From contig NC_044019.1 of assembly GCF_900496995.4 (NCBI RefSeq), positions 558,001-622,000 of the forward strand: DNA of 64,000 nt. The letters run 5' to 3'. Both the position numbers and the translations under genes were made by a program. Positions 1-64,000 of this stretch are shown here, one piece after another. This DNA comes from Aquila chrysaetos chrysaetos. Taxonomy: Eukaryota; Chordata; Aves; Accipitriformes; Accipitridae. The stretch's first letter is position 1; every line of letters starts with the position of its first letter. The notes beneath the pieces were generated by a model that searched no databases, was not told the DNA's origin, and was given only the letters and a program-made list of their open reading frames with translations.

Positions 1-3000
1 TAATTAGCAGTCTCCTTTTCTTTCACTTTCTAGACCTACATGTAAACACCTAGAAAGCTTAATAGACTCCTCACTTGATTTTTAGGTAGTTCATGCCTGT
101 GTCAAATCACTTGTGTATTACAGGAAGTACTGTGGAGAATGTCCTGAATGCAGTATGTAAAATGTTAATTTCCAGCTGCCTTAAAACTCTAACAGGGAAC
201 ATTTACTTTAGTACTGATGCAGAAATTGTACTTAATCTGATGATCCCTGGTGAAGATAACGTGCCCCTTCTCATCTAATAAAATGTACTTTTTGACCTTG
301 TGTCTGTGTGTTACCAGTCTGTGCTCTTGTGTTTTGGCTGACTCAACACAGCCAAACTTCTTAATTATGTTGTAACTGTATTGTAATGCTTGGATATTTA
401 TTGATAACTTTTACCTGATTTGACCTATAAATTAAGGGCAAGTTGCTTTACAGTAAAATTACTGTTTCCTTCTCTGTGTGGTGCTTCTAATAATGCTAAG
501 TGACTAGATAAAAATGTGAACACTTCCAAAATCTTTTCCTCTTCAAGTTACTGTTGGTCATATCATCTAGATCATTTGCTCATTCTAAACACTTGATGTT
601 TTTACTCTTTCCTCTTCTTACTGTCTTGTACAAAATCAAGGGAGAATCAGATGCAAACATTTAACAGCTGGTTTTGGTGTAGTGTACCACTTCCATTGCT
701 TTAGCATACATGGATTTCTTGACTAGTAAATCTGTAGTAAGTTAAATGCTTTATAGTAAACCTTGGATTGCAGGAGGAAAAAGATTTAGGGAGAATTTTC
801 TCTGTATTGTGAATTTCATGGTAGGCTGCCAAGTCATGAGTCCAAACATGATGTTTTCCTACATGTTCTTGTATGAATTAATGGCGTTTCCTGTACTTAG
901 GGCAGCCTGGGTAACTACTGTCTACAGAAATAAGGAGAAAACAGTGTATCTTAAATAAAATATAGTATCAAAAGAATCTGAATTAATATCTCCTAACTAG
1001 CTTTTTTTCTTAGATTATTTAAAGCTGTTAGTGAAGTGTAGAGTAGGTCCTCTTCCCCATCTGTTTTATAAAAACAAAACAAAACCACAAAAAAAATCCA
1101 CAGTCTCCCTTGTTAGGTGGGAATGTAGAGAAAATTGGAAGAAATGGCCCTTCAACAGGGCAAGATATTTTGAAAAGAAAAGTTTTTGGGTTTTGGCAGT
1201 AAGTCTCCTGAACTGTAGTTTTTAAAAAGCCCCATAGTATGGGTAATTTTCTGCCAGTCTTACTGGGGCAAAATGCTTTTTTATACATGTTCTTTCTCCA
1301 TACTCTGTAATTTCTTTCTGCTATCCTTTCTTCCCCTACTATATTTTGCAATAGCTAAATATTTTTCATGGTAGTTACAATTCTGTGGGATAATGCTGCT
1401 TCTCAACTGTCATGTGAAATTGGAAAAGCATGGAGAACTATTTCCTGGACATGTAATTGTCTGTTCAAGTCTGCATTTGAGAGTAAAGTGTCTCCCTAGA
1501 TTAATAGAGTAGTAAGATAAGTGTTGATGATAAATAGCTTGGAATACTCATCTCCATTTAGCAATATGCTGTTAGCATCACCTATATATGAGAGGCAGGA
1601 ACTGAATTCAGTACTAGTCAAAATGAAAACTGCTTCTAGTTATTTTATAGTGGTCGTATGTCTTGCTAGCTTTATAGTTAAGATATTTCTATGCTCTGTA
1701 TAAGGATCTCTTTTAGATGTCTAACCTGCTTTAATATTCTCCAAATACTAAGGTTTTATCAAAGGAAGGCGAAGGTAGATGCCAGTCTGTTGTTGTGCTA
1801 TCAACAAGAGACTACAGATTAAGACTACACAAGAAATTACTCAACTCCTATATACTCAGATTTTGTAAAGCTTTCTTAAAGGGGTCCTGCTGGCATATTT
1901 GTCCCCTACAAAACAGGTTGGAAGTAACTGAAAGACTTTATTTCTTTCTCCTTATGGAGAGCCATTGAGAACCCAAATTATACCTGGTATGAGTTTGTGC
2001 CAGGGCACTATATGACCACAGTGCTTCCTGGGAAGCTGTTGGGGTGATGTGTTTAGTTAACCAAAATCCCTGCTGTTACTGAAGAGCTTGTTTCCCAGGC
2101 TACCCTTATTCTAGAGGTGATCTTCTGGACAGGTAGAGCCTGGGTCTGTGTAACCTGATTGCTACAGCCCTGAGAGGTGTGCCTTGGTGCTTTAGGCCCT
2201 AGTTCTGTAGTTACTGGCATGAAGGCCTTAAACCTGTATATATTGAGAGGAGTGAAAGCATGCAGTGAAATATCCTTTGGGTGCCTCAGTTCTCAGGTAC
2301 TTGATCTAGTAGGCATCTTCTTAAGAGGAAATGCTGAGCACACATGGCTCAAATTGACATCATTAAGGGCTGTTACTTTGACTATTTGAGAAAAAGAATC
2401 TGAAGGTGTGTACCTTCCTTTGGACCTTACAGCACTGGTATGGTCTTCAACAGTGCCAACAACTGTTAGCATAATAAATAATGTGTTCCAGATCCCCTCG
2501 ACTGTCCTTATTCTTGTGCCATTGCAGTACATGAATGGGAGACAATTCTTGGACAAAACAAATGTGTTTCAGAGCGCCATTTACAGATCTCATAGTGGTT
2601 TTACTGAGGGCTCATTGTTCTTTCCTTTGTGTGGTATTGCACAAAGCATTAATCAAATCAGTTACTTTGTGGAAGGATTAAAAAATATGCAGTTCTTAAT
2701 TAGGCACACCAAGAATGATATGGTTTTGGTGTTACTCCTACTTAATGCATCTGCCTAAACTCCTGTTATTCCGAGAGGAGCATGATTTCAAATAAAGTGA
2801 TTTTATACTTACCTGACAATAGATCAATGCAACCCATGTTATTCTGTTCTCAGCTTCTAAGCTGTGGTAGTAAAGAACTGTGATTATCGAATGCTCTTTT
2901 CTGTTGGGTGTATATAAAGAAGAAAAGAAGACTCGATGAGCCATGAGATGGGTAGAAACCCATAAGTGTTACCCATTGGTTATGTCTAGGTTCATCTGGT

Positions 3001-4231
3001 TTTCCTGGTATCAACCTCCGATTCAGTATCTGGTTTTTTTGAAGACAGTCTGCGGCCTTTTCTAAGCAATAATACTAGGAACTGTGAGATAGGTGCTTTG
3101 TGCCTTGGAAAAGAGGAAAATTGCTGGCTTATGTCCTGCTATATTATCTTCTTGACTACTTGTTAGAATACTAAATCTGAAAGTTCCTGCTTCTCTGTTG
3201 TGAGTTTGTGTTGCCCCTTTCTAAACATTTCCAAATCACCATCTTTTGGAATACTCTTCTGCTTCTTGCCTGTCAACTATCAAGTCCTCTCTTGGGCTCT
3301 GTAATCGCCTTTAGATGTTAAGATTTCTCAACTGCAACAGTCAAATGAAAGCCAACAGTCTGATAATTAATATTGAAGATAAATTTATTCAAGCATATCA
3401 GATGGCTTATTCCTTCTACTTCACAAGAGAGAATGAGATTTAATTAGGTGTTATAACTTGCACACTGGAAGCTTCTGCATGGTCTATTTCTGCCTGTTGC
3501 AGAAGCTGGGAAGGCTACCAGATCTAGTTCAATGTGAAATTGTTTCCTGGTGATCTAGATAGCTGGCCGAGAAATCTTAACACTTGCCTTTTGATGTAAA
3601 GCACCTTGTTTGATTCATTACACTTCAAGCATTGACTGCTTCAGTAAACACTGAAGAGAAGAACGAAGCACAATGAAGGCTGCTTTTGAGATGAAGTAAT
3701 AAATGGACTGATGGTTAGACCATAGGAGATGGTGAAAAACTATAGTTCTCGTTCAAGATGTTGATGGGAATTCAGCACACAGGGCAGTGCTTTTGAGGGT
3801 CAGGTTGTGAAAGTGTATTTTCCCTTGTCTTCATCTTCCACAAATAAATAGCTCTTCTAGAAGCACCTGAGCGAAATGCAGTGCTACGTATGGGAATAGC
3901 GGATAGGTTTGATAGCCTCTTAGCATCCTTTCTAACTATTCTATCAGATTTTTAGATAGAAATGTTTTGAATTATGTTTTTTCCTTTTCCCCGCCTCTTC
4001 TATTAGATTACTGTTCTTCTAGAAGGTCAGCCTGCTTTCCAATGTTTGCTACTCCTTCCTCACATAGTGCAGCAGAAATATTAAGTTACCTGATAATTAA
4101 AAGGCAATATTTTTTTCTTTTTTTGCCTTTGGGGTCAAAATCTATTCCATTGTCTTTGTTTAACTGCAGTTCTACCCTGTCTGGATTCCAGAAATGCTTA
4201 AAAATTAAGTATGCAGCATTTTGTTTCTTAG
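1..4231 (+). other. MTF1: MTF1 intron upstream of the zinc-finger exons
   Basis: This is AT-rich sequence without any recognisable exon. It ends in a pyrimidine-rich acceptor whose AG is at 4230-4231, just before the first MTF1 exon in the window. In vertebrate MTF1 the first coding exon (about 135 residues before the first zinc finger) lies upstream, so it must be outside the window. The short open frames here have no domain, no good splice sites and no match I recognise. I saw no clear repeat in it. Confidence 0.7.
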
Positions 4232-6299
4232 GTTAAGAGATACCAGTGCACCTTTGAGGGCTGTCCGCGCACCTATAGCACTGCCGGAAACCTGCGCACT
4301 CACCAAAAGACACATCGTGGGGAATATACTTTTGTCTGCAATCAAGAAGGCTGTGGCAAGGCCTTTCTTACCTCCTACAGCCTCAAAATCCATGTTCGAG
4401 TGCACACTAAGGAAAAGCCGTTTGAATGTGATGTGCAGGGCTGTGAAAAGGCATTCAATACACTGTACAGGTAGGAAGTCTCTGCCTATTTCTCTTGTAA
4501 ATGTGGCTGTTGCTGTTTTGCAGGTTGCATCTACTTTTTCTTTGTGTCTGAATACAATTGTTATGCTTCTTCCAAGTACAGATATGAATATAACACACCC
4601 CCCCCCATGTGGAAATGCTATACCAGAAGTAGGATGACAGAACCTATGATGACATACTTAGCTTATTTATATTACAATAGTATTGAAGGTGGTGCACAAA
4701 CACAAGGAATTCTCAGATTTGCTTGGGAACTTCAGAAGTGATATCAGTTACTTTCATAAGCTAGTTACCTTCAGTTCAGAATATGTGAAGCCTTTGATCC
4801 CGTCCTGCACATTTAAATGAATGGCTTGCTTGCCTCACGTAGGGGCTGTCTCATCCAAGTCACAAGAGGGATTTTTTTGGCATGCTTTTTAGGTTGAAAG
4901 CACATCAGAGGCTTCACACAGGGAAAACATTTAACTGTGAATCAGAAGGCTGCAGTAAATACTTCACAACGCACAGTGACCTGAGGAAGCACATTCGAAC
5001 ACACACAGGAGAAAAGCCATTTCGGTAAGTTGCTGGATGGCAATTTTTACTGCTGTGGGATTTATGTAATGGGCCACCTGTGCCAAGAGGCAGCTATTAC
5101 TGTCCTGAATGAAAAGCTATTCTCATGAGAAAAAAGTGAAGGCGGCTAGCATTTGAGCATGTTTGTTCTAGAGCTCTCTCAGTTGCCTGTAAAAGTGGGT
5201 GAAATGACTGTCTTCAAAGACAAGAATAGTCAAGCTATTTTTTTAAACATAAATGTGTGCCACAATGAGCATGTTTTTAAATCATACTGCTGCTTCTCTG
5301 CTGTGATGCAATGTTTATTCCATGAAAGAGGACCCCCCAAATGCTGACATCATGCTTGAATTTGAGTCCTATTCAGAGCCCTGCTATAGTCTGTGTAGCA
5401 TGCATAGCAGCTGTTGGGAGATAACCTGATTGCTAACACAGATTAGCATTAGGCCAGCTTTTCAGAGTCCTGGGACTATTGTAAAGTGTGATCTAAGGTT
5501 GTAACTAATGCATCAAAGAAGCCTGATGCTAACTCTTCTGTGATGCCTCATTCAGGTGTGAGCATGACGGCTGTGGAAAGGCTTTTGCTGCAAGCCACCA
5601 CCTTAAAACGCATGTTAGGACACATACTGGTAAGTCCATAGGGTTTGTTTTTTTCCTTAATTGAGCTTAGTCAGTCTATACTAACTCTCAGAATCCTAGT
5701 ATATATTTATACTTATGTAAAATATGGGGGTGACTGAGTGGTGCAGTTGATGTGCTTGAGGGAAGGGATGCCATCCAGAGGGAACTTGACAGGCTGAAGG
5801 AGTGTGCCCATGTGAACCTCATGAAATTTAACAAGGCCAAGTGCTAACTCCTGCACCTGGGTCAGGATAATCCCCAATACTCCACTTATGCACTTTCATT
5901 TATGCCTGACAGGTCTTGAATTTCATGAATGTGTTTCACAAATGTATCAGTAATGATGCATAAAAATTAAATGTTGTGTTCTTGTGTCAGTTCACATGGT
6001 AAAACAGAAGCTTTTGTCTGCAAGACTCCCAAGAATGCTGAATGTGTGAAGTGGCATTAAACAATCTTGTTTGTATAAAATATTATTACTCTCCTAGGTG
6101 CTTTAAAAGTATGTGTCTGATATAATGTCTGTAAGTTTGTTATATATGTTTTGCCCTGCCTATAGGGGAGAAGCCCTTCTTCTGTCCCAGTAATGGCTGT
6201 GAGAAGACTTTTAGTACACAGTATAGCCTGAAGAGTCACATGAAAGGTCATGAGAAAGGACATGCCTATAATGCACTTCCCAATAACAATGTATCTGAG
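4232..6299 (+). other. MTF1: MTF1 six-finger C2H2 DNA-binding domain
   Basis: Four exons encode six complete C2H2 fingers; every Cys and His pair is present. The fingers begin [60 protein letters not shown] and [12 protein letters not shown]. Linkers read RGEYT, TKEKP, TGKT, TGEKP and TGEKP. The unusual first linker (RGEYT in place of TGEKP) is a known MTF1 hallmark associated with zinc responsiveness. Splice junctions cut through the linkers or finger tips, as in mammals. Finger 4 reads TTHSDLRKH where I recall TTLSDLRKH in human. Confidence 0.97.
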
Positions 6300-9200
6300 G
6301 TTAGTAGCACTTCTTCCTAATGCTTCTGTGTTAGATGGAGATAAAACCATACTTCGGGGAAGAAATTATTTGGTCTGTAGGGTGTTCTAAAGGTATAACA
6401 TTTAAGACTGGGATTTTCAAAGGGAATTGTAACTACTTGGTGCCCTGTCTCCCATAAAGAAACCCATGGGTGCCTCTTTTGAAGCAAGAATTCAATTTGA
6501 ATTCTGAAATTGCTGGCATTCAAGGTGGCAGTGCAGGGTTTATTCTCATATGTTGTGTTTACAGTGTGCTGATAAGAAACAATGGGATCAGTATTTTTGA
6601 AACTTCTAGTGTGGTGTTTGGTTACCAAGTTTTATTTAGAAATGCTCATCTAAATTTGTCTATTAATTTTAATCACATTAAAATTAACACTTGGGTTACT
6701 GCTGCTTTGATGAGATGCCACGTACTGCCACAAGTTTATAGGCAATCATGTATATTATCATGCTTTCCTTGTAGATTCTTATGTTTTAATCAATACTATG
6801 TAATAAGTGTGTGAAGTAAAATAAATACTAACTGTTAAGGTTTAAATTTTTTATTTTCTATAGGCTGATTTGTTCCTGTGCTAATTTCAAAAAAATTAAC
6901 CTAGAATTTTAAGTAATGTGAAAGAGATGTTAAGAATCCTTGATAGCTACTAAATATCCTTTGCTTAATAATATTGCTCCTTTGATTTTAGAACTGAGAC
7001 TTGGGTCACGTACAGGTAAAAAAAATTCTGTATAGGCAGAATTGTGTGGACTCTTAAAAAGTAATTTAAAACACTTCTGACACTTTTTTAATACATAACT
7101 CAATTTCTTTTTCTTCTTTACAGGATACAAGCCACTCACTTTGTCTGAGTGACTTAAGCCTCATATCAACAGATTCAGAATTGCGGGAGAACTCTAATCC
7201 AGTGAGTTACTGTCCTGGAATTGCCTCGCCCATAATCCGAGTTTTGCTTTTTTCTGGCAATGTGCTTGTCCTGTCAAATAGAACACAGCAGATTTGATAC
7301 GTATGGCTGGTGGCTTCTGTTTCTCTTGTTCAGGCCTCCAGCATACTCTACTTTAGGCTTTTATTTTGCTAGTGGAGGAGACATACTCTTCGCAGAATAA
7401 GTGACTTTACATAGAATTGTTTTAGATGTACTGTATACTGGTTTTGGGTTTTTTTTTTTGTGTCTTGTGGCAGTTTGCAGGAGGCACTCTCTTGACAAAA
7501 AACGTATGTTTCTTACACACCCTATTGAGCCTGTAAATATGATATACTATTGCTGTCCTTTTTGGAATGTTGGGAAGAAAAAAAAAAATTCTGTCTAAAA
7601 GCAGAATAACCGAGTGAAAGAGGGGTTTTCCTCCAAAATATGCGGTGCTTAATTCAACCTGTTTTTAAAGTCTCTGCATCTGATTTTACCGTAATAATGT
7701 TCTTGCTTATTGATAACTGTTGACTGAGCTCAAATTTTGCATAGAGGAAAATTATATACTGATGAGGCTGTGTCATTCTTTTGTGCTTTGATGTGGAAGC
7801 AGTGTGCAGCTTTTTAATATATTCTGTTCCTAGAGCAGGGTGGGTGACAGTAGTGCATAAGAGTCCATAAGTGGACAGACAGTCCAGGATATAATCTAAG
7901 CGGAGCTATTTTGTTTCTGCTCCAGAAAAGGTTTCACAAACAGCCAAGAACAAATTCATGTCTGTTTCTAACAGAGTATTACAAGAAATAAGGGTTAAAC
8001 AAAGTGTGGATGCAGAAGAATATATTTTACTTCTGAAGGACTTACTTATTTTTGTAAGGATTTGCTCATTATGTTGGTAAACTTGATTGTGGGTAATAAA
8101 AACTAAGTGTCATTTTACAATAGGTAAGTGAAATATGTTGCCTTTCCTGAAGGTGGCTAGTTAATTGGAGAGGCATTTCTGACTTTCATACGCTGCTTGA
8201 CTGGGATGTGTGCAAAGTTTATGGAGACCTGAAATATAATGTTATCTGATGTCTTCTTCTGTATTTTCTATTTACCAGACACACGGACAAGACCTTAGCA
8301 CAATCTCACCAGCAAGCATCTTTGAGTCTATGTTTCAGAGCCCGGATCACACTGCAAATCAGGATGACTCTCAGCAGACAGGTACAAATTGTATCTGCAG
8401 TATTTTAAGAGAGCTTTTTGAGTTTTCCCCCCTCTGCATACAGGTACTTAATTCAGCATTTCAGACTGAAGATTACTGCCCCACATAACTCTAAGTAGCA
8501 AATAGAACTTTAACTTCAGTGTGGAAATTCTTTTGTGTTGAAATGCATTGTATTCACAGACGGTGTAACATGCAGGCAGTGACAGGGGAACTGACTGAGC
8601 ATTTACAGCATGTTGTCATACAATGCTGACATTGATGCTCTTGGACTTTCCACATAAGCATTGTTTTCAAGCTTCCTCTCTTGATGTAGTTGCACAAACC
8701 GGCTGATAAAAAGGCTTCTCAGAGAAAGCTAATGAGGCTGATCAGCTTGTGTGTAGTATTCAGTGTTACAAGCTTCCTGAATTGGGACCTACTTTTAGAT
8801 TCTAGTGTTACATGTTTTTGAGCACTAGTCTGAAGATGTGAAAGAGGTTACTTAGCAAAAATCCATCAGCTAGCTGTTAAGTTCATGGAAAAACGTTGTT
8901 TATTCAGATTGTACAGGGACTGATGTATTTATATTTTTTCTTTGTTTCTTTTGGCAGCTGCCTTGATTGAAGGTTTTAACGGCGATGCAGACTCAGTCAC
9001 TGCTGTTCCGCCTTCTGCAGGAGACTCGGCATCGTTGTCTCTTCCACTTGTACTGCAGCTTGGCATCTCTGAGCCTTCGCATTCAGCACTACAAGCCTCA
9101 GCAGCACCTGCTGCTCCCTCCTCCATAGGAACCAGCTCACAGCAAGCTGCATTTGGAAATCCTGCAACTGTTTTACAATCCCCAGAAGTGCCTGTTCCTC

Positions 9201-11910
9201 ACAGCACACAGTTTGCAGCCAGTCACCAAGACTTCCTGCAGCATACTCAGACACCGCCACAGCCCATTGTACAAGGACTTTCAGTGGTTGCTGGGGCATC
9301 TGCCCCAACAGCATCAAGTGCCACTGAGCCCCTGCCAGCTGTAGTTCAGACTGTGCCTGTTGGTGCGAACTCGGTTCTGACCAGTAATCCAACTATAACA
9401 ATTACTCCTTCTCAGAGCACCGCTATTCTGCAGTCCAGCATTGTCATGGGAGAGCAAAACTTACAATGGATCTTAAATGGTGCCACCGGTTCTCCACAAA
9501 GCCAAGAACAAATGGTTAGTATACCCAGCATGGCTTTGAAACAGCTTGAACCATCTCTCTTCCTCCTAGAGTCCTTGCTTTTTGAAAAGGAAGGAGATCA
9601 AACCTCTAACTGTAAGATACAAACCAGGATGCAATATTGTATAATGCTTATCACGTTAATATGCATAAACATGTCACCAATGTAGCCCCTAAAATAGAGA
9701 AATAAATAGAAATAGATAGAGAAATCCAGGGTGCAGAAAAATCTTGCTTTCTTCTTTTTCCCTAGTGGCAGACTTCTCACAGCAGGTATCAGCTTGGTTT
9801 ATCCAGGACAGTGCACCACGTGGCCTGAGAACATATGTGGGTTTTTATCTATTACTTTTGAGAAGTAGAAGCACAAAAGACTCTGTGTTTAGGCATTTTG
9901 TAATCTCTGTCTCTTCCTAATTTAGCCTGATAATGAAAAGTTTTCTGGGAAAACAGAATGTTTCTTGTTCTCCAGTAAATCTGGATAGCTGAGACTTTAA
10001 GTGTTTTATCTTTAAGAATACCATTGCCACCTTTAGGCTTTCTCAGTTGCAGATGGTCAAGAGTGAACGGGTGCAGGTACAAGGAGTATGAGCAAGCACA
10101 ACAGTTTTTCAAGAATTCAGTCATTCAGTTGTCAAAAACCACAAGCTGTGTTAACAAGCATGTAGCGTGGAGGGTGATTACTCCCCATCTTTAGGACTAC
10201 TGAAATAATACTCTGAGTTTTGGGATAGCCAGAACATAGCCCAGAACCAAGATAAATGTTATAAATTTTTTTTTTATTTCCCTGTGCATTCTCTTTGGAA
10301 TATGTATGTAGCTGTTTCTTTTGATTGCAGCTGTTTAGAATTTGAACAGTAAAAAGTTGATTGGAACCAACTCATGCTTCTTTTTCTTGTTTTCTTTTTT
10401 TTTTCTTTAAAGCCACAAGTTCCAAAAGTAGTAGAAAAGGTTTTTTTTACCACTGCATTACCAGTAGCTGGCAACACAGGTAAGCTTGACACTGAACTTG
10501 CTTTTCTCTCTTTCTCTGTTTGTAGTACTGTTAGTTTGACACATTTGTGGTGATTTTTTTGCTTGCAGAAATGTTGAAGAAAATCCTTTCATTTTTTTTA
10601 CCTTCCTGAGGTTTTAAGTGCAGTCTGCTGCAGACTCAGAGGTTTGTGCTGAGATCTGTCCTGTAGTAGTTTCTCTAACAACTTGTAAGATAATCAGGTT
10701 CACAAATTAGATCCAGTATTGATAAAAATGGTATTTTAATGGAACTTAAATAGAAGAATAAAAGACAGAAATGCAGGGACATAATTTGTTTTTTGTTCTT
10801 TTAAATGAAGACACGAAACGGGTAGTAAACTAGTAAACTTAATCAGTTCTTTAGCAATTGTTTTTGGTAAGCACTATCTGTGAGATTCATCAAAATGATA
10901 CACAACTGTAGAAGTTCTGTTCCATAACATGCTTCCTACACAGTGTTGTTATATTGCAAAGATGAATCAATCAATCAAGAGAGATCAGGTAAGTTTAAAA
11001 CTTAAATTTTAAAAAAGAAAGGAAGCCAGGCAAGTAGAGCAGCGTAGGAAGAGTGAGAAGGAAGCATGAGAAGCAAGATGGGAGAGGAAAGCAGAGTGGA
11101 GAAAATGAACAGCACAATGCCTGTGTTGATGTCAAGGAGTAGAATTGCTAGTGTAATGTTGTATCATCATCTTCAAAGATTGGTGCATAGGGACTGGGGC
11201 ATTTGAATGCCACTCTTTATTGGATTTTATGCAGTGAAAGTTACCATGGTTGTCAGAGAAGAGACATACTGTGCTGTGTAAAAAAAATTTAGATCGGACT
11301 TCTAATGCCTGGGTTCAACCTGAAGAGGTTGCTCATCAACAGAGAGTACCTGCCACTTTTTTCTTGTTTTTCATCTGCTAGAGCTGTTCACTGTACTTGA
11401 ACAAAGTAACATGTAATCTCTGCTGCAAGGTGCATACAATCTAATTAAACAAAGATGATTAGTCTCTCCCTGCTGTGAAATTACGTAGTTCTGTTTTGTT
11501 TTGTCTTTGTTTCGCCTTTAGGAAACCCTGTTCAGCAGATTGGTCTCAGTGTTCCTGTCATTATTATAAAGCAGGAGGAGGCCTGCCAGTGTCAGTGTGC
11601 CTGCCGAGACTCTGCCAAGGACAAAGCCACCATTAAGAAGGAATGTTCCTCACCTGATCCAAAAGCTTTGGAGCAGCCAGCTCCCCAGCTGCAGCCTCAG
11701 ACCTTTCCTTCCTCTTCCCCTTCTCCTTCATGTGGGCAGAGCAGTCAGATAGTTAACGCTTCAGACTCACAGACTGAAACATTAAGTGCCATGGATGTAT
11801 CGGACTTCCTGTCCCTCCAAAGCCCTGAAACCCCATCTAATATAATTCCAATTGAAGCACTACTGCAGGGTGAGGAAGAAATTGGTTTGAATAGCAGCTT
11901 CTCTAAGTGA
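4232..11910 (+). CDS. MTF1: Metal regulatory transcription factor 1 (MTF1), 3' nine coding exons, 5' part outside the window
   Basis: MTF1 is the zinc-sensing nuclear transcription factor that binds metal response elements and induces metallothioneins and zinc exporters. Nine exons splice in frame: 4232-4470, 4893-5024, 5556-5629, 6166-6299, 7124-7201, 8279-8381, 8958-9514, 10413-10479 and 11522-11910 (stop TGA 11908-11910). They total 1,773 nt, or 590 residues, against about 617 for the same part of the human protein. All introns have GT/AG ends. Exons 1-4 encode six C2H2 fingers. Next comes an acidic, leucine-rich segment ([18 protein letters not shown]), then a long Pro/Ser/Thr/Gln-rich activation region with the conserved stretch [14 protein letters not shown]. 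The last exon has the cysteine cluster CQCQCAC, which family studies tie to metal-induced activation, and ends [16 protein letters not shown] as in mammals. No disabling change is visible. The start codon and N-terminus lie before the window. Confidence 0.97.
5727..5882 (+). mobile_element. CR1 LINE fragment (reverse-transcriptase ORF, 3' part)
   Basis: The stretch reads on the + strand like the C-terminal part of a CR1 ORF2: a segment decoding to [11 protein letters not shown], then [12 protein letters not shown], a stop codon, then [11 protein letters not shown]. This is the signature CR1 segment of bird and reptile genomes. It is truncated at both ends, contains an in-frame stop, and sits in the MTF1 intron between the fifth-finger and sixth-finger exons. 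It is a dead 5'- and 3'-truncated copy. Confidence 0.92.
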
Positions 11911-12096
11911 AGATGTTCCAGATTTTCCTTTGCACCTGGAGGGTAAAACCCTTCTCCTTAGAAGCAGAAACTGAAGGATCAATTCTTTTTCCTTCCTTCT
12001 TGGAAGTTTTGTGGCTTATTTCTGCTTCACAGATGTCATCTTAGTCACGTCCCAGGTACATCCATCTTTGAGAATCTATCTAAAAAAAGAAAAGGT

Positions 12097-12113
12097 AAAA
12101 AAAAAAAAAAAAA
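12097..12113 (+). repeat. A17 homopolymer in the MTF1 3' region
   Basis: There is a run of 17 adenines, preceded by shorter A-rich runs. No AATAAA lies just upstream, so I read it as a genomic A-tract rather than the end of a retroposed copy. It could cause internal priming in oligo-dT libraries and give a false 3' end here. Confidence 0.8.
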
Positions 12114-13144
12114 GAAAAAGCTAAGTTATATATGAACTGTTTTGGCTGCACTGTCTGTCACTTTTGCTTGTCATATGTGAACACAGAAGTTAAGGTTACT
12201 CGTGTGCAAAAAGATTTTAAAAAGAAAAAGGGGGTTTAGTTTGTCTCCAGTTGCACATCACTTATGTTTGGGATTAAGGTACTGGCAGCAAGTGGGTCTT
12301 TGTTACAACTCCTTGGGTCTATAATTTTCTTCTGTCTCTTATGTCTGATACTAACCATGCACTATGAGGGGAGCCCAGGGAAGGAATTTGCTGTAGTAGA
12401 AAATGGCATTATTGTAGAAGATGATTTATCTGCAATTTTATTGGAATGCGATTGTCACATCACTGAGTTGGGAACTGATGCCTGGGTTTGCTTTGTACTA
12501 ACGCTGTTACTAAAGCCTACAGAAACTTCTGGGGAGTTTATTTCAGTAGAGCACAAGTACCTTGTGCTCCTGATAGATTTGTTCATTTAATTTCATTAGG
12601 ACTTAAAAGTGTGGTGGCAGACACTGTTTCACAACATGGAAACACAATTGGAGCCCCTGCTTACTCAGGCTCGAGTCTGTTTTCTTTGCCTCTCTTTGAA
12701 GGATGCAGTGAGTCCCAGATGTAGTCAGATTGGTGCCTGCTGCTCTTTTGATTTATTTGGCTCTGTTCGGAAAAAAATCATCCTCTTAACCCCCGTGACT
12801 GTTTAATCAGGAGCATGGTGCCTTTGCTGGTTACTCTCACCTGTCAAGAACAACTCTAGGAAAATTTTCAGAATGATTCAACATAAATTCAGTTTGAATT
12901 CAGTGAGTCTATCCTTCAGCTGTCCATAAATGCTTTCTTTTTTTTCTGTTAAGCTATATAATTTCTGCCTAAATCTGCCTCCAACCTACTGCGATGCCAG
13001 CTTTTTGTGCACGGGGCTATTTCTTGACGAAAAGATGTTACACAACATAGTAGTTTTTCATATCAAACTGAAAGTCTATATTCTAACCTACTCAGGGTAA
13101 ATAAAACACAAACCCCCCTTCCACCAAAAAGCCTGTAATGTTGC

Positions 13145-13150
13145 AATAAA
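13145..13150 (+). terminator. MTF1: Poly(A) signal AATAAA, probable proximal MTF1 3' end
   Basis: A canonical AATAAA lies about 1.24 kb after the MTF1 stop codon, followed by T-rich sequence within 40 bases. It is the most likely proximal cleavage signal of MTF1. This is judged from sequence only. Confidence 0.5.
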
Positions 13151-16100
13151 TGCAGTCTCATTCTAAATGGTTTATTTATGCTGCATTATTTTAAAAGATG
13201 TAATTTTATAGTGTTTTATCCATCTTTCTGGCTTTGGCTGTCAGTCTTTTGTGTTAAAGGAAAGAATATTAAATAGACTTTATTCAGTTTACAGTGTTGT
13301 CATTAGTGAGATACAAAGATAATGACTGTAAGCCAATTAATGTGTAGTGTCTCTGCGCACTAAATTTAGGAATGCCAGCTCCTAGTGGATAGAGATCTTT
13401 CACTCTTTGTTTGTATTTGATCAAAGCTGCTCTCTGTACCTGCTGGGGGGAGAATTGTATGAGTGCAGCTAGACCTCCCCAGGATGCTGGATGATTAGCA
13501 GGGTTTTTTTAACCCTCTTGTGACATGCTCTGTGTAGCCTTACCAACACTGTTGTCGCAGCTTTAGCTGAGACAGCGGCTTAAATGATCTCACGTGCTAT
13601 TCCCATGCGAATGCGGTGCCACAGCACAGATGGAAATGGGTTGAAGGGAACTGGCTTTTCACCTCTGTGACAACTGTCTTCCAGTTGTTAAAGTGCAGAA
13701 GGGTAAAACTGTGTCCCGTTAGGGTGAATGTGAGGGAGAAGAGGCTGTGCAAAGAATGCTTTGTGCCTGGGAGGTGTTGTGTCACTCTACTAGGGCAGAG
13801 TGCTCTGTTTTGGTAATTGCAGTGATGAGCCTGCAGTGATGGGGACACCAGCTGAACTGGAAACATGCTAATTGTGTTTCCTTTCTGTGCGCGTTGGTGT
13901 GTGTTGTAGTGCTGTGCAGTGCTATCGCAGCAGGGATGCGGGTCCTGCGGCAATAAGGTTTGCATCCACGAAACATGAATTAACAAAGTGTTTTATATTC
14001 TGTTCTTGTAATGGTAATCCCTAGAGGGCAGTGAGATGGTGGCCCCCTTTGTTTTTTTCCTACAGCTTCATTTTGTGATGCAGTTTGGTTGCACAGCAGC
14101 AAGAACTGCTTTGAACACAAAAGAAATTGTCTCAAACCTGTGTGGCTGGGACTGTCCTCACAGGGATGAGTCTCCTGCCAGCTCTCTTGCATAGAGCTCC
14201 GCTTCAGAATAGTGCGAGCGGTGCCTGGGGCTGTGGGGGGGGGTCCCCATGGGGCACAGGCCACCGTGTGGCGCGTAGTGCAGCAGTGGTGTTTGAGGGT
14301 GAGTGGATGTATGCATGTGTGCATGTTGGAGACTCTGCTAATGCAGGAGCATGTAGATTCCCCTGGAGTTGTGGAGTTTTCTCTGATGGGGACAAGGGTA
14401 CCAGATGTGGCCTGAAATGTGACAGCTGGGGGATTTAGCAACCTCTTCTGAGCCGTTCTGTCCTTCAGGGAGGCGTTTTTCCATGCTACTTTTCCTACTC
14501 CTGATTTAGTCCACCTCAAACACGCTTCTGGTTGGACCAGATAGCATCTTCAGAAACTCCTTTGTGACAGAAATGAGTATAAGAATCTACCAAAGGCTTT
14601 GAAATCGGAAGCTAATTTGGAAGTGTGGTGATTGGCAGCAGTGAGGTGCTGCACATGTCCTTTCTGAGTGGGTGTCAGAGGTTCACCTCTCTGCTGTTTT
14701 TCTCTTTATAGCTACTGTTTTCTATTGGTGTGTTCTAAGAAAAGCAATGTGTTCCAAGTTTATGCTGACTTTTAGGTGCATTGGGTTTGCCATTACTCTC
14801 TTGTATGTGCATCAGGCAGGCTGCAATTTAGGTGGAACTAATTAGAGCTTGTAATGAGGCAAGAGCAGTGTGATTTTGTGAACTCACAGGCTGCTGCACC
14901 ATGGACTGTGCAACCCACCCGATTGCATTGTACAGATGTGTGCTTTTGTTGTTTAATCGTTGGTCTGCTTTCCAGAGTGTTCCATGCTGCATGTATCTGA
15001 TATGTTTCACAGTGGACATTTGCATCATCCCCAGTGCTGTGTGATCCAACATTGTGCTGCTGGGGTGGTCATTAGCATGCTTGGATGGGAGGAGATCCAT
15101 GAGCAGCTGGCAAGAAAGGGCAGTCGCAGCAAAGCCCTGAGATTCCTCGATGTCAGAGAATTTTCTGTCCTTCTCCCCTTGTCGCCCCAGCATTTAGCAT
15201 AATCACAATAACATTTTTAATAGAGGGGAGATTTTCAGCTGTTGCAGATCTGTTAAGATGTTGAATTCCCAGAAAGGGGCATGTTCTGTTAATACACTGC
15301 AGCCTCTGAGAATAGTGTGCCCTCCCTCTGCAAAATCTGCATCTCACGAACCCCTTTAATTATGAGTCAGAGAGCAAAACTGCACTGCTCTGGGTCATTC
15401 TGTGTTAAGGGTTTTGCTGTTTTGTGGCTTGTGGGGATTTCCTTGGTTACGTGCAGTTTCTAGATGGGTGCAGAAGCTTAAACACGTAGAATGGGTCAAA
15501 TTACCAACATTGGTAGCTCAAGCTGCCAAGCAGTGACCCAAGCAAGCAGACTTGGCGTGCAGTTGAAGGCTGTAGAAGTTGCTTTTCATGCTTGTAGGCG
15601 GTAGAGGGATGGAAAATCAGCACTGTTTAAATGCTGGTACTGAATTATATAGAACAAAGTATGAACTGGGCACTTCTGTAATGCTGACTGTGTCCAGAAA
15701 GACTAGTTCGCAGAACCTCATACTGGTATCTAAAATGCACTTTAGGTTATTTTATCTTTAACCCAATTGCTGCAATTTCTTTTGTATATACTTTCACAAA
15801 GTTTATTTTTGCTCTGAGTAAAAGTTAACAGGGGTGTGCAAAGATGAGCACTTAACTTGGTGCAATACTTGTAGCTAAAGATCATTGTCCCATGTGGTCG
15901 GTCTGTCTGTGTCTGTCTAACTGAAAATATATAGTAACTAGCTCAGTGACATACTGCCCTTCCCTGTCTATACCCAAGAGAAATTATGCATCATTAGCAA
16001 ACGTCCAATCTATGCAAATACTCCACTGAGAGCACTGTGCTTTAGCAGGCCTTTTCTCTCACGCTTTCTGGTGGGCTGCTTGTCACTTCTGTTGGACACA

Positions 16101-16550
16101 GCTGTGTTCCTTGGTGTATATCCTTTCTCCCTTGTCCTCAGCTCTGTTCTGCCACACAAGTATGAACAGAAGTGACAAGCTGTTCTGAAACAGGCATGTT
16201 GCACCTTTAAAATTTGTCTTCGAGATCGTTTTTGATGTCATGTTATCTGCCTTACTTCATGGAGGATGGCACGTCTGTAGTCATCCAAGATATTGTTTTT
16301 GCAACTGCAGCAACATTGTTAAACTGTTTACAGTACTCTTCCTGCACCAATTATAAATAAGGCTCGGAGAACGAACTAAAGACTGGCCTGTTGGTTGTGG
16401 AACTGCTGGGGGAGATTAGTTAAGGTTTAATTGACCTTGGAGTTGATTGGAGATGAAAAGCTGTTCCTGATTTTGGGGAGGGAGCACAGCTGGCAACTGA
16501 AATGAGAGGCAGCCAGGTCTGTGTTGTAGAGCAGATAGGAGCTTGGTGTC

Positions 16551-16705
16551 ATGTTCTTTGTTCTGCCGCTGGCTGGCTGTGAGACCTTGGGCAAGTCACT
16601 TCACCTCTCCATGCCTTGGTTTCCTCCCTGTGAAATGAAGACAATGAAACTTGTCTTTGTAAGATGCTTTGAGATCTATGGGTGAAAAGTCCTTGGCATT
16701 AGTGA
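16551..16705 (+). mobile_element. Ancient MIR / CORE-SINE-like element
   Basis: The block from 16575 to 16640 matches the well-known MIR core: a GTGAGACCTTGGGCAAGTCA-type segment, then TCACCTCTCC, GCCTTGGTTTCCTC and TGTGAAATGAAGA. It continues into the tail motif GTAAGATGCTTTGAGATCT. The element is diverged but easily readable. MIR-like CORE-SINEs are old amniote elements and are scarce in bird genomes. It lies in the possible MTF1 3' UTR, in transcript-sense orientation. Confidence 0.75.
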
Positions 16706-16772
16706 TCTGAGCTAGCTGGGCAGAACTGTTAGACTCAATTTGGACTGTAAGGCAAAAAAAAAAAAAGCATGT

Positions 16773-16782
16773 CTTTAATAAA
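16773..16782. terminator. Overlapping poly(A) signals on both strands
   Basis: The string TTTAATAAA carries AATAAA on the + strand (16777-16782) and ATTAAA on the - strand (16773-16778). The + signal could serve MTF1. The - signal is the nearest recognised hexamer beyond the C1orf122-like stop codon at 17382. If both were used, the two convergent transcripts would overlap by several hundred bases. The assignment is inference. Confidence 0.3.
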
Positions 16783-17125
16783 CCCTACAAATTTCTGATT
16801 GCATAGTTTTTAATTGTACACTATTTTTTCCGTAACATATTTTGGAAACAATGTCAAGTTTTTATAAATGTTACCTGTAGTTGATACTCATGGACAGGGC
16901 TGAACTTTTAACTTTTTTGCGTCTTGTCTTGATATATATCATATGTTCTAGAAGTTGGATTCTGTGTCTGCACTGAGAAATGCAAATTAAACTGGATATT
17001 TATGTAGTAGTGTACATAGTCTAAGTGTGTGTGTTCTTGGAACTAGTTTAAAAATCCCACACCATGCTTTTGGTGGTGTGCAAGCTGGCCAAAATTTGGT
17101 TCATTATGCAGTGTACACTTTCTCA

Positions 17126-17131
17126 AATAAA
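17126..17131 (+). terminator. MTF1: Poly(A) signal AATAAA, possible distal MTF1 3' end
   Basis: A canonical AATAAA followed by a T-rich stretch lies about 5.2 kb after the MTF1 stop codon. It is the last + strand signal before the opposing gene's terminal exon, so it is a good candidate for the long MTF1 isoform. Confidence 0.4.
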
Positions 17132-17381
17132 TGCAGTTTCTACTTTTTCTTAAAAGAAATTTTTTTCATATGATCTTTTTCAGCAAAATCAAGGGTATGT
17201 TTTTGCAGTACCGTAGTTACAGTAGCTGGTATTTCTTGCTGTGTAGCTTTGTGTCCTTCCACTTGCTTACTGAATCGGAGCTATCTGTCTGACCCTTGTT
17301 TTGGAGAGAGAGAGTTGCAGTTCTATTTCACACAGACCAACGTCGGCGCAGCAGGCAGGGATGTGCAAACCTCAAGCCTGG

Positions 17382-19383
17382 TTAGTTACCGAAGTCGTCT
17401 TCAGCATCGACATCTGCAGCATTGTCAAACCAGGAGGTCTAGGAAAACCGTAGGTTGTCCACTTACTGCTTTTGTTTTGTTTGACACTTATGGGGAGCTG
17501 GGCAATGGTCTTGGAGATGACAAAATAAAGGAACCCCAGTTTTTCAAGAATGTGTGTATGGTATTAAAGGAATTTATTTAACTATGAAACATGGGAACAA
17601 ATGTGCTTACATTGAGCAATGTGAAGATGTTAGTTACAGGTACAGTACTTCCAAAGGAAGAGCATCTCCAAAACCCAAAAAAGAGTAAATATGAATTTGT
17701 ATTTTTTGAAGAATGTAAAATGTGAAATAATGGTGTTTGCTTAATTGCTCATTTTGTATGAAGTTAATATTGTACTTTGAAATATCTGCAAAGAAGTGGA
17801 AATTAACTTTTTTGGAATTGAAAGCAATATTAATACTAATGGAATCCTAATTAAATGCTTATTTAAATGTTGTCTTACAATAGTCTTTCCTAAGAGGATT
17901 TATAAATTATTTGGGAGATGTGTGAGCATCCGTCCCCTGTCCCCTTCAGACAGGTCAGGGCATGAAGGCATTTCTAAATCCTGACAGACAACAGCATTTG
18001 CCTTAGCACACTCCTCCCTCCCCCACCAAGGGTGACCTTCATAAACCTCATATCCCTAAGTTCACTCAGCTATGGCTAAGAGTTAGAGCAGATGCTGTGA
18101 CTTGACAAATTGTTCTTCATTTGTGAAAATGGGAAATGCTTGCATAGTCCCTTTCATGCAAACACCAGCTGTGTTCAGTGCAGGTACCACAATGTCGAGC
18201 ACCAGCAAGGCACTGTAAGGAAGCAAGAAAGGCAAAATTTCTGGTGGTAAAGATGGTAGTTTTAGCATCCCTGCTTTGAAAGTTTTAGCTCTTAAGTACT
18301 TTCCAATGAAGAGAATGAGGACTTTGGGGGAACCTAGTGCCGATGAGGAAAACAGACTGACTCTCCACTCTGAATAAATCAAGCTTTCAGTGTGGCAAAA
18401 CATTTCCATGTGGCTAAAAAAACCCTACCTCCCCATCTCCAGACCTGGCCAGCTGTAGCTTTTTCATGTGTCTGTGACTGCAGGATTGTAGTTATTAGAG
18501 ATGGTGCACAGAACAATGCACAGCTTTCATGCTTCCCTAGCCCCTCTAAAATCAAGTCAGTCATTAGCTAGTCCTGCTCCCCTTAACTGGCAAGGAAGGA
18601 GCCAACACTTGAGACAAACCGGCATGAGCTGTTTGAAGGCCGTTCCTCCTTTAGCAAGAAGCCACTGGTCTCTATGCAGGCAGAGTGGGTGAGATACAGA
18701 CTAAGCCCGTCTTGCTTTATTTTAAAAGTGCAAATTCAGTCAGATAAGGCATCGGTGCAACGAGAGAAAGCAAAGTCCGAGGCCGCAACTGAGGCAACCA
18801 GCTACGTTCATGGGCTTATCGGTCTTCAGTTTTCTCCGGCGCTGACCGGTACGACGGAGCCCGTAACCGAGCGAAAACCTTCGGTCCCTGCTGGCGCTGC
18901 CGGCTCGGACCGCGGCCCCCGCGGAGACGAACTCCTCCAGCCGTTCCCGGGCAGACCCGCCGCGGTCCCTCGCCGAGGCTCCTCAGGGCTTCGCGGCCCC
19001 CCCGCCGCCAGGCACGGGGCTCCCCGCGGCCAGGCCCGGCGCCGGGCAAGTCGGAGAGCAGGGAGGGACGGGCGGGCGCGGGGCCGAGCTCGCCTCCCCT
19101 CGCCGGGCCGGGGCCGGGCCGGCACTTACGCAGGGCGGGCGGCCGTCAGCGCCCAGGGCGGCCTGGAGGGCGGCCATCTCCGCCGTCAGCTGCTCGCAGG
19201 CGGCGATGCGGGCCCGCAGGTGCCGCTGCCGGGCCTCCAGCAGGCTCCGCAGCCTCCGCAGGTCCTCCTCCACCTACGGGGGAAACAGCGGTCACGGGGG
19301 GCGGCGGCGCCGCGGGCCGGGCCGTCCCCTGCCCCGCCGGCACCCACCGCGGGCCGCCCGTGGGGCTCCCCCGCCGCCTCCAT
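17382..19383 (-). CDS. C1orf122: C1orf122-like small protein gene, three predicted exons
   Basis: The function of this vertebrate gene is not known to me. On the - strand three exons join in phase 0: 19383-19348 (ATG, 12 codons), 19273-19130 (48 codons) and 17438-17382 (18 codons plus TAA), giving 78 residues. Exon 2 encodes a charged helix, EEDLRRLRSLLEARQRHL then RIAACEQLTAEMAALQ, which resembles the EQRQRQLLDTIAACEEML segment of human C1orf122. The gene is head-to-head with YRDC and next to MTF1, as in human. Splice sites are GTGGGT/GTAG around a 74-base intron and GTAAGT/CTAG around a 1.7-kb intron. The last exon is acidic (SWFDNAADVDAEDDFGN). Its link to exon 2 rests on phase and splice sites, not on homology I can confirm. 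If the second intron is retained, the frame instead runs to a stop at 18983, with an AATAAA on the same strand at 18721-18716. Confidence 0.62.
17439..18715 (-). other. C1orf122: Probable second intron of the C1orf122-like gene
   Basis: This is ordinary unique sequence between the predicted exon 3 and the CpG island. I see no exon with good splice sites on either strand, and no clear repeat. + strand transcripts from MTF1 are not expected to reach this far. Confidence 0.45.
18716..18721 (-). terminator. C1orf122: AATAAA on the minus strand, possible short C1orf122 3' end
   Basis: The + strand TTTATT reads AATAAA on the - strand, about 260 bases beyond the stop codon (18983) used when the second intron of the C1orf122-like gene is retained. 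It could end a short intron-retention transcript. No expression evidence is available. Confidence 0.3.
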
Positions 19384-19492
19384 CCCGGGCCGGCGCAGGT
19401 ACGGCCCGCGTCGCCATGGGAACGGCGCCGGCCGCCACGCCCCCGGATGTGCGTCACCGCGCCGTCCGCTGCTGGCCGGAAGCGGCTCTTGG
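19384..19492. promoter_or_regulatory. Bidirectional promoter between C1orf122 and YRDC
   Basis: Only 109 bases separate the two divergent start codons. There is no TATA box. Visible candidate sites are an RFX X-box-like palindrome GTCGCCATGGGAAC at 19410-19423, a CRE-like TGCGTCAC at 19450-19457, and an ETS site CCGGAAGC at 19476-19483. This set is typical of CpG-island bidirectional housekeeping promoters. 5' UTRs must be very short, or the transcripts overlap. Confidence 0.7.
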
Positions 19493-22375
19493 ATGCTGAG
19501 GGCGCGGCGGGCGGCGCTGGCGGCGCTGGCTCGGGCCGGGGAGGGAGGGCCGGGCCCGGCACCGGCACCGGCACCGGCACCGGCACCGGGCCTGGGCCTG
19601 GGCCTGGGCCTCGCCCGCAGCGCCCGCCTGCTGCTGCCGTCCGGTGGCGCCGCCCAGCCCGACCCGCAAGGTGGAGGCCGGGTCCGGGGGGAGGCGCGGG
19701 TGGCGGCGTGGAGGGAGGCCGGGGCGGCGCTGGCGGCGCTGGCTCGGGCCGGGGAGGGAGGGCCGGGCCCGGCACCGGCACCGGCACCGGCACCGGCACC
19801 GGGCCTGGGCCTGGGCCTGGGCCTGGGCCTCGCCCGCAGCGCCCGCCTGCTGCTGCCGTCCGGTGGCGCCGCCCAGCCCGACCCGCAAGGTGGAGGCCGG
19901 GTCCGGGGGGAGGCGCGGGTGGCGGCGTGGAGGGAGGCCGGGCCGGCGCGGCGGGAGGCTCGGGCTGGGCTGGGCTGGGCTGGGTTGGGCTGGGCGGGGT
20001 GGGGGGTGCCGGGCCGCCCCGCTGACCCGCCGGTGTCGGGCAGGCTGGAGGGAGGCGGTGGCGGCCGCCGTCGGTGCCTTGCAGGCGGGCGGGCTGGTGG
20101 CGGTGCCGACGGACACGGTGTACGGCGTGGCGTGCCTGGCCCAGGACTCCGGCGCCGTGCGGAGCATATACAGTCTGAAGGGGCGGAACGGGAGGAAGCC
20201 GCTGGCCATCTGCCTTGGGGACGTGGACCGCCTCTACAGGTGGGCGCGGGGGCTGTGGCCGGCCCGCGGAGCCCCCCTGGGCTGGGCGGGCCGCGCCGCC
20301 GGTCCGCGGGGCTCTGCTGGGCTCCCGAGCCCTCCCAAGAGCCCGGCGGCACAGCGCTGCTTCCTACGGGGGGGCCGGGGGCTGCCGGTGCCGTTCGTGG
20401 CGGGGAGCGGCCGCTTTCCGCGCTGCAGAGCGTGAGGCCGCGGGGAAGGGCTGCGCTGGAGCTGCTTCACAGTGCCCAGCACCCGCGGTCCGGGCCCTCT
20501 AACGCTTCCTCTTGCCGTGTAGATACTGCCAGGTGAACGTGCCGGATGAGCTGTTGCGGGACTTGCTTCCAGGACCTGTGACCCTGGTCTTGAAACGTTC
20601 GGAAGAACTAAACAAAGACTTGAATCCTTTCACGTCGGTAGGTCTTTGCTACAGGACGCATCTTGGGGTTTGAGGGACGGTGCGCTATTTCTGCGCTTCT
20701 GCTGTTGTAGCTTTTATTCTGACGCGTGTGTTTAGCATGCTTAGCAGTGACGGGCATTCTCCCAAAGCTGGTCCCTGTGCTGTCATGCTCCCTGCGACTT
20801 ATTTGAACACGGCACAACCCAGCGTTGGGGGCTAACTTACAAGACGCATCTCGTATTATTGCTAGTTCAGCGGGTGTTGATGTACTGATTGTCTCGAGTA
20901 TCAGCTTTAAATCAAGAGGGCTTTAGGCAATGCAAGATTAAAAATGGTTACTGTGTGTAACACCGAGCTCTCTCCTTCCTTGTAGCTGGTTGGTGTTCGT
21001 ATTCCAAACCACCCTTTTATTAGGGAGTTGGCACGAGCTTGCTCTGGACCACTGGCTTTAACAAGTGCTAACGTCAGCTGTAAGGCGAGCACGCTGACGG
21101 TTTCGGTAAGGCTGGTTTTGCTACTAAGTGATGTTATTGTGGTAGTCTGTCAGAGCCCCAGGCTCTCACAATTGGAAGCCAGCTTTAGCAATAAACCAAG
21201 AATTTCTCTGCTGCTATTATATATTGTTTTAAAGTGATAATCTCTAGTTAAAACAGCCGGCAGATACGTGCTGTGGGGTAGCTGTCTTGCTGTGATCCTC
21301 ACCTTGAAAAGCGAGGAGGGCAGAGCTGAAAAGTAGTATTTAAAGGCGTATACATGCCTTTTGAAGTGGGTGCCAAATCTGAAAGACGGAAATGGCTGTA
21401 GGAGGGGTGGCTGTGGAGTGAGACTGCTGCTGACTGTACAGCTCCTTGCAGCCTGGTAACTAACAGTAACTCAAGGAGATATCTTTTTGCAAAGCTTGTG
21501 ACCTTGGTGATGGTGTAGTTGGGCACAGTAGCAGACAGACACCTCATCCTTGCCCCCATATGTCTTGATAGACTTCTGGCTTTTTTTGTGCGCTCCTTAA
21601 TAAACAGTGGTGCAGCTAAGAAGTCTTCAACCAGGGAATCCTTGTGGCTTTCCTGCATGTCTCAGAGAAATCTGTTGTAAGAAATCAAACTGAGATGTGT
21701 TCATGATAGAAAAAAAAGTGAGCTGACCTGATAGCAGAAGGGGAGAGACCACCTCCCTTAACAACAGAATGTCCAGTAGTGTCTCTTAAAACGCAATCAC
21801 AAACCATCTTCGGGACTCTTAGCCACATCTCTTTTTTTTCAGGAATTCCAAGACCTGTGGCCTCAGTTGTCCTTAATCATCGATGGAGGCCCAATAGGGG
21901 ATGTCCAGAGCCCAGAGTGTCGTTTAGGGTCAACTGTGGTTGACTTATCTGTGTCGGGGAAGTTCACCATCATTCGTCCTGGCTGGTGAGCACTCTTTGC
22001 TGAGTAGAACTGTAGCTTTTTCTTTAAATGAAATGAAGCTTTCAAATTAGGGTGGGTTGTGTTTTGCTTTTTTTCCCATGGCAGTTGAACCTTCACGTTA
22101 ATCCAGCAGGCTCAGGAATACTGGAAGTGCTCTAGATTCCAAGCCCAGGAGACCCCTTTCTAGAAGCTTCTATGTGAAACACTCTAGTTCCTGGAGTTCA
22201 AGTTCTCCTCGATTCAAAATGCAATACGGGGTCTAGCTGATTGCTCTTTCCCAGAAAATGGAGTTTAATCCTTCAAAACCTTTTTTCTGATGGTTCTGTT
22301 TCACCCCACAGTGCACTGACACCTACAGTTGAAATCCTGAGGCAGAAGTATGGCTTGATACCAGAATCATCTTGA
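19493..22375 (+). CDS. YRDC: YRDC, threonylcarbamoyl-AMP synthase, six exons
   Basis: YRDC makes threonylcarbamoyl-adenylate from threonine, bicarbonate and ATP, the first step of t6A37 modification of ANN-decoding tRNAs in cytosol and mitochondria. Exons are 19493-19670, 20044-20239, 20523-20637, 20986-21105, 21843-21985 and 22312-22375 (stop TGA). They total 816 nt, or 271 residues, close to the 279 of human. All introns are GT/AG and phases fit. The SUA5/YciO/YrdC domain is clear: AVPTDTVYGVACL, then SLKGRNGRKPLAICLG (the KxR motif), DLLPGPVTLVLKRSEELNKD, LVGVRIPNHPF, SGPLALTSANVS (the S...N motif), LVIDGG-type LSLIIDGGPIGD, CRLGSTVVDLS and IRPGCAL. The N-terminal leader is rich in Ala-Pro and Gly-Leu dipeptides from hexamer repeats. 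A second, identical donor at 19889 lies in a tandem copy of exon 1; using it would add 73 residues. I chose the first donor because it gives the family's usual length. Confidence 0.95.
19511..19942 (+). repeat. YRDC: Tandem duplication of the YRDC exon 1/intron 1 boundary, 213 + 219 bases
   Basis: The unit at 19511-19723 is repeated at 19724-19942. By eye the copies are identical, except that the second has one more GGGCCT hexamer (four in place of three). Each copy contains the (CACCGG)5 run, the Gly-Leu repeat, the LLLPSGGAAQPDPQ segment and the donor CCGCAAG/GTGGAG. Both unit lengths are multiples of three, so the frame stays open across the pair. The near-identity means the event is very recent or is an assembly artefact in GC-rich repeat DNA. 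Confidence 0.93.
19958..20007 (+). repeat. GGGCT pentamer tract in YRDC intron 1
   Basis: Imperfect tandem copies of GGGCT/GGGTT run for about 50 bases and end in a GGGGTGGGGGG run. The + strand has many closely spaced G runs, so it could form a G-quadruplex in DNA or nascent RNA. It lies just downstream of the duplicated donor sites. Confidence 0.75.
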
Positions 22376-22494
22376 GACTTCAGACGCTGAGGAGGCTCTG
22401 CAGAGCTGGTAAAGCTGGGCACTGTGTGCCTGCACATTCAGGAAATGGGCGTTCGTGGCCTTGTTTAATAAGGTCAATGGATTATGTGAAGGTT

Positions 22495-22500
22495 AATAAA
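22495..22500 (+). terminator. YRDC: Poly(A) signal AATAAA of YRDC
   Basis: The first canonical AATAAA lies 120 bases after the YRDC stop codon. A second AATAAA near 23134 could give a longer 3' UTR. The short choice is usual for this gene type, but I cannot decide from sequence alone. Confidence 0.55.
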
Positions 22501-24228
22501 CAAAAGATTGAAAAAAAAGATAAAAAAATGAAGCAACAGTTGATGGGTATCTGTTAATTGACATCACATCTGCTGTGGTCTGAGAAACCCACCCAAATAT
22601 GTATGCTGACCTCTCTGTGCTGCTGTACCATTCCCAAATACCTGTCTGTTTTATTAACATGATTAGGCCTTTGAAATACAGTAGTCTGAATGCTAGACTA
22701 TTCTTAGGATGGGATGATGAAGATAGTGTCTGATCTAACCTCCCCTTAACACTTATTCCATGTCTTTGTTTATTGTATCTGCACTGAAAGAAAAGCAAAG
22801 ATGGAAAAGAGGTTTTTCGAGCTTTCACGATGTTATAGCTGTGGTGTTCTCTGGCTGTTTTTCTCTGTTCTAAATGTAATCAAAACCTACTACTGAGATG
22901 AAACTAAGTGCTTTTGAAAATTAGCAGTATTCAAATGGTCCCTACCTAGACAAAAGCTGCTCAGAAGGACCTGGCTTCCTCATAATACAAAGAATGAAAA
23001 CAAGCTCTTAGCTTGCTGATCTTCATTTTTTAAATGTGGACTTCCTTCTCTTGATTTTGTTCTGAAACAGTGCTAAGCTGAAGTAAATAGGGAATGGATG
23101 AAAGTTTCCGCTGGTATTTATTCTTCATTGAAAAATAAAGTTTATGGAGCTGCTATTAATTTAAAAAATGGTAAGCAACTTGCATGATTTTGTTATAAAT
23201 GCTTGTTTTTAGACATTATTGTCCATCACTTTTAATGGACTTAAGTGGTTAGCGAGAATATGTATGGAGGCATCATAAGTAGAACCTTGTTTCACATCCA
23301 GAGCTGCCCCTTCTCATTTTATTGATACAGACAACTATAAATGAATTTTATGGTTAATTTAGAAGGGTCCAAGCATGGCTAAAATCACAAAAAAGGGAAA
23401 GCTACTGTGAGCTGAACCTCTTTCAAATCACAAATTAACGGTGTTTTCAGTTGCATTTTTATTGCAAATACTTTTTTCTCCTTGGTTCTAAAGGGGATAA
23501 AGCAACTTGAGATCTAAATTTTCAAAACAGGGAACACTAAACAATCAGTTAAGAGCTTTTAGTACAGATTATTGCATGTCCTTGGTTTCCAGCGCTTACA
23601 GTAGTAGTAATAAATAGTCTCTAGCGTTCCAGCTCCAATTTTCTTTAGTTATTTGGATACAGTGGACCACAGTGACAATGCCCAGTGCAGAATTCCTTGG
23701 TATAGGAGGGTTGGATAAAGTAGAGGGTATGTAATGGCATGGCTTAGTTTCACCTACAGTAGAGAGTTGGGAGGAATATTTATTCCTCTTTACAGTAAGC
23801 TGATAGAGAAATGCTTTGACAGAGTTGCTAGCGGAATGAGGGATATGTGATCACTGCAGGCAGTGGGCCAAAGGCGTATGGTGAAATGCATGCTGGCACC
23901 CAGCTAACCATGTCGAACATCACAGAACAGACACATGGTAAGGAAAACCAGATCTTCGGCCCCCAAGCCAGCACCCCTTGTGAATTCCAGAGGAGCTCTG
24001 AAAGGGTCATCTGTGCTAAATCTGCAGAAAATTAGATTTGACTGCTGCTTGGAGATTTCCTGCTCCCTGTAACGCTTCCTCCTGTCAGTCTGTAGCCGGG
24101 GCTTACGCAGTCCTTCGGATACTTGCAGATGGCTGCTTGCGTTCAGCAGCCTGGTTAGGCTGAAGGTTCTGTGGCTGCATCTCCTTGAGTGCTTTTTTCT
24201 TGAAGCACTGCTCCGTGGTGCAGCTTTG
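22501..24228. other. Intergenic sequence between YRDC and the MANEAL relic
   Basis: AT-rich unique sequence. It may include a long YRDC 3' UTR (AATAAA near 23134). I see no exon, RNA gene or clear repeat on either strand. Confidence 0.5.
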
Positions 24229-25912
24229 TCAGCGGGATGTCTTCTCTTTGCTGCAATGTTCTGCTCATCTGCGAGTCAGCTCCAGGTATGTGCTCGGCTG
24301 ATGAGGAAGGTAGTCCAGATGAAGGCGTGTCAGCGTCTTCTTGGGTACAGCTTTCTTGATCTGGGTGCCTTCGTGCCATGTGTTGAAGGATATGATGGAG
24401 ACGATCTCTAGTCTGACCATGAGAGCAGCCTGCAGAGCTGTTTCATAGTACTTACCATTGACTCTGTTCCGAGTGTTGTGGTTGTTCCAGGGGCGAATGC
24501 TGCTGTCGATGTAGCCTGGGCCAGCGCTGGGGATGAACATCAGCTTGTTGGAGTCGCAGAAGTTTTGATTGCGTTCCAGTTCTGGTGGGATGAGCCAAAA
24601 GAGAAACCGTTGGGCACAAAGTATGCGTACATGCCATCATACCCTGCGGAGAGTATTTCATGTTTGTGTCCCTCCTCCACCAGCAGCGCTACGAACACAG
24701 CGTTGTAAGAGGTGTTGCAGAGAAAATGGGAGCCTGATGGCATGAGAATGTTGGCTCAGGATTCAGCTGATGTCAAGTAGGAATCATAGATATAAAACAG
24801 TGGGAGACTATTGCCGGTGCCGGTCTTGGACTTATAAAAAGCTGCGTGTGATCTGTATCTAGAGGAGAGCACAAAGCTTTTTCAGAGGCGGGGGTGATAA
24901 GCCCTCAGCAGACACTTCTATTATAAGGCAAGCATGGTGTGAGACGTGGTTTGCTGTAGGGGCCTCCTTTCCCAGAACCTTTATCTCTGTCTTCACGGGA
25001 GTGCCTGTGCCTGCTCCTTTCCTTTTTGAAAGAAAGGGTAGAGGTGCCAGCCTACAGGCGGTAAGTTCAGAAACCTGAGCAGAAGAAAGCAATTTTGGGT
25101 TCTGAAGGCAAGGTATTGAAGTACCAGAGAAAGCAGAATTAGATTGTGACTCCTGCCCAGTACTGCCCTGTTGGCTCGCTCTAGGCAGCTCCCTCCCCTG
25201 TGCACTGTTTTTTTGGACACTATTCTGATGCATTTAATTCAAAGGTCTGCATGCACACTGTTTGTGCTTAAAGCAACATTATGCAGCTGGATTTAGCCTA
25301 TGTGAAAAACTTACTTGTCCATGATGTATCTGATATTCTCATGCATGGTGTGGTCATCGTGCCCTTTGTATGGCTGGATATGAAAGGCAGCCTTCAAAAA
25401 AGCCCACGGAGATGGTTATTTTCATCACATGGTACTGCTTTCTCTGCACCCTGACCTCCCAGAAGACCGCAGATCTGCTGTAAAGGACCTTCTGTCGCCC
25501 ACTGTGGCCAGACTGGGCGGACCACTTCACGACACATGTAGAATACAGCAGCCTACTCGGTGAAGCCAGGGCTTTCACTGGTTTTCCCTAATGCTAGTAA
25601 AAAGGAAACTGAAAATCCCAATTATTAAGAAGAGGAAAAGCCCTGTATTTAGCTATTGTTCCCATGGTCTTAAACACAAGTACTTGTTTATTTTAACACG
25701 GTCACTGAAGCAGAGGAGCAGGGCCTCTGCCCAAGCACAGCATCAGCTTCATGCTGGAGTCGAACGGCGAGTTTAATGGCCTCTGCCAGCAGACAAGAGC
25801 CTTACCTTTATGGCGTACCTGCACGCAGCATCCAGTACGGAGAGCACGAGGCTGTCCGACGGCTCACCGTTGTCGTCTGCTGGGCCGGGTGGGTACCGGG
25901 ATGGGACCAGCA
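24229..25912 (-). pseudogene. MANEAL: MANEAL pseudogene (GH99 endo-alpha-mannosidase-like), three readable exons
   Basis: MANEAL is the paralogue of Golgi endo-alpha-1,2-mannosidase MANEA (family GH99). Three exons are readable on the - strand with intact GT/AG junctions and matching phases: 25912-25806 (YPPGPADDNGEPSDS), 25391-25315 (AAFHIQPYKGHDDHTMHENI) and 24858-24229 (LPLFYIYDSYLTS, ALLVEEGHKHEIL, AGYDGMYAYF, GPGYIDSSIRPWNNHNTRNR, WHEGTQIKKAVPKK, YLPHQPSTYLELTRR). Breaks are a Trp-to-stop TGA at 24758-24756, a one-base deletion in an A run at about 24562-24566, and a second Trp-to-stop TGA at 24267-24265. The GH99 motif NEWHEG reads NTWHEG, losing one catalytic Glu; a conserved LSWYPPG reads PSRYPPG. 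The first exon (signal anchor and HWDHVMVPHWDPK region) was not found. Introns are kept, so this is a decayed resident gene in its syntenic place, not a retrocopy. Confidence 0.9.
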
Positions 25913-25989
25913 CTCCCGCAGTGGCACCGGACAGAGCAGGTCTCGGTCAAATGTCTCGTGCCTGAGCTTCTCCTCTTCCCGTGCAGCGG

Positions 25990-26545
25990 CAGAGCAGTAA
26001 GCGTCTCCCATCACTCCAGCACTTTAGAGCCCCACGGTGTTTAAGCCCCGGTTACGAGAGGCTGTACTCTGCGCTCCCGGGTACCTGTCGGGGCCCGTGG
26101 GTGCCAGCAGCACTGACGGGGGGAGCAGCGGGTACGGGTGCCCGGTGCTGGGGCGTTGTGGCATGGCGGAGGGGAGCGACTGCAGCCGCTGGTGGCCCCG
26201 GTGACGGCTGCGGGGCAGTGGTGGGGGGCTGCTGTGTGCCCGTGCCTGGCACGGTCGGCCGCCCTCCGGGGTCGGTGACCGGGAGGGCTCGGGGCTGCCT
26301 GCAGCCGCAGAGGCGGGGGCTGGCGGGCCGGGGCCGGCGGAGCCCCCGCCGGTGTCCCCCACCGTCACGGTGGGACCGGGATGCATGTGCGGTGGTTCCC
26401 TCGGTGCCGGGGGCTGATCCCCCGCGGGACCGACGATGCTCCCCGCAAGACCGGCACGGCGGGGAGGCCTGGTGATGGGCAAGGGCAGCGGCTGCCGCCC
26501 GCGCTCGGTTCCCCGAGTGCAGCCGCTAAAACGGGTCGTTGATGG
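25990..26545. promoter_or_regulatory. CpG-rich island upstream of the MANEAL relic
   Basis: About 550 bases are GC- and CpG-rich against a plainer background. It begins about 80 bases upstream (on the - strand) of the first readable MANEAL exon, where the promoter and first exon would be expected. The - strand here can be read as Pro/Ala-rich peptide, like the stem region of MANEAL, but I could not recognise the conserved exon 1 motifs. It may be a surviving promoter island of a dead gene or an unrelated promoter. Confidence 0.45.
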
Positions 26546-26639
26546 AGGACTAAACTTACTCGAGGAAAGGAAAACACACTCCAGCAAACACTGAAGTGTG
26601 ACTATCCGAGCTGTTAAAGGAAATAACATTTTAATTGGG

Positions 26640-29600
26640 TGAATCTGTTACACACAAATGTTACAGGCGATAAAACTCCTGGTAAATGGGAACCCAGTAA
26701 TGAGATGAACCTGTCAAGGGAACAAATTGCCTGCAAATCAGAAACAGGCTTCCGAGGCTCTCCAGCAGCTTTGGGGCTTCCATTATTCTGCTTGGCTGAA
26801 GCTCGTGCTGCCCCACAGCGCTGGAGCCTTCTGGCAGCTTTTCCTCACGACAGCCACCCATGCAGAGTCGTGGTCTGCGGGAGGAGTGTGAGTAAGCGTT
26901 AGCGAGCTGTAGAGACAGCTAGAAGTTTGCCTTTCAGAGCTTTATGTGGTTTTTGGCTGGGCTAGACGCGTGCAAGAACTAACTGTGGGCTGGGTGCCAG
27001 GTTGGCAGCAGTGGTTCTGGTAGGACATCAGTGGAAAGGGGTGTTGGGAAAGCGTCCCTGTTCTGGCTAGTGTGCTGGGACTCCAGCGAGGAGAGTGCCT
27101 GGCCAGTCCTGGTGTGATCCTGTGGGGTGCTATATTGCCTTGGGTACGTTTTGGCCTCTAAAATGCCTGTAACTAGTGCCACCTGAGTTTGCCAAAGAGA
27201 TTTGGCAAACTTCTCCCTGGTGCTCGTACACCAGCCCTGCTGTGGGGGTGATGCCCGATCCTCTCTCCCTGGGGGTACCAGCGTCCTGTCCAAAGCAGCT
27301 ATTTCAAGTCCTAGTCCCAGCTGTATTTCATGCTTCACCATATGCGGCTCCTACAAGCAGCACAGAGCCAGTGTTGGAAGAGCAGCAAGGAGCGTCCCCC
27401 TGCTCAGATGAGCAGGTTTTTTTTGTAAAACAGAGAAACTCATCTTTGTCCTCTGTCTCATCTGGGTGTAGGGCACAAGTGCTTCTGGAGCCTGAATGCT
27501 GCACACATGGGACTTGCTCTAGGAATAATTCATCTCTGTGTTTGAATGCTGTACCCAGAGGGGTGGAGAGGGGCATCAGACTCTTACCTCTTGACTTTTT
27601 GGATCTGTTTGGTCAGAACACAAATGCAGCTATGCCTTCCTAAGGAAGCTGCTGGACCTCCCGATTGCAGGGAGATACCAGAACCCATGGTGCAAATGTA
27701 CTTAAGTGGCTCGGGGGGTATAAGGCAGGCAAACGCCTCTCCTGCTTTCCCCATTTATTTTTCAAATCTCTTTAAGACCAGTGTGATAATTTTGGAGGCC
27801 TGATTCATGCTTGGGGGTGACGCTCCTGTGTGTTCATTCATCAGCTCACATCTGCTTCGGCCTCTTCAGGGACTCGGTGAGCTTGGTTCCCCGCTTTGCC
27901 TCTCACTTACTGTCATCTGCTGGAGATGAGGACACTTTTTAATCTAATTTAGTGGCTGCCAGTTGTGAGTGCAGGGAGCATCGTGCTGAGCCAGCTAACT
28001 CAGGAAGCTAGCGGTGCTGTGTTCGTAGTCTTTTTCTGAGTCATTTCTTTCACTGGCTTGTGCAAAGGATGCTGCTGTTTGTGACCTCCTGGTTGGCAGA
28101 CCCTTGCGCCTGAGCTCACTAGAGCCACCAAGAACCAGCTGCAGGGAAGGAGGCAGTGGGGCTAAATACCACTGCTTTTTGATGGACAGTTTTAAATTGC
28201 TCTATTCAGCCCATCATCCCACAAGTAGCTGCTGTCATTTTCTTTCAAATAGCTACCTTCAGGCTACTTGGAGAGGTCAGGCTACAGAGGGTGGATGCTC
28301 CAGGGAGGTGGGAAGAGCTTTCTCTTTCTGTATCTGGTGACAAGGACGCTGGACAGAAATCTGCAGACCAGAGAATTTGCTGTCACTATTCTCCATCTGT
28401 GAGTTAAATACCTCTAGAAACTGTCTATGACATTTAGTTTATGAACTGGCAGATGAATTACCTGAAGGCAGGGCAGAACCATCTAAATAAAAATTATCTG
28501 GAAGCAATGAGCAGGGGGTGCATGGTGTACGGGTCAGGATCTTCAGGTCTAACAGCCACATCTAACTGGGTAAAATGGTGGTGTGGCTCAGTCTGGGTCT
28601 CCACGCTGCCCATGTGATATGTGTTCCAGCAGCATCACAAGGATCAGCTTTTACTGGACTCCTATCCCTGAGCCCACCCGACGCAACTGCCCCGTAGTGC
28701 AGAAGGCCCAGAAAGATGAGTTCCCAAAAATTACTGCTCCAGGACGCTTCCCACTACTGCATCGCCGGAGATGACGCTTGTTCTAAACGGCTCTCACGCT
28801 GACTTCCCTGATGCCTCTGTCCATACAGGTTTGTTCTCTGAGCAGCCCCATGAGCTGAGCCGGACTTCCAGCCTTTTGCTTCCAGGGTTGCCGAGGCGCC
28901 GGAGCCATGTCTCCCACCACTAGATAGAGCTAGGCCACCGCAGGGAGCCTTGGAGCCGGCGGCTGAACTGGCTGACGTGTGTATGGTTGCTTAAAAGCAT
29001 TAATAAGCGAGTGCTGTGCTGGGGCCTCGCTGACACGGGCTTGGCGTGGCGCAGGTGGTGGCTTGTGTGCGGAGCTGCCCGCCGCAGGCGAGCGGCTGCC
29101 GGGGAGAGCTGGACGTGGTGCTGCGCTCCCGCCTGTGCCTGGTCCTTGCAAAGCCCACGCTGGGATGATTTTTCCCAGTGTCTGAGTGCCACAGAGTGGT
29201 TATGTATCTTTATTGCTCTGAGCAGGTGTCTCAGTCGCTGCTAATGGACTGTAATACACACAGAGCTGACCCCAAAATGATGTCTTCACAGAAATTGCCT
29301 GTCTGGGGAGCTTCTGCTGTAAAAGCCCAGAAGCACCAGGCTGGGGTGAATTACTGTCATCTGCAAAGCGTGTGCGTGAGGGGTCTCTGGGTGCTTCCCC
29401 TTCTCTGACCGTTTGCTCTTACTGCATCTTTCCAAATTGGGTATCCTGCAGGATAGAGGGGCCGAGGGAAGTAAGAGGGATCGCTTCCCTTTTGTCTGTC
29501 TGCGCAGGACCTTCTCCCCTCCACGACTGTCCCCGCAGTGTGGATAGGCACTGAGCAGAGGGTATGATTTGGTGGAGGGGACAGAGCGGGGCATGGGGGG

Positions 29601-31080
29601 TCCCTCCTTGGGCCCTGGCAGGCAGTGGGTGCGGGCAGTCTGCTCCCCACAGCCCCCGGTTCACACCGACGCTGAGCAGAGCCAGAACCAGCTGCCTGGA
29701 TGCCTGGCTTGCCCCGCACCTGTAGTGTGGATGTAAAGGCTGTTTGGGGGCTCACTGTAACGTCTCACTGTAGCGAGCAATTTCCCTACTGATTCTGCTC
29801 CCTCTGTATTTGCATGGTGAGCTTCCCCCTCGTCTTGTTGCTCAGCTCATCAGCTATTCATTGATCTTTGCCAGGTTCCTCCAGCACTCATTCATCACTC
29901 TCACGCCCGCCATCCACTTTCCAAATGTTTCCTGTTTTTCCGGTGATGTATTTCCCTGTTCAGACAAGCTAATCTTGTGCCATCAATAATCGGGGTGCAG
30001 CTGTGCTCCTGACCTCTGTGCTGGCACAGGCACACGGCTCTGCCCTCCGTGGATGGAGCCAGCCGAGCTGCAGGGGCCTTCTGGGAGCCGCTTCCCCGGC
30101 TGTTGGGTCTCTGTTGCAGCAGGTCGTCCCTCCCCTTGGGGACTTAGAAGCATGCAGATGGAGGTGATGCCCTCATGGCCAGGAAGGGCTGTTTTCCCAT
30201 AGCTGGGTGGGGGGTGATGGTCTTCAAGAAGGTGAGGCAAGGGCCTGAGGCAGAGCAGCCTTGCTTTAAAGGGGCTGGCTTTGCAGTCTGCTCTGGGGTG
30301 CCCAAAGCCTCGTCTTTCTGCCACAACTTGGCGTGGCCTTTGCAAGCAGCCTTGGTGGGCAGAAAACTGGGGAAACAGATCGGCATCTCAGCTGGTGCCT
30401 CTGCTTCTGGCTCATTCCATGCTGCTGGCTTTCAGTGTCCCTGCAAGTGACAGCTTTATTTGTGCCACTGGCATCAAGAGGATGAGCCACTCGTCAGGCA
30501 TGGGTGAAATGGCTGGTGCCCTTGTTCCCTTGCAGGAAATGCAGACACTATAAATTACTTCTTTTCTCTGGCTGCTGGGTGTCTGCAGGCCACTGTAGCT
30601 GTCAGGGTGATGTACACAGGACCAGCTAAAGTGACCAGCCTTTGTGTCAGCACTTGGGCACTGTCAACACCTCTGGAACACACCAATATGGAGCAAACCC
30701 AGGCTTTGTTGCTTATTCGGGTGTTCTTGATACTTTCCAAAGTGGGGACCCTGCTGCTGTGCTGAGTGATTTTGTGCAAAGTCTCAGTGCCAGCAATCGT
30801 GTGTGCAGCGGGCCGGGGGACATGGCATCAGGACCGACAGCAGTGGTGAGCTCTGGGGCACTGCAAGTTGTCTGCTGAGATGCATTGTGAAAATACACTC
30901 ATCGCTAGTTAGGACATGCTGATGAGACAAATAGCTTCTGCTGGAGTGGAGAGAGATGCCTTTTTAGATCTTGTAGGTGGAACTATAAACGCTTGCATAA
31001 GCCAATTCACAGGAGCAGTACAGATCAGGGTGACACTTGTGTTTGCAACCCTTGTTGAAATCACATTGGCATGAGCACTC
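26640..31080. other. Gene-free stretch, first part of the 35-kb interval
   Basis: Unique sequence of moderate to high GC with many short open frames on both strands. None has a start codon, domain and splice sites that agree. I see no RNA gene and no clear transposon. In human this interval separates MANEAL from EPHA10. Confidence 0.5.
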
Positions 31081-31210
31081 AGAGCAGGAGATACATGGTT
31101 TGCATTTTAATTAGCACTTGCCCTCCAAATAAAGATGCATCTTTAGAACCTCATTAGCAGAGCCAGTTCAAACTCATATAGCAATGATTTAAATGAGCAA
31201 CAACAGACCA
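31081..31210. promoter_or_regulatory. AT-rich island with POU-like and homeodomain-like sites
   Basis: A local AT-rich block contains TTTGCAT (31099-31105, octamer half) fused to TTTTAATTAGC (31105-31115, homeodomain core), followed by AAATAAAGATGCAT and ATTTAAATGAGC. Such composites are typical of neural or developmental enhancers. This is a motif-based candidate only. Confidence 0.3.
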
Positions 31211-32880
31211 GGCAGGCTTAGTCTGTGTTGATATCAGAGGTGAAGCTGCTGAGTGTCTGACCCTTTCCATCCCCGTTAAAGCCATTGGGGAAAAATGCTG
31301 TCAGGGATTTGTGTTTGGAAGCCTTGACTGTGTAATCTGGTCTGTCTGATGTCAGGCAGTTGCTGGGTAACTCTTGCTTCTCACTGTGATCTTATCTACT
31401 GATGTTCATTGAGTGCTTCCCCATGTCCACAATGTCATTCTTGCTGCTGCAGTTGGTGGCTAAAAGCCTCTGGCTTTTCATACCCTTTTTTATTTTGTGC
31501 AGCTGTTACATGGCAGAGGTGGTCGTGCTGAGAACTTTTCACAGCTGGTATAGTTGGAGCACCCTTTATTGTTGACTTCTGGTTATTGCTTGGAGTACTG
31601 TAGGAAGCAGGACATAAATCAGAGCAACCCAGGAATAACTTGTTACAGGAAGGTGCCTCAGACAATGTATTTAATTGCTTTAATATTTTTTACACATTTT
31701 TGGCCATCTCTAACAGTGATTGCCACTAGATTTATTCCTTGTCCTTCCTCAAGCTCTGCAGGCCTGAGTGAACGTGTATGGCTTCACAGTGCCACAGTAC
31801 AGGCATGGTCTGCCAGGTGCAGATATGCCTCAAGTCATGTCTTTGATGGGGCAGTCAGGAAGTCTTTGGCAAAACTGCCCTGCGCCTGTGCAGGGGTGAG
31901 GTGCTGTCCCTGGGGAGACTCACAAATACCAGCTCTGTGTCCTGAGGGTTCTTTGCCTTCACGCCACTGATGTCATTGAAGGCAAAGCAGCTAAGTCCTG
32001 CTTTGGTGGGTGCAGCAGCAATGTGCCTGCAAGGCTGGAGCATCCTCCTTGTCGCAGAGTGGCACTGGAAGCCACCGGAGCACCATTCTTGCTGCAAAAA
32101 CCTGGCTCCCCCAGGGATCCTGCTATCCAAGGCATCTGCTAGCCCCAGCCAGGGAGAAGTTTTCCTCCATCGCCGCAAACTGAGATCTGCAATGCTGCTT
32201 TTAAATGCCCTCGCTCTACTTCACAGTACAGAGCAAAGAAAACCAGGCTTGGGCTAATTAAGCTGGAAACACAACATTGCAATTTGTAGCTGATTAAATC
32301 TTTCAAACAATATTTATGTTAATCTCCTTCTGATTTATTTTCTTATAATGCCTTGACTAGGACATAGTCCAGTGCATGGGGAAATGCTTCCAGATGGAGC
32401 ACAGTCCGCCTTGCCAGATGCTTGAAGCTCAGAGTGAGGACTTTTCACTCACTGTGGTTACAGCCAGGAGAGATGATCCTGTCCATCTAGGCCATTTTTG
32501 TACATAGAGGGGGATGCTGAGCTGCAGTTCTTGTTTTTGCTGCAGGAATGAGTCCGCCTGTAACAGGAGAGGGCTGTGAAACAGCGCGTGGGAAGGGGCA
32601 TCCATGAGACAGCCAGTTCTCGGCTGGGGCTGTTCTGCCTCTCGTACACACACCTTGCGTCTCTGAACGAGGGCTTTGCTGTCTCAAGAGGAGGCTGCTG
32701 TAAAATGCTCCTTTGAGTTTATCTCTGGAGATTATAGGGGCCTATTACAAAAACCCAGTTTCCATTTACATGCTGCACATGCATACCCACTTATACTGTC
32801 CTCCAGCCCTTCTTCCAGCTCCAGAGTTGGCAGGATGCCTGACAAATTTCCACAGGATACTGATTTAAGGAATTAGTCTG

Positions 32881-32935
32881 TAGAAGCATAGACGATAGTG
32901 ACAGAAGGGACCTTGAGGCCATCTGGAGAGTCCGC
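32881..32935 (-). mobile_element. Possible degenerate CR1 3' end, minus orientation
   Basis: The segment reads like the reverse complement of a CR1 3' terminus: an AGAAGCATAGACGATAG-type tail, then GAAGGGACCTTGAGGCCATCT. The usual consensus has GAAGGGACCT followed by a GATCATCTAGTCC-type block. The match is short and diverged, and the flanking 200 bases do not extend it clearly. Confidence 0.45.
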
Positions 32936-33304
32936 TTCCCCAGACAGCATCCCCTCTCCCAAGTCACTCCAGACACATTTGTCAGATTTGCTCTCAGCTC
33001 CCTTTTCTGGAGGAAATTTCACCTGGCTGCTGCTCATCTTCTTCCTATTTTCCAGGTCCTTAAAAAAATATTTATTGGGACTGGAATTTTTCAGGGGCTT
33101 AAAGGTAATGTGGTCTGTGTATGCCCATCTCTTCTCTTTTTTTCTCCCTTTTTCAAAAAGGTTGTAGTTTACCCTTTCTGTTCTTGACACCTTGGAGATG
33201 GCTGCAGGGTGAGTCCCGGGGTAGAGGGCTCTGAGCAGCGCAGGTCAAGGTGGGGATGTGCTGGGGGACAGGGCTGCCATGGGCTGCCACTGCTGCCAGA
33301 GCCC

Positions 33305-33334
33305 AACTGCTGGAGCGATAACTGCTGGAGCGAT
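33305..33334 (+). repeat. 15-base tandem duplication
   Basis: The unit ACTGCTGGAGCGAT(A/G) occurs twice in direct succession in otherwise unique GC-rich sequence. It appears to be a small slippage event with no evident function. Confidence 0.7.
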
Positions 33335-33389
33335 GAACAGCCCGTGCTTGCAGGGAGGATAGCTCTGGAGGTCAAGGGGTTTTCACTGC

Positions 33390-33520
33390 GGAATTGTTAA
33401 ATTAAGTATTCATTTAATTATATTTTGATTAAATTAGATAATCTTTTTTTTTTTTTTTAATTTCACCAGCAAATGATTCTCTGCATAATTAATGCTGGCT
33501 GATTCTGCTAATTCACTTAC
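33390..33520. promoter_or_regulatory. AT-rich island dense in TAAT cores
   Basis: About 130 bases of AT-rich sequence sit abruptly within GC-rich flanks. They contain repeated homeodomain-type cores (TTAATTA, GATTAAATTAG, ATAATTAATG, CTAATTC) and a T14-type run. It is the densest of many similar islands between 31 and 59 kb and a candidate enhancer on motif grounds only. Confidence 0.3.
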
Positions 33521-36500
33521 TGCTGCTGAAGGGACACAGGTTTCAGTTGCAGTCTAAGCCACGTGCTGGTTGCCAGGAGCTGGTACTGCCTGTGCTGTGT
33601 CAGGAGCTGCCCCGCAGGAAAGCCACGCCATGGCCCTGGGGCTCCCCGGGGAGCACTCCTGTCCCCGGGGCCTGGGGATCTCCGGGACAGGGAAAGCACT
33701 GGATCAGACCCCTCCTTGCAATGAAGCTATTCAGTTTTATTCATGAGCCTGCTCTCCCCTGGGTCTGTGATGATGCTCTCCATTAACTCTGCCCACAGGA
33801 TCTGGGCAGCTCTTGGAACCCTTCGAGGAAGGCAGACTGCAGCAGACTGTGTTTAGGATGATGTGGGGGCCAGCAGCCACACGTGGGGCAATGGGACAGC
33901 GTGGGGGTAGCGGTGCTGGAGCTCCCATGGGGGACTCGGCAAGAGAAGCAAGAACATGGCACAACTTGACCCTGCTTCTCCTTGGGGACAAACCCCAAAG
34001 CATCTCCTGCTTCTCAGGGACGTGCAGTAGCTTGTGGAGCTGTCATTACTGTGGGCTGAGCTGATGAGCTGTCTCCTGATGAGAAACGAATTTAGTTAAC
34101 CTCAAATTAGTCAGGAGAATGGGAGACTCTTCTTTGAAACGATGTCATTTAAACCATTGCACCTGAAATTATCCCCACTAGAAATGCAGCTGGAGGTAGT
34201 AATTAATTCACCGTGCTCCCATATTAATTCTGCAGCTGCTCTGCTCCAGCATGACTTTGACGAGCCATGTCCAGCAGTAGCTCTGGGCAGGGAGCCCTGG
34301 GACAGACAGCCTGGTCCCCCTTGGTTTCTGCGTGGCTGACCATCAAAAGATAATTTTCAGGTTTTTCTCCTTGGTGTATAGTCGTATCCTTTAAATACCC
34401 TTCAGACTCTGACAAGCTTCCCGAGGCATGGAGAGAGCACTTCCCGGCCTCCAGGTGTCTGAAGGCAGAAGTGGTGAGTCTACAGGGATTTGGGGTTTTA
34501 ATCATGAAAGATCATCTTTTAAAAACTGCAGTGTGAGCAGGACAATTGGTTTAATTATTCTGAGCATGTTTGGCCAAAATCCTGTGCCTGTTACAAGATG
34601 TCCCTACCCCTCTCTGCTGGGGGGGGGGGGGGCACAGCATGTTGCTGTAGTTGCTGGGGAGGCAAGTGGTGGAGCAGGGACTGCGGCGGAGCAGGGACCA
34701 CCAGTGCCTGGCTGGTCCTGGCAGCCCCAGGGGCTGGCGGGAGGAGCGGCTGGTGGGGGTCTGCAGTGCCTGGCTGGGGAAGGCTGGTTTTGGTTGGAAG
34801 GCTGCAATCGTCAGTAAAACTAAACTCAGCATCCAGCATGTTCCTGAGAGGCGACGCTGCCAGCAAGGTGCTGCTGCTGTTGGGAGCAGGCTGGTCCCGC
34901 AACCGGCCGGGCAGCCGTCCCGCTCCTGCTCGGCCGAGATGAGCATTTGGTACAGAGACCATGTGCGGCTCCACTTGTGCTTTCCGTGGTTAACGCTTCT
35001 GCGAATAACCTCTTAGAAATGATTCCAATTAGGCTAGCACATCTCTTTGTAATCTGGATCCCTGTTGTGCTGTCAGACTCAATTCAAATTTAATTTGCAG
35101 AAAGTGTATATCGGGCAGCTTTTTTACTTAGCACAAAACTTAGAGGAAGATAACATTGATGGAAAAAATAATACAAGTTCATATTCTTCTTACCTTAAGG
35201 AAGGAAAAGAGATGCCAGAAAACTTAGCCAAATTTACATTTTAATGGGAAATGTTACGACTGCCTGCTCCAGGAGACACAAATTGCTTTCCAGATGGGAC
35301 CCTGACTTTATACTAAAGTGCAGGGAATTAAATCTAGCAGCCTCTGATGAGATGAAAGGGCTATCTAGAAAGGCAGCCACTGCCACCAGCCAGACGTGAG
35401 GATGGGGCCAGGCGCTGCTGGCAGTGGCACGCTGCCTGTCCCCATCACGCCTGGGGACGCAGGCAGGAGGGCCTGGAGGGAGGGAAGGAGGCTGCTGGGA
35501 CTGACGGATGCAGGTCCTGGCTCCAGGGGCTGGAGGTGTCATGCAGGGGGCTGGAGGGCTGTTTGCAGAGAAAACCTGTGCGTTTCAAACCCTGGGTAAC
35601 CCTGCCCCTGCTGATGTGTCCGTGTCCCCCTCCCTTAAGTGGGTGATGGCAGAGGAAGGGCTGGCTATGAGCGGTCTGTCCTTGCTCCCTTTGCAGCGAG
35701 GTGGAGGTTCCAGCAGCATTAACTGCACTTGCACAAGTGCCACTTCAGCCTCTCCCGCTGGCAGCTGCAGCAGGAGCCCTGCCGAGAGCCTGTGTCAGAG
35801 GCAGCCGCTCTCTTCGGGGTTTCTCTGCCCTCTTGTCTAATTGTTCCTAATCAGAGCAGCTCAAGCCTGCAGACAGGCTCCAGCAGCGTGTCTCCGCGAT
35901 GCCAGCATGGTGTCTCAGACCTTCACGCAGGGACAAAAGCTGTGCCCAGGAGAAGCTGCTGTTAATTTCTTAGCATCTTCAAGCTCTTTGAAGATGAAAA
36001 CACGGTGCAGTGCTGTGTAGTCTTATCTCTCTGGCAGTGCCTGTCACCTGCAGCCGTTTCTGGCACATTCACAAGCTCGGCAAAGGCTCGTCCCTGCTGG
36101 GACCAAGTCTGGGGAGCCGCAGGGTTGAAACTAGGAATGTGTCTTGCGTCTCCTGCAGCTCTGCTGGGCTCGGGCACAGAGCAGCCTCTGGCTTGGGCAG
36201 GCAGCTGATGTGCTGTTGTCTAGCCCTTGAACTTGCAACAAAAGAGTATGTGAGCTGTTCTTAATATCTCTGGGTCCTCTGAGTCTCCCGGAGCTGCTGG
36301 GATGTCCCAGCTGTACCCCAGCCTGGTCCCTGCTCCCTTCTTTGTATGCATAGTTGCCCTGTCTTGGTGATAATGACCCAGCCTGTGCCAGGGATGCATT
36401 TGGGGGATTTGCCAGCATCTGAGCTTGTTTTTCAGATAATTTCTCTGCACTTGAGGGTAGCTGGTTTTGTATACACATTGGATTTTTTTATATTGGCAGC

Positions 36501-39500
36501 ACGATAGGCAAAGAGTTTTATTGGCATCAGATATTCTTGTTAGTAACGACCAAGGTGTCTGAACTGTTAAACTGACCATAAATAATTTGAGCGGCTCAGC
36601 TCACCAGCTATTTATTTACTTCCAAAAGTTGCTGGTAATTATTTTTCCTGCTTCTAAAGTGAGAGGTTGTGACTGCCAGTGTGGACTGGCAGGGTCTTGC
36701 TGCAAGTAGCGCTTGTCTGTGCCCTTCACTCCTCCCTGGCTGCACTGGCCTCTCCCAGCCCCGGGAGAGGCAGAATCAGAGCCCAGAGGAGAGAGGACAG
36801 CCCCTATGCAAAGGGATGCAGGCACAGGAGTGCCTGCAGGCTGCGGTCCCGCAGCCGCTGCAGCTGCCTGAGCCGCGGGAGCATCCATGGCTGGTCAGTT
36901 CTGCAGGTTGCACCCATCAGAGAGGCTGTGACCAGTGGCTGGGGGCTGCCGTGGCTGCCTCTCCGGTGGTGCTGCGCTCTGCCTGCACTTGCGGCGGGCA
37001 GGGCTTGTCTTGGGGCAGCGTGTGGGCTGCCTCCCACCGGGCCCGCAAACAGTCAGCAAGAAGGAAGGTCTGCTGGCAGGAGTCTCGGAGCCCCTAAAGC
37101 GTTGCCGAAACCTCTGGGCACCCAGCCTCGGAGCTGGGATGGGGATGCTTCAGCAGGAGGGAGAGCCCCAGGGAGGGGGGTGGCCGAAGTGCATGGAGAG
37201 GCACGGGAGGAAGGGTCTGTGTCTGTACCCCTTGCCAGGCCAGCTCTGCAGGTCCCTGTGCCGCTGGGATCACGCTGGAAGGTGCTGCTTTCCTCCGGCG
37301 TGAAGCTGGCTGCAGCCGTGTCCTTCACTCGCTCCGCCGGGCAGGGTGGGGGGTGCGCAGATGGGGCTGGGGGAGCAGAGCTCGCCCTGCGTGGGAGCTG
37401 CTGGCAGTACATGGAGTTTGTCCTTTCCCCAGACGGTGCTTTTCCAGTTGTCAGAGCAGTTGTGCGCAGTGGATGGGATGTAAATTCACAGCGTTGTATG
37501 GCAAAGGCATCGCTCAAGCAAGTAGACAGCATGCTTATTGGGGATGCTTCCAATCCAATAAAATAAGCAAAAACATCGCTGTTGGAGGCTCAACCACAGC
37601 AGATGCTCCGGCACCCACAAGGCTGCTTCCCTGGGTGAAGCAGTGTCACTGTCTGGAATTCAAAGCAGTGATAAATCATAGGTGACCTTCAGTAATTTAT
37701 TACTGCCTTGTGCAAAGCACTGCTGTTTCTCTGGGCCAGTTCTTGGGCATCTGTCTGGGATCACAGTAATTCCAATCTTTAGCATCGTAATGGGTTTGTC
37801 ATGGGTTAGATAATGATAAAAGGCTGGGGACGTAGGGGAACAGCAGATAGTGAGCTGCTGGAAGCAGAGCAGTGCATGCACCAGTGGCAGCTACCACCAG
37901 CATTTGCTGATGTGGGAAGTGCCATCTGGGGCTGCTGGGTCTGCAGAGCCAGGCAGGATCGCTCAGAGGCACCAGTGGCTGGCTCTTCTGCGCTGGACAG
38001 AGAGAGGTTGTTTCTAGCGTTTTCGGGTTGCCAGGTGTTAGTAGGTTCTGGCCTTGTGCTGTACACTCTGTTCATAGCAGTAGGACTAATGCTGTTAGTT
38101 GTAAGTGATGGGAGAAGCACCGAACACTCCGCATTGTTTGCAGCGTGGCAGATGTTCTGTTAATGATACGGAACAGCTCAGGGCGAGCGCTGTGGGTTTA
38201 GATTTCACAGCAACATGCTGAGCTCCTGCGCAAATGCGGAGCCAAGTTTGGAGGTGGCGGGGCAGAAGTTGTAGAGCTCGTTGGTCACAGACATGGGCTG
38301 TTGGGGTAAAGCCGTGGGCTGGAGCCGCATATTGGGGCCATGGTGGAGTGGCGGGTGTTTGGTCCTTCAGAAGCCTTGGTGGGCACCTATTTGGGTCTCA
38401 ATTACAGGTTTTGGTGCTTCAGCTTGGGCAGTCAGTCTTGCACTGTTACCCCAGCAGCAGGGATGCTCTGTGCTGAAACGCAGCAAGGGCTTGGGACCCT
38501 TCCTGCCGGCGCTGGCGTGAGAGCAGCCGGTCATGCTAATGCAGACGTGGGGGCTCACGGGGTTTGCCCTGGTGCTACGCCAGGCTTGCAGCTCCTTGTC
38601 CTGAATCGCACCCTGCTCACTCTCGGATGCTCTGCCCCTGTGTCAGCATTTCAGCGTCTAGGAGGACTCTGAGGATGCCCTGTGATGCTCAAACCCAGGC
38701 CAGGCCTAACATGCAGGTGCCCAAATTTAACCAGCTTGCTTTGTGTCTGTGAGAATAATGTGAGCTTGGCTGGAGTGAATGTTATTTCCCCCAAAAAAGT
38801 CACAGGGAGAGAAAAGACTATGTAAAAGCAAAAACTTCCCCTGATACTTCAATTGTGAGGCAAAATTTACATTTGGATTTTGGAAATCAATAGCAATTCA
38901 CAAATAATTCTCCTGTGCTGCTACAGGTCATCCATCAGCTTTGCATCTCTGCTCAATAGAAGCCATTATTGGTTTTTTTGTTTGTTTGTTTGTTCAATAT
39001 TAGTGGTTTGTTCAGCTGTTCTCCAGGTCTGTATTATAATGACAAATTACAGACTCGTGGGCTTTTTTTCCAAATAGTCTTAGAAAATGCAGATGGATGA
39101 CATCATTACAGTGCCACTGAGCCAGAACACAGCAGCAGCAGCAGCAGCTGTGAACATCTGGGATGAAATGGTGCCGAGGAGGGCATGTTCCCATGCAGGT
39201 GAGCACCGGGTGAGCCTGGCTTTGGGTGAGCAGGCTGGACCTCCAGGAGAGGCGGCTCGGGCATGCCGCTGCCTCCATGCCCATTCATTTTCCCCCACGC
39301 TGTTTATCCTTGTGCCCGACAGGCTGGAGGGAACAGGGCTCTTCGAGCATTGCTTCTGCTTCTCTGGTCTGCCCCGTCCCTTGCCCATATCCACATCCTG
39401 GCCGTGTTGGGGAGCTCCTGTCGCGAGGAGCATGTGCGCTGGGTGGCGGTGGGCTGCACCATGCTGAGTGCCCTTGCGTGGCAATTTTGGGGGACAGAGC

Positions 39501-39650
39501 GGCCATGCAGGCCTGGAGCCTGTGGGGGCACAGGAGGGTCCCGAGCTGGGGTGGGGGGGGTCACCTCAGGGAGCATCCGTGAGCCCAGAGCTGAAGCCAT
39601 CCCAGACCTGCTGGGCTCTGCAGGTATGGGGCTGTTTGCCAGTGCCGGGC
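33521..39650. other. Gene-free stretch with alternating GC-rich and AT-rich blocks
   Basis: I see no supported exon or RNA gene. GC-rich, CpG-poor unique sequence is broken by AT-rich islands at about 34090-34240, 35010-35240, 36480-36660 and 38760-39090, most carrying TAAT cores. A (CAG)6 run lies at 39130-39147, and a short GTTT repeat near 38980. Confidence 0.5.
34619..34632 (+). repeat. G14 homopolymer
   Basis: A run of 14 guanines in gene-free DNA. Its length is likely to be unreliable in the assembly and it could form a G-quadruplex. Confidence 0.85.
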
Positions 39651-39920
39651 CCGTGCTATTATGGGCAAATTACCTGTGGAACGCCTTTTTAATACTGAAA
39701 GAAATAACTTGATTAGTAATTATTGGTGCAGAACACTTGGGGAGTCTCTGCAAAAGGCAAGGACGGGTGGTTTCACTGGAGCCGCCTGTCAGTTTTGTCA
39801 TCTAATTATAAGACTGTTCAGTGCCAAGACTCTGGACAGATAGAGGAAAAAAACCCTCAGTGTAATTGTATTGGTCATATTTTGTAGCCACTAATTACCT
39901 GCTTCGCAATTAATGTTTCT
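39650..39920. promoter_or_regulatory. AT-rich island with several homeodomain cores
   Basis: The block has GATTAGTAATTATTGG near 39713, TCTAATTATAAG near 39800, GTAATTGTATTGG near 39860, CTAATTACC near 39892 and GCAATTAATG near 39905. The regular recurrence of TAAT-type cores inside one island, with GC-rich flanks, suggests a conserved regulatory element. There is no direct proof. Confidence 0.3.
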
Positions 39921-42900
39921 CTGGCTGGCTGGGGAGCTGTCATGGCCTTGGCTTGGGACAAATAGCTCGATGCTTCTCATTGTACAGCTTCCAGACCTTG
40001 TTAAATGTGGGGCTGGGTGGCGAAGGGGATCAGTCCCCTGCTTTGACCCTGAGCAGCCCCAGCCCTGGCCCTGGCAGCCCTGCTGCAGCCGAGCAGGATG
40101 GTGCCCTCCGTGTCACCCATCCACTGCTGGAGAGCCGGTGGGTGCTGCCCCGGGGGAGCTGCCGCCGTCCTGGGGCTCCCGGGCGCGCTGGTGTGCACCC
40201 CTGGCTGCTGGAGCAGGGGTGCCATTAACGACCATCGCGCTCTCACCCTCGTTATTGGGAACAAGCTAGTTCCATATCCGTGCGCCTTGCCTTGCCTTGC
40301 CTTTTCGTGGCACATGTGTGTAGTATTCACTCGAGAAACGCGGATCAGGGTCGGCTTTTCCAGCCCGGGAAGGAGAGGCCGGTGCTGGGAGGGGACACTG
40401 CCGTGGCCGGGGGGGGCTGGCTGGATCCCCGGCGGAGGCAGCGAGGGTGCTGACAGGCAGAGCGCGGGCAGGTCCCACAGTGTCTAGTGGAGGGACGTCG
40501 CTTTGTAATTTTGCTTTTAAGTAAAACGTGTCTAGCACCTCTGTCAAGCACAGCCCCCTTCTGCTCCGTCCCCGGTGCCGGGGGCTCCCTCCATCGGCCT
40601 TGGCAAAGAGGGACGGGGCTGGGGCCTGTCCTGCACTGGCACAGCAGGGCTGAGTGCTGCAGGTGCCTTTGGTTCACGGCGGGCTGCCATCTTCAAAGGG
40701 AGCCCCCCGTAATCCGCCACGCAGTCCGAAGCCCCGAACCCAACTGCTGCGGCTCCCACTAACGCTGCTCGTGGCTGCTTTGCCAGGGTGCAGGTGAGAC
40801 AGGAGGAGAAGGGCAAAGTATGAGCCTGAAGGAGAGGACTGACAGGCACTGAGGTTATTTATTGTTTACTGTTTGCTTCTAAGAAGCATCATTTTCAGCT
40901 TATTAATTATGGCAGGACTTGAGCTGAGTGAAAATTGATTTGGAACCCACCATCTAAGTGGTCAAACAGTTAAGTACCTATTTTACGCTTTCTAAACAGA
41001 CATGGTAATTTTTTCTCTTCGCACACTGTTTTACACCACCTTAATTCCAACAGTAAATTGAAATCAAATGAAAAGCAGCTTTCCAGCCCAGAAGGCCTTC
41101 CTGGCACGTGCATGAGAACAACAGCCCCTATCAGAGAGATGCATCCTGGAGCACCAGGTAGCATAAACGGACAAGCAGAGCCAGCAGACAGATGGACGGA
41201 AGAGGGCTGTGCCTGTGTCTGTAGTTGTTCACGTGTCTTGTTTGTGTGAAGTACCTGGTGGAGCTCCTACCATTACCGTGGTGCTATTACAAAATGAGAC
41301 TATCTTCAGCCTTGCAGGTGGTCACAGCTCACCCCATGCTAGTGCCTGTCCCCCCACAAACCCTCATGGGTGGTGAGAATGGGTGTCTGCAGGTGAAGTG
41401 AAGAGAATTAGAGGGGCAGGGAGAAGCACCACCTGAGAATGACATGTTCTGGACAAGGGGGAGCATCCTTCACTGAACAGAAAGAAAACCTCTCGCTGTC
41501 CCGGTTGTCTGCAGCTTGGAGGTGAGGATGGCAGGAGCTGGCAAAAGAGGCAGAAGCTGTTGAAGCTCAGACCCACCTGCAGTTGGCTGGCCATGGTCCA
41601 CGGGGACCTCCAGCCCCACAGCGCAGGAGGGTGATGGGGGGCTGGCAGTCACCAGAGTGCAGGTGAGAGATGCGCTGGTGTCCAAGTCTGGCACAAGGTG
41701 CTGGACCTGGTGTTGATGGCTCCACCTGAGCTCAGCGTGGTTGTAAATCAAAATCTTGATGTGAACTTTAGCAGCATCCATAAATTCTTCATTTATCATT
41801 ATTAAAGATATGTCAACATTCAAAAATTGATTTATAGCTGGTAATTTAGATCATGGATTGTCTCTGATACAGTAAACTATTCATATCCAAAGCCCATCAT
41901 GCAGTTTTCTACTTATTAGGGATTAATGACTCATAAAACAGGGCCAGAACTGGGTTGTTAGTGTGAATGAAGGGAAGGCTGTGACTGTTGGGGTTTCCCT
42001 CCTGAACAAGTACGAAGGTACCCCTGACAAACAGCTAATTGGGTCTATACAGCCCTTTGAAAGCACCCTGGGCTGGGCTGTGCATTGCGGTGGGTCCTGG
42101 CCCTGCTCGGGATGGCTGGGACTCGGCAGGCTGCCACCTGCGAGGCAGAGCCGTGCCAGCCACTGTCAGGCTGCACCACCAGGTGCTCTCCTCTTGAATT
42201 TTACAATACATATGTTAAATCTCCAGTTCTCCTTTCCACTGGCAAAGCTTTGAAGTCCTTTATCTCCAGGAAAGACCATCTGCTGCTTCAACACCATGGA
42301 AACAGCTTTCAGCAGATAAAAACTTTAGTTTATCATTTTAATTCAACACCAAATGCCATAAAGTCAATAATTTATTGTGCAGTTTACAAGGTATTTCTCT
42401 AAGTCTCTAGTATGGCTGTTGCTTGTTTCTAATGTTGTAGTGATTTTGCATTTGTGTAAGTGCCACAGAATTGACATTATATAGCGAGACAGATTGTCCT
42501 GTCTTAAACAGCATCTCATAGTAAACTAGCAACAGCTGCTAAATTGATATGCTGTGTTGACATACCTTCATAAATAACATATTAAGTCCTAAAATAAAAC
42601 TCTTCTAACATCTAAATTAAATGGAATCAAAGCTTAAATCATCAGCTAAATACATTTGCAGATGCCAGGCCATCGTGCTGTCGGTGGGGCTGGGTTCGGC
42701 GGTGGGAGCTGCAGCCTCTTCGCTGAACCAGGGTCCCTCTGCGGCCGCCAGCCAGTGTGAAGGGGATACGAGGTTTTGAGTAAACCGGGTGAGGTTTACT
42801 GACAAGGCTCGTTAAGTGAAGAACATGGTTCCCTGCTAATTGCATTCCTTGGATGCCAGGAGGGGTGACAAAACCCACAGACCCTGACTGCCCCCACTCC

Positions 42901-43419
42901 TGCTGACTGCTCTCTAGCCCACCCGGTCTGCCTTGGCCGCTACTGGGACGGGGCTCCCGCGGAGGTGATGCCACGAAACCGTCCCCTCTTTTCTGGGACC
43001 ACGGTGTTGCCAGCCCTGGCTGTTTCTGAAAGCACCACTGGGCAAATGTCTCGACTGCTTATGGAGGTGGTGTCTGTTGCTCGTGTTTCTGTGGGGTCCG
43101 TGTCGGTGACTGCAGCTCTCGGCAGGAGCGTCGCCCCGCCGCGCGGGTGTCCATGTGCGCTTGGTGCGCGGTCGCGTGGACAGGGCTGTTGCAGACCTTG
43201 GTCTGATGGGGCGAAGGCTCCCCCCGGGCGGAGGGGACACCACTGTGTGGCTGCAGTGGCTTCACATGTCCTGCTCGGTTTTGGAAGGCAGAATGGTTCT
43301 GAGGGTGGGTTTGTACCAAATCATTTACTGATTTGTTGGATTCTTTTGGCTTTGTAGAGAATGTTTTGCATCCTAGTGCCTGATTAATAAAACCTCTGCT
43401 TACCCACTGTGACAAACTA
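39921..43419. other. Gene-free stretch, unique sequence
   Basis: GC-rich unique DNA with AT-rich islands at about 40850-41060, 41740-41950 and 42180-42660. Short open frames on both strands show no family I recognise and no consistent splice sites. Confidence 0.5.
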
Positions 43420-43690
43420 TTGTATTTTGGTTAAAATATTACAGAGAGATACTGGTGTGATAGAACATGCAACATTATCTCTAATAAGCAATTATATTTC
43501 ATAATATGAATTAATTAAAATCTTACACTTAAACCAAGTAGCTAATTACAGACCTTTTAGCTTAATAAAGATAGAGTGCAGAAAGGGATAATATATATGG
43601 TAATTATTGAGTTAAGCAGAATGTAATGTGCATCCAGGGCTCGCCTAGGACATTCTCAGTCAATACTTAATTACTTTACTGCTCTCTGAA
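43420..43690. promoter_or_regulatory. AT-rich island with clustered TAATTA motifs
   Basis: About 270 bases of strongly AT-rich sequence include ATGAATTAATTAAAATC, AGCTAATTACAGAC, CTTAATAAAG, GGTAATTATTGAG and CTTAATTAC. The flanks are GC-rich. It is a candidate developmental enhancer from motif density alone. Confidence 0.3.
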
Positions 43691-46600
43691 GTCTACGTGG
43701 CATCTGGCTGCTCTGCTCGTGCTCCCCCTCCCGAGACATCGTCACTGCTGTGATTTACCTGTGGCTGCTCTTCTGCAGTGGCCAGTGGGTGAGCGGGACG
43801 CCAGGGCAGGAGAGCTGATGTGCCGTGGTGGGTCGCAGCCAGCTCTGGGTCTGTGCCTGGGGCGCGGGGGACCCGCTCCGCACTTGGCCCAGCCTGTCCG
43901 TCCCACAGCACGTGCCAGTGGCCCAGCTCTGCCTGGCTCCTTCCCACAGGGCCCCTGCACGGCTCTGGGCTCTGGCCGTGGACCCTGCTTGGTGCTGCTT
44001 CCCAACCCTGCAAAACTCCTTGGGGTTTCTGCTATTGCTCTGTTCTGCAGGGAGGCAATTGTGTTACGAGGCGCAGATCTGCGCTGGCAGCTGGCAAAGC
44101 TTCCCAGCCTTGTGCAGCCTCGTGGCGTGCATGCCTGGTGTGCCCCGCGGAGACCCTTTGCTTCTCTGGCTTGTCTTGATTGAGCATCGTTCCTGGCATC
44201 GCACAGCCCTTACGGTAATGCAGAGGAAAAATTTATTTAGCAAGGCTTAAGGTCAGGTTTTGAGAGTTAACAGTTACAAGGTTGGGAACAGAGAGTTACA
44301 AGAGAAAACAAAACATAAACCGCAGTCCTATGCCGAGTGCAAGGGCCAGGCTGCTCCCTTGGCGCTGGTCCTGGTGCCGCAGGGCTCCCGTGGTTTGCGG
44401 CAGCATGAGGATGCACAGAGCCCTGCTCCCTGCCTGGGGCTGTCTGTGGCCCTGTGTTAATTACGCTCACTGCCTGTGAAAGCAAAGGCAGTGCTCCTTG
44501 TGCCTTCCTACGGGACGGGGATGGATGGGAAGTCATCTCAGACCCAACTGCCACATTCCCTTATGGGGATGTTCGGTGAGGCTAAACGTTTCCACAGGTG
44601 TGTAAACAACCCCAGAGAGCTGTCAGCACTGAACGCAGCCATCCTAGCACTGTAACAACGGGATGACAGCTGATGTGAGCTTAATGACTGGATGTGAACT
44701 TAATGACTGGCAGGCAATGGGACTTGCTGGCTGGGTAACTGGAACTTGACGCAAAGCCAGAGGTGTCCGGCTGGAAAATTCTGGCTTGTTTGGGAAAGGC
44801 CACTGTGATGCCGCAACACTTGAGCTAGCTAGATTACGAACAGCTCCAAAAAAACAGCAGTAAAGGGAAAGTGGGATAAGATGTACCATGGGTTCCTCAG
44901 CAAGCGATCTGGGCAGGCTGTCCCCTGTGCAGCGTGGCGAGGCAAGCGTCCGAGCAGTTACTTGCCAGAGAACGGGAGCGCAGGAGATCTAAACCGCACA
45001 CATTGCAGTCAAGTGTGAGAAAAACTGTTGGCTATAACACAGCAAACTGAGATTAGAGCAAGAACAGCAAGGCAAGTAAGAACTGGGTAAAGACGGCAGC
45101 CGCGGGGCAGTGGCATGGGGCGGTGGGGATCCAGCACCCCTTGGGGCTGGGAAATGCACTGCAGGCACAGGGCACTGATGGCTTGGGACACTGGAATATT
45201 TCAGAGAAAAATGCAGGAGTAAGGTAACTGGGATGGAATTCGTTCGTACAAAGTGCGCTGCTGTGCTTCTGGCCTGGCAACTCTTTCTGCTATAAGAAGA
45301 GTTCATCCGCTAGAAACAGCTGCACTGGAGAAAGACCTGAGTTTATTAGTGTGTCATAAGATGATTCCCTCTAGCCTTCAACATCACCATCTTCTGGGCT
45401 GTGGAAAATGGCCTGAGCTGCTTCACAAGGAGGTTTTTCCAGCAGACGCACAGTGGTCTCGTAGGGCTGCGCAGAGGGGCTCGAGCATCGCGCTTTGCGT
45501 CGCAGGTGCCCGTTTGCCCTCTGACGCCTTTGGGCTTGCTGCAGGTGGAGGGCTTGGTCCCATCCCCGGGCACATCTGCAGCCAGGAGAGCGCAATCAGA
45601 GGGACAGTGGCAGGAAAGACCCACCAGCTGCTGATGGCGGTGCGGGCCCTGGCAGCATCGGGCCAGGGTCCTGCTGGCATCTACTCCCACCTCTGCAGCA
45701 GGAGGTGGCACTGCCTCCACCCCTTTAAAGGCAAAATGCTAATTTCTGTCTGAGCAAGAAGAGCCACTAATTGTATGGAAGCCCCTTCCGTGATATTTGA
45801 TTTGTGCTTCACACAGCACCCCTGCAAAGGGTTTGAACAAGGATGAAAGCCCCCTTTTAGGAAGAAAGGCTGTATGACTAAGCAGCTCTCTTCCTTTTCA
45901 CTCGAGTACTGTGCTGGTTGGCAGCTGCTCTGTGCCGGCAATAATTATGTCAAAGCCTGGGGTGCCATCAAGGGTCTCCAACCATCTGCAAGTGAAGAGC
46001 TTCTTTCCAATTACTAGCACTGGCATCCCATGTCCTCTTTGGTCCGAGCTGATGTTTGCTGAAGGATATTGGAAGAATTAGTAGATGTATTTCTCTCTAA
46101 TCCTGTCCCAGGTGACAGCAAAATCAAACTAAAAAGCACCAGATTGCATGCTGTTGTTTTAGGCAATAGCCCAGTGGTATTAATGAAGGTTTTTATCATT
46201 CTGGGGACTGCATTGATTTAGAGAACAAAATATCCAAGGTAACAAAACTGGATGAATTAAAAGCTTAACAGGATGAAGAGGTGTTATAGCATCACAAATT
46301 CTTTGGGAACTTGTCTGGGCTATCCCACTCCTTTTTGAGACTGGTGTCCCTGCCAGACAGCATTATCCTTCCCTCAGGGGTTGTTCACATGCTCAGTTGC
46401 TGCATTTCCTCTTTCTAGGAAGGAGGGTTTAGAGGAAGGCAGGCTGTGGCGGTGCCTCTTCTGCCCTGTCCCTTGCAGGCGACAGCTGCCTGCCCCAGCT
46501 CCCCGGTGCGTCCCCACGGCCAGAGAAGGGGTGCCTTGCTCGTGGACACGCTGCAGTCAGGAAATGGGCAGAAAGGCGGAGGGGTTGCACTTTGTATTTG

Positions 46601-49290
46601 GCATATTTGGCAGGGATGCAGCGTGGCAGGGCTGTTGGGGGGGTGTTTCAAAAAGCCAGGAGAACATTTATCACTGTCTGTGTTTTGGCTTGTATTTGAT
46701 GAGCCAAATAATATAAATAAATGGACTGTATTTGCAAAGGTGGTGCTTCTGCATTTCTAACTGGCATGAACAAGCAGCTTTGGGGAAGAATAGCAGGGTG
46801 TGGATGTTTCTGAGAATCTTCTTCAGTCTTTGCTCTTCTTTCCTGGCAATATCAGCAAGCTCTTAAGCACCTCTGCTCTCTAATCTAATCAGTCCTAGGG
46901 AAACAGGATTTGCCGCAGTGTCTGACCACTTAGGTACCCACCAGCAGAATAAATACCAGATATATTTTGTAAGAATGGCCAAAAGTTATCCCAGCAACTT
47001 TTAATGCAGAGACAGGGTCTCTGGAACCTGGAACTCTCCCTGCCTTGTGCTGCTGCTCCAAATTCCACCACTGCCAGCTTTGAGCAAGACTCTGGCAGAC
47101 AGGTTCATTGATACAGAGGAGGATATGTATGCGAAGAACTCCAGTATGGAGAAGTAATTACTGTCCTCTCTAAAGCCCTGTGATGAGGACTGATACAGCA
47201 GTTCACCATACAGCTCTGTACTGGTGCTTGTGTGTGTTTATAAGGGTAAAGAGAAAAAGCTTTTCAAAGAGCGTAAACAGCTGCTTGTGACCATAGTCCA
47301 ATGACAGGACATGCTTGCAACCACTGGGGTTAAAAACGTCAGTTTTGAAAACATGGCTTTGCTCCTCTGTGGGTCTGAGCTCTGCATCAGCTCTGGCTGT
47401 TCCCCCGGGATGCAGCCCATCCCCATCCTGACCCTCGGACCCCACAGGTGAAGTGCTGTGGTCCAGATGCCCGCCTGCTCCAGCCGTGTTTCCCATTTCT
47501 ATGGGCAGAGCTCACGAGGAGGTGACACGCATCTCTCATCCTCTGCCTGCGCTGCGGGTGCCGCATCTGAGCCAGCTGCACGGATGCCGCTTCTGGGGAC
47601 AGTGGGCAAAGGGGGTCTCCCGGGCACGCGGACTGGTCAGATGAATTGGGGTGGGGACGTGCAGCCCCTTCCTCCTCACTAGCTGTGCAGCCGAGCCTGG
47701 CAGAGCCACTGGGTGTGGGGCAGAGGGGCGGCTGTGCCGAAGGATGGGGACGAGAGACAGGGGCTGCTCGGCCAGGACTTGCTAGTCCCACTCTGGCTTC
47801 CAGGTGGCAGGGAAAGCCCTAAATTACTACTCATTTCTTATGGACCTGGTCCAAATGCCACTTTCCTGACTACATCACACATGTTTTCCAAGCAGCAACC
47901 AGACTGGGTGGTGAGGCTGGGAAGATCTGATTAGTCCTGTTAATGCTCCGTTATTAAATCTCAAGTGATGGGAGGTAATGGTCCCTTGCGGCCCATCTGC
48001 CTGGGGAGAGTGAACCTGGCTAAGCTCTGGCTCTGGGTCCAGCACCTTGTCCTGGAGGCAGGAGAGGGACTTCTGCCAGATGCTCAGCTCCACCGGCTTG
48101 GGTGGGCTGGTCCAGGCGGGGCAACGCTGCAGTGCCACGGGGCACAGGGATGCACAGCCAGCATCCATCCCAGCACCCATGCAGCCCAGGAGCCCTGCTC
48201 TCCGGTGAGGGACTGCTCGGCAGGACAGGGCACCCTTAGGGATGGCTCGGACACCCGGTGAGATGCTGCTGCTTCCAGTATGGATGGATGGCTGCAGCTC
48301 TGTCGTGTTAAATTGTTCGGCAGATGCCTTGGTCTTGCAGACGTGTTGGTGGGGTTGGCTGGCTGGGATAGCACAGGAGCTGCGTTGCCAGAGTCGCCGT
48401 CGCTGTGCCGTGCTGTGGGTTTCCCTGGGGATGTGTTAGGGGATTTATGGGTGTCTTCGAAGGTTTTCTCCTTTATGATTCTTGATGAGCAGATAAAAGG
48501 CCCATTTCTTCTTTTAATGGAGTCTCTGATGTTACTGGACTCCCTCCAGTCAGATTAAGGTGCTTTGGCCTGTTTTACTCTAATCAAGGATGATTGAGAA
48601 GCGTCTGGCTGCTTCACAGTTGGCTTTCTCACACGTCTTGCCATGCTGCTGCCACCCCTGCCAACGAGAAGCTTCCTGCAAATTATAAAAACAAAGGCTG
48701 GAGGAGCTCATCCCCTCCCTTTGCAGGGGCTCCAGCACTCCCTCCTCCCTACCTCTTCCTTGCTACGGACACATCTCGGGACCATCCCAAGGAGCATGTG
48801 GCCATGGGATGGGAGCGGAAAAAAGGCTGTGCTGGGGCTGTGCCCACCCTGCTGATCTCCTGGGCCAGCTGGTGCTGCAGCGACTGCCTTCCCCGGCATG
48901 CCGTGGGAGCAGCGCTGCCTGCCCTGCCTGGCCCTGCCAGCCTCTGCCACGTGCCATCGTCCAAGGGCAAAGCAAAGCGCTGGAGTCTGCAGGATAATCA
49001 GAGCTATTAGAGGCACTCGCGTGCGCAAGAGGGTGTGAAATGCAGATGGATGGAGGACCCTGGGGAGTGGGACAGAACAAGAGGGGACGTGCCCGTGTCC
49101 CTGCTGAGGCTGGGGCAGAGGGGAGCGCAGGCTGTGGGAGCCGGCACGGGGGTCCCAGCGTCCCCGTGCCCTGCTCAGCCGTGGGCATCTCTGAATCAGC
49201 ACGGAGCAACTCCCCAAGCTGCAGTCTCATTGTATTAACAAGGCACCATTTCTGCATTTTAAGTGCATGCTCCTTGATGTTGCCCTGCCT
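43691..49290. other. Gene-free stretch, unique sequence
   Basis: Mostly GC-rich unique sequence with no supported gene. A 19-base tandem duplication lies at 44672-44709. A less GC-rich block at about 45990-46280 has no exon features. Many long open frames here are by-products of GC content. Confidence 0.5.
44672..44709 (+). repeat. 19-base tandem duplication
   Basis: GATGTGAGCTTAATGACTG is followed directly by GATGTGAACTTAATGACTG, differing at one base. It is a small recent duplication in gene-free DNA, and each copy carries one TTAATGA core. Confidence 0.85.
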
Positions 49291-52239
49291 CTAAATGATC
49301 CTGGAAATGTATCGTCTACTTAACTACCTTTTAATTAAAAGTCAGGGATATTAGAAAAGAGAAATCAATTCCTGTCACAATTAAGACTTGGTTTGAACAA
49401 TTGCAGCGTGTTTCAGCGAAGGATCCTCTCTGGACTTATTGATCTGTATTGTCATAATGTCTGCTTTATTACCATGGCTTAGACGGTCTTAAATGAATAT
49501 TTTGCCTGAATTATGCATGTCATCTGGCAGGCAGAGGAAGCTGCCTGCTGCCAGAGTCTGCAGGGCTTCCAGGCCCCCGTGCCTGCCAGCCAGGGCCAGG
49601 GCTGGGGCTGGGGCGAGCAGCCTCATCCCCCGCGGTGTTGGGCTCGTCTGTGAGCGTGATGCTTGCACCGAGGGTCCGGCACCTGCTGGAGCAAGCCGGG
49701 GAGTCTCAGGGTGTGCAGCCCCAGGAACTGTCTCAAAGCCTGGAGGCAGCCATGGTGAGCGGTACCGGGGGAGCAGAAATCAGCAACCGGCAGTGCCCAC
49801 CGGCGCATCCTGCGCCCAGCACGATGCCGTGTCTCCCTGCTCACGGGAGCGGGACCAGGACCAGGACCAGGACCAGGAGTGCTGGCTGGTATTGAAGCTG
49901 GAGCCTTCCCCGCAGGCGGCCGTGGCTCCCCCAGCTGCTGAAGCCTTCCTCTCCCTCTCCCGAGAGGGGCTGCAGGGAGGTCTCCAGTGCTCTCCACTGT
50001 GGTAGTGACAGGAGAGTAGGAGGCTGATTAATCAAAATCTAACATGATGAAGGACCTTTTTAAAGGTAGAAGATGTCCCAGTTATGGTTTCTCTGCCCTT
50101 TAAAAGTTCTTGAAAACTAGGGGGTCTTGGAGGAAAGAAAATTGATTTCTCATGGTTTCTTTTGTATGTCTGGGCAGAAAGTACATTCAAAGGGGCCCTG
50201 ACATGAAAGGTCAGAGTCTCTGTTGCTGCAGCTGATAATGAGGTCTCTCACAGATAAATCAAAACACCTGGATTTCACCACAGAGGAGCTACTGGTTTAA
50301 CCCAAGATATTGGGATTAGGAAGAAGAGAGGGCATGTGCTAAAATCTTGTCTACTGTGGAAGCAGACTTGGCAGTGGGAATGCCACAGCCCCAGTTACCC
50401 TGGGGTCAGGGCCATATCCTGCTGCCTCGTGGTGCCTGGCACATCCCGTGCTTCCCTGCAGTTTGGGCAGAGTCTGCCAGCCTCCACCAACTTGCCTTTG
50501 TGCCATCACTGCTCGCTCTCTTGCTGTGGTCCACCGGCAGGGACTCCTGTAGCTGCTTTCTCTTCTCCTCCGCGCTCCCCCCGGTCCTGCAAGCTGCCTA
50601 CCCGCCTGCAGCCACGTCACCCAGGCTTAGGGGCTGGGGAAAGAGAAACCCCGCAGCCTTTACAGCATTTCTTGTAAACCAGTGGCCGTGGCTCCTAAGG
50701 CTGCAGCCTGCTAGACACCATTTGCTTTGTGATAAATAGGATTCACATAATAATTTCTGGCTCTTATTAATGCTTTTAATCTGCAGACCTCAGGAGCACT
50801 GGGGCAGGGAGAGGTGAGCCAGAGAAAACCAGGAGAGAGAGATGCTCAGAAAAAAGGAAAGAAGCAGAGAAAAGGAAGTAGGATGAACTCTTTACCTCTC
50901 TATCCCATTAGCACATCCACTGCAGATTGCAAAATCCTGTTAGGAGCGGGCCGCTGGCAGAGCTGGAAGGCAGCACAGGGCACTCAGTGCCGGGCTGTGG
51001 CTTCGGCTCTGCCTGGCTCAGCGGCGGTGCCCGGGCTCTCCCCGCTCGCAGGCTGCGCAAGCCGGGGTGTCGGGAATGGCTCCAGCCCTGCGAGCCCTTG
51101 GCCTCGAGTGCCTCCCCCTCGCCGGGACAGCCTCCGGCTTTGATCTTTGCTCCTCTAGTTTGTGGGTTAAGTGGCGCTCAGGCTCCACGTTCATGCCTTT
51201 GGTGTGTGACTAATTGGAGAAGTGTCTAATCTTGTCCTCCACTGATGTTACCATTATGCAGCCTGTGATTAAAAATGCTGTCAGCCGCCACTGTTTACAG
51301 ATAATAATGCTGCTTTCTCTCCATTCCTACACTATCAGCCTCATTAGGAAGGTTTATGGATAAATTAGTCAGTCTGGGACTGAATAATGTGTCCAAACGC
51401 ATCCACTGAGCACTGCACCCTCCGACTCTGGGTGGCCAGATGTGAGTCTGGTGACCCTGAACCGCTGCGCAGGGCAGAGACCTGGCCCCACACCAGGGTG
51501 ACCCCCCCAGCTCTGGAGCCTAACTGCTGTCCCCATGTTGGCTCTTTTCGTGGAGACCCTTTCAGGGCTGCAGCCCCCCACTTTTGCTACCAGACTGGAG
51601 ACAGCAGTAAGTGTCTGGGTTGGTAACATTCTCTCTGATGCTTCATTACAGCAGAATCAGCAATGCACGCAAAAAGATGCTCTTTTTCCACTCTTGCTGA
51701 ATGAAACATTCATACATTTCCAGAGAAAGCTCCTGGTACGGATGGTGCATGGCCTTTCAGATACAGTAGGAACAAACTGCAGCTGCAGATGGGAACAGGT
51801 TGTTTCTGCCATTTGTTATTCTTTTCCCTAATTATAGTGCAGATTGGACACTCTCTCCAGCATTTCCTCCCTTTCTGTTTATTTAAGCAGTATTTTTGCA
51901 AACCTACATGGCAATCTCGCCCTGGGATATGAGTGCACTGTTATAATGAAACCGAATTTATTGCTTCCCTGAGCTGCAGGCCTTTTCCCCCAATGCCCCT
52001 TCTGCCGGCGGCCAGCGCTGAGCCAGGGGCCGGGAGCGGGGCCGAGCGTGGGGCTGGGGAGCGTCCCTCTCTCCATCAGCAGGACGGAGCTGGCAGGACC
52101 CCCATAGTGGGCACCCTGGAGGACAGCGTGGCCAGCGCCTGGTGGTCCCTCTCCGGGGGCCGCATCCACCCCAGCACGGTGGCAGGCAGAGCGGAGTCAC
52201 CCACAGGCATGGGAAGGCGTCCAGCTCTCCGCTGCGCAG
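49291..52239. other. Gene-free stretch with AT-rich islands
   Basis: AT-rich islands lie at about 49290-49510, 50000-50300, 51160-51370 and 51620-51960 in GC-rich surroundings. A (GACCAG) hexamer run is at 49853-49879. No exon or RNA gene is supported. Confidence 0.5.
49853..49879 (+). repeat. (GACCAG) hexamer run
   Basis: Four and a half tandem copies of GACCAG form a short microsatellite in gene-free GC-rich DNA. No coding context is supported. Confidence 0.85.
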
Positions 52240-52460
52240 TGAGCACTCTGTAATTACCAGAGAGCTTTAATGGAGCTGGACACACTGTGCTGGTGCCTTA
52301 TTTAGAGTCTGCCCAAGTGCCGAGTCCTGGAGTGCAAAATGCATCTAGGAATTAGCCCCAGCTGGAGTAAATTGTTAATTATCATTTGCAAAGTATATTA
52401 CCCTCTTTTATCATGGACAAATGAAAAAGACTCACTCTGCATGACCTCCCTGTCACCCTC
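52240..52460. promoter_or_regulatory. AT-rich island with octamer-like and TAAT motifs
   Basis: The block contains CTGTAATTACC, AAAATGCATCTAGGAATTAGC, AAATTGTTAATTATC and CATTTGCAAAG. Octamer-like (ATTTGCA) and homeodomain-like sites alternate over about 200 bases between GC-rich flanks. It is a candidate enhancer by composition and motifs only. Confidence 0.3.
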
Positions 52461-53169
52461 ACACCATGACTAAGGGATAATTGGCGAGTGTCTTGTGGTG
52501 ATTGAGTTACAGAGGAGTCCCAAAGTGTCTTTCTTCATCAGTGTGTCATGCAACTTGCATCTTTGATTGCCTAATGAATAGGAGCCAGAGCAGCATTCAC
52601 CCCAAGGAAATCCACTGTAGCTCAGAACCGTAACTTCAGTGCCCTTGCTGTTAAAGGACATTTACTGCCACTTTACTGAGGGGCCAATAAAGTTAGAAGT
52701 CTCGGTAAATGATTTTAAATGGTGACCAGCGCAAAGACTTAAACGTAAAAAGCTATTAACAAATAGGGGAAACAGTGTGAAACAGGGAAATCCACACCTG
52801 AGGCGTGCTGGCACTTTGGGGTCCCCCCTCGGGGGTGCGCGGGGATGCACACACAGAGCTGTGGGTGCTCTCAGGATCAGCACGAACCAGCCTGGCACTT
52901 ACTCAGTCTTCAAATTTACAAAGGTTTGGGTTGCAAATTCAGCACAGCACTGCTCGGAGCAGTCAAGGGAGGTCTGGGAAGAGCGTGGGCTGTGGTGAGA
53001 GTTTGGCAGTGGGGCAGGCACCGGCCTCTGCCGTAGCTGCTCTGGAGCGTCCTTCCCTGGTTCTCGAGGCCGGACACTCGCCTCGTGTGGCCGTACAACC
53101 AGCAGGACCAGTCTATCTGAAACGCGTCTGACCATGAGTGATGGCCACATGCTGCAGGTCCCTTTGTAA

Positions 53170-53420
53170 AACATAAACAGCCTGCTGTGAAATTATTTCT
53201 GACGCCGGTGAAAATGAAAATCCTAATGACAGCACTTCAAACAGAACTGCTGCAAATTTCTGTAAGTGATTTTAATGAAACCAGCCAGGAATACAAGGAG
53301 AGCAAATCAAAGCTAGGACAACTCCTTTGTTCAAATTACACGTAATTGGTATCAAAATTATGATAATGGTTGTTTGCACCATTATACTTGAGGTATATCA
53401 TCATTTCTATCACAGACCTT
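53170..53420. promoter_or_regulatory. AT-rich island with SOX-like, octamer-like and TAAT motifs
   Basis: About 250 AT-rich bases include TGAAATTATTTC, CTAATGACAG, CTGCAAATTTC, TTTTAATGAAACC, CTCCTTTGTTCAAATTAC (SOX-like CTTTGTTC), CGTAATTGG and ATGATAATGG. The mixture is what vertebrate developmental enhancers often look like. No exon is evident. Confidence 0.32.
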
Positions 53421-56400
53421 GGCTCTCAGAGGCTCAGACACCTGAGCTCTCAGTCTGCAATTCTGTCTTTCAACCAGAGGAAGAGAAGAAGAAACAGGGG
53501 CTGCCTGAGCGTGAAGAAGTCCATCTGTGCAAAGACCAGGGTGCTGGCATCCTGCCCTGTATTCAGCACTCCCGGCAAAGCATCTCTGCAGGGCAGGACT
53601 GTCCTCCCCGGGGGAGCTGGGGCGTCTCTCTTGTTGGGACCCCCCCCAGCCCGGTTATAACTGTGCTGTGCATGACTCCATCGCAAAGGTCTGCACTTGC
53701 TGCCAGCAGTAAAGGGGCCGGCATGGAGACCGGCCGGGCAGAGCAGCGCTGGGAGGATCCGGGGTCCGGCTGGGATGGCATCGGTCGGTATTTCTGACCC
53801 TGCTGCTCAGAAGTGACTGAACGGGTGGGGCAGGACACAGTCCCAAATTCAATATGTTTACTTTAGGTAATAGGACATTAATTAGCAGTAAATTACAGCT
53901 GGATTCCTCTGGAGCTCTAAATTACTTTTCTATTAGCACCAAATGGTTTCCTCTTGATCAGTGCCACCCAGGTGAGTGTCGGAGCCACGGTCAGTGGCTG
54001 GTCAGTGGTGACTGCCATGATCCTCAGGAGACATGCCGGTCCCCCGGCTGCCACATGCTTGGGGCGTTTGGGGAGAAGCGGTGCTGTGGGTGAGGGAGGG
54101 CAGGGTCCATCCGGAGTAGTGAGCTGGCGGCTGTGCCGGGCACCACACCGGCTGCAAGAGGAGCTCCCCTGCCCCTCTCCTGGAGAGCAGCAAACCCCCA
54201 CTGCTCCGTGCGAAATGCTGGAGCTGCCCGGCCGGGTTTGCTGCAGTTTTCCCACGTGTCTGCTGTTAGCAGGTGACGCCAGGTCTCTGTGCCTTCACGC
54301 CGCCTTTTCTGCGTGCTGGCCGAGCAACGCGTGGGCTGGAGTGACCTCTGAGAGCGGAGCCAGAAGCACCAGGTTACTCAGCGAGGACCAAAATGAACTG
54401 AACCCTCCCCATGCTGGGACAGAGCTGAGCAAACACAAACCATCATTTTCTTCTGGGAAAACTAAAACGTAATTCTTTCTCCTCTGTGCGTTGCAGCCTG
54501 GCGTTGGCCCCGTGCGAGGCTCTGAGTGCCACTGCAGTCTGGGATGGATCGGATTTGTCTGGCTTTGTTACTCCCTCAGCAATCCGGCCTCAGTAATTTA
54601 TACGCCATTGTGTGACTCTGACGAAAACCTCCTATCAGATAATTGATTCCCTTTGTTTATTTGTAATCCTTCGAAATCTCCTTTCTGATACTAATTACCT
54701 ATCCGAGGCCTTTGCCCAGCCAGCCTCCCTCTGCGGGCGGGTTTCTGCCCGGCCCCCCGTGCCAAGCCCACTTACGGCTGTGGAGGGGCAGGAGGGGTTG
54801 GGGGAGCCCGGGCAGACCCTCGGGCACTGCAGGAGCTGTGGCTGCCTCGGATGCTGCTGAAGGAGAGCCTGAGGGTGCTGGGCTTGCCTTCCCCCAGCAG
54901 CCGGCGGCTTCGCTGCCCTCGTGCTCTCGGCACTGGCTCCAGCCCTGCCACGCACCCCTGTCCCCGTGTGCCACTGACACAGAGCTGCACGGCTGTGGGT
55001 CTGAGTCCCCTGGGAATGGCACAGGGAGTCTAATTAATGCATGTAATAAATCTGCAGAATTAGGTGACCCATCTGCACTTGCGCATCTGTTGCTTCCTCC
55101 TCCACAGAGGTAATTATACCAGACAGCTCTTAGAATAGGTGCTTTTGCCTTTACAGGGGTTTTGTGGCTGGAGCTGAAGGCAGCAGGAGGACTCGCGCCC
55201 AGACTGGGCTGGGGCACCCCGGGACAGCCGGGTCCCAGGACCGCTGCTGAGCAGGCACGGCATTGCCCGGGCCAGGGACCCTTCGTAACCCCGCAATGCC
55301 AGAAGAGGTGAGACGGTCCACCTCTGTGAGAAGTGCCCCTCATTCCTTGTCCCTGCTACGTCTCGTCCCTGCCTTGCAGGTTTAGTGAGCAGGTGCTTGG
55401 CTTCTGGTTCTTCTCAGCAGGGGTGGAATGGCGGGTGGCTTTCAGCCATTCGTAAGCAGCGAGAGGATGAAAGTCCCGAGGAATAGCTGCGCTGCGCGGC
55501 ATTCCCAGCGGCTGCTCCTGCACAGCTGCTGCAGCTCTTGCCGCCCCTGCCAAAGCCACCAGTGCGACCGGGGACAGAGACAGCCGGACAGGCCCGTGCC
55601 CAGTGTGCACAGGCAGGACGGCAGCAGGTCGGGCTGCTGGCGGGGTGAGGGCAGTGCTGCCGGCTGGCTGCCCGTTGCTCTGGGGTGGTGGATGGAACAG
55701 AACAAGGAGAGCTGTTGCACGCAGATGCGAAGTGACAGCAAGCTGAAGCACGAGAATTTTGCCCAGGGACTGTTTACTTGCTGGCATTACCTTGCCTGCG
55801 TTCGGTCCCTGTGGGGTTTTGGGCTGCAGGCGATGTGCGGTGAGCCCTGGACCCCCATAGGAATTAGGGGATGGGGCTGCTGCCTGGCGGGACGCGGGGT
55901 CGCAGCGCCGCTGCACTGCTGTGCATGGAGGGTCCTGCCCCCCGGCTCTGAGGGGAGCAGGCAGAGGGGTGGGAAGGGCATGGGGTACGAGGGGAGACCC
56001 ACTTCTGCACAAGGGTTTGCACTCGCCTTTGCCAGCTGCTTGGTTCCGCACAGCAAAAAGCATGGCATGGCATCACCCTCCACGAGCCCTCCTGCTGCTC
56101 CCAGAGCGCGATTCGAGGCGGGGAGAGGGTAACGTTTTCCACGCACAACTCCTGAGCTCAGTAAATGCCTTGGCTTGCCCTTCAGATTCTATCACCAGAT
56201 TGTGGTGCCTGGATCCCTCCTGTCTGGCTTTAATTAATAGCATGTGATAATTTGTCTCTGGTTGAGTTGGAATTTAACGCTGAATGGATCCTTGCCCCCA
56301 GTGAAAGGCTGGGTTTCATATTGATGATGACAGAACAGAATATTACTTATATAAGTGTAATGATCTTATGCTGCCTGGAGCTTTGGATTTTCTCAGTATA

Positions 56401-58400
56401 TGACGAATGTGAGGCATTTAAAAAAATCAGACACTTACTATATTTTTACATTATTTTCTAGAACGTGGATCTCTGTGGGCTGCCTAGAAATCCATTAGCA
56501 AGAAATGTAAAGATGCTTAAAGGCATTTACCCAGATTAGTTGCCTTTATGTAGTCAAGGATCTTTTATGTGATTACCTTAAAAGCTAAAGAGCTGCTGCA
56601 AAACGTTTATAGTACAGAGATCCTGAAGAAGAGAGTACACATCTGACAGAAAAATTAAGCCGTTAAAAACAAATGCATAGCTCTGCTTGCTTTTATTTTC
56701 AGACAAACAACATAGAAGGTAAAAGGAGTTCATACACAGAATATTTCCTTTTGCAGCCCATGATGCAGGGCTGTGTGTGCAGTGTTGATCATGAGATTTA
56801 TGGGGAAGCTTTACATTAACTTTTATTTTTGCTGTGATTTCTACCAGTTAGCAGCCAGGAGATGGTGCAGGGATGAGGCGGCACTATCGGCAGCAGGCTG
56901 TGAAGACACTGGCTGCGACGGAGCGTGGTCCACCTGGGAAGCAGTGTCCGAGCCCTAGGATCAGCCAGGGGCAGCGGATTGGCGAGGCACCGATGGTACC
57001 TGGTGCAGATCATTTGAGCTGCGTTAACTCTGCCGCTTGCCGGTGTGGGATGTTTACTTAATGCCAGATACATTTGTGCTGTATTGCTGCTGCTTGCTCT
57101 GCTCTGACTCTGGCCTCGTCACAGCAGAAGCAGCAAAACTGATCCTGGAGCATGTATTTGTGACATGCCCAAACCAGCACAAAATTGCACAAATCCCTTG
57201 TTTTCCATTGTAAGAAAATCCTTTCAAGCGTGGAAGAGGAAGGAGAGGTGCAAAAGCTTCTGTGAGGTTTCTGCCTGCTCCTTCTGTCTTCAAGGGCAGC
57301 TCTTACAGCCACATACGGAGGCCCGCATCCTCCTGGCTCCTTTGTCCTTTAGCATAAAAAGTCATTTGTCAGCAAAAGAAACAAAGTTTTGTTTTTCAGT
57401 CCAGATCTGGCTGTCCTCCCACTGAGACTTTCAACTCTTTATCTCAGGAATTGATGGTCTCGGATTCTGATCCTCTTTCCTTGGTGTTTGTATTGATTTT
57501 TTTTTTCCAGGAGGGTTATTTTCACTGTGGTTTCAAAACTATCTTTCTGTCTCCACTTACAGCAGGTAATAGCTCAGGTCGGAGAATTACATATTTTCTG
57601 AGCTGTGCTGGCCCCAGCTCTTTGCAGAAGTTCCCCATGCAATCTGGAGCCTGGATAACCAGGCATCTTTGCTTTCCCACTCATGTCTCTCCAGGCTCAT
57701 CCTGTGGCTGTGGTAGCACTCAGGAGTGGGGTGAGGGAAGCTGCCCACGTGTTGGATGTGAGTTGACAGAGGTGACCAGACAACCTGGGTATTCTTCTTC
57801 CTTCGCTTCCAGAAACTGGCCCTTTGTTGTGCCGCTGGTGCTCGAGGAGACAGCTGGTCTGCCGTGCCGTCCCGGGCACAGCATCCCTCCGCCGTGTCTG
57901 CTGGCCCCAGGGGGACGGCATCCCTCTGCCCTGCTCCCTGACCGCGTCCCTGGTGCTGGCTGGGCTGTGCCGCAGCCTGTCTTTGGGCTCGGAGGCCCAT
58001 CCCTGGTCATCAGCTGTGCCTGATAATGAATAAATCCAATAGTCTCAATTTAAAAGGCTGCTCTGTTTCCTTCACCTCAGCAATGGCTTTTAGTCTTCCA
58101 GTCTTGCCAAAGAAAAATTCATGAGATCATTTCCCCAGAACAACATGATACTTCAAAATTGTAATTAAAATACCTCTGGCTGTTCTAATATTAAGCTTTT
58201 ATAAGTGCTTGGAATAATATTTCAGATAAATGGAAAAGCTTTGTACTCTATTAGCCTGACATACCCTTATTCTAGTGAAACGTATCTCTAACATCAAATC
58301 CTCCATATACATTGAAAATACTCTTCCCTGTTTGTTTCTTCAATGACATGAATGTGTACGCCTCCCGTGGGTCTCTCGGTGGTGAATGGAGCTATCCCAG
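53421..58400. other. Gene-free stretch, unique sequence
   Basis: GC-rich unique DNA with AT-rich islands at about 53850-53950, 54590-54700, 55020-55130, 56230-56850 and 58020-58350. The island at 56230-56850 is the longest AT-rich block in the interval. No protein family was recognised in any frame. Confidence 0.5.
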
Positions 58401-58504
58401 GGGTCTGTATCGATTTGCTTCGTGACATTAATGCCTTCCAGTGTACCAGCAGCAAGATCCTGTGCATGAATACTAAATGGGAGGCTGTTGTGCCTCAGAG
58501 GCTG

Positions 58505-61239
58505 GTAAGTGAGATCCCATATATTAAACCATGTGAGTTGTGTGTCATATTAGAGCAATCTAGTTTTAAAGGGCATCTTTCAAGCACAAACTAGCTTTTT
58601 CCCACACTTGACTGATCACACAAATAACTGTGATTAAAGGTCAAGTGCCTGGGTTTTTCTATTTTACTCCTTAAAAATTTATATGCGAAAGAAAACCTAG
58701 AAGTTAACATAGCATGAAATTGTTATGCAGTTATGAGCCTTTAACGACAACTAAATATCACTTTTCTTCCTGGGTGGCTTGAACAATCTCCAGTAATAAT
58801 GGGTCACTTCTTCTGGTTTCCACTTGAGGAAGATTATAAATAAACCCTGTCTTTTGCTTCCCTGCCCTGTAATGTGATGGAGAGGGAATTTTAATCATAT
58901 GAACTTGTGACCCCAGCCATCAGGGCTGTACCCCTGGCTCACCGGGAGCTCCTGGGCTGCAGGTACGAGGTGGGAGCGTTGGCTGGGCTCGAAGTGCTGG
59001 TGTGCTGCGGCAGCACCGCAGCAAAGCACTGGCCCAAGCTGAGCTCTCCCAGACAGAAAGAGCATTGCTAAATGGACAGGGATTTTCTCACTGGTCAAAT
59101 TAGCACAGAGAAAAGGTAGTGGCTGTGTTTCCAGAGGGGCTAAGAAATGGAGGGAGAGCAGGAAACACCCTGTGGCTTCAGGCATCCAGGTGGGCAGTCT
59201 GCATCCCGTTATGGGTCTCTCCCCCAGATCTGCCAGGCTGCAACTAACGTGGTAGCTGAATAGCAGTTTTGGGGGCTGAGGTGGGATATGAGGGGTCTGT
59301 ACTTTGGGGTGTGGGGCGAGTGCTGGAAGACATGGAGAGCAAGTAGAAGTATTAGAGGTATATATTGTCAAATCCAATTGTGGATCCTCATTGTGCTTGA
59401 AAAATGCTTCCTCCATTTCTGCAGAATGGCCACAGCAGCAGCATCTTCCTCTGAGCTGGCCAAGAGCCCCAGATTGCCAACAGATTTATAGTCAGATGCA
59501 ATGCCTCCCAAACCTCTCAAAAGCAAACATGCCTTAGGTATTAAAAACACTTGGAAAGGCAAGATGCCTGTGGAACAGGTTAAAGAAACATTGAGCTCCG
59601 GGTTTGGAGCTGGTACCCAGGTTGTTCAGGATTCCTGATCCTGCAGGGACTTTCACACTTGGTTAAATCTATTCACATGGGTAGTCTTATTGACTTCAGG
59701 AGGAGAGTACTTAGAAGCTGGGGCACGAGGCAAATGAACTGCAATCACCATATCTAATTAATCTTATTATGCAATGTGCAAATCCGAGTCTGACTGGCAG
59801 CAGGCTTCAGTAGGATACCTGCTCCAGTAAACTTATGCATGGGTGAGGCACTGCAGAATTCAGGCTTTAGTGTCTAACGCTTTAAGGTGTTTAAGTGCAG
59901 TGTGTTTGTGGAGACACACGACACTGCTCTTCGCCTGCAACGCTGTGCCCCCCCCCCTCCAGTTTTCACATGGGCATGTTCACTGGGTTGCTGTGCCTGG
60001 CAGCCCTCGCTGCACCTCTCGTTTCATGCATGGGTTTTGGTGTAGCTGGGCAAGTCCTGCTGCCAGCGTGAACCAGCCCTCAGCTCTCCGTGTCTGGACA
60101 CAGCCCTCCACACTGGGTGCTCCTCGCCTGCCAAGCCAGCACCTGAGTCCCTCACCGTCCTCACTGGGGGTTGCCAGCTGCGGCAGTGGGGATCCAGCGG
60201 CGATGGTGAGGGCAGGGGCTGCCCCTCCCCGGGGCTGTGGGACTGCACACAGGGCTTGACCTGTGGTCCGAGCACCCACTGCCGTGAACAGGGACTGTGC
60301 ACGGGGTGCCACAGCCCAGCCAGGCTGCGTTAGATGGGAACTCAATATTTTTATTCCAGACTTGCAATGTTTTGCATTTGACAGCACATCATCACAGCGA
60401 AGGGAACATCCCACAGGAACAAGTGTTGCTACATAAGCAAGCTTTGGTGTCGCAGTATCAGCCATCAGGTAGGGAACTGACGGGTGTTCAGCCTGACTAA
60501 ATTTTGCAGAGACCTGCAACACCTACAATTAGCGATAATCAAACCTCGTTGAGTTCCTCCCCCGGTGCAGGAGGCTGTGGGCCTGGCAGCATGCACCTCG
60601 CCTGCAGCGAGCTGGGAATTGCCTCCCCCAGCCAACCTCACCGCAGCCTTCCCGTGGTGTGCTTGCCTCAGCAGCGCTGCCCTTCATGCAGGTCTGGCAG
60701 GACCCACCCTGCCTGGGGCCACCTTTTCCTGGGGTTTCTTTCTGACCACTCTGACTCTTACAGCAGCCGGTGGGCTTGGAGGACCTTGAGACGAAACTGG
60801 GAATCAAATTTCAACCCAGAAAGGCAGAACAGAGGGCTTGACATAACACTGGCATTCCTGGGCATCACTTGCAGGCAAGGGCAGTAACAAGACCTGCCCC
60901 GCTGCTCTCTTGGGCCCTGTGGTGCAGAAATAAGGCTCTGACTCACCACTGACTGCCTGTTAAAGGCAGCAGGGTGCAAATGTCATCTGGGGAGGGGGGC
61001 ACAGCACTCTTAATTATGGCTGTGACCAGTAGGCCACCGCGTCTCAGCATCAGCAATAGCTGTCCATGTCCCAGCAGTCCTTTGGCTTCCATGGCGAGGG
61101 CAGATCCTGCCCTCGGCAGCGGTACCAGGCAGGCCAAAGCTCAGCCCCGCCGTGCTCGGCCTGTTCCGGCAGGAGCCGGCCCCACAGATCATGCAGCGAG
61201 ACACAGCTGGTCGAGGACCGTCCCGCAGCTGCCACCAGT
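58505..61239. other. Gene-free stretch upstream of EPHA10
   Basis: An AT-rich block (58505-58900) is followed by average and then GC-rich unique sequence leading to the EPHA10 CpG island. A C9 run occurs near 59949. No supported exon, RNA gene or transposon was found. Confidence 0.5.
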
Positions 61240-61483
61240 AGACTTCAGAGTGAACGGCGTCCCCGCCCCCGCCCTCGCCCCGCCCCTTCCCGCCGAGAGC
61301 CCCGGCGGCCGCCGCGGATTGGCCCTGCCGGCCCGCGGCCACGCCCTCGGCGGCGGCTGGCGGCGGCGGTTGGCGGCGCGGGGCGGGGGCGGGGCGCGGC
61401 GGCCGGAGCGCGGCGGCGGCGCGGGGCGCGCGGAGTCGGCGGCGCCATGGCGACAGCGCGCGGCGGCGGTGGCTTCCCCCGGG

Positions 61484-61530
<47 letters not shown>

Positions 61531-62330
61531 CCCCCGCGCCGCCGCCGAGCAGGGTGAGCCGGGGCGGGGACCGGGCGGGCGGAGCGGCGTGGCCGCGGCA
61601 CCCGGCGCGCCGGCACTCCGGCACTCCTGGCCGCGCCGTGTCCCCGGTGCTCCGGCGCCGGCGGCCGCGCCGTGCCCCCGCCCCGTGCCCGCCGGTCCTC
61701 GGCGCACGGTGCAGCCGCATCGGCCCCGGCGTCGGTCGCCCGGGGCGGGTTGGGCTGCGCGTTGCGGTGCCCGGTGCCGCCGGGGAGAGGCCGGCGCTGC
61801 TGGGCGGCAGGCGGCGGGTCCGCTCCGGTGCCGGAGGGTCGGGTCCGGGCGCGCTTCCCCTTCCTCCCGCCGTCTCCGGTGCCGCCGCCGCCTGCCCCCG
61901 CGGGCGCGGCGGCGCTGGCTTCGCGGGGCGGATGTGCCGCCGCTCTCCGGGGCGCGGGAGGAGCGGGACGGGACGGGGCTGGGGGTCCCGGTGGCCGCGA
62001 TCGCCGGAGACGCTGGGAGGAACGGGCTCCCGCGGCGCCCGCTGCCCGCGCAGCGTTGCCGGTCCCGGGCCGGGCCGCCCGTCCTGACGCGCAGGACCCC
62101 GGTCCGGCTGCGGGGGGGAGGCGGCAGCGCTGACTCCCCGCTGCAGCCTGCGCTCCGCACCGCGGGCTCGTCGGGGCTGTGGCGTGGGGAGAGGGCTCGA
62201 GCCCCAAAGGTGCGGGTGCGCTGCCGTGGGCAGAGCCGCCGAGCCTCGCGTGGGACGCGCCCTCGGGGCACGGCGTGGTCTGGTGTCTCGAACCTGGGGG
62301 GGACAGTTCGCCGGGCGGGGGTTGCTTCTG
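61240..62330. promoter_or_regulatory. EPHA10: CpG-island promoter of EPHA10
   Basis: A dense CpG island begins near 61,240 and covers exon 1 and the first 800 bases of intron 1. Upstream of the start codon are an inverted CCAAT box (GATTGGCC near 61317), and GC boxes (GGGGCGGGGGCGGGGC near 61380). No TATA box is visible. Long open frames on both strands here reflect stop-codon scarcity. Confidence 0.75.
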
Positions 62331-62928
62331 TTCGCTGGCTGTGGAAGGATGGTGAGACTGTGCGTTGGGGGAAGTACCTCTTCCTGTCAAACGCAGAGTT
62401 GGGGGTTCTGTGGAGAAAGGATGTAGCCTCCCGAGGAAATCCGTATTTCAGAGCAGTACCTTTCGGTTCCAGGAGATAACGCACGCTGCGGGCATGGTAT
62501 GGCTGCAGCGTTGGCTGGAGGTGTCAGGGGGATTGTCCTGCAGAGTCCCTTGGGGAGGAGTGTAGCCTTCCCTGGGACATCATCCTCGTTAGTTTAGGGT
62601 GCTAATTGCGTAACCGCGAGGTCTGCTCTGGATGAGCAGCCTAGAGCTCTGCAGCCTGAGTCCTGCTCGGTGCTGTGCTCGGTGCTCATACGATGGCTGG
62701 GGAGCTGGGGCCCCGGGAGCTGCTCCCTGTGCGCTGGGACCTGACCCACTGCTCAGGCGGGCGCACCGCGGCACTGAGCTTCCCAACGGGCGGGCCGGGT
62801 GGGTATTTGCTGGTTTTTCCTGGGTCAGTGAGTTTGCTTTCTAGTGTGTTGTCTTCCCTGCAGTTGTCCTGTTGGACTCGAAGGAATCGCAAGCGGAGCT
62901 GGGCTGGACCTCGCACCCATCAAACGGG
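61447..62928 (+). CDS. EPHA10: EPHA10, ephrin type-A receptor 10, exons 1 and 2 (5' end only)
   Basis: EPHA10 is a plasma-membrane Eph receptor that binds A-type ephrins; the mammalian protein has a degenerate kinase domain. Exon 1 (61447-61553) begins at ATG in a strong context (GCCATGG) and encodes a signal peptide with 13 consecutive leucines from a CTG repeat. Exon 2 (62864-62928, 65 nt, the usual Eph size) encodes VLLDSKESQAELGWTSHPSNG, matching the start of the mature EPHA10 ectodomain, and has strong splice sites (CCCTGCAG and GTAAGT). Exon 3, the ephrin-binding domain, is beyond the window. Oddity: exon 1 read from this ATG leaves two bases at the donor, but exon 2 needs one. The exon 1 frame that fits ends RAAAEQ, as expected for the signal cleavage region, but reads the CTG tract as poly-Cys. 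A one-base indel, perhaps in the C5 run at 61531-61535, would explain it. Confidence 0.85.
61486..61524 (+). repeat. EPHA10: (CTG)13 trinucleotide repeat in the EPHA10 signal peptide
   Basis: Thirteen uninterrupted CTG codons encode the hydrophobic core of the signal peptide, followed by GTG CTG. A pure trinucleotide tract of this size is likely to vary in length between individuals, without changing the frame but altering signal-peptide length. Confidence 0.95.
61554..62863 (+). other. EPHA10: EPHA10 intron 1
   Basis: A 1,310-base intron starts GTGAGC inside the CpG island and ends in a pyrimidine-rich acceptor. The open frames on both strands through its first half are GC by-products. No other feature is recognised. 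Confidence 0.7.
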
Positions 62929-64000
62929 GTAAGTGCGGAGGTGGGACTGTCCCTCTGTGCTGCTAGAGAGGGTCTGCCTCTTGGTGCTCAGCACGTGGAG
63001 CCGGTGGAAGGGGCTGGCAGCCACGGGGTCTCCTCGGGCCGGGGGCGGGTGGGCAGCTCGGCACGAGCTGTCGTGTTGATCAGCACCAGGCACCCCGAGG
63101 AGCAGAGCGAGAAGTGAAGTACTGGTTATGGGAGTGGTACAACCAGTGTGGAACAGCTCCTCAAAACGAATTTTACACTCCTGTAATCAGCAAATAGCAG
63201 GCAGTTAAGGCTTTGTGTTGTAGTTTGCACACCAGCGCGAGCTCCTGGGGGGTCAGCTCAGCGCTTGGAAGAGGGCTGTGGCTGGGGTGGGATCGCCAGG
63301 AGCTCTGCCTCACGTAGGGTTTGTTTGATCAGGTCCTTGCTTTGCTGCCGGGGTCAGTCTGCAGCTGCTTTCAGGAGAGTGTGTCGGGAAACTCAAAGTT
63401 GTGTTCCTTGCTGCTTTGGGTTCATTTTCCAGAATGGAAACAAACCATTCAGAGGGAGTAGTGATAGATCCTGGAGTCATCTGTGTTGCCCAGCTGTATT
63501 TGGCAATCTTGCATAAATTTACCCCCAGAAAGAATTACTTTGGGAAGTTGCCAGGTCATCCTTAAGGCTGTGAGGGTTGAATCATCATTTCACTAATCGG
63601 AATCTCTGCTGGTAACATTGGGGAAATACCGTTTCACTTGAAGTCTGAGGATTTGTCCTGTTCTGGCTAAAACTTCTCCTGACAGAGAAGCTGCTGCTTG
63701 CTGTTCACAAAGATAGTTGTCCTTGTGTGATGATGTGTCTGGCGTCACATCTCCTTGGCCATCTTTGACTTCTCTGGGTAGCCCAACCCCATCTGGCATT
63801 ACGCCGTATGGTAATGCTCTGCAGATGCACCTTCCCAGGGACAGAAAATCCAAGGCGTGTGTGGGAGATAAAAGGCTCTGGCTTCGCAGCAGATGATGTG
63901 TCCCGTTTCATATTAGACTTTGTTTTAGAAGGTCTGATGCCAGTGCCCTCTTTCTGGTTGTGTCTCTGCGTTTGCACCTCTTCAAAGAGCTCAGGTGTTA
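62929..64000 (+). other. EPHA10: EPHA10 intron 2, 5' part
   Basis: The intron begins GTAAGT. The remaining sequence shows no ligand-binding-domain motifs (for example the GVDEHDRPIRTYQVC-type start of exon 3), so exon 3 lies outside. No repeat or RNA gene was seen. Confidence 0.65.

Follow-up and report, generated by a model that had tools for sequence, protein, structure and literature searches.

On the evidence of its sequence, the minus-strand interval 24229-25912 of the analysed window (the whole stretch of DNA, 64,000 nucleotides long) is very probably a unitary MANEAL pseudogene that is decaying in place beside YRDC and encodes no working endomannosidase. MANEAL is the second vertebrate gene for a Golgi endo-alpha-1,2-mannosidase of family GH99. 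The relic combines retained introns, a syntenic position and disabling lesions, as expected of a unitary pseudogene. These lesions include the replacement of the catalytic glutamate, Glu404, a change that was absent from the first-pass annotation of this DNA and was found in addition to the stops and frameshift listed there. The coordinates of all features are collected in Table 1.

Table 1. Features of the MANEAL relic and its surroundings (window coordinates)
Feature	Coordinates	Strand	Basis or remark
MANEAL relic exon A	25806..25912	-	human MANEA residues 187-218; phmmer
MANEAL relic exon B	25315..25391	-	human MANEA residues 220-243; phmmer
MANEAL relic exon C (last exon)	24229..24858	-	human residues 245-441 and beyond; 3' limit of the old frame provisional
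In-frame TGA	24756..24758	-	position of human residue 278
In-frame TGA	24265..24267	-	position of human residue 442
Frameshift, one base short	24559..24566	-	reading frames of the flanking phmmer pieces
Catalytic Glu404 codon replaced by ACA (Thr)	24379..24381	-	NEWHEG to NTWHEG
CpG-island-like, GC-rich stretch	26000..26560 (approximate)	.	expected site of promoter and first coding exon
YRDC	20070..22375 (start provisional)	+	PF01300 in two exons; five exon pieces in frame
MTF1 (presumed)	4238..11907	+	C2H2 zinc-finger matches; five exon pieces in frame

Identity of the relic and its genomic setting

The strong similarity described earlier for the three MANEAL exons was borne out by five colinear phmmer pieces with E-values from 1.9e-4 to 4.1e-42 against human MANEA (6zdc). 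Exon A (piece 25910-25806) matched residues 107-138 of the 6zdc chain (E 7e-5) and exon B (piece 25391-25317) matched residues 140-163 (E 1.9e-4). Exon C was recovered as three pieces, 24857-24759, 24755-24564 and 24558-24268, which matched chain residues 165-196 (E 2.6e-9), 199-262 (E 4.7e-21) and 265-361 (E 4.1e-42), respectively. Human residue numbers are the 6zdc chain numbers plus 80, as anchored by the DENGE motif at chain 115-119 and by N197 of PMC11025385. In this numbering the exons run colinear with human residues 187-441, with the introns kept; 150 of the 249 aligned residues are identical, and the D[D/E]NGE motif is retained in exon A. All three exon C pieces also matched Pfam family PF16317, although the shortest of them (33 aa) scored 23.6 bits, short of the curated 33-bit cut-off. 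The relic is of GH99 descent, as its similarity to the catalytic domain of that family shows, and synteny alone assigns it to MANEAL rather than MANEA.

The neighbouring genes supply that assignment. Two YRDC exons matched PF01300, with scores of 62.1 and 44.1 bits (cut-off 25.1); in the zinc-finger neighbour, which we take to be MTF1, one C2H2 match was over its cut-off (25.7 vs 25.2 bits) and the others were under theirs. The relic adjoins YRDC, with MTF1 lying on the far side of YRDC, and MANEAL next to YRDC and MTF1 is the human gene order. Because these neighbours stand alongside and the introns are kept, the relic is read as the resident MANEAL locus. The earlier claim that a resident gene is broken at its own site therefore held, given the introns, the adjoining YRDC, the several types of lesion and the lost catalytic Glu. 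A synteny study has also placed maneal in the neighbourhood of akirin1 (PMC2660306).

Across the window (1-64000), Rfam gave no matches at gathering scores, no CR1 tail motif was found with at most one mismatch, and repeats of at least 60 nt formed a single family. The compactness of the genes and the scarcity of internal repeats suggest that the host is a bird. A tandem duplication at 19513-19949 (period 219 bp, 90% identical) lies between YRDC exon 1 and a minus-strand start that presumably belongs to C1orf122 and for which no Pfam match was found. At 61484-61531, (TGC)16 forms a leucine run in a signal-peptide-like plus-strand frame with CGG repeats upstream. This frame may belong to exon 1 of the following gene, expected from the human order to be EPHA10; the plus strand of 61000-64000 gave no Pfam match.

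Stops, frameshift and splice sites

The first-pass annotation had listed two Trp-to-stop changes. Both TGA codons are present, at positions (278 and 442) that are presumably Trp in the human protein. The one-base deletion reported at about 24562-24566 was reproduced: five bases (24563-24559) span chain residues 263-264, where two residues are expected, which shifts the reading frame by one base next to the A run at 24566-24563. The description of the splice sites as intact applies to part of them only. As judged by eye and unscored, the donors of exon A (GTAAGG) and exon B (GTAAGT) are both good, as is the exon C acceptor CTCCTCTAG, while the exon B acceptor TTTTTTGAAG is fair and the exon A acceptor CACTGCGGGAG keeps its AG behind a poor pyrimidine tract.

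In total, the damage comes to two nonsense codons and one indel in the 814 bp of relic exons. With so few lesions, and with both donors and one of the three acceptors good, the decay is modest and the relic may have been translated until fairly recently. As it stands, the frame is closed within the catalytic domain by the two TGA codons and the frameshift, and the first exon is undetected; with the missense change at the catalytic Glu, this makes four kinds of lesion.

For this first coding exon, PF16317 gave no match on the minus strand of 25913-35812 (three frames, E up to 10), in a search where the HMMER filters drop most weak matches, and when the entire window was searched by tblastn with human residues 104-186, the best match was at chance level only. 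That match (37394-37263, 23.9 bits, E 0.035) is gapped and lies 11 kb off, and it was taken as noise; five shuffled queries reached at most 22.3 bits, so that the real best is slightly above every shuffle. The exon has been either deleted or diverged beyond recognition. At its expected site, the segment 26000-26499 has a GC content of 0.746 and a CpG observed/expected ratio of 0.75, and no GH99 similarity was found across the CpG-island-like stretch (26000-26560). This stretch may have outlived the gene that it served.

The catalytic residue and other missense changes

Active enzymes carry Glu404 within EWHE, and the relic has Thr in its place. Conservation was gauged on bacterial GH99 loci, which were entered on a match to either of two patterns (residues 351-359 or 398-405, with the letters of the relic permitted at 356, 400 and 404). 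The set comprised the 80 loci kept of 122 confirmed, all 80 of which were used, and sites were counted only where at least 40 loci covered them. Residue 404 is Glu in 80 of the 80 loci, and the relic changes T400I, E404T and E412K all affect residues invariant in 80/80, the conservation of 400 and 404 being partly a consequence of the way in which the loci were selected. Across all near-invariant sites (at least 95% conserved among these loci), the relic is altered at 3 of 26, a figure to be read with the fact that 10 of the 26 sites, including 400 and 404, fall within the search patterns; outside the patterns it is changed at one of 16, namely E412. Additionally, W188, which is Trp in human and in bacterial 4acy, is Arg in exon A.

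As a control, each of four aligned sequences was compared with the other three at the sites on which those three agree. The relic differs at 8 of 47 such sites, human at 1 of 40, 4acy at 2 of 41 and 4ad1 at 7 of 46, so that the relic is far above its fellow vertebrate and hardly above bacterial 4ad1. The bacterial loci show free variation at three of the eight relic sites (363, 395 and 397), and the weight therefore falls on 400, 404 and 412; positions 356 and 424 stand at 63/80 and 61/65, respectively. At the NEWHEG site the 6zfn variant chain reads NQWHEG, and E404Q has been likened to artificial inactive GH99 variants (PMC11025385). From GAA, the relic codon ACA is reached by two base changes, with AAA (Lys) as the intermediate on one of the two shortest paths; from GAG, three changes are needed.

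Alternative readings

An error of sequencing or assembly in an intact gene would fit the frameshift, which adjoins a four-A run, a usual site of such errors. The same error would, however, have to explain two separate TGA codons, an undetected first exon and three missense changes at residues invariant in 80/80 loci, of which the one at 404 requires at least two base changes. The examined coding pieces of MTF1 and YRDC, about 2.0 kb (about 2016 bases) in all, contain no stop or frame break, and the N count of the window is zero. An intact gene obscured by error is thus extremely improbable, and the opinion that error was unlikely as the sole cause gains from these in-frame neighbours, together with the independence of the lesions.

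Two further readings would accept the lesions as real, and both are very unlikely. The relic could be the spare of a duplicated pair with a working MANEAL elsewhere, for which there is nothing positive; as the relic adjoins YRDC and has its introns, it is the working copy that would have had to move. Alternatively, the locus could have been repurposed and be kept for an RNA or for a protein that is truncated or has no catalytic activity, as has been suggested for the E404Q CMANEAL of fishes (PMC11025385). The replaced E404 and the several splice sites that are still good are compatible with such retention, and a possible lectin role has been predicted for E404Q CMANEAL (PMC11025385), but the frame of the relic is stopped or shifted three times, E412 and W188 are changed too, and the first exon is undetected. 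Decay of the resident MANEAL at its own site is therefore preferred.

Probable cause and estimated age of the decay

Endomannosidase has a part in the first mannose trimming of N-glycans, in the cis-Golgi (PMC11025385). With MANEA doing the same job, loss of MANEAL would be tolerated, and relaxed constraint through redundancy is the likely cause of the loss, since across vertebrates MANEA is hardly ever lost and MANEAL often is (PMC11025385). The decay itself would have been neutral. From the stops, the neutral divergence is estimated at 0.08-0.17 (limits 0.01-0.49, for 2 or 3 stops and kappa 2-6), and from the invariant sites at 0.05 (limits 0.01-0.15, from 3 of 26 sites, to which the search-pattern bias applies), the latter on the assumption that 0.76 of changes alter the residue. 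Given a rate in birds of about 0.002 per site per million years, either divergence would correspond to an age in the tens of millions of years, but the limits are so wide that neither gives a firm date.

The loss of MANEAL in the lineage, as claimed in the first-pass annotation, is upheld as a broken gene in one assembly and is shown there only. One assembly alone is a small gain; the lesions nevertheless sit at the syntenic site, where they can be scored across related genomes, and they present the loss of MANEAL in readable form. The repeated loss in birds of one of two endomannosidase genes amounts to a natural experiment on redundancy in the trimming of Golgi glycans.

Comparison with known MANEAL losses

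Losses of MANEAL in birds have been described as common yet scattered (Sobala 2023, PMC11025385), and the relic adds one example to this known pattern, so that its novelty is low; no paper describing this relic was among the matches listed, which included papers naming MANEAL. According to the same source, Strisores, Columbaves, Charadriiformes and Psittacopasserae are without MANEAL, falcon MANEAL has an N-terminal truncation and KWHE in place of EWHE, and the falcon and seriema genes, with their active-site mutations, were judged probably pseudogenic. The author inferred that MANEAL became a pseudogene in the ancestor of Australaves and later disappeared from the genome in the parrot-passerine ancestor (PMC11025385). 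Pseudogenisation was, by the author's own account, studied only indirectly, and TBLASTN, where it was run, counted any trace as presence (PMC11025385).

The replacement of E404 in the relic may be an event shared with the falcon-seriema lineage, in which falcons have KWHE, because the step from Glu to the Thr of TWHE takes at least two base changes and Lys lies on one of the two shortest paths from GAA. Should the host be a parrot, a passerine or another Australavian, it is conceivable, although we consider it doubtful, that MANEAL persists there as a relic whose first-exon loss and E404 lesion (E to K to T) are shared with falcons. If this were true, the ancestor of Psittacopasserae would not have lost MANEAL from its genome, contrary to the published reading; catalysis would have been lost first and the stops gained later, in an order datable in parallel lineages.

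Compared with known systems, the relic resembles falcon MANEAL in its changed residue 404 and in its undetected start, which parallels the truncated falcon N-terminus. The two differ in that the relic has TWHE, two nonsense codons and a frameshift, whereas the falcon gene has KWHE, and section 11 of PMC11025385 mentions no stops in it. In Strisores, Columbaves, Charadriiformes and Psittacopasserae MANEAL is likewise gone, whereas here its relic still occupies the syntenic site. Human MANEA (6zdc) has the same GH99 domain as the relic, but is a working paralogue with NEWHEG.
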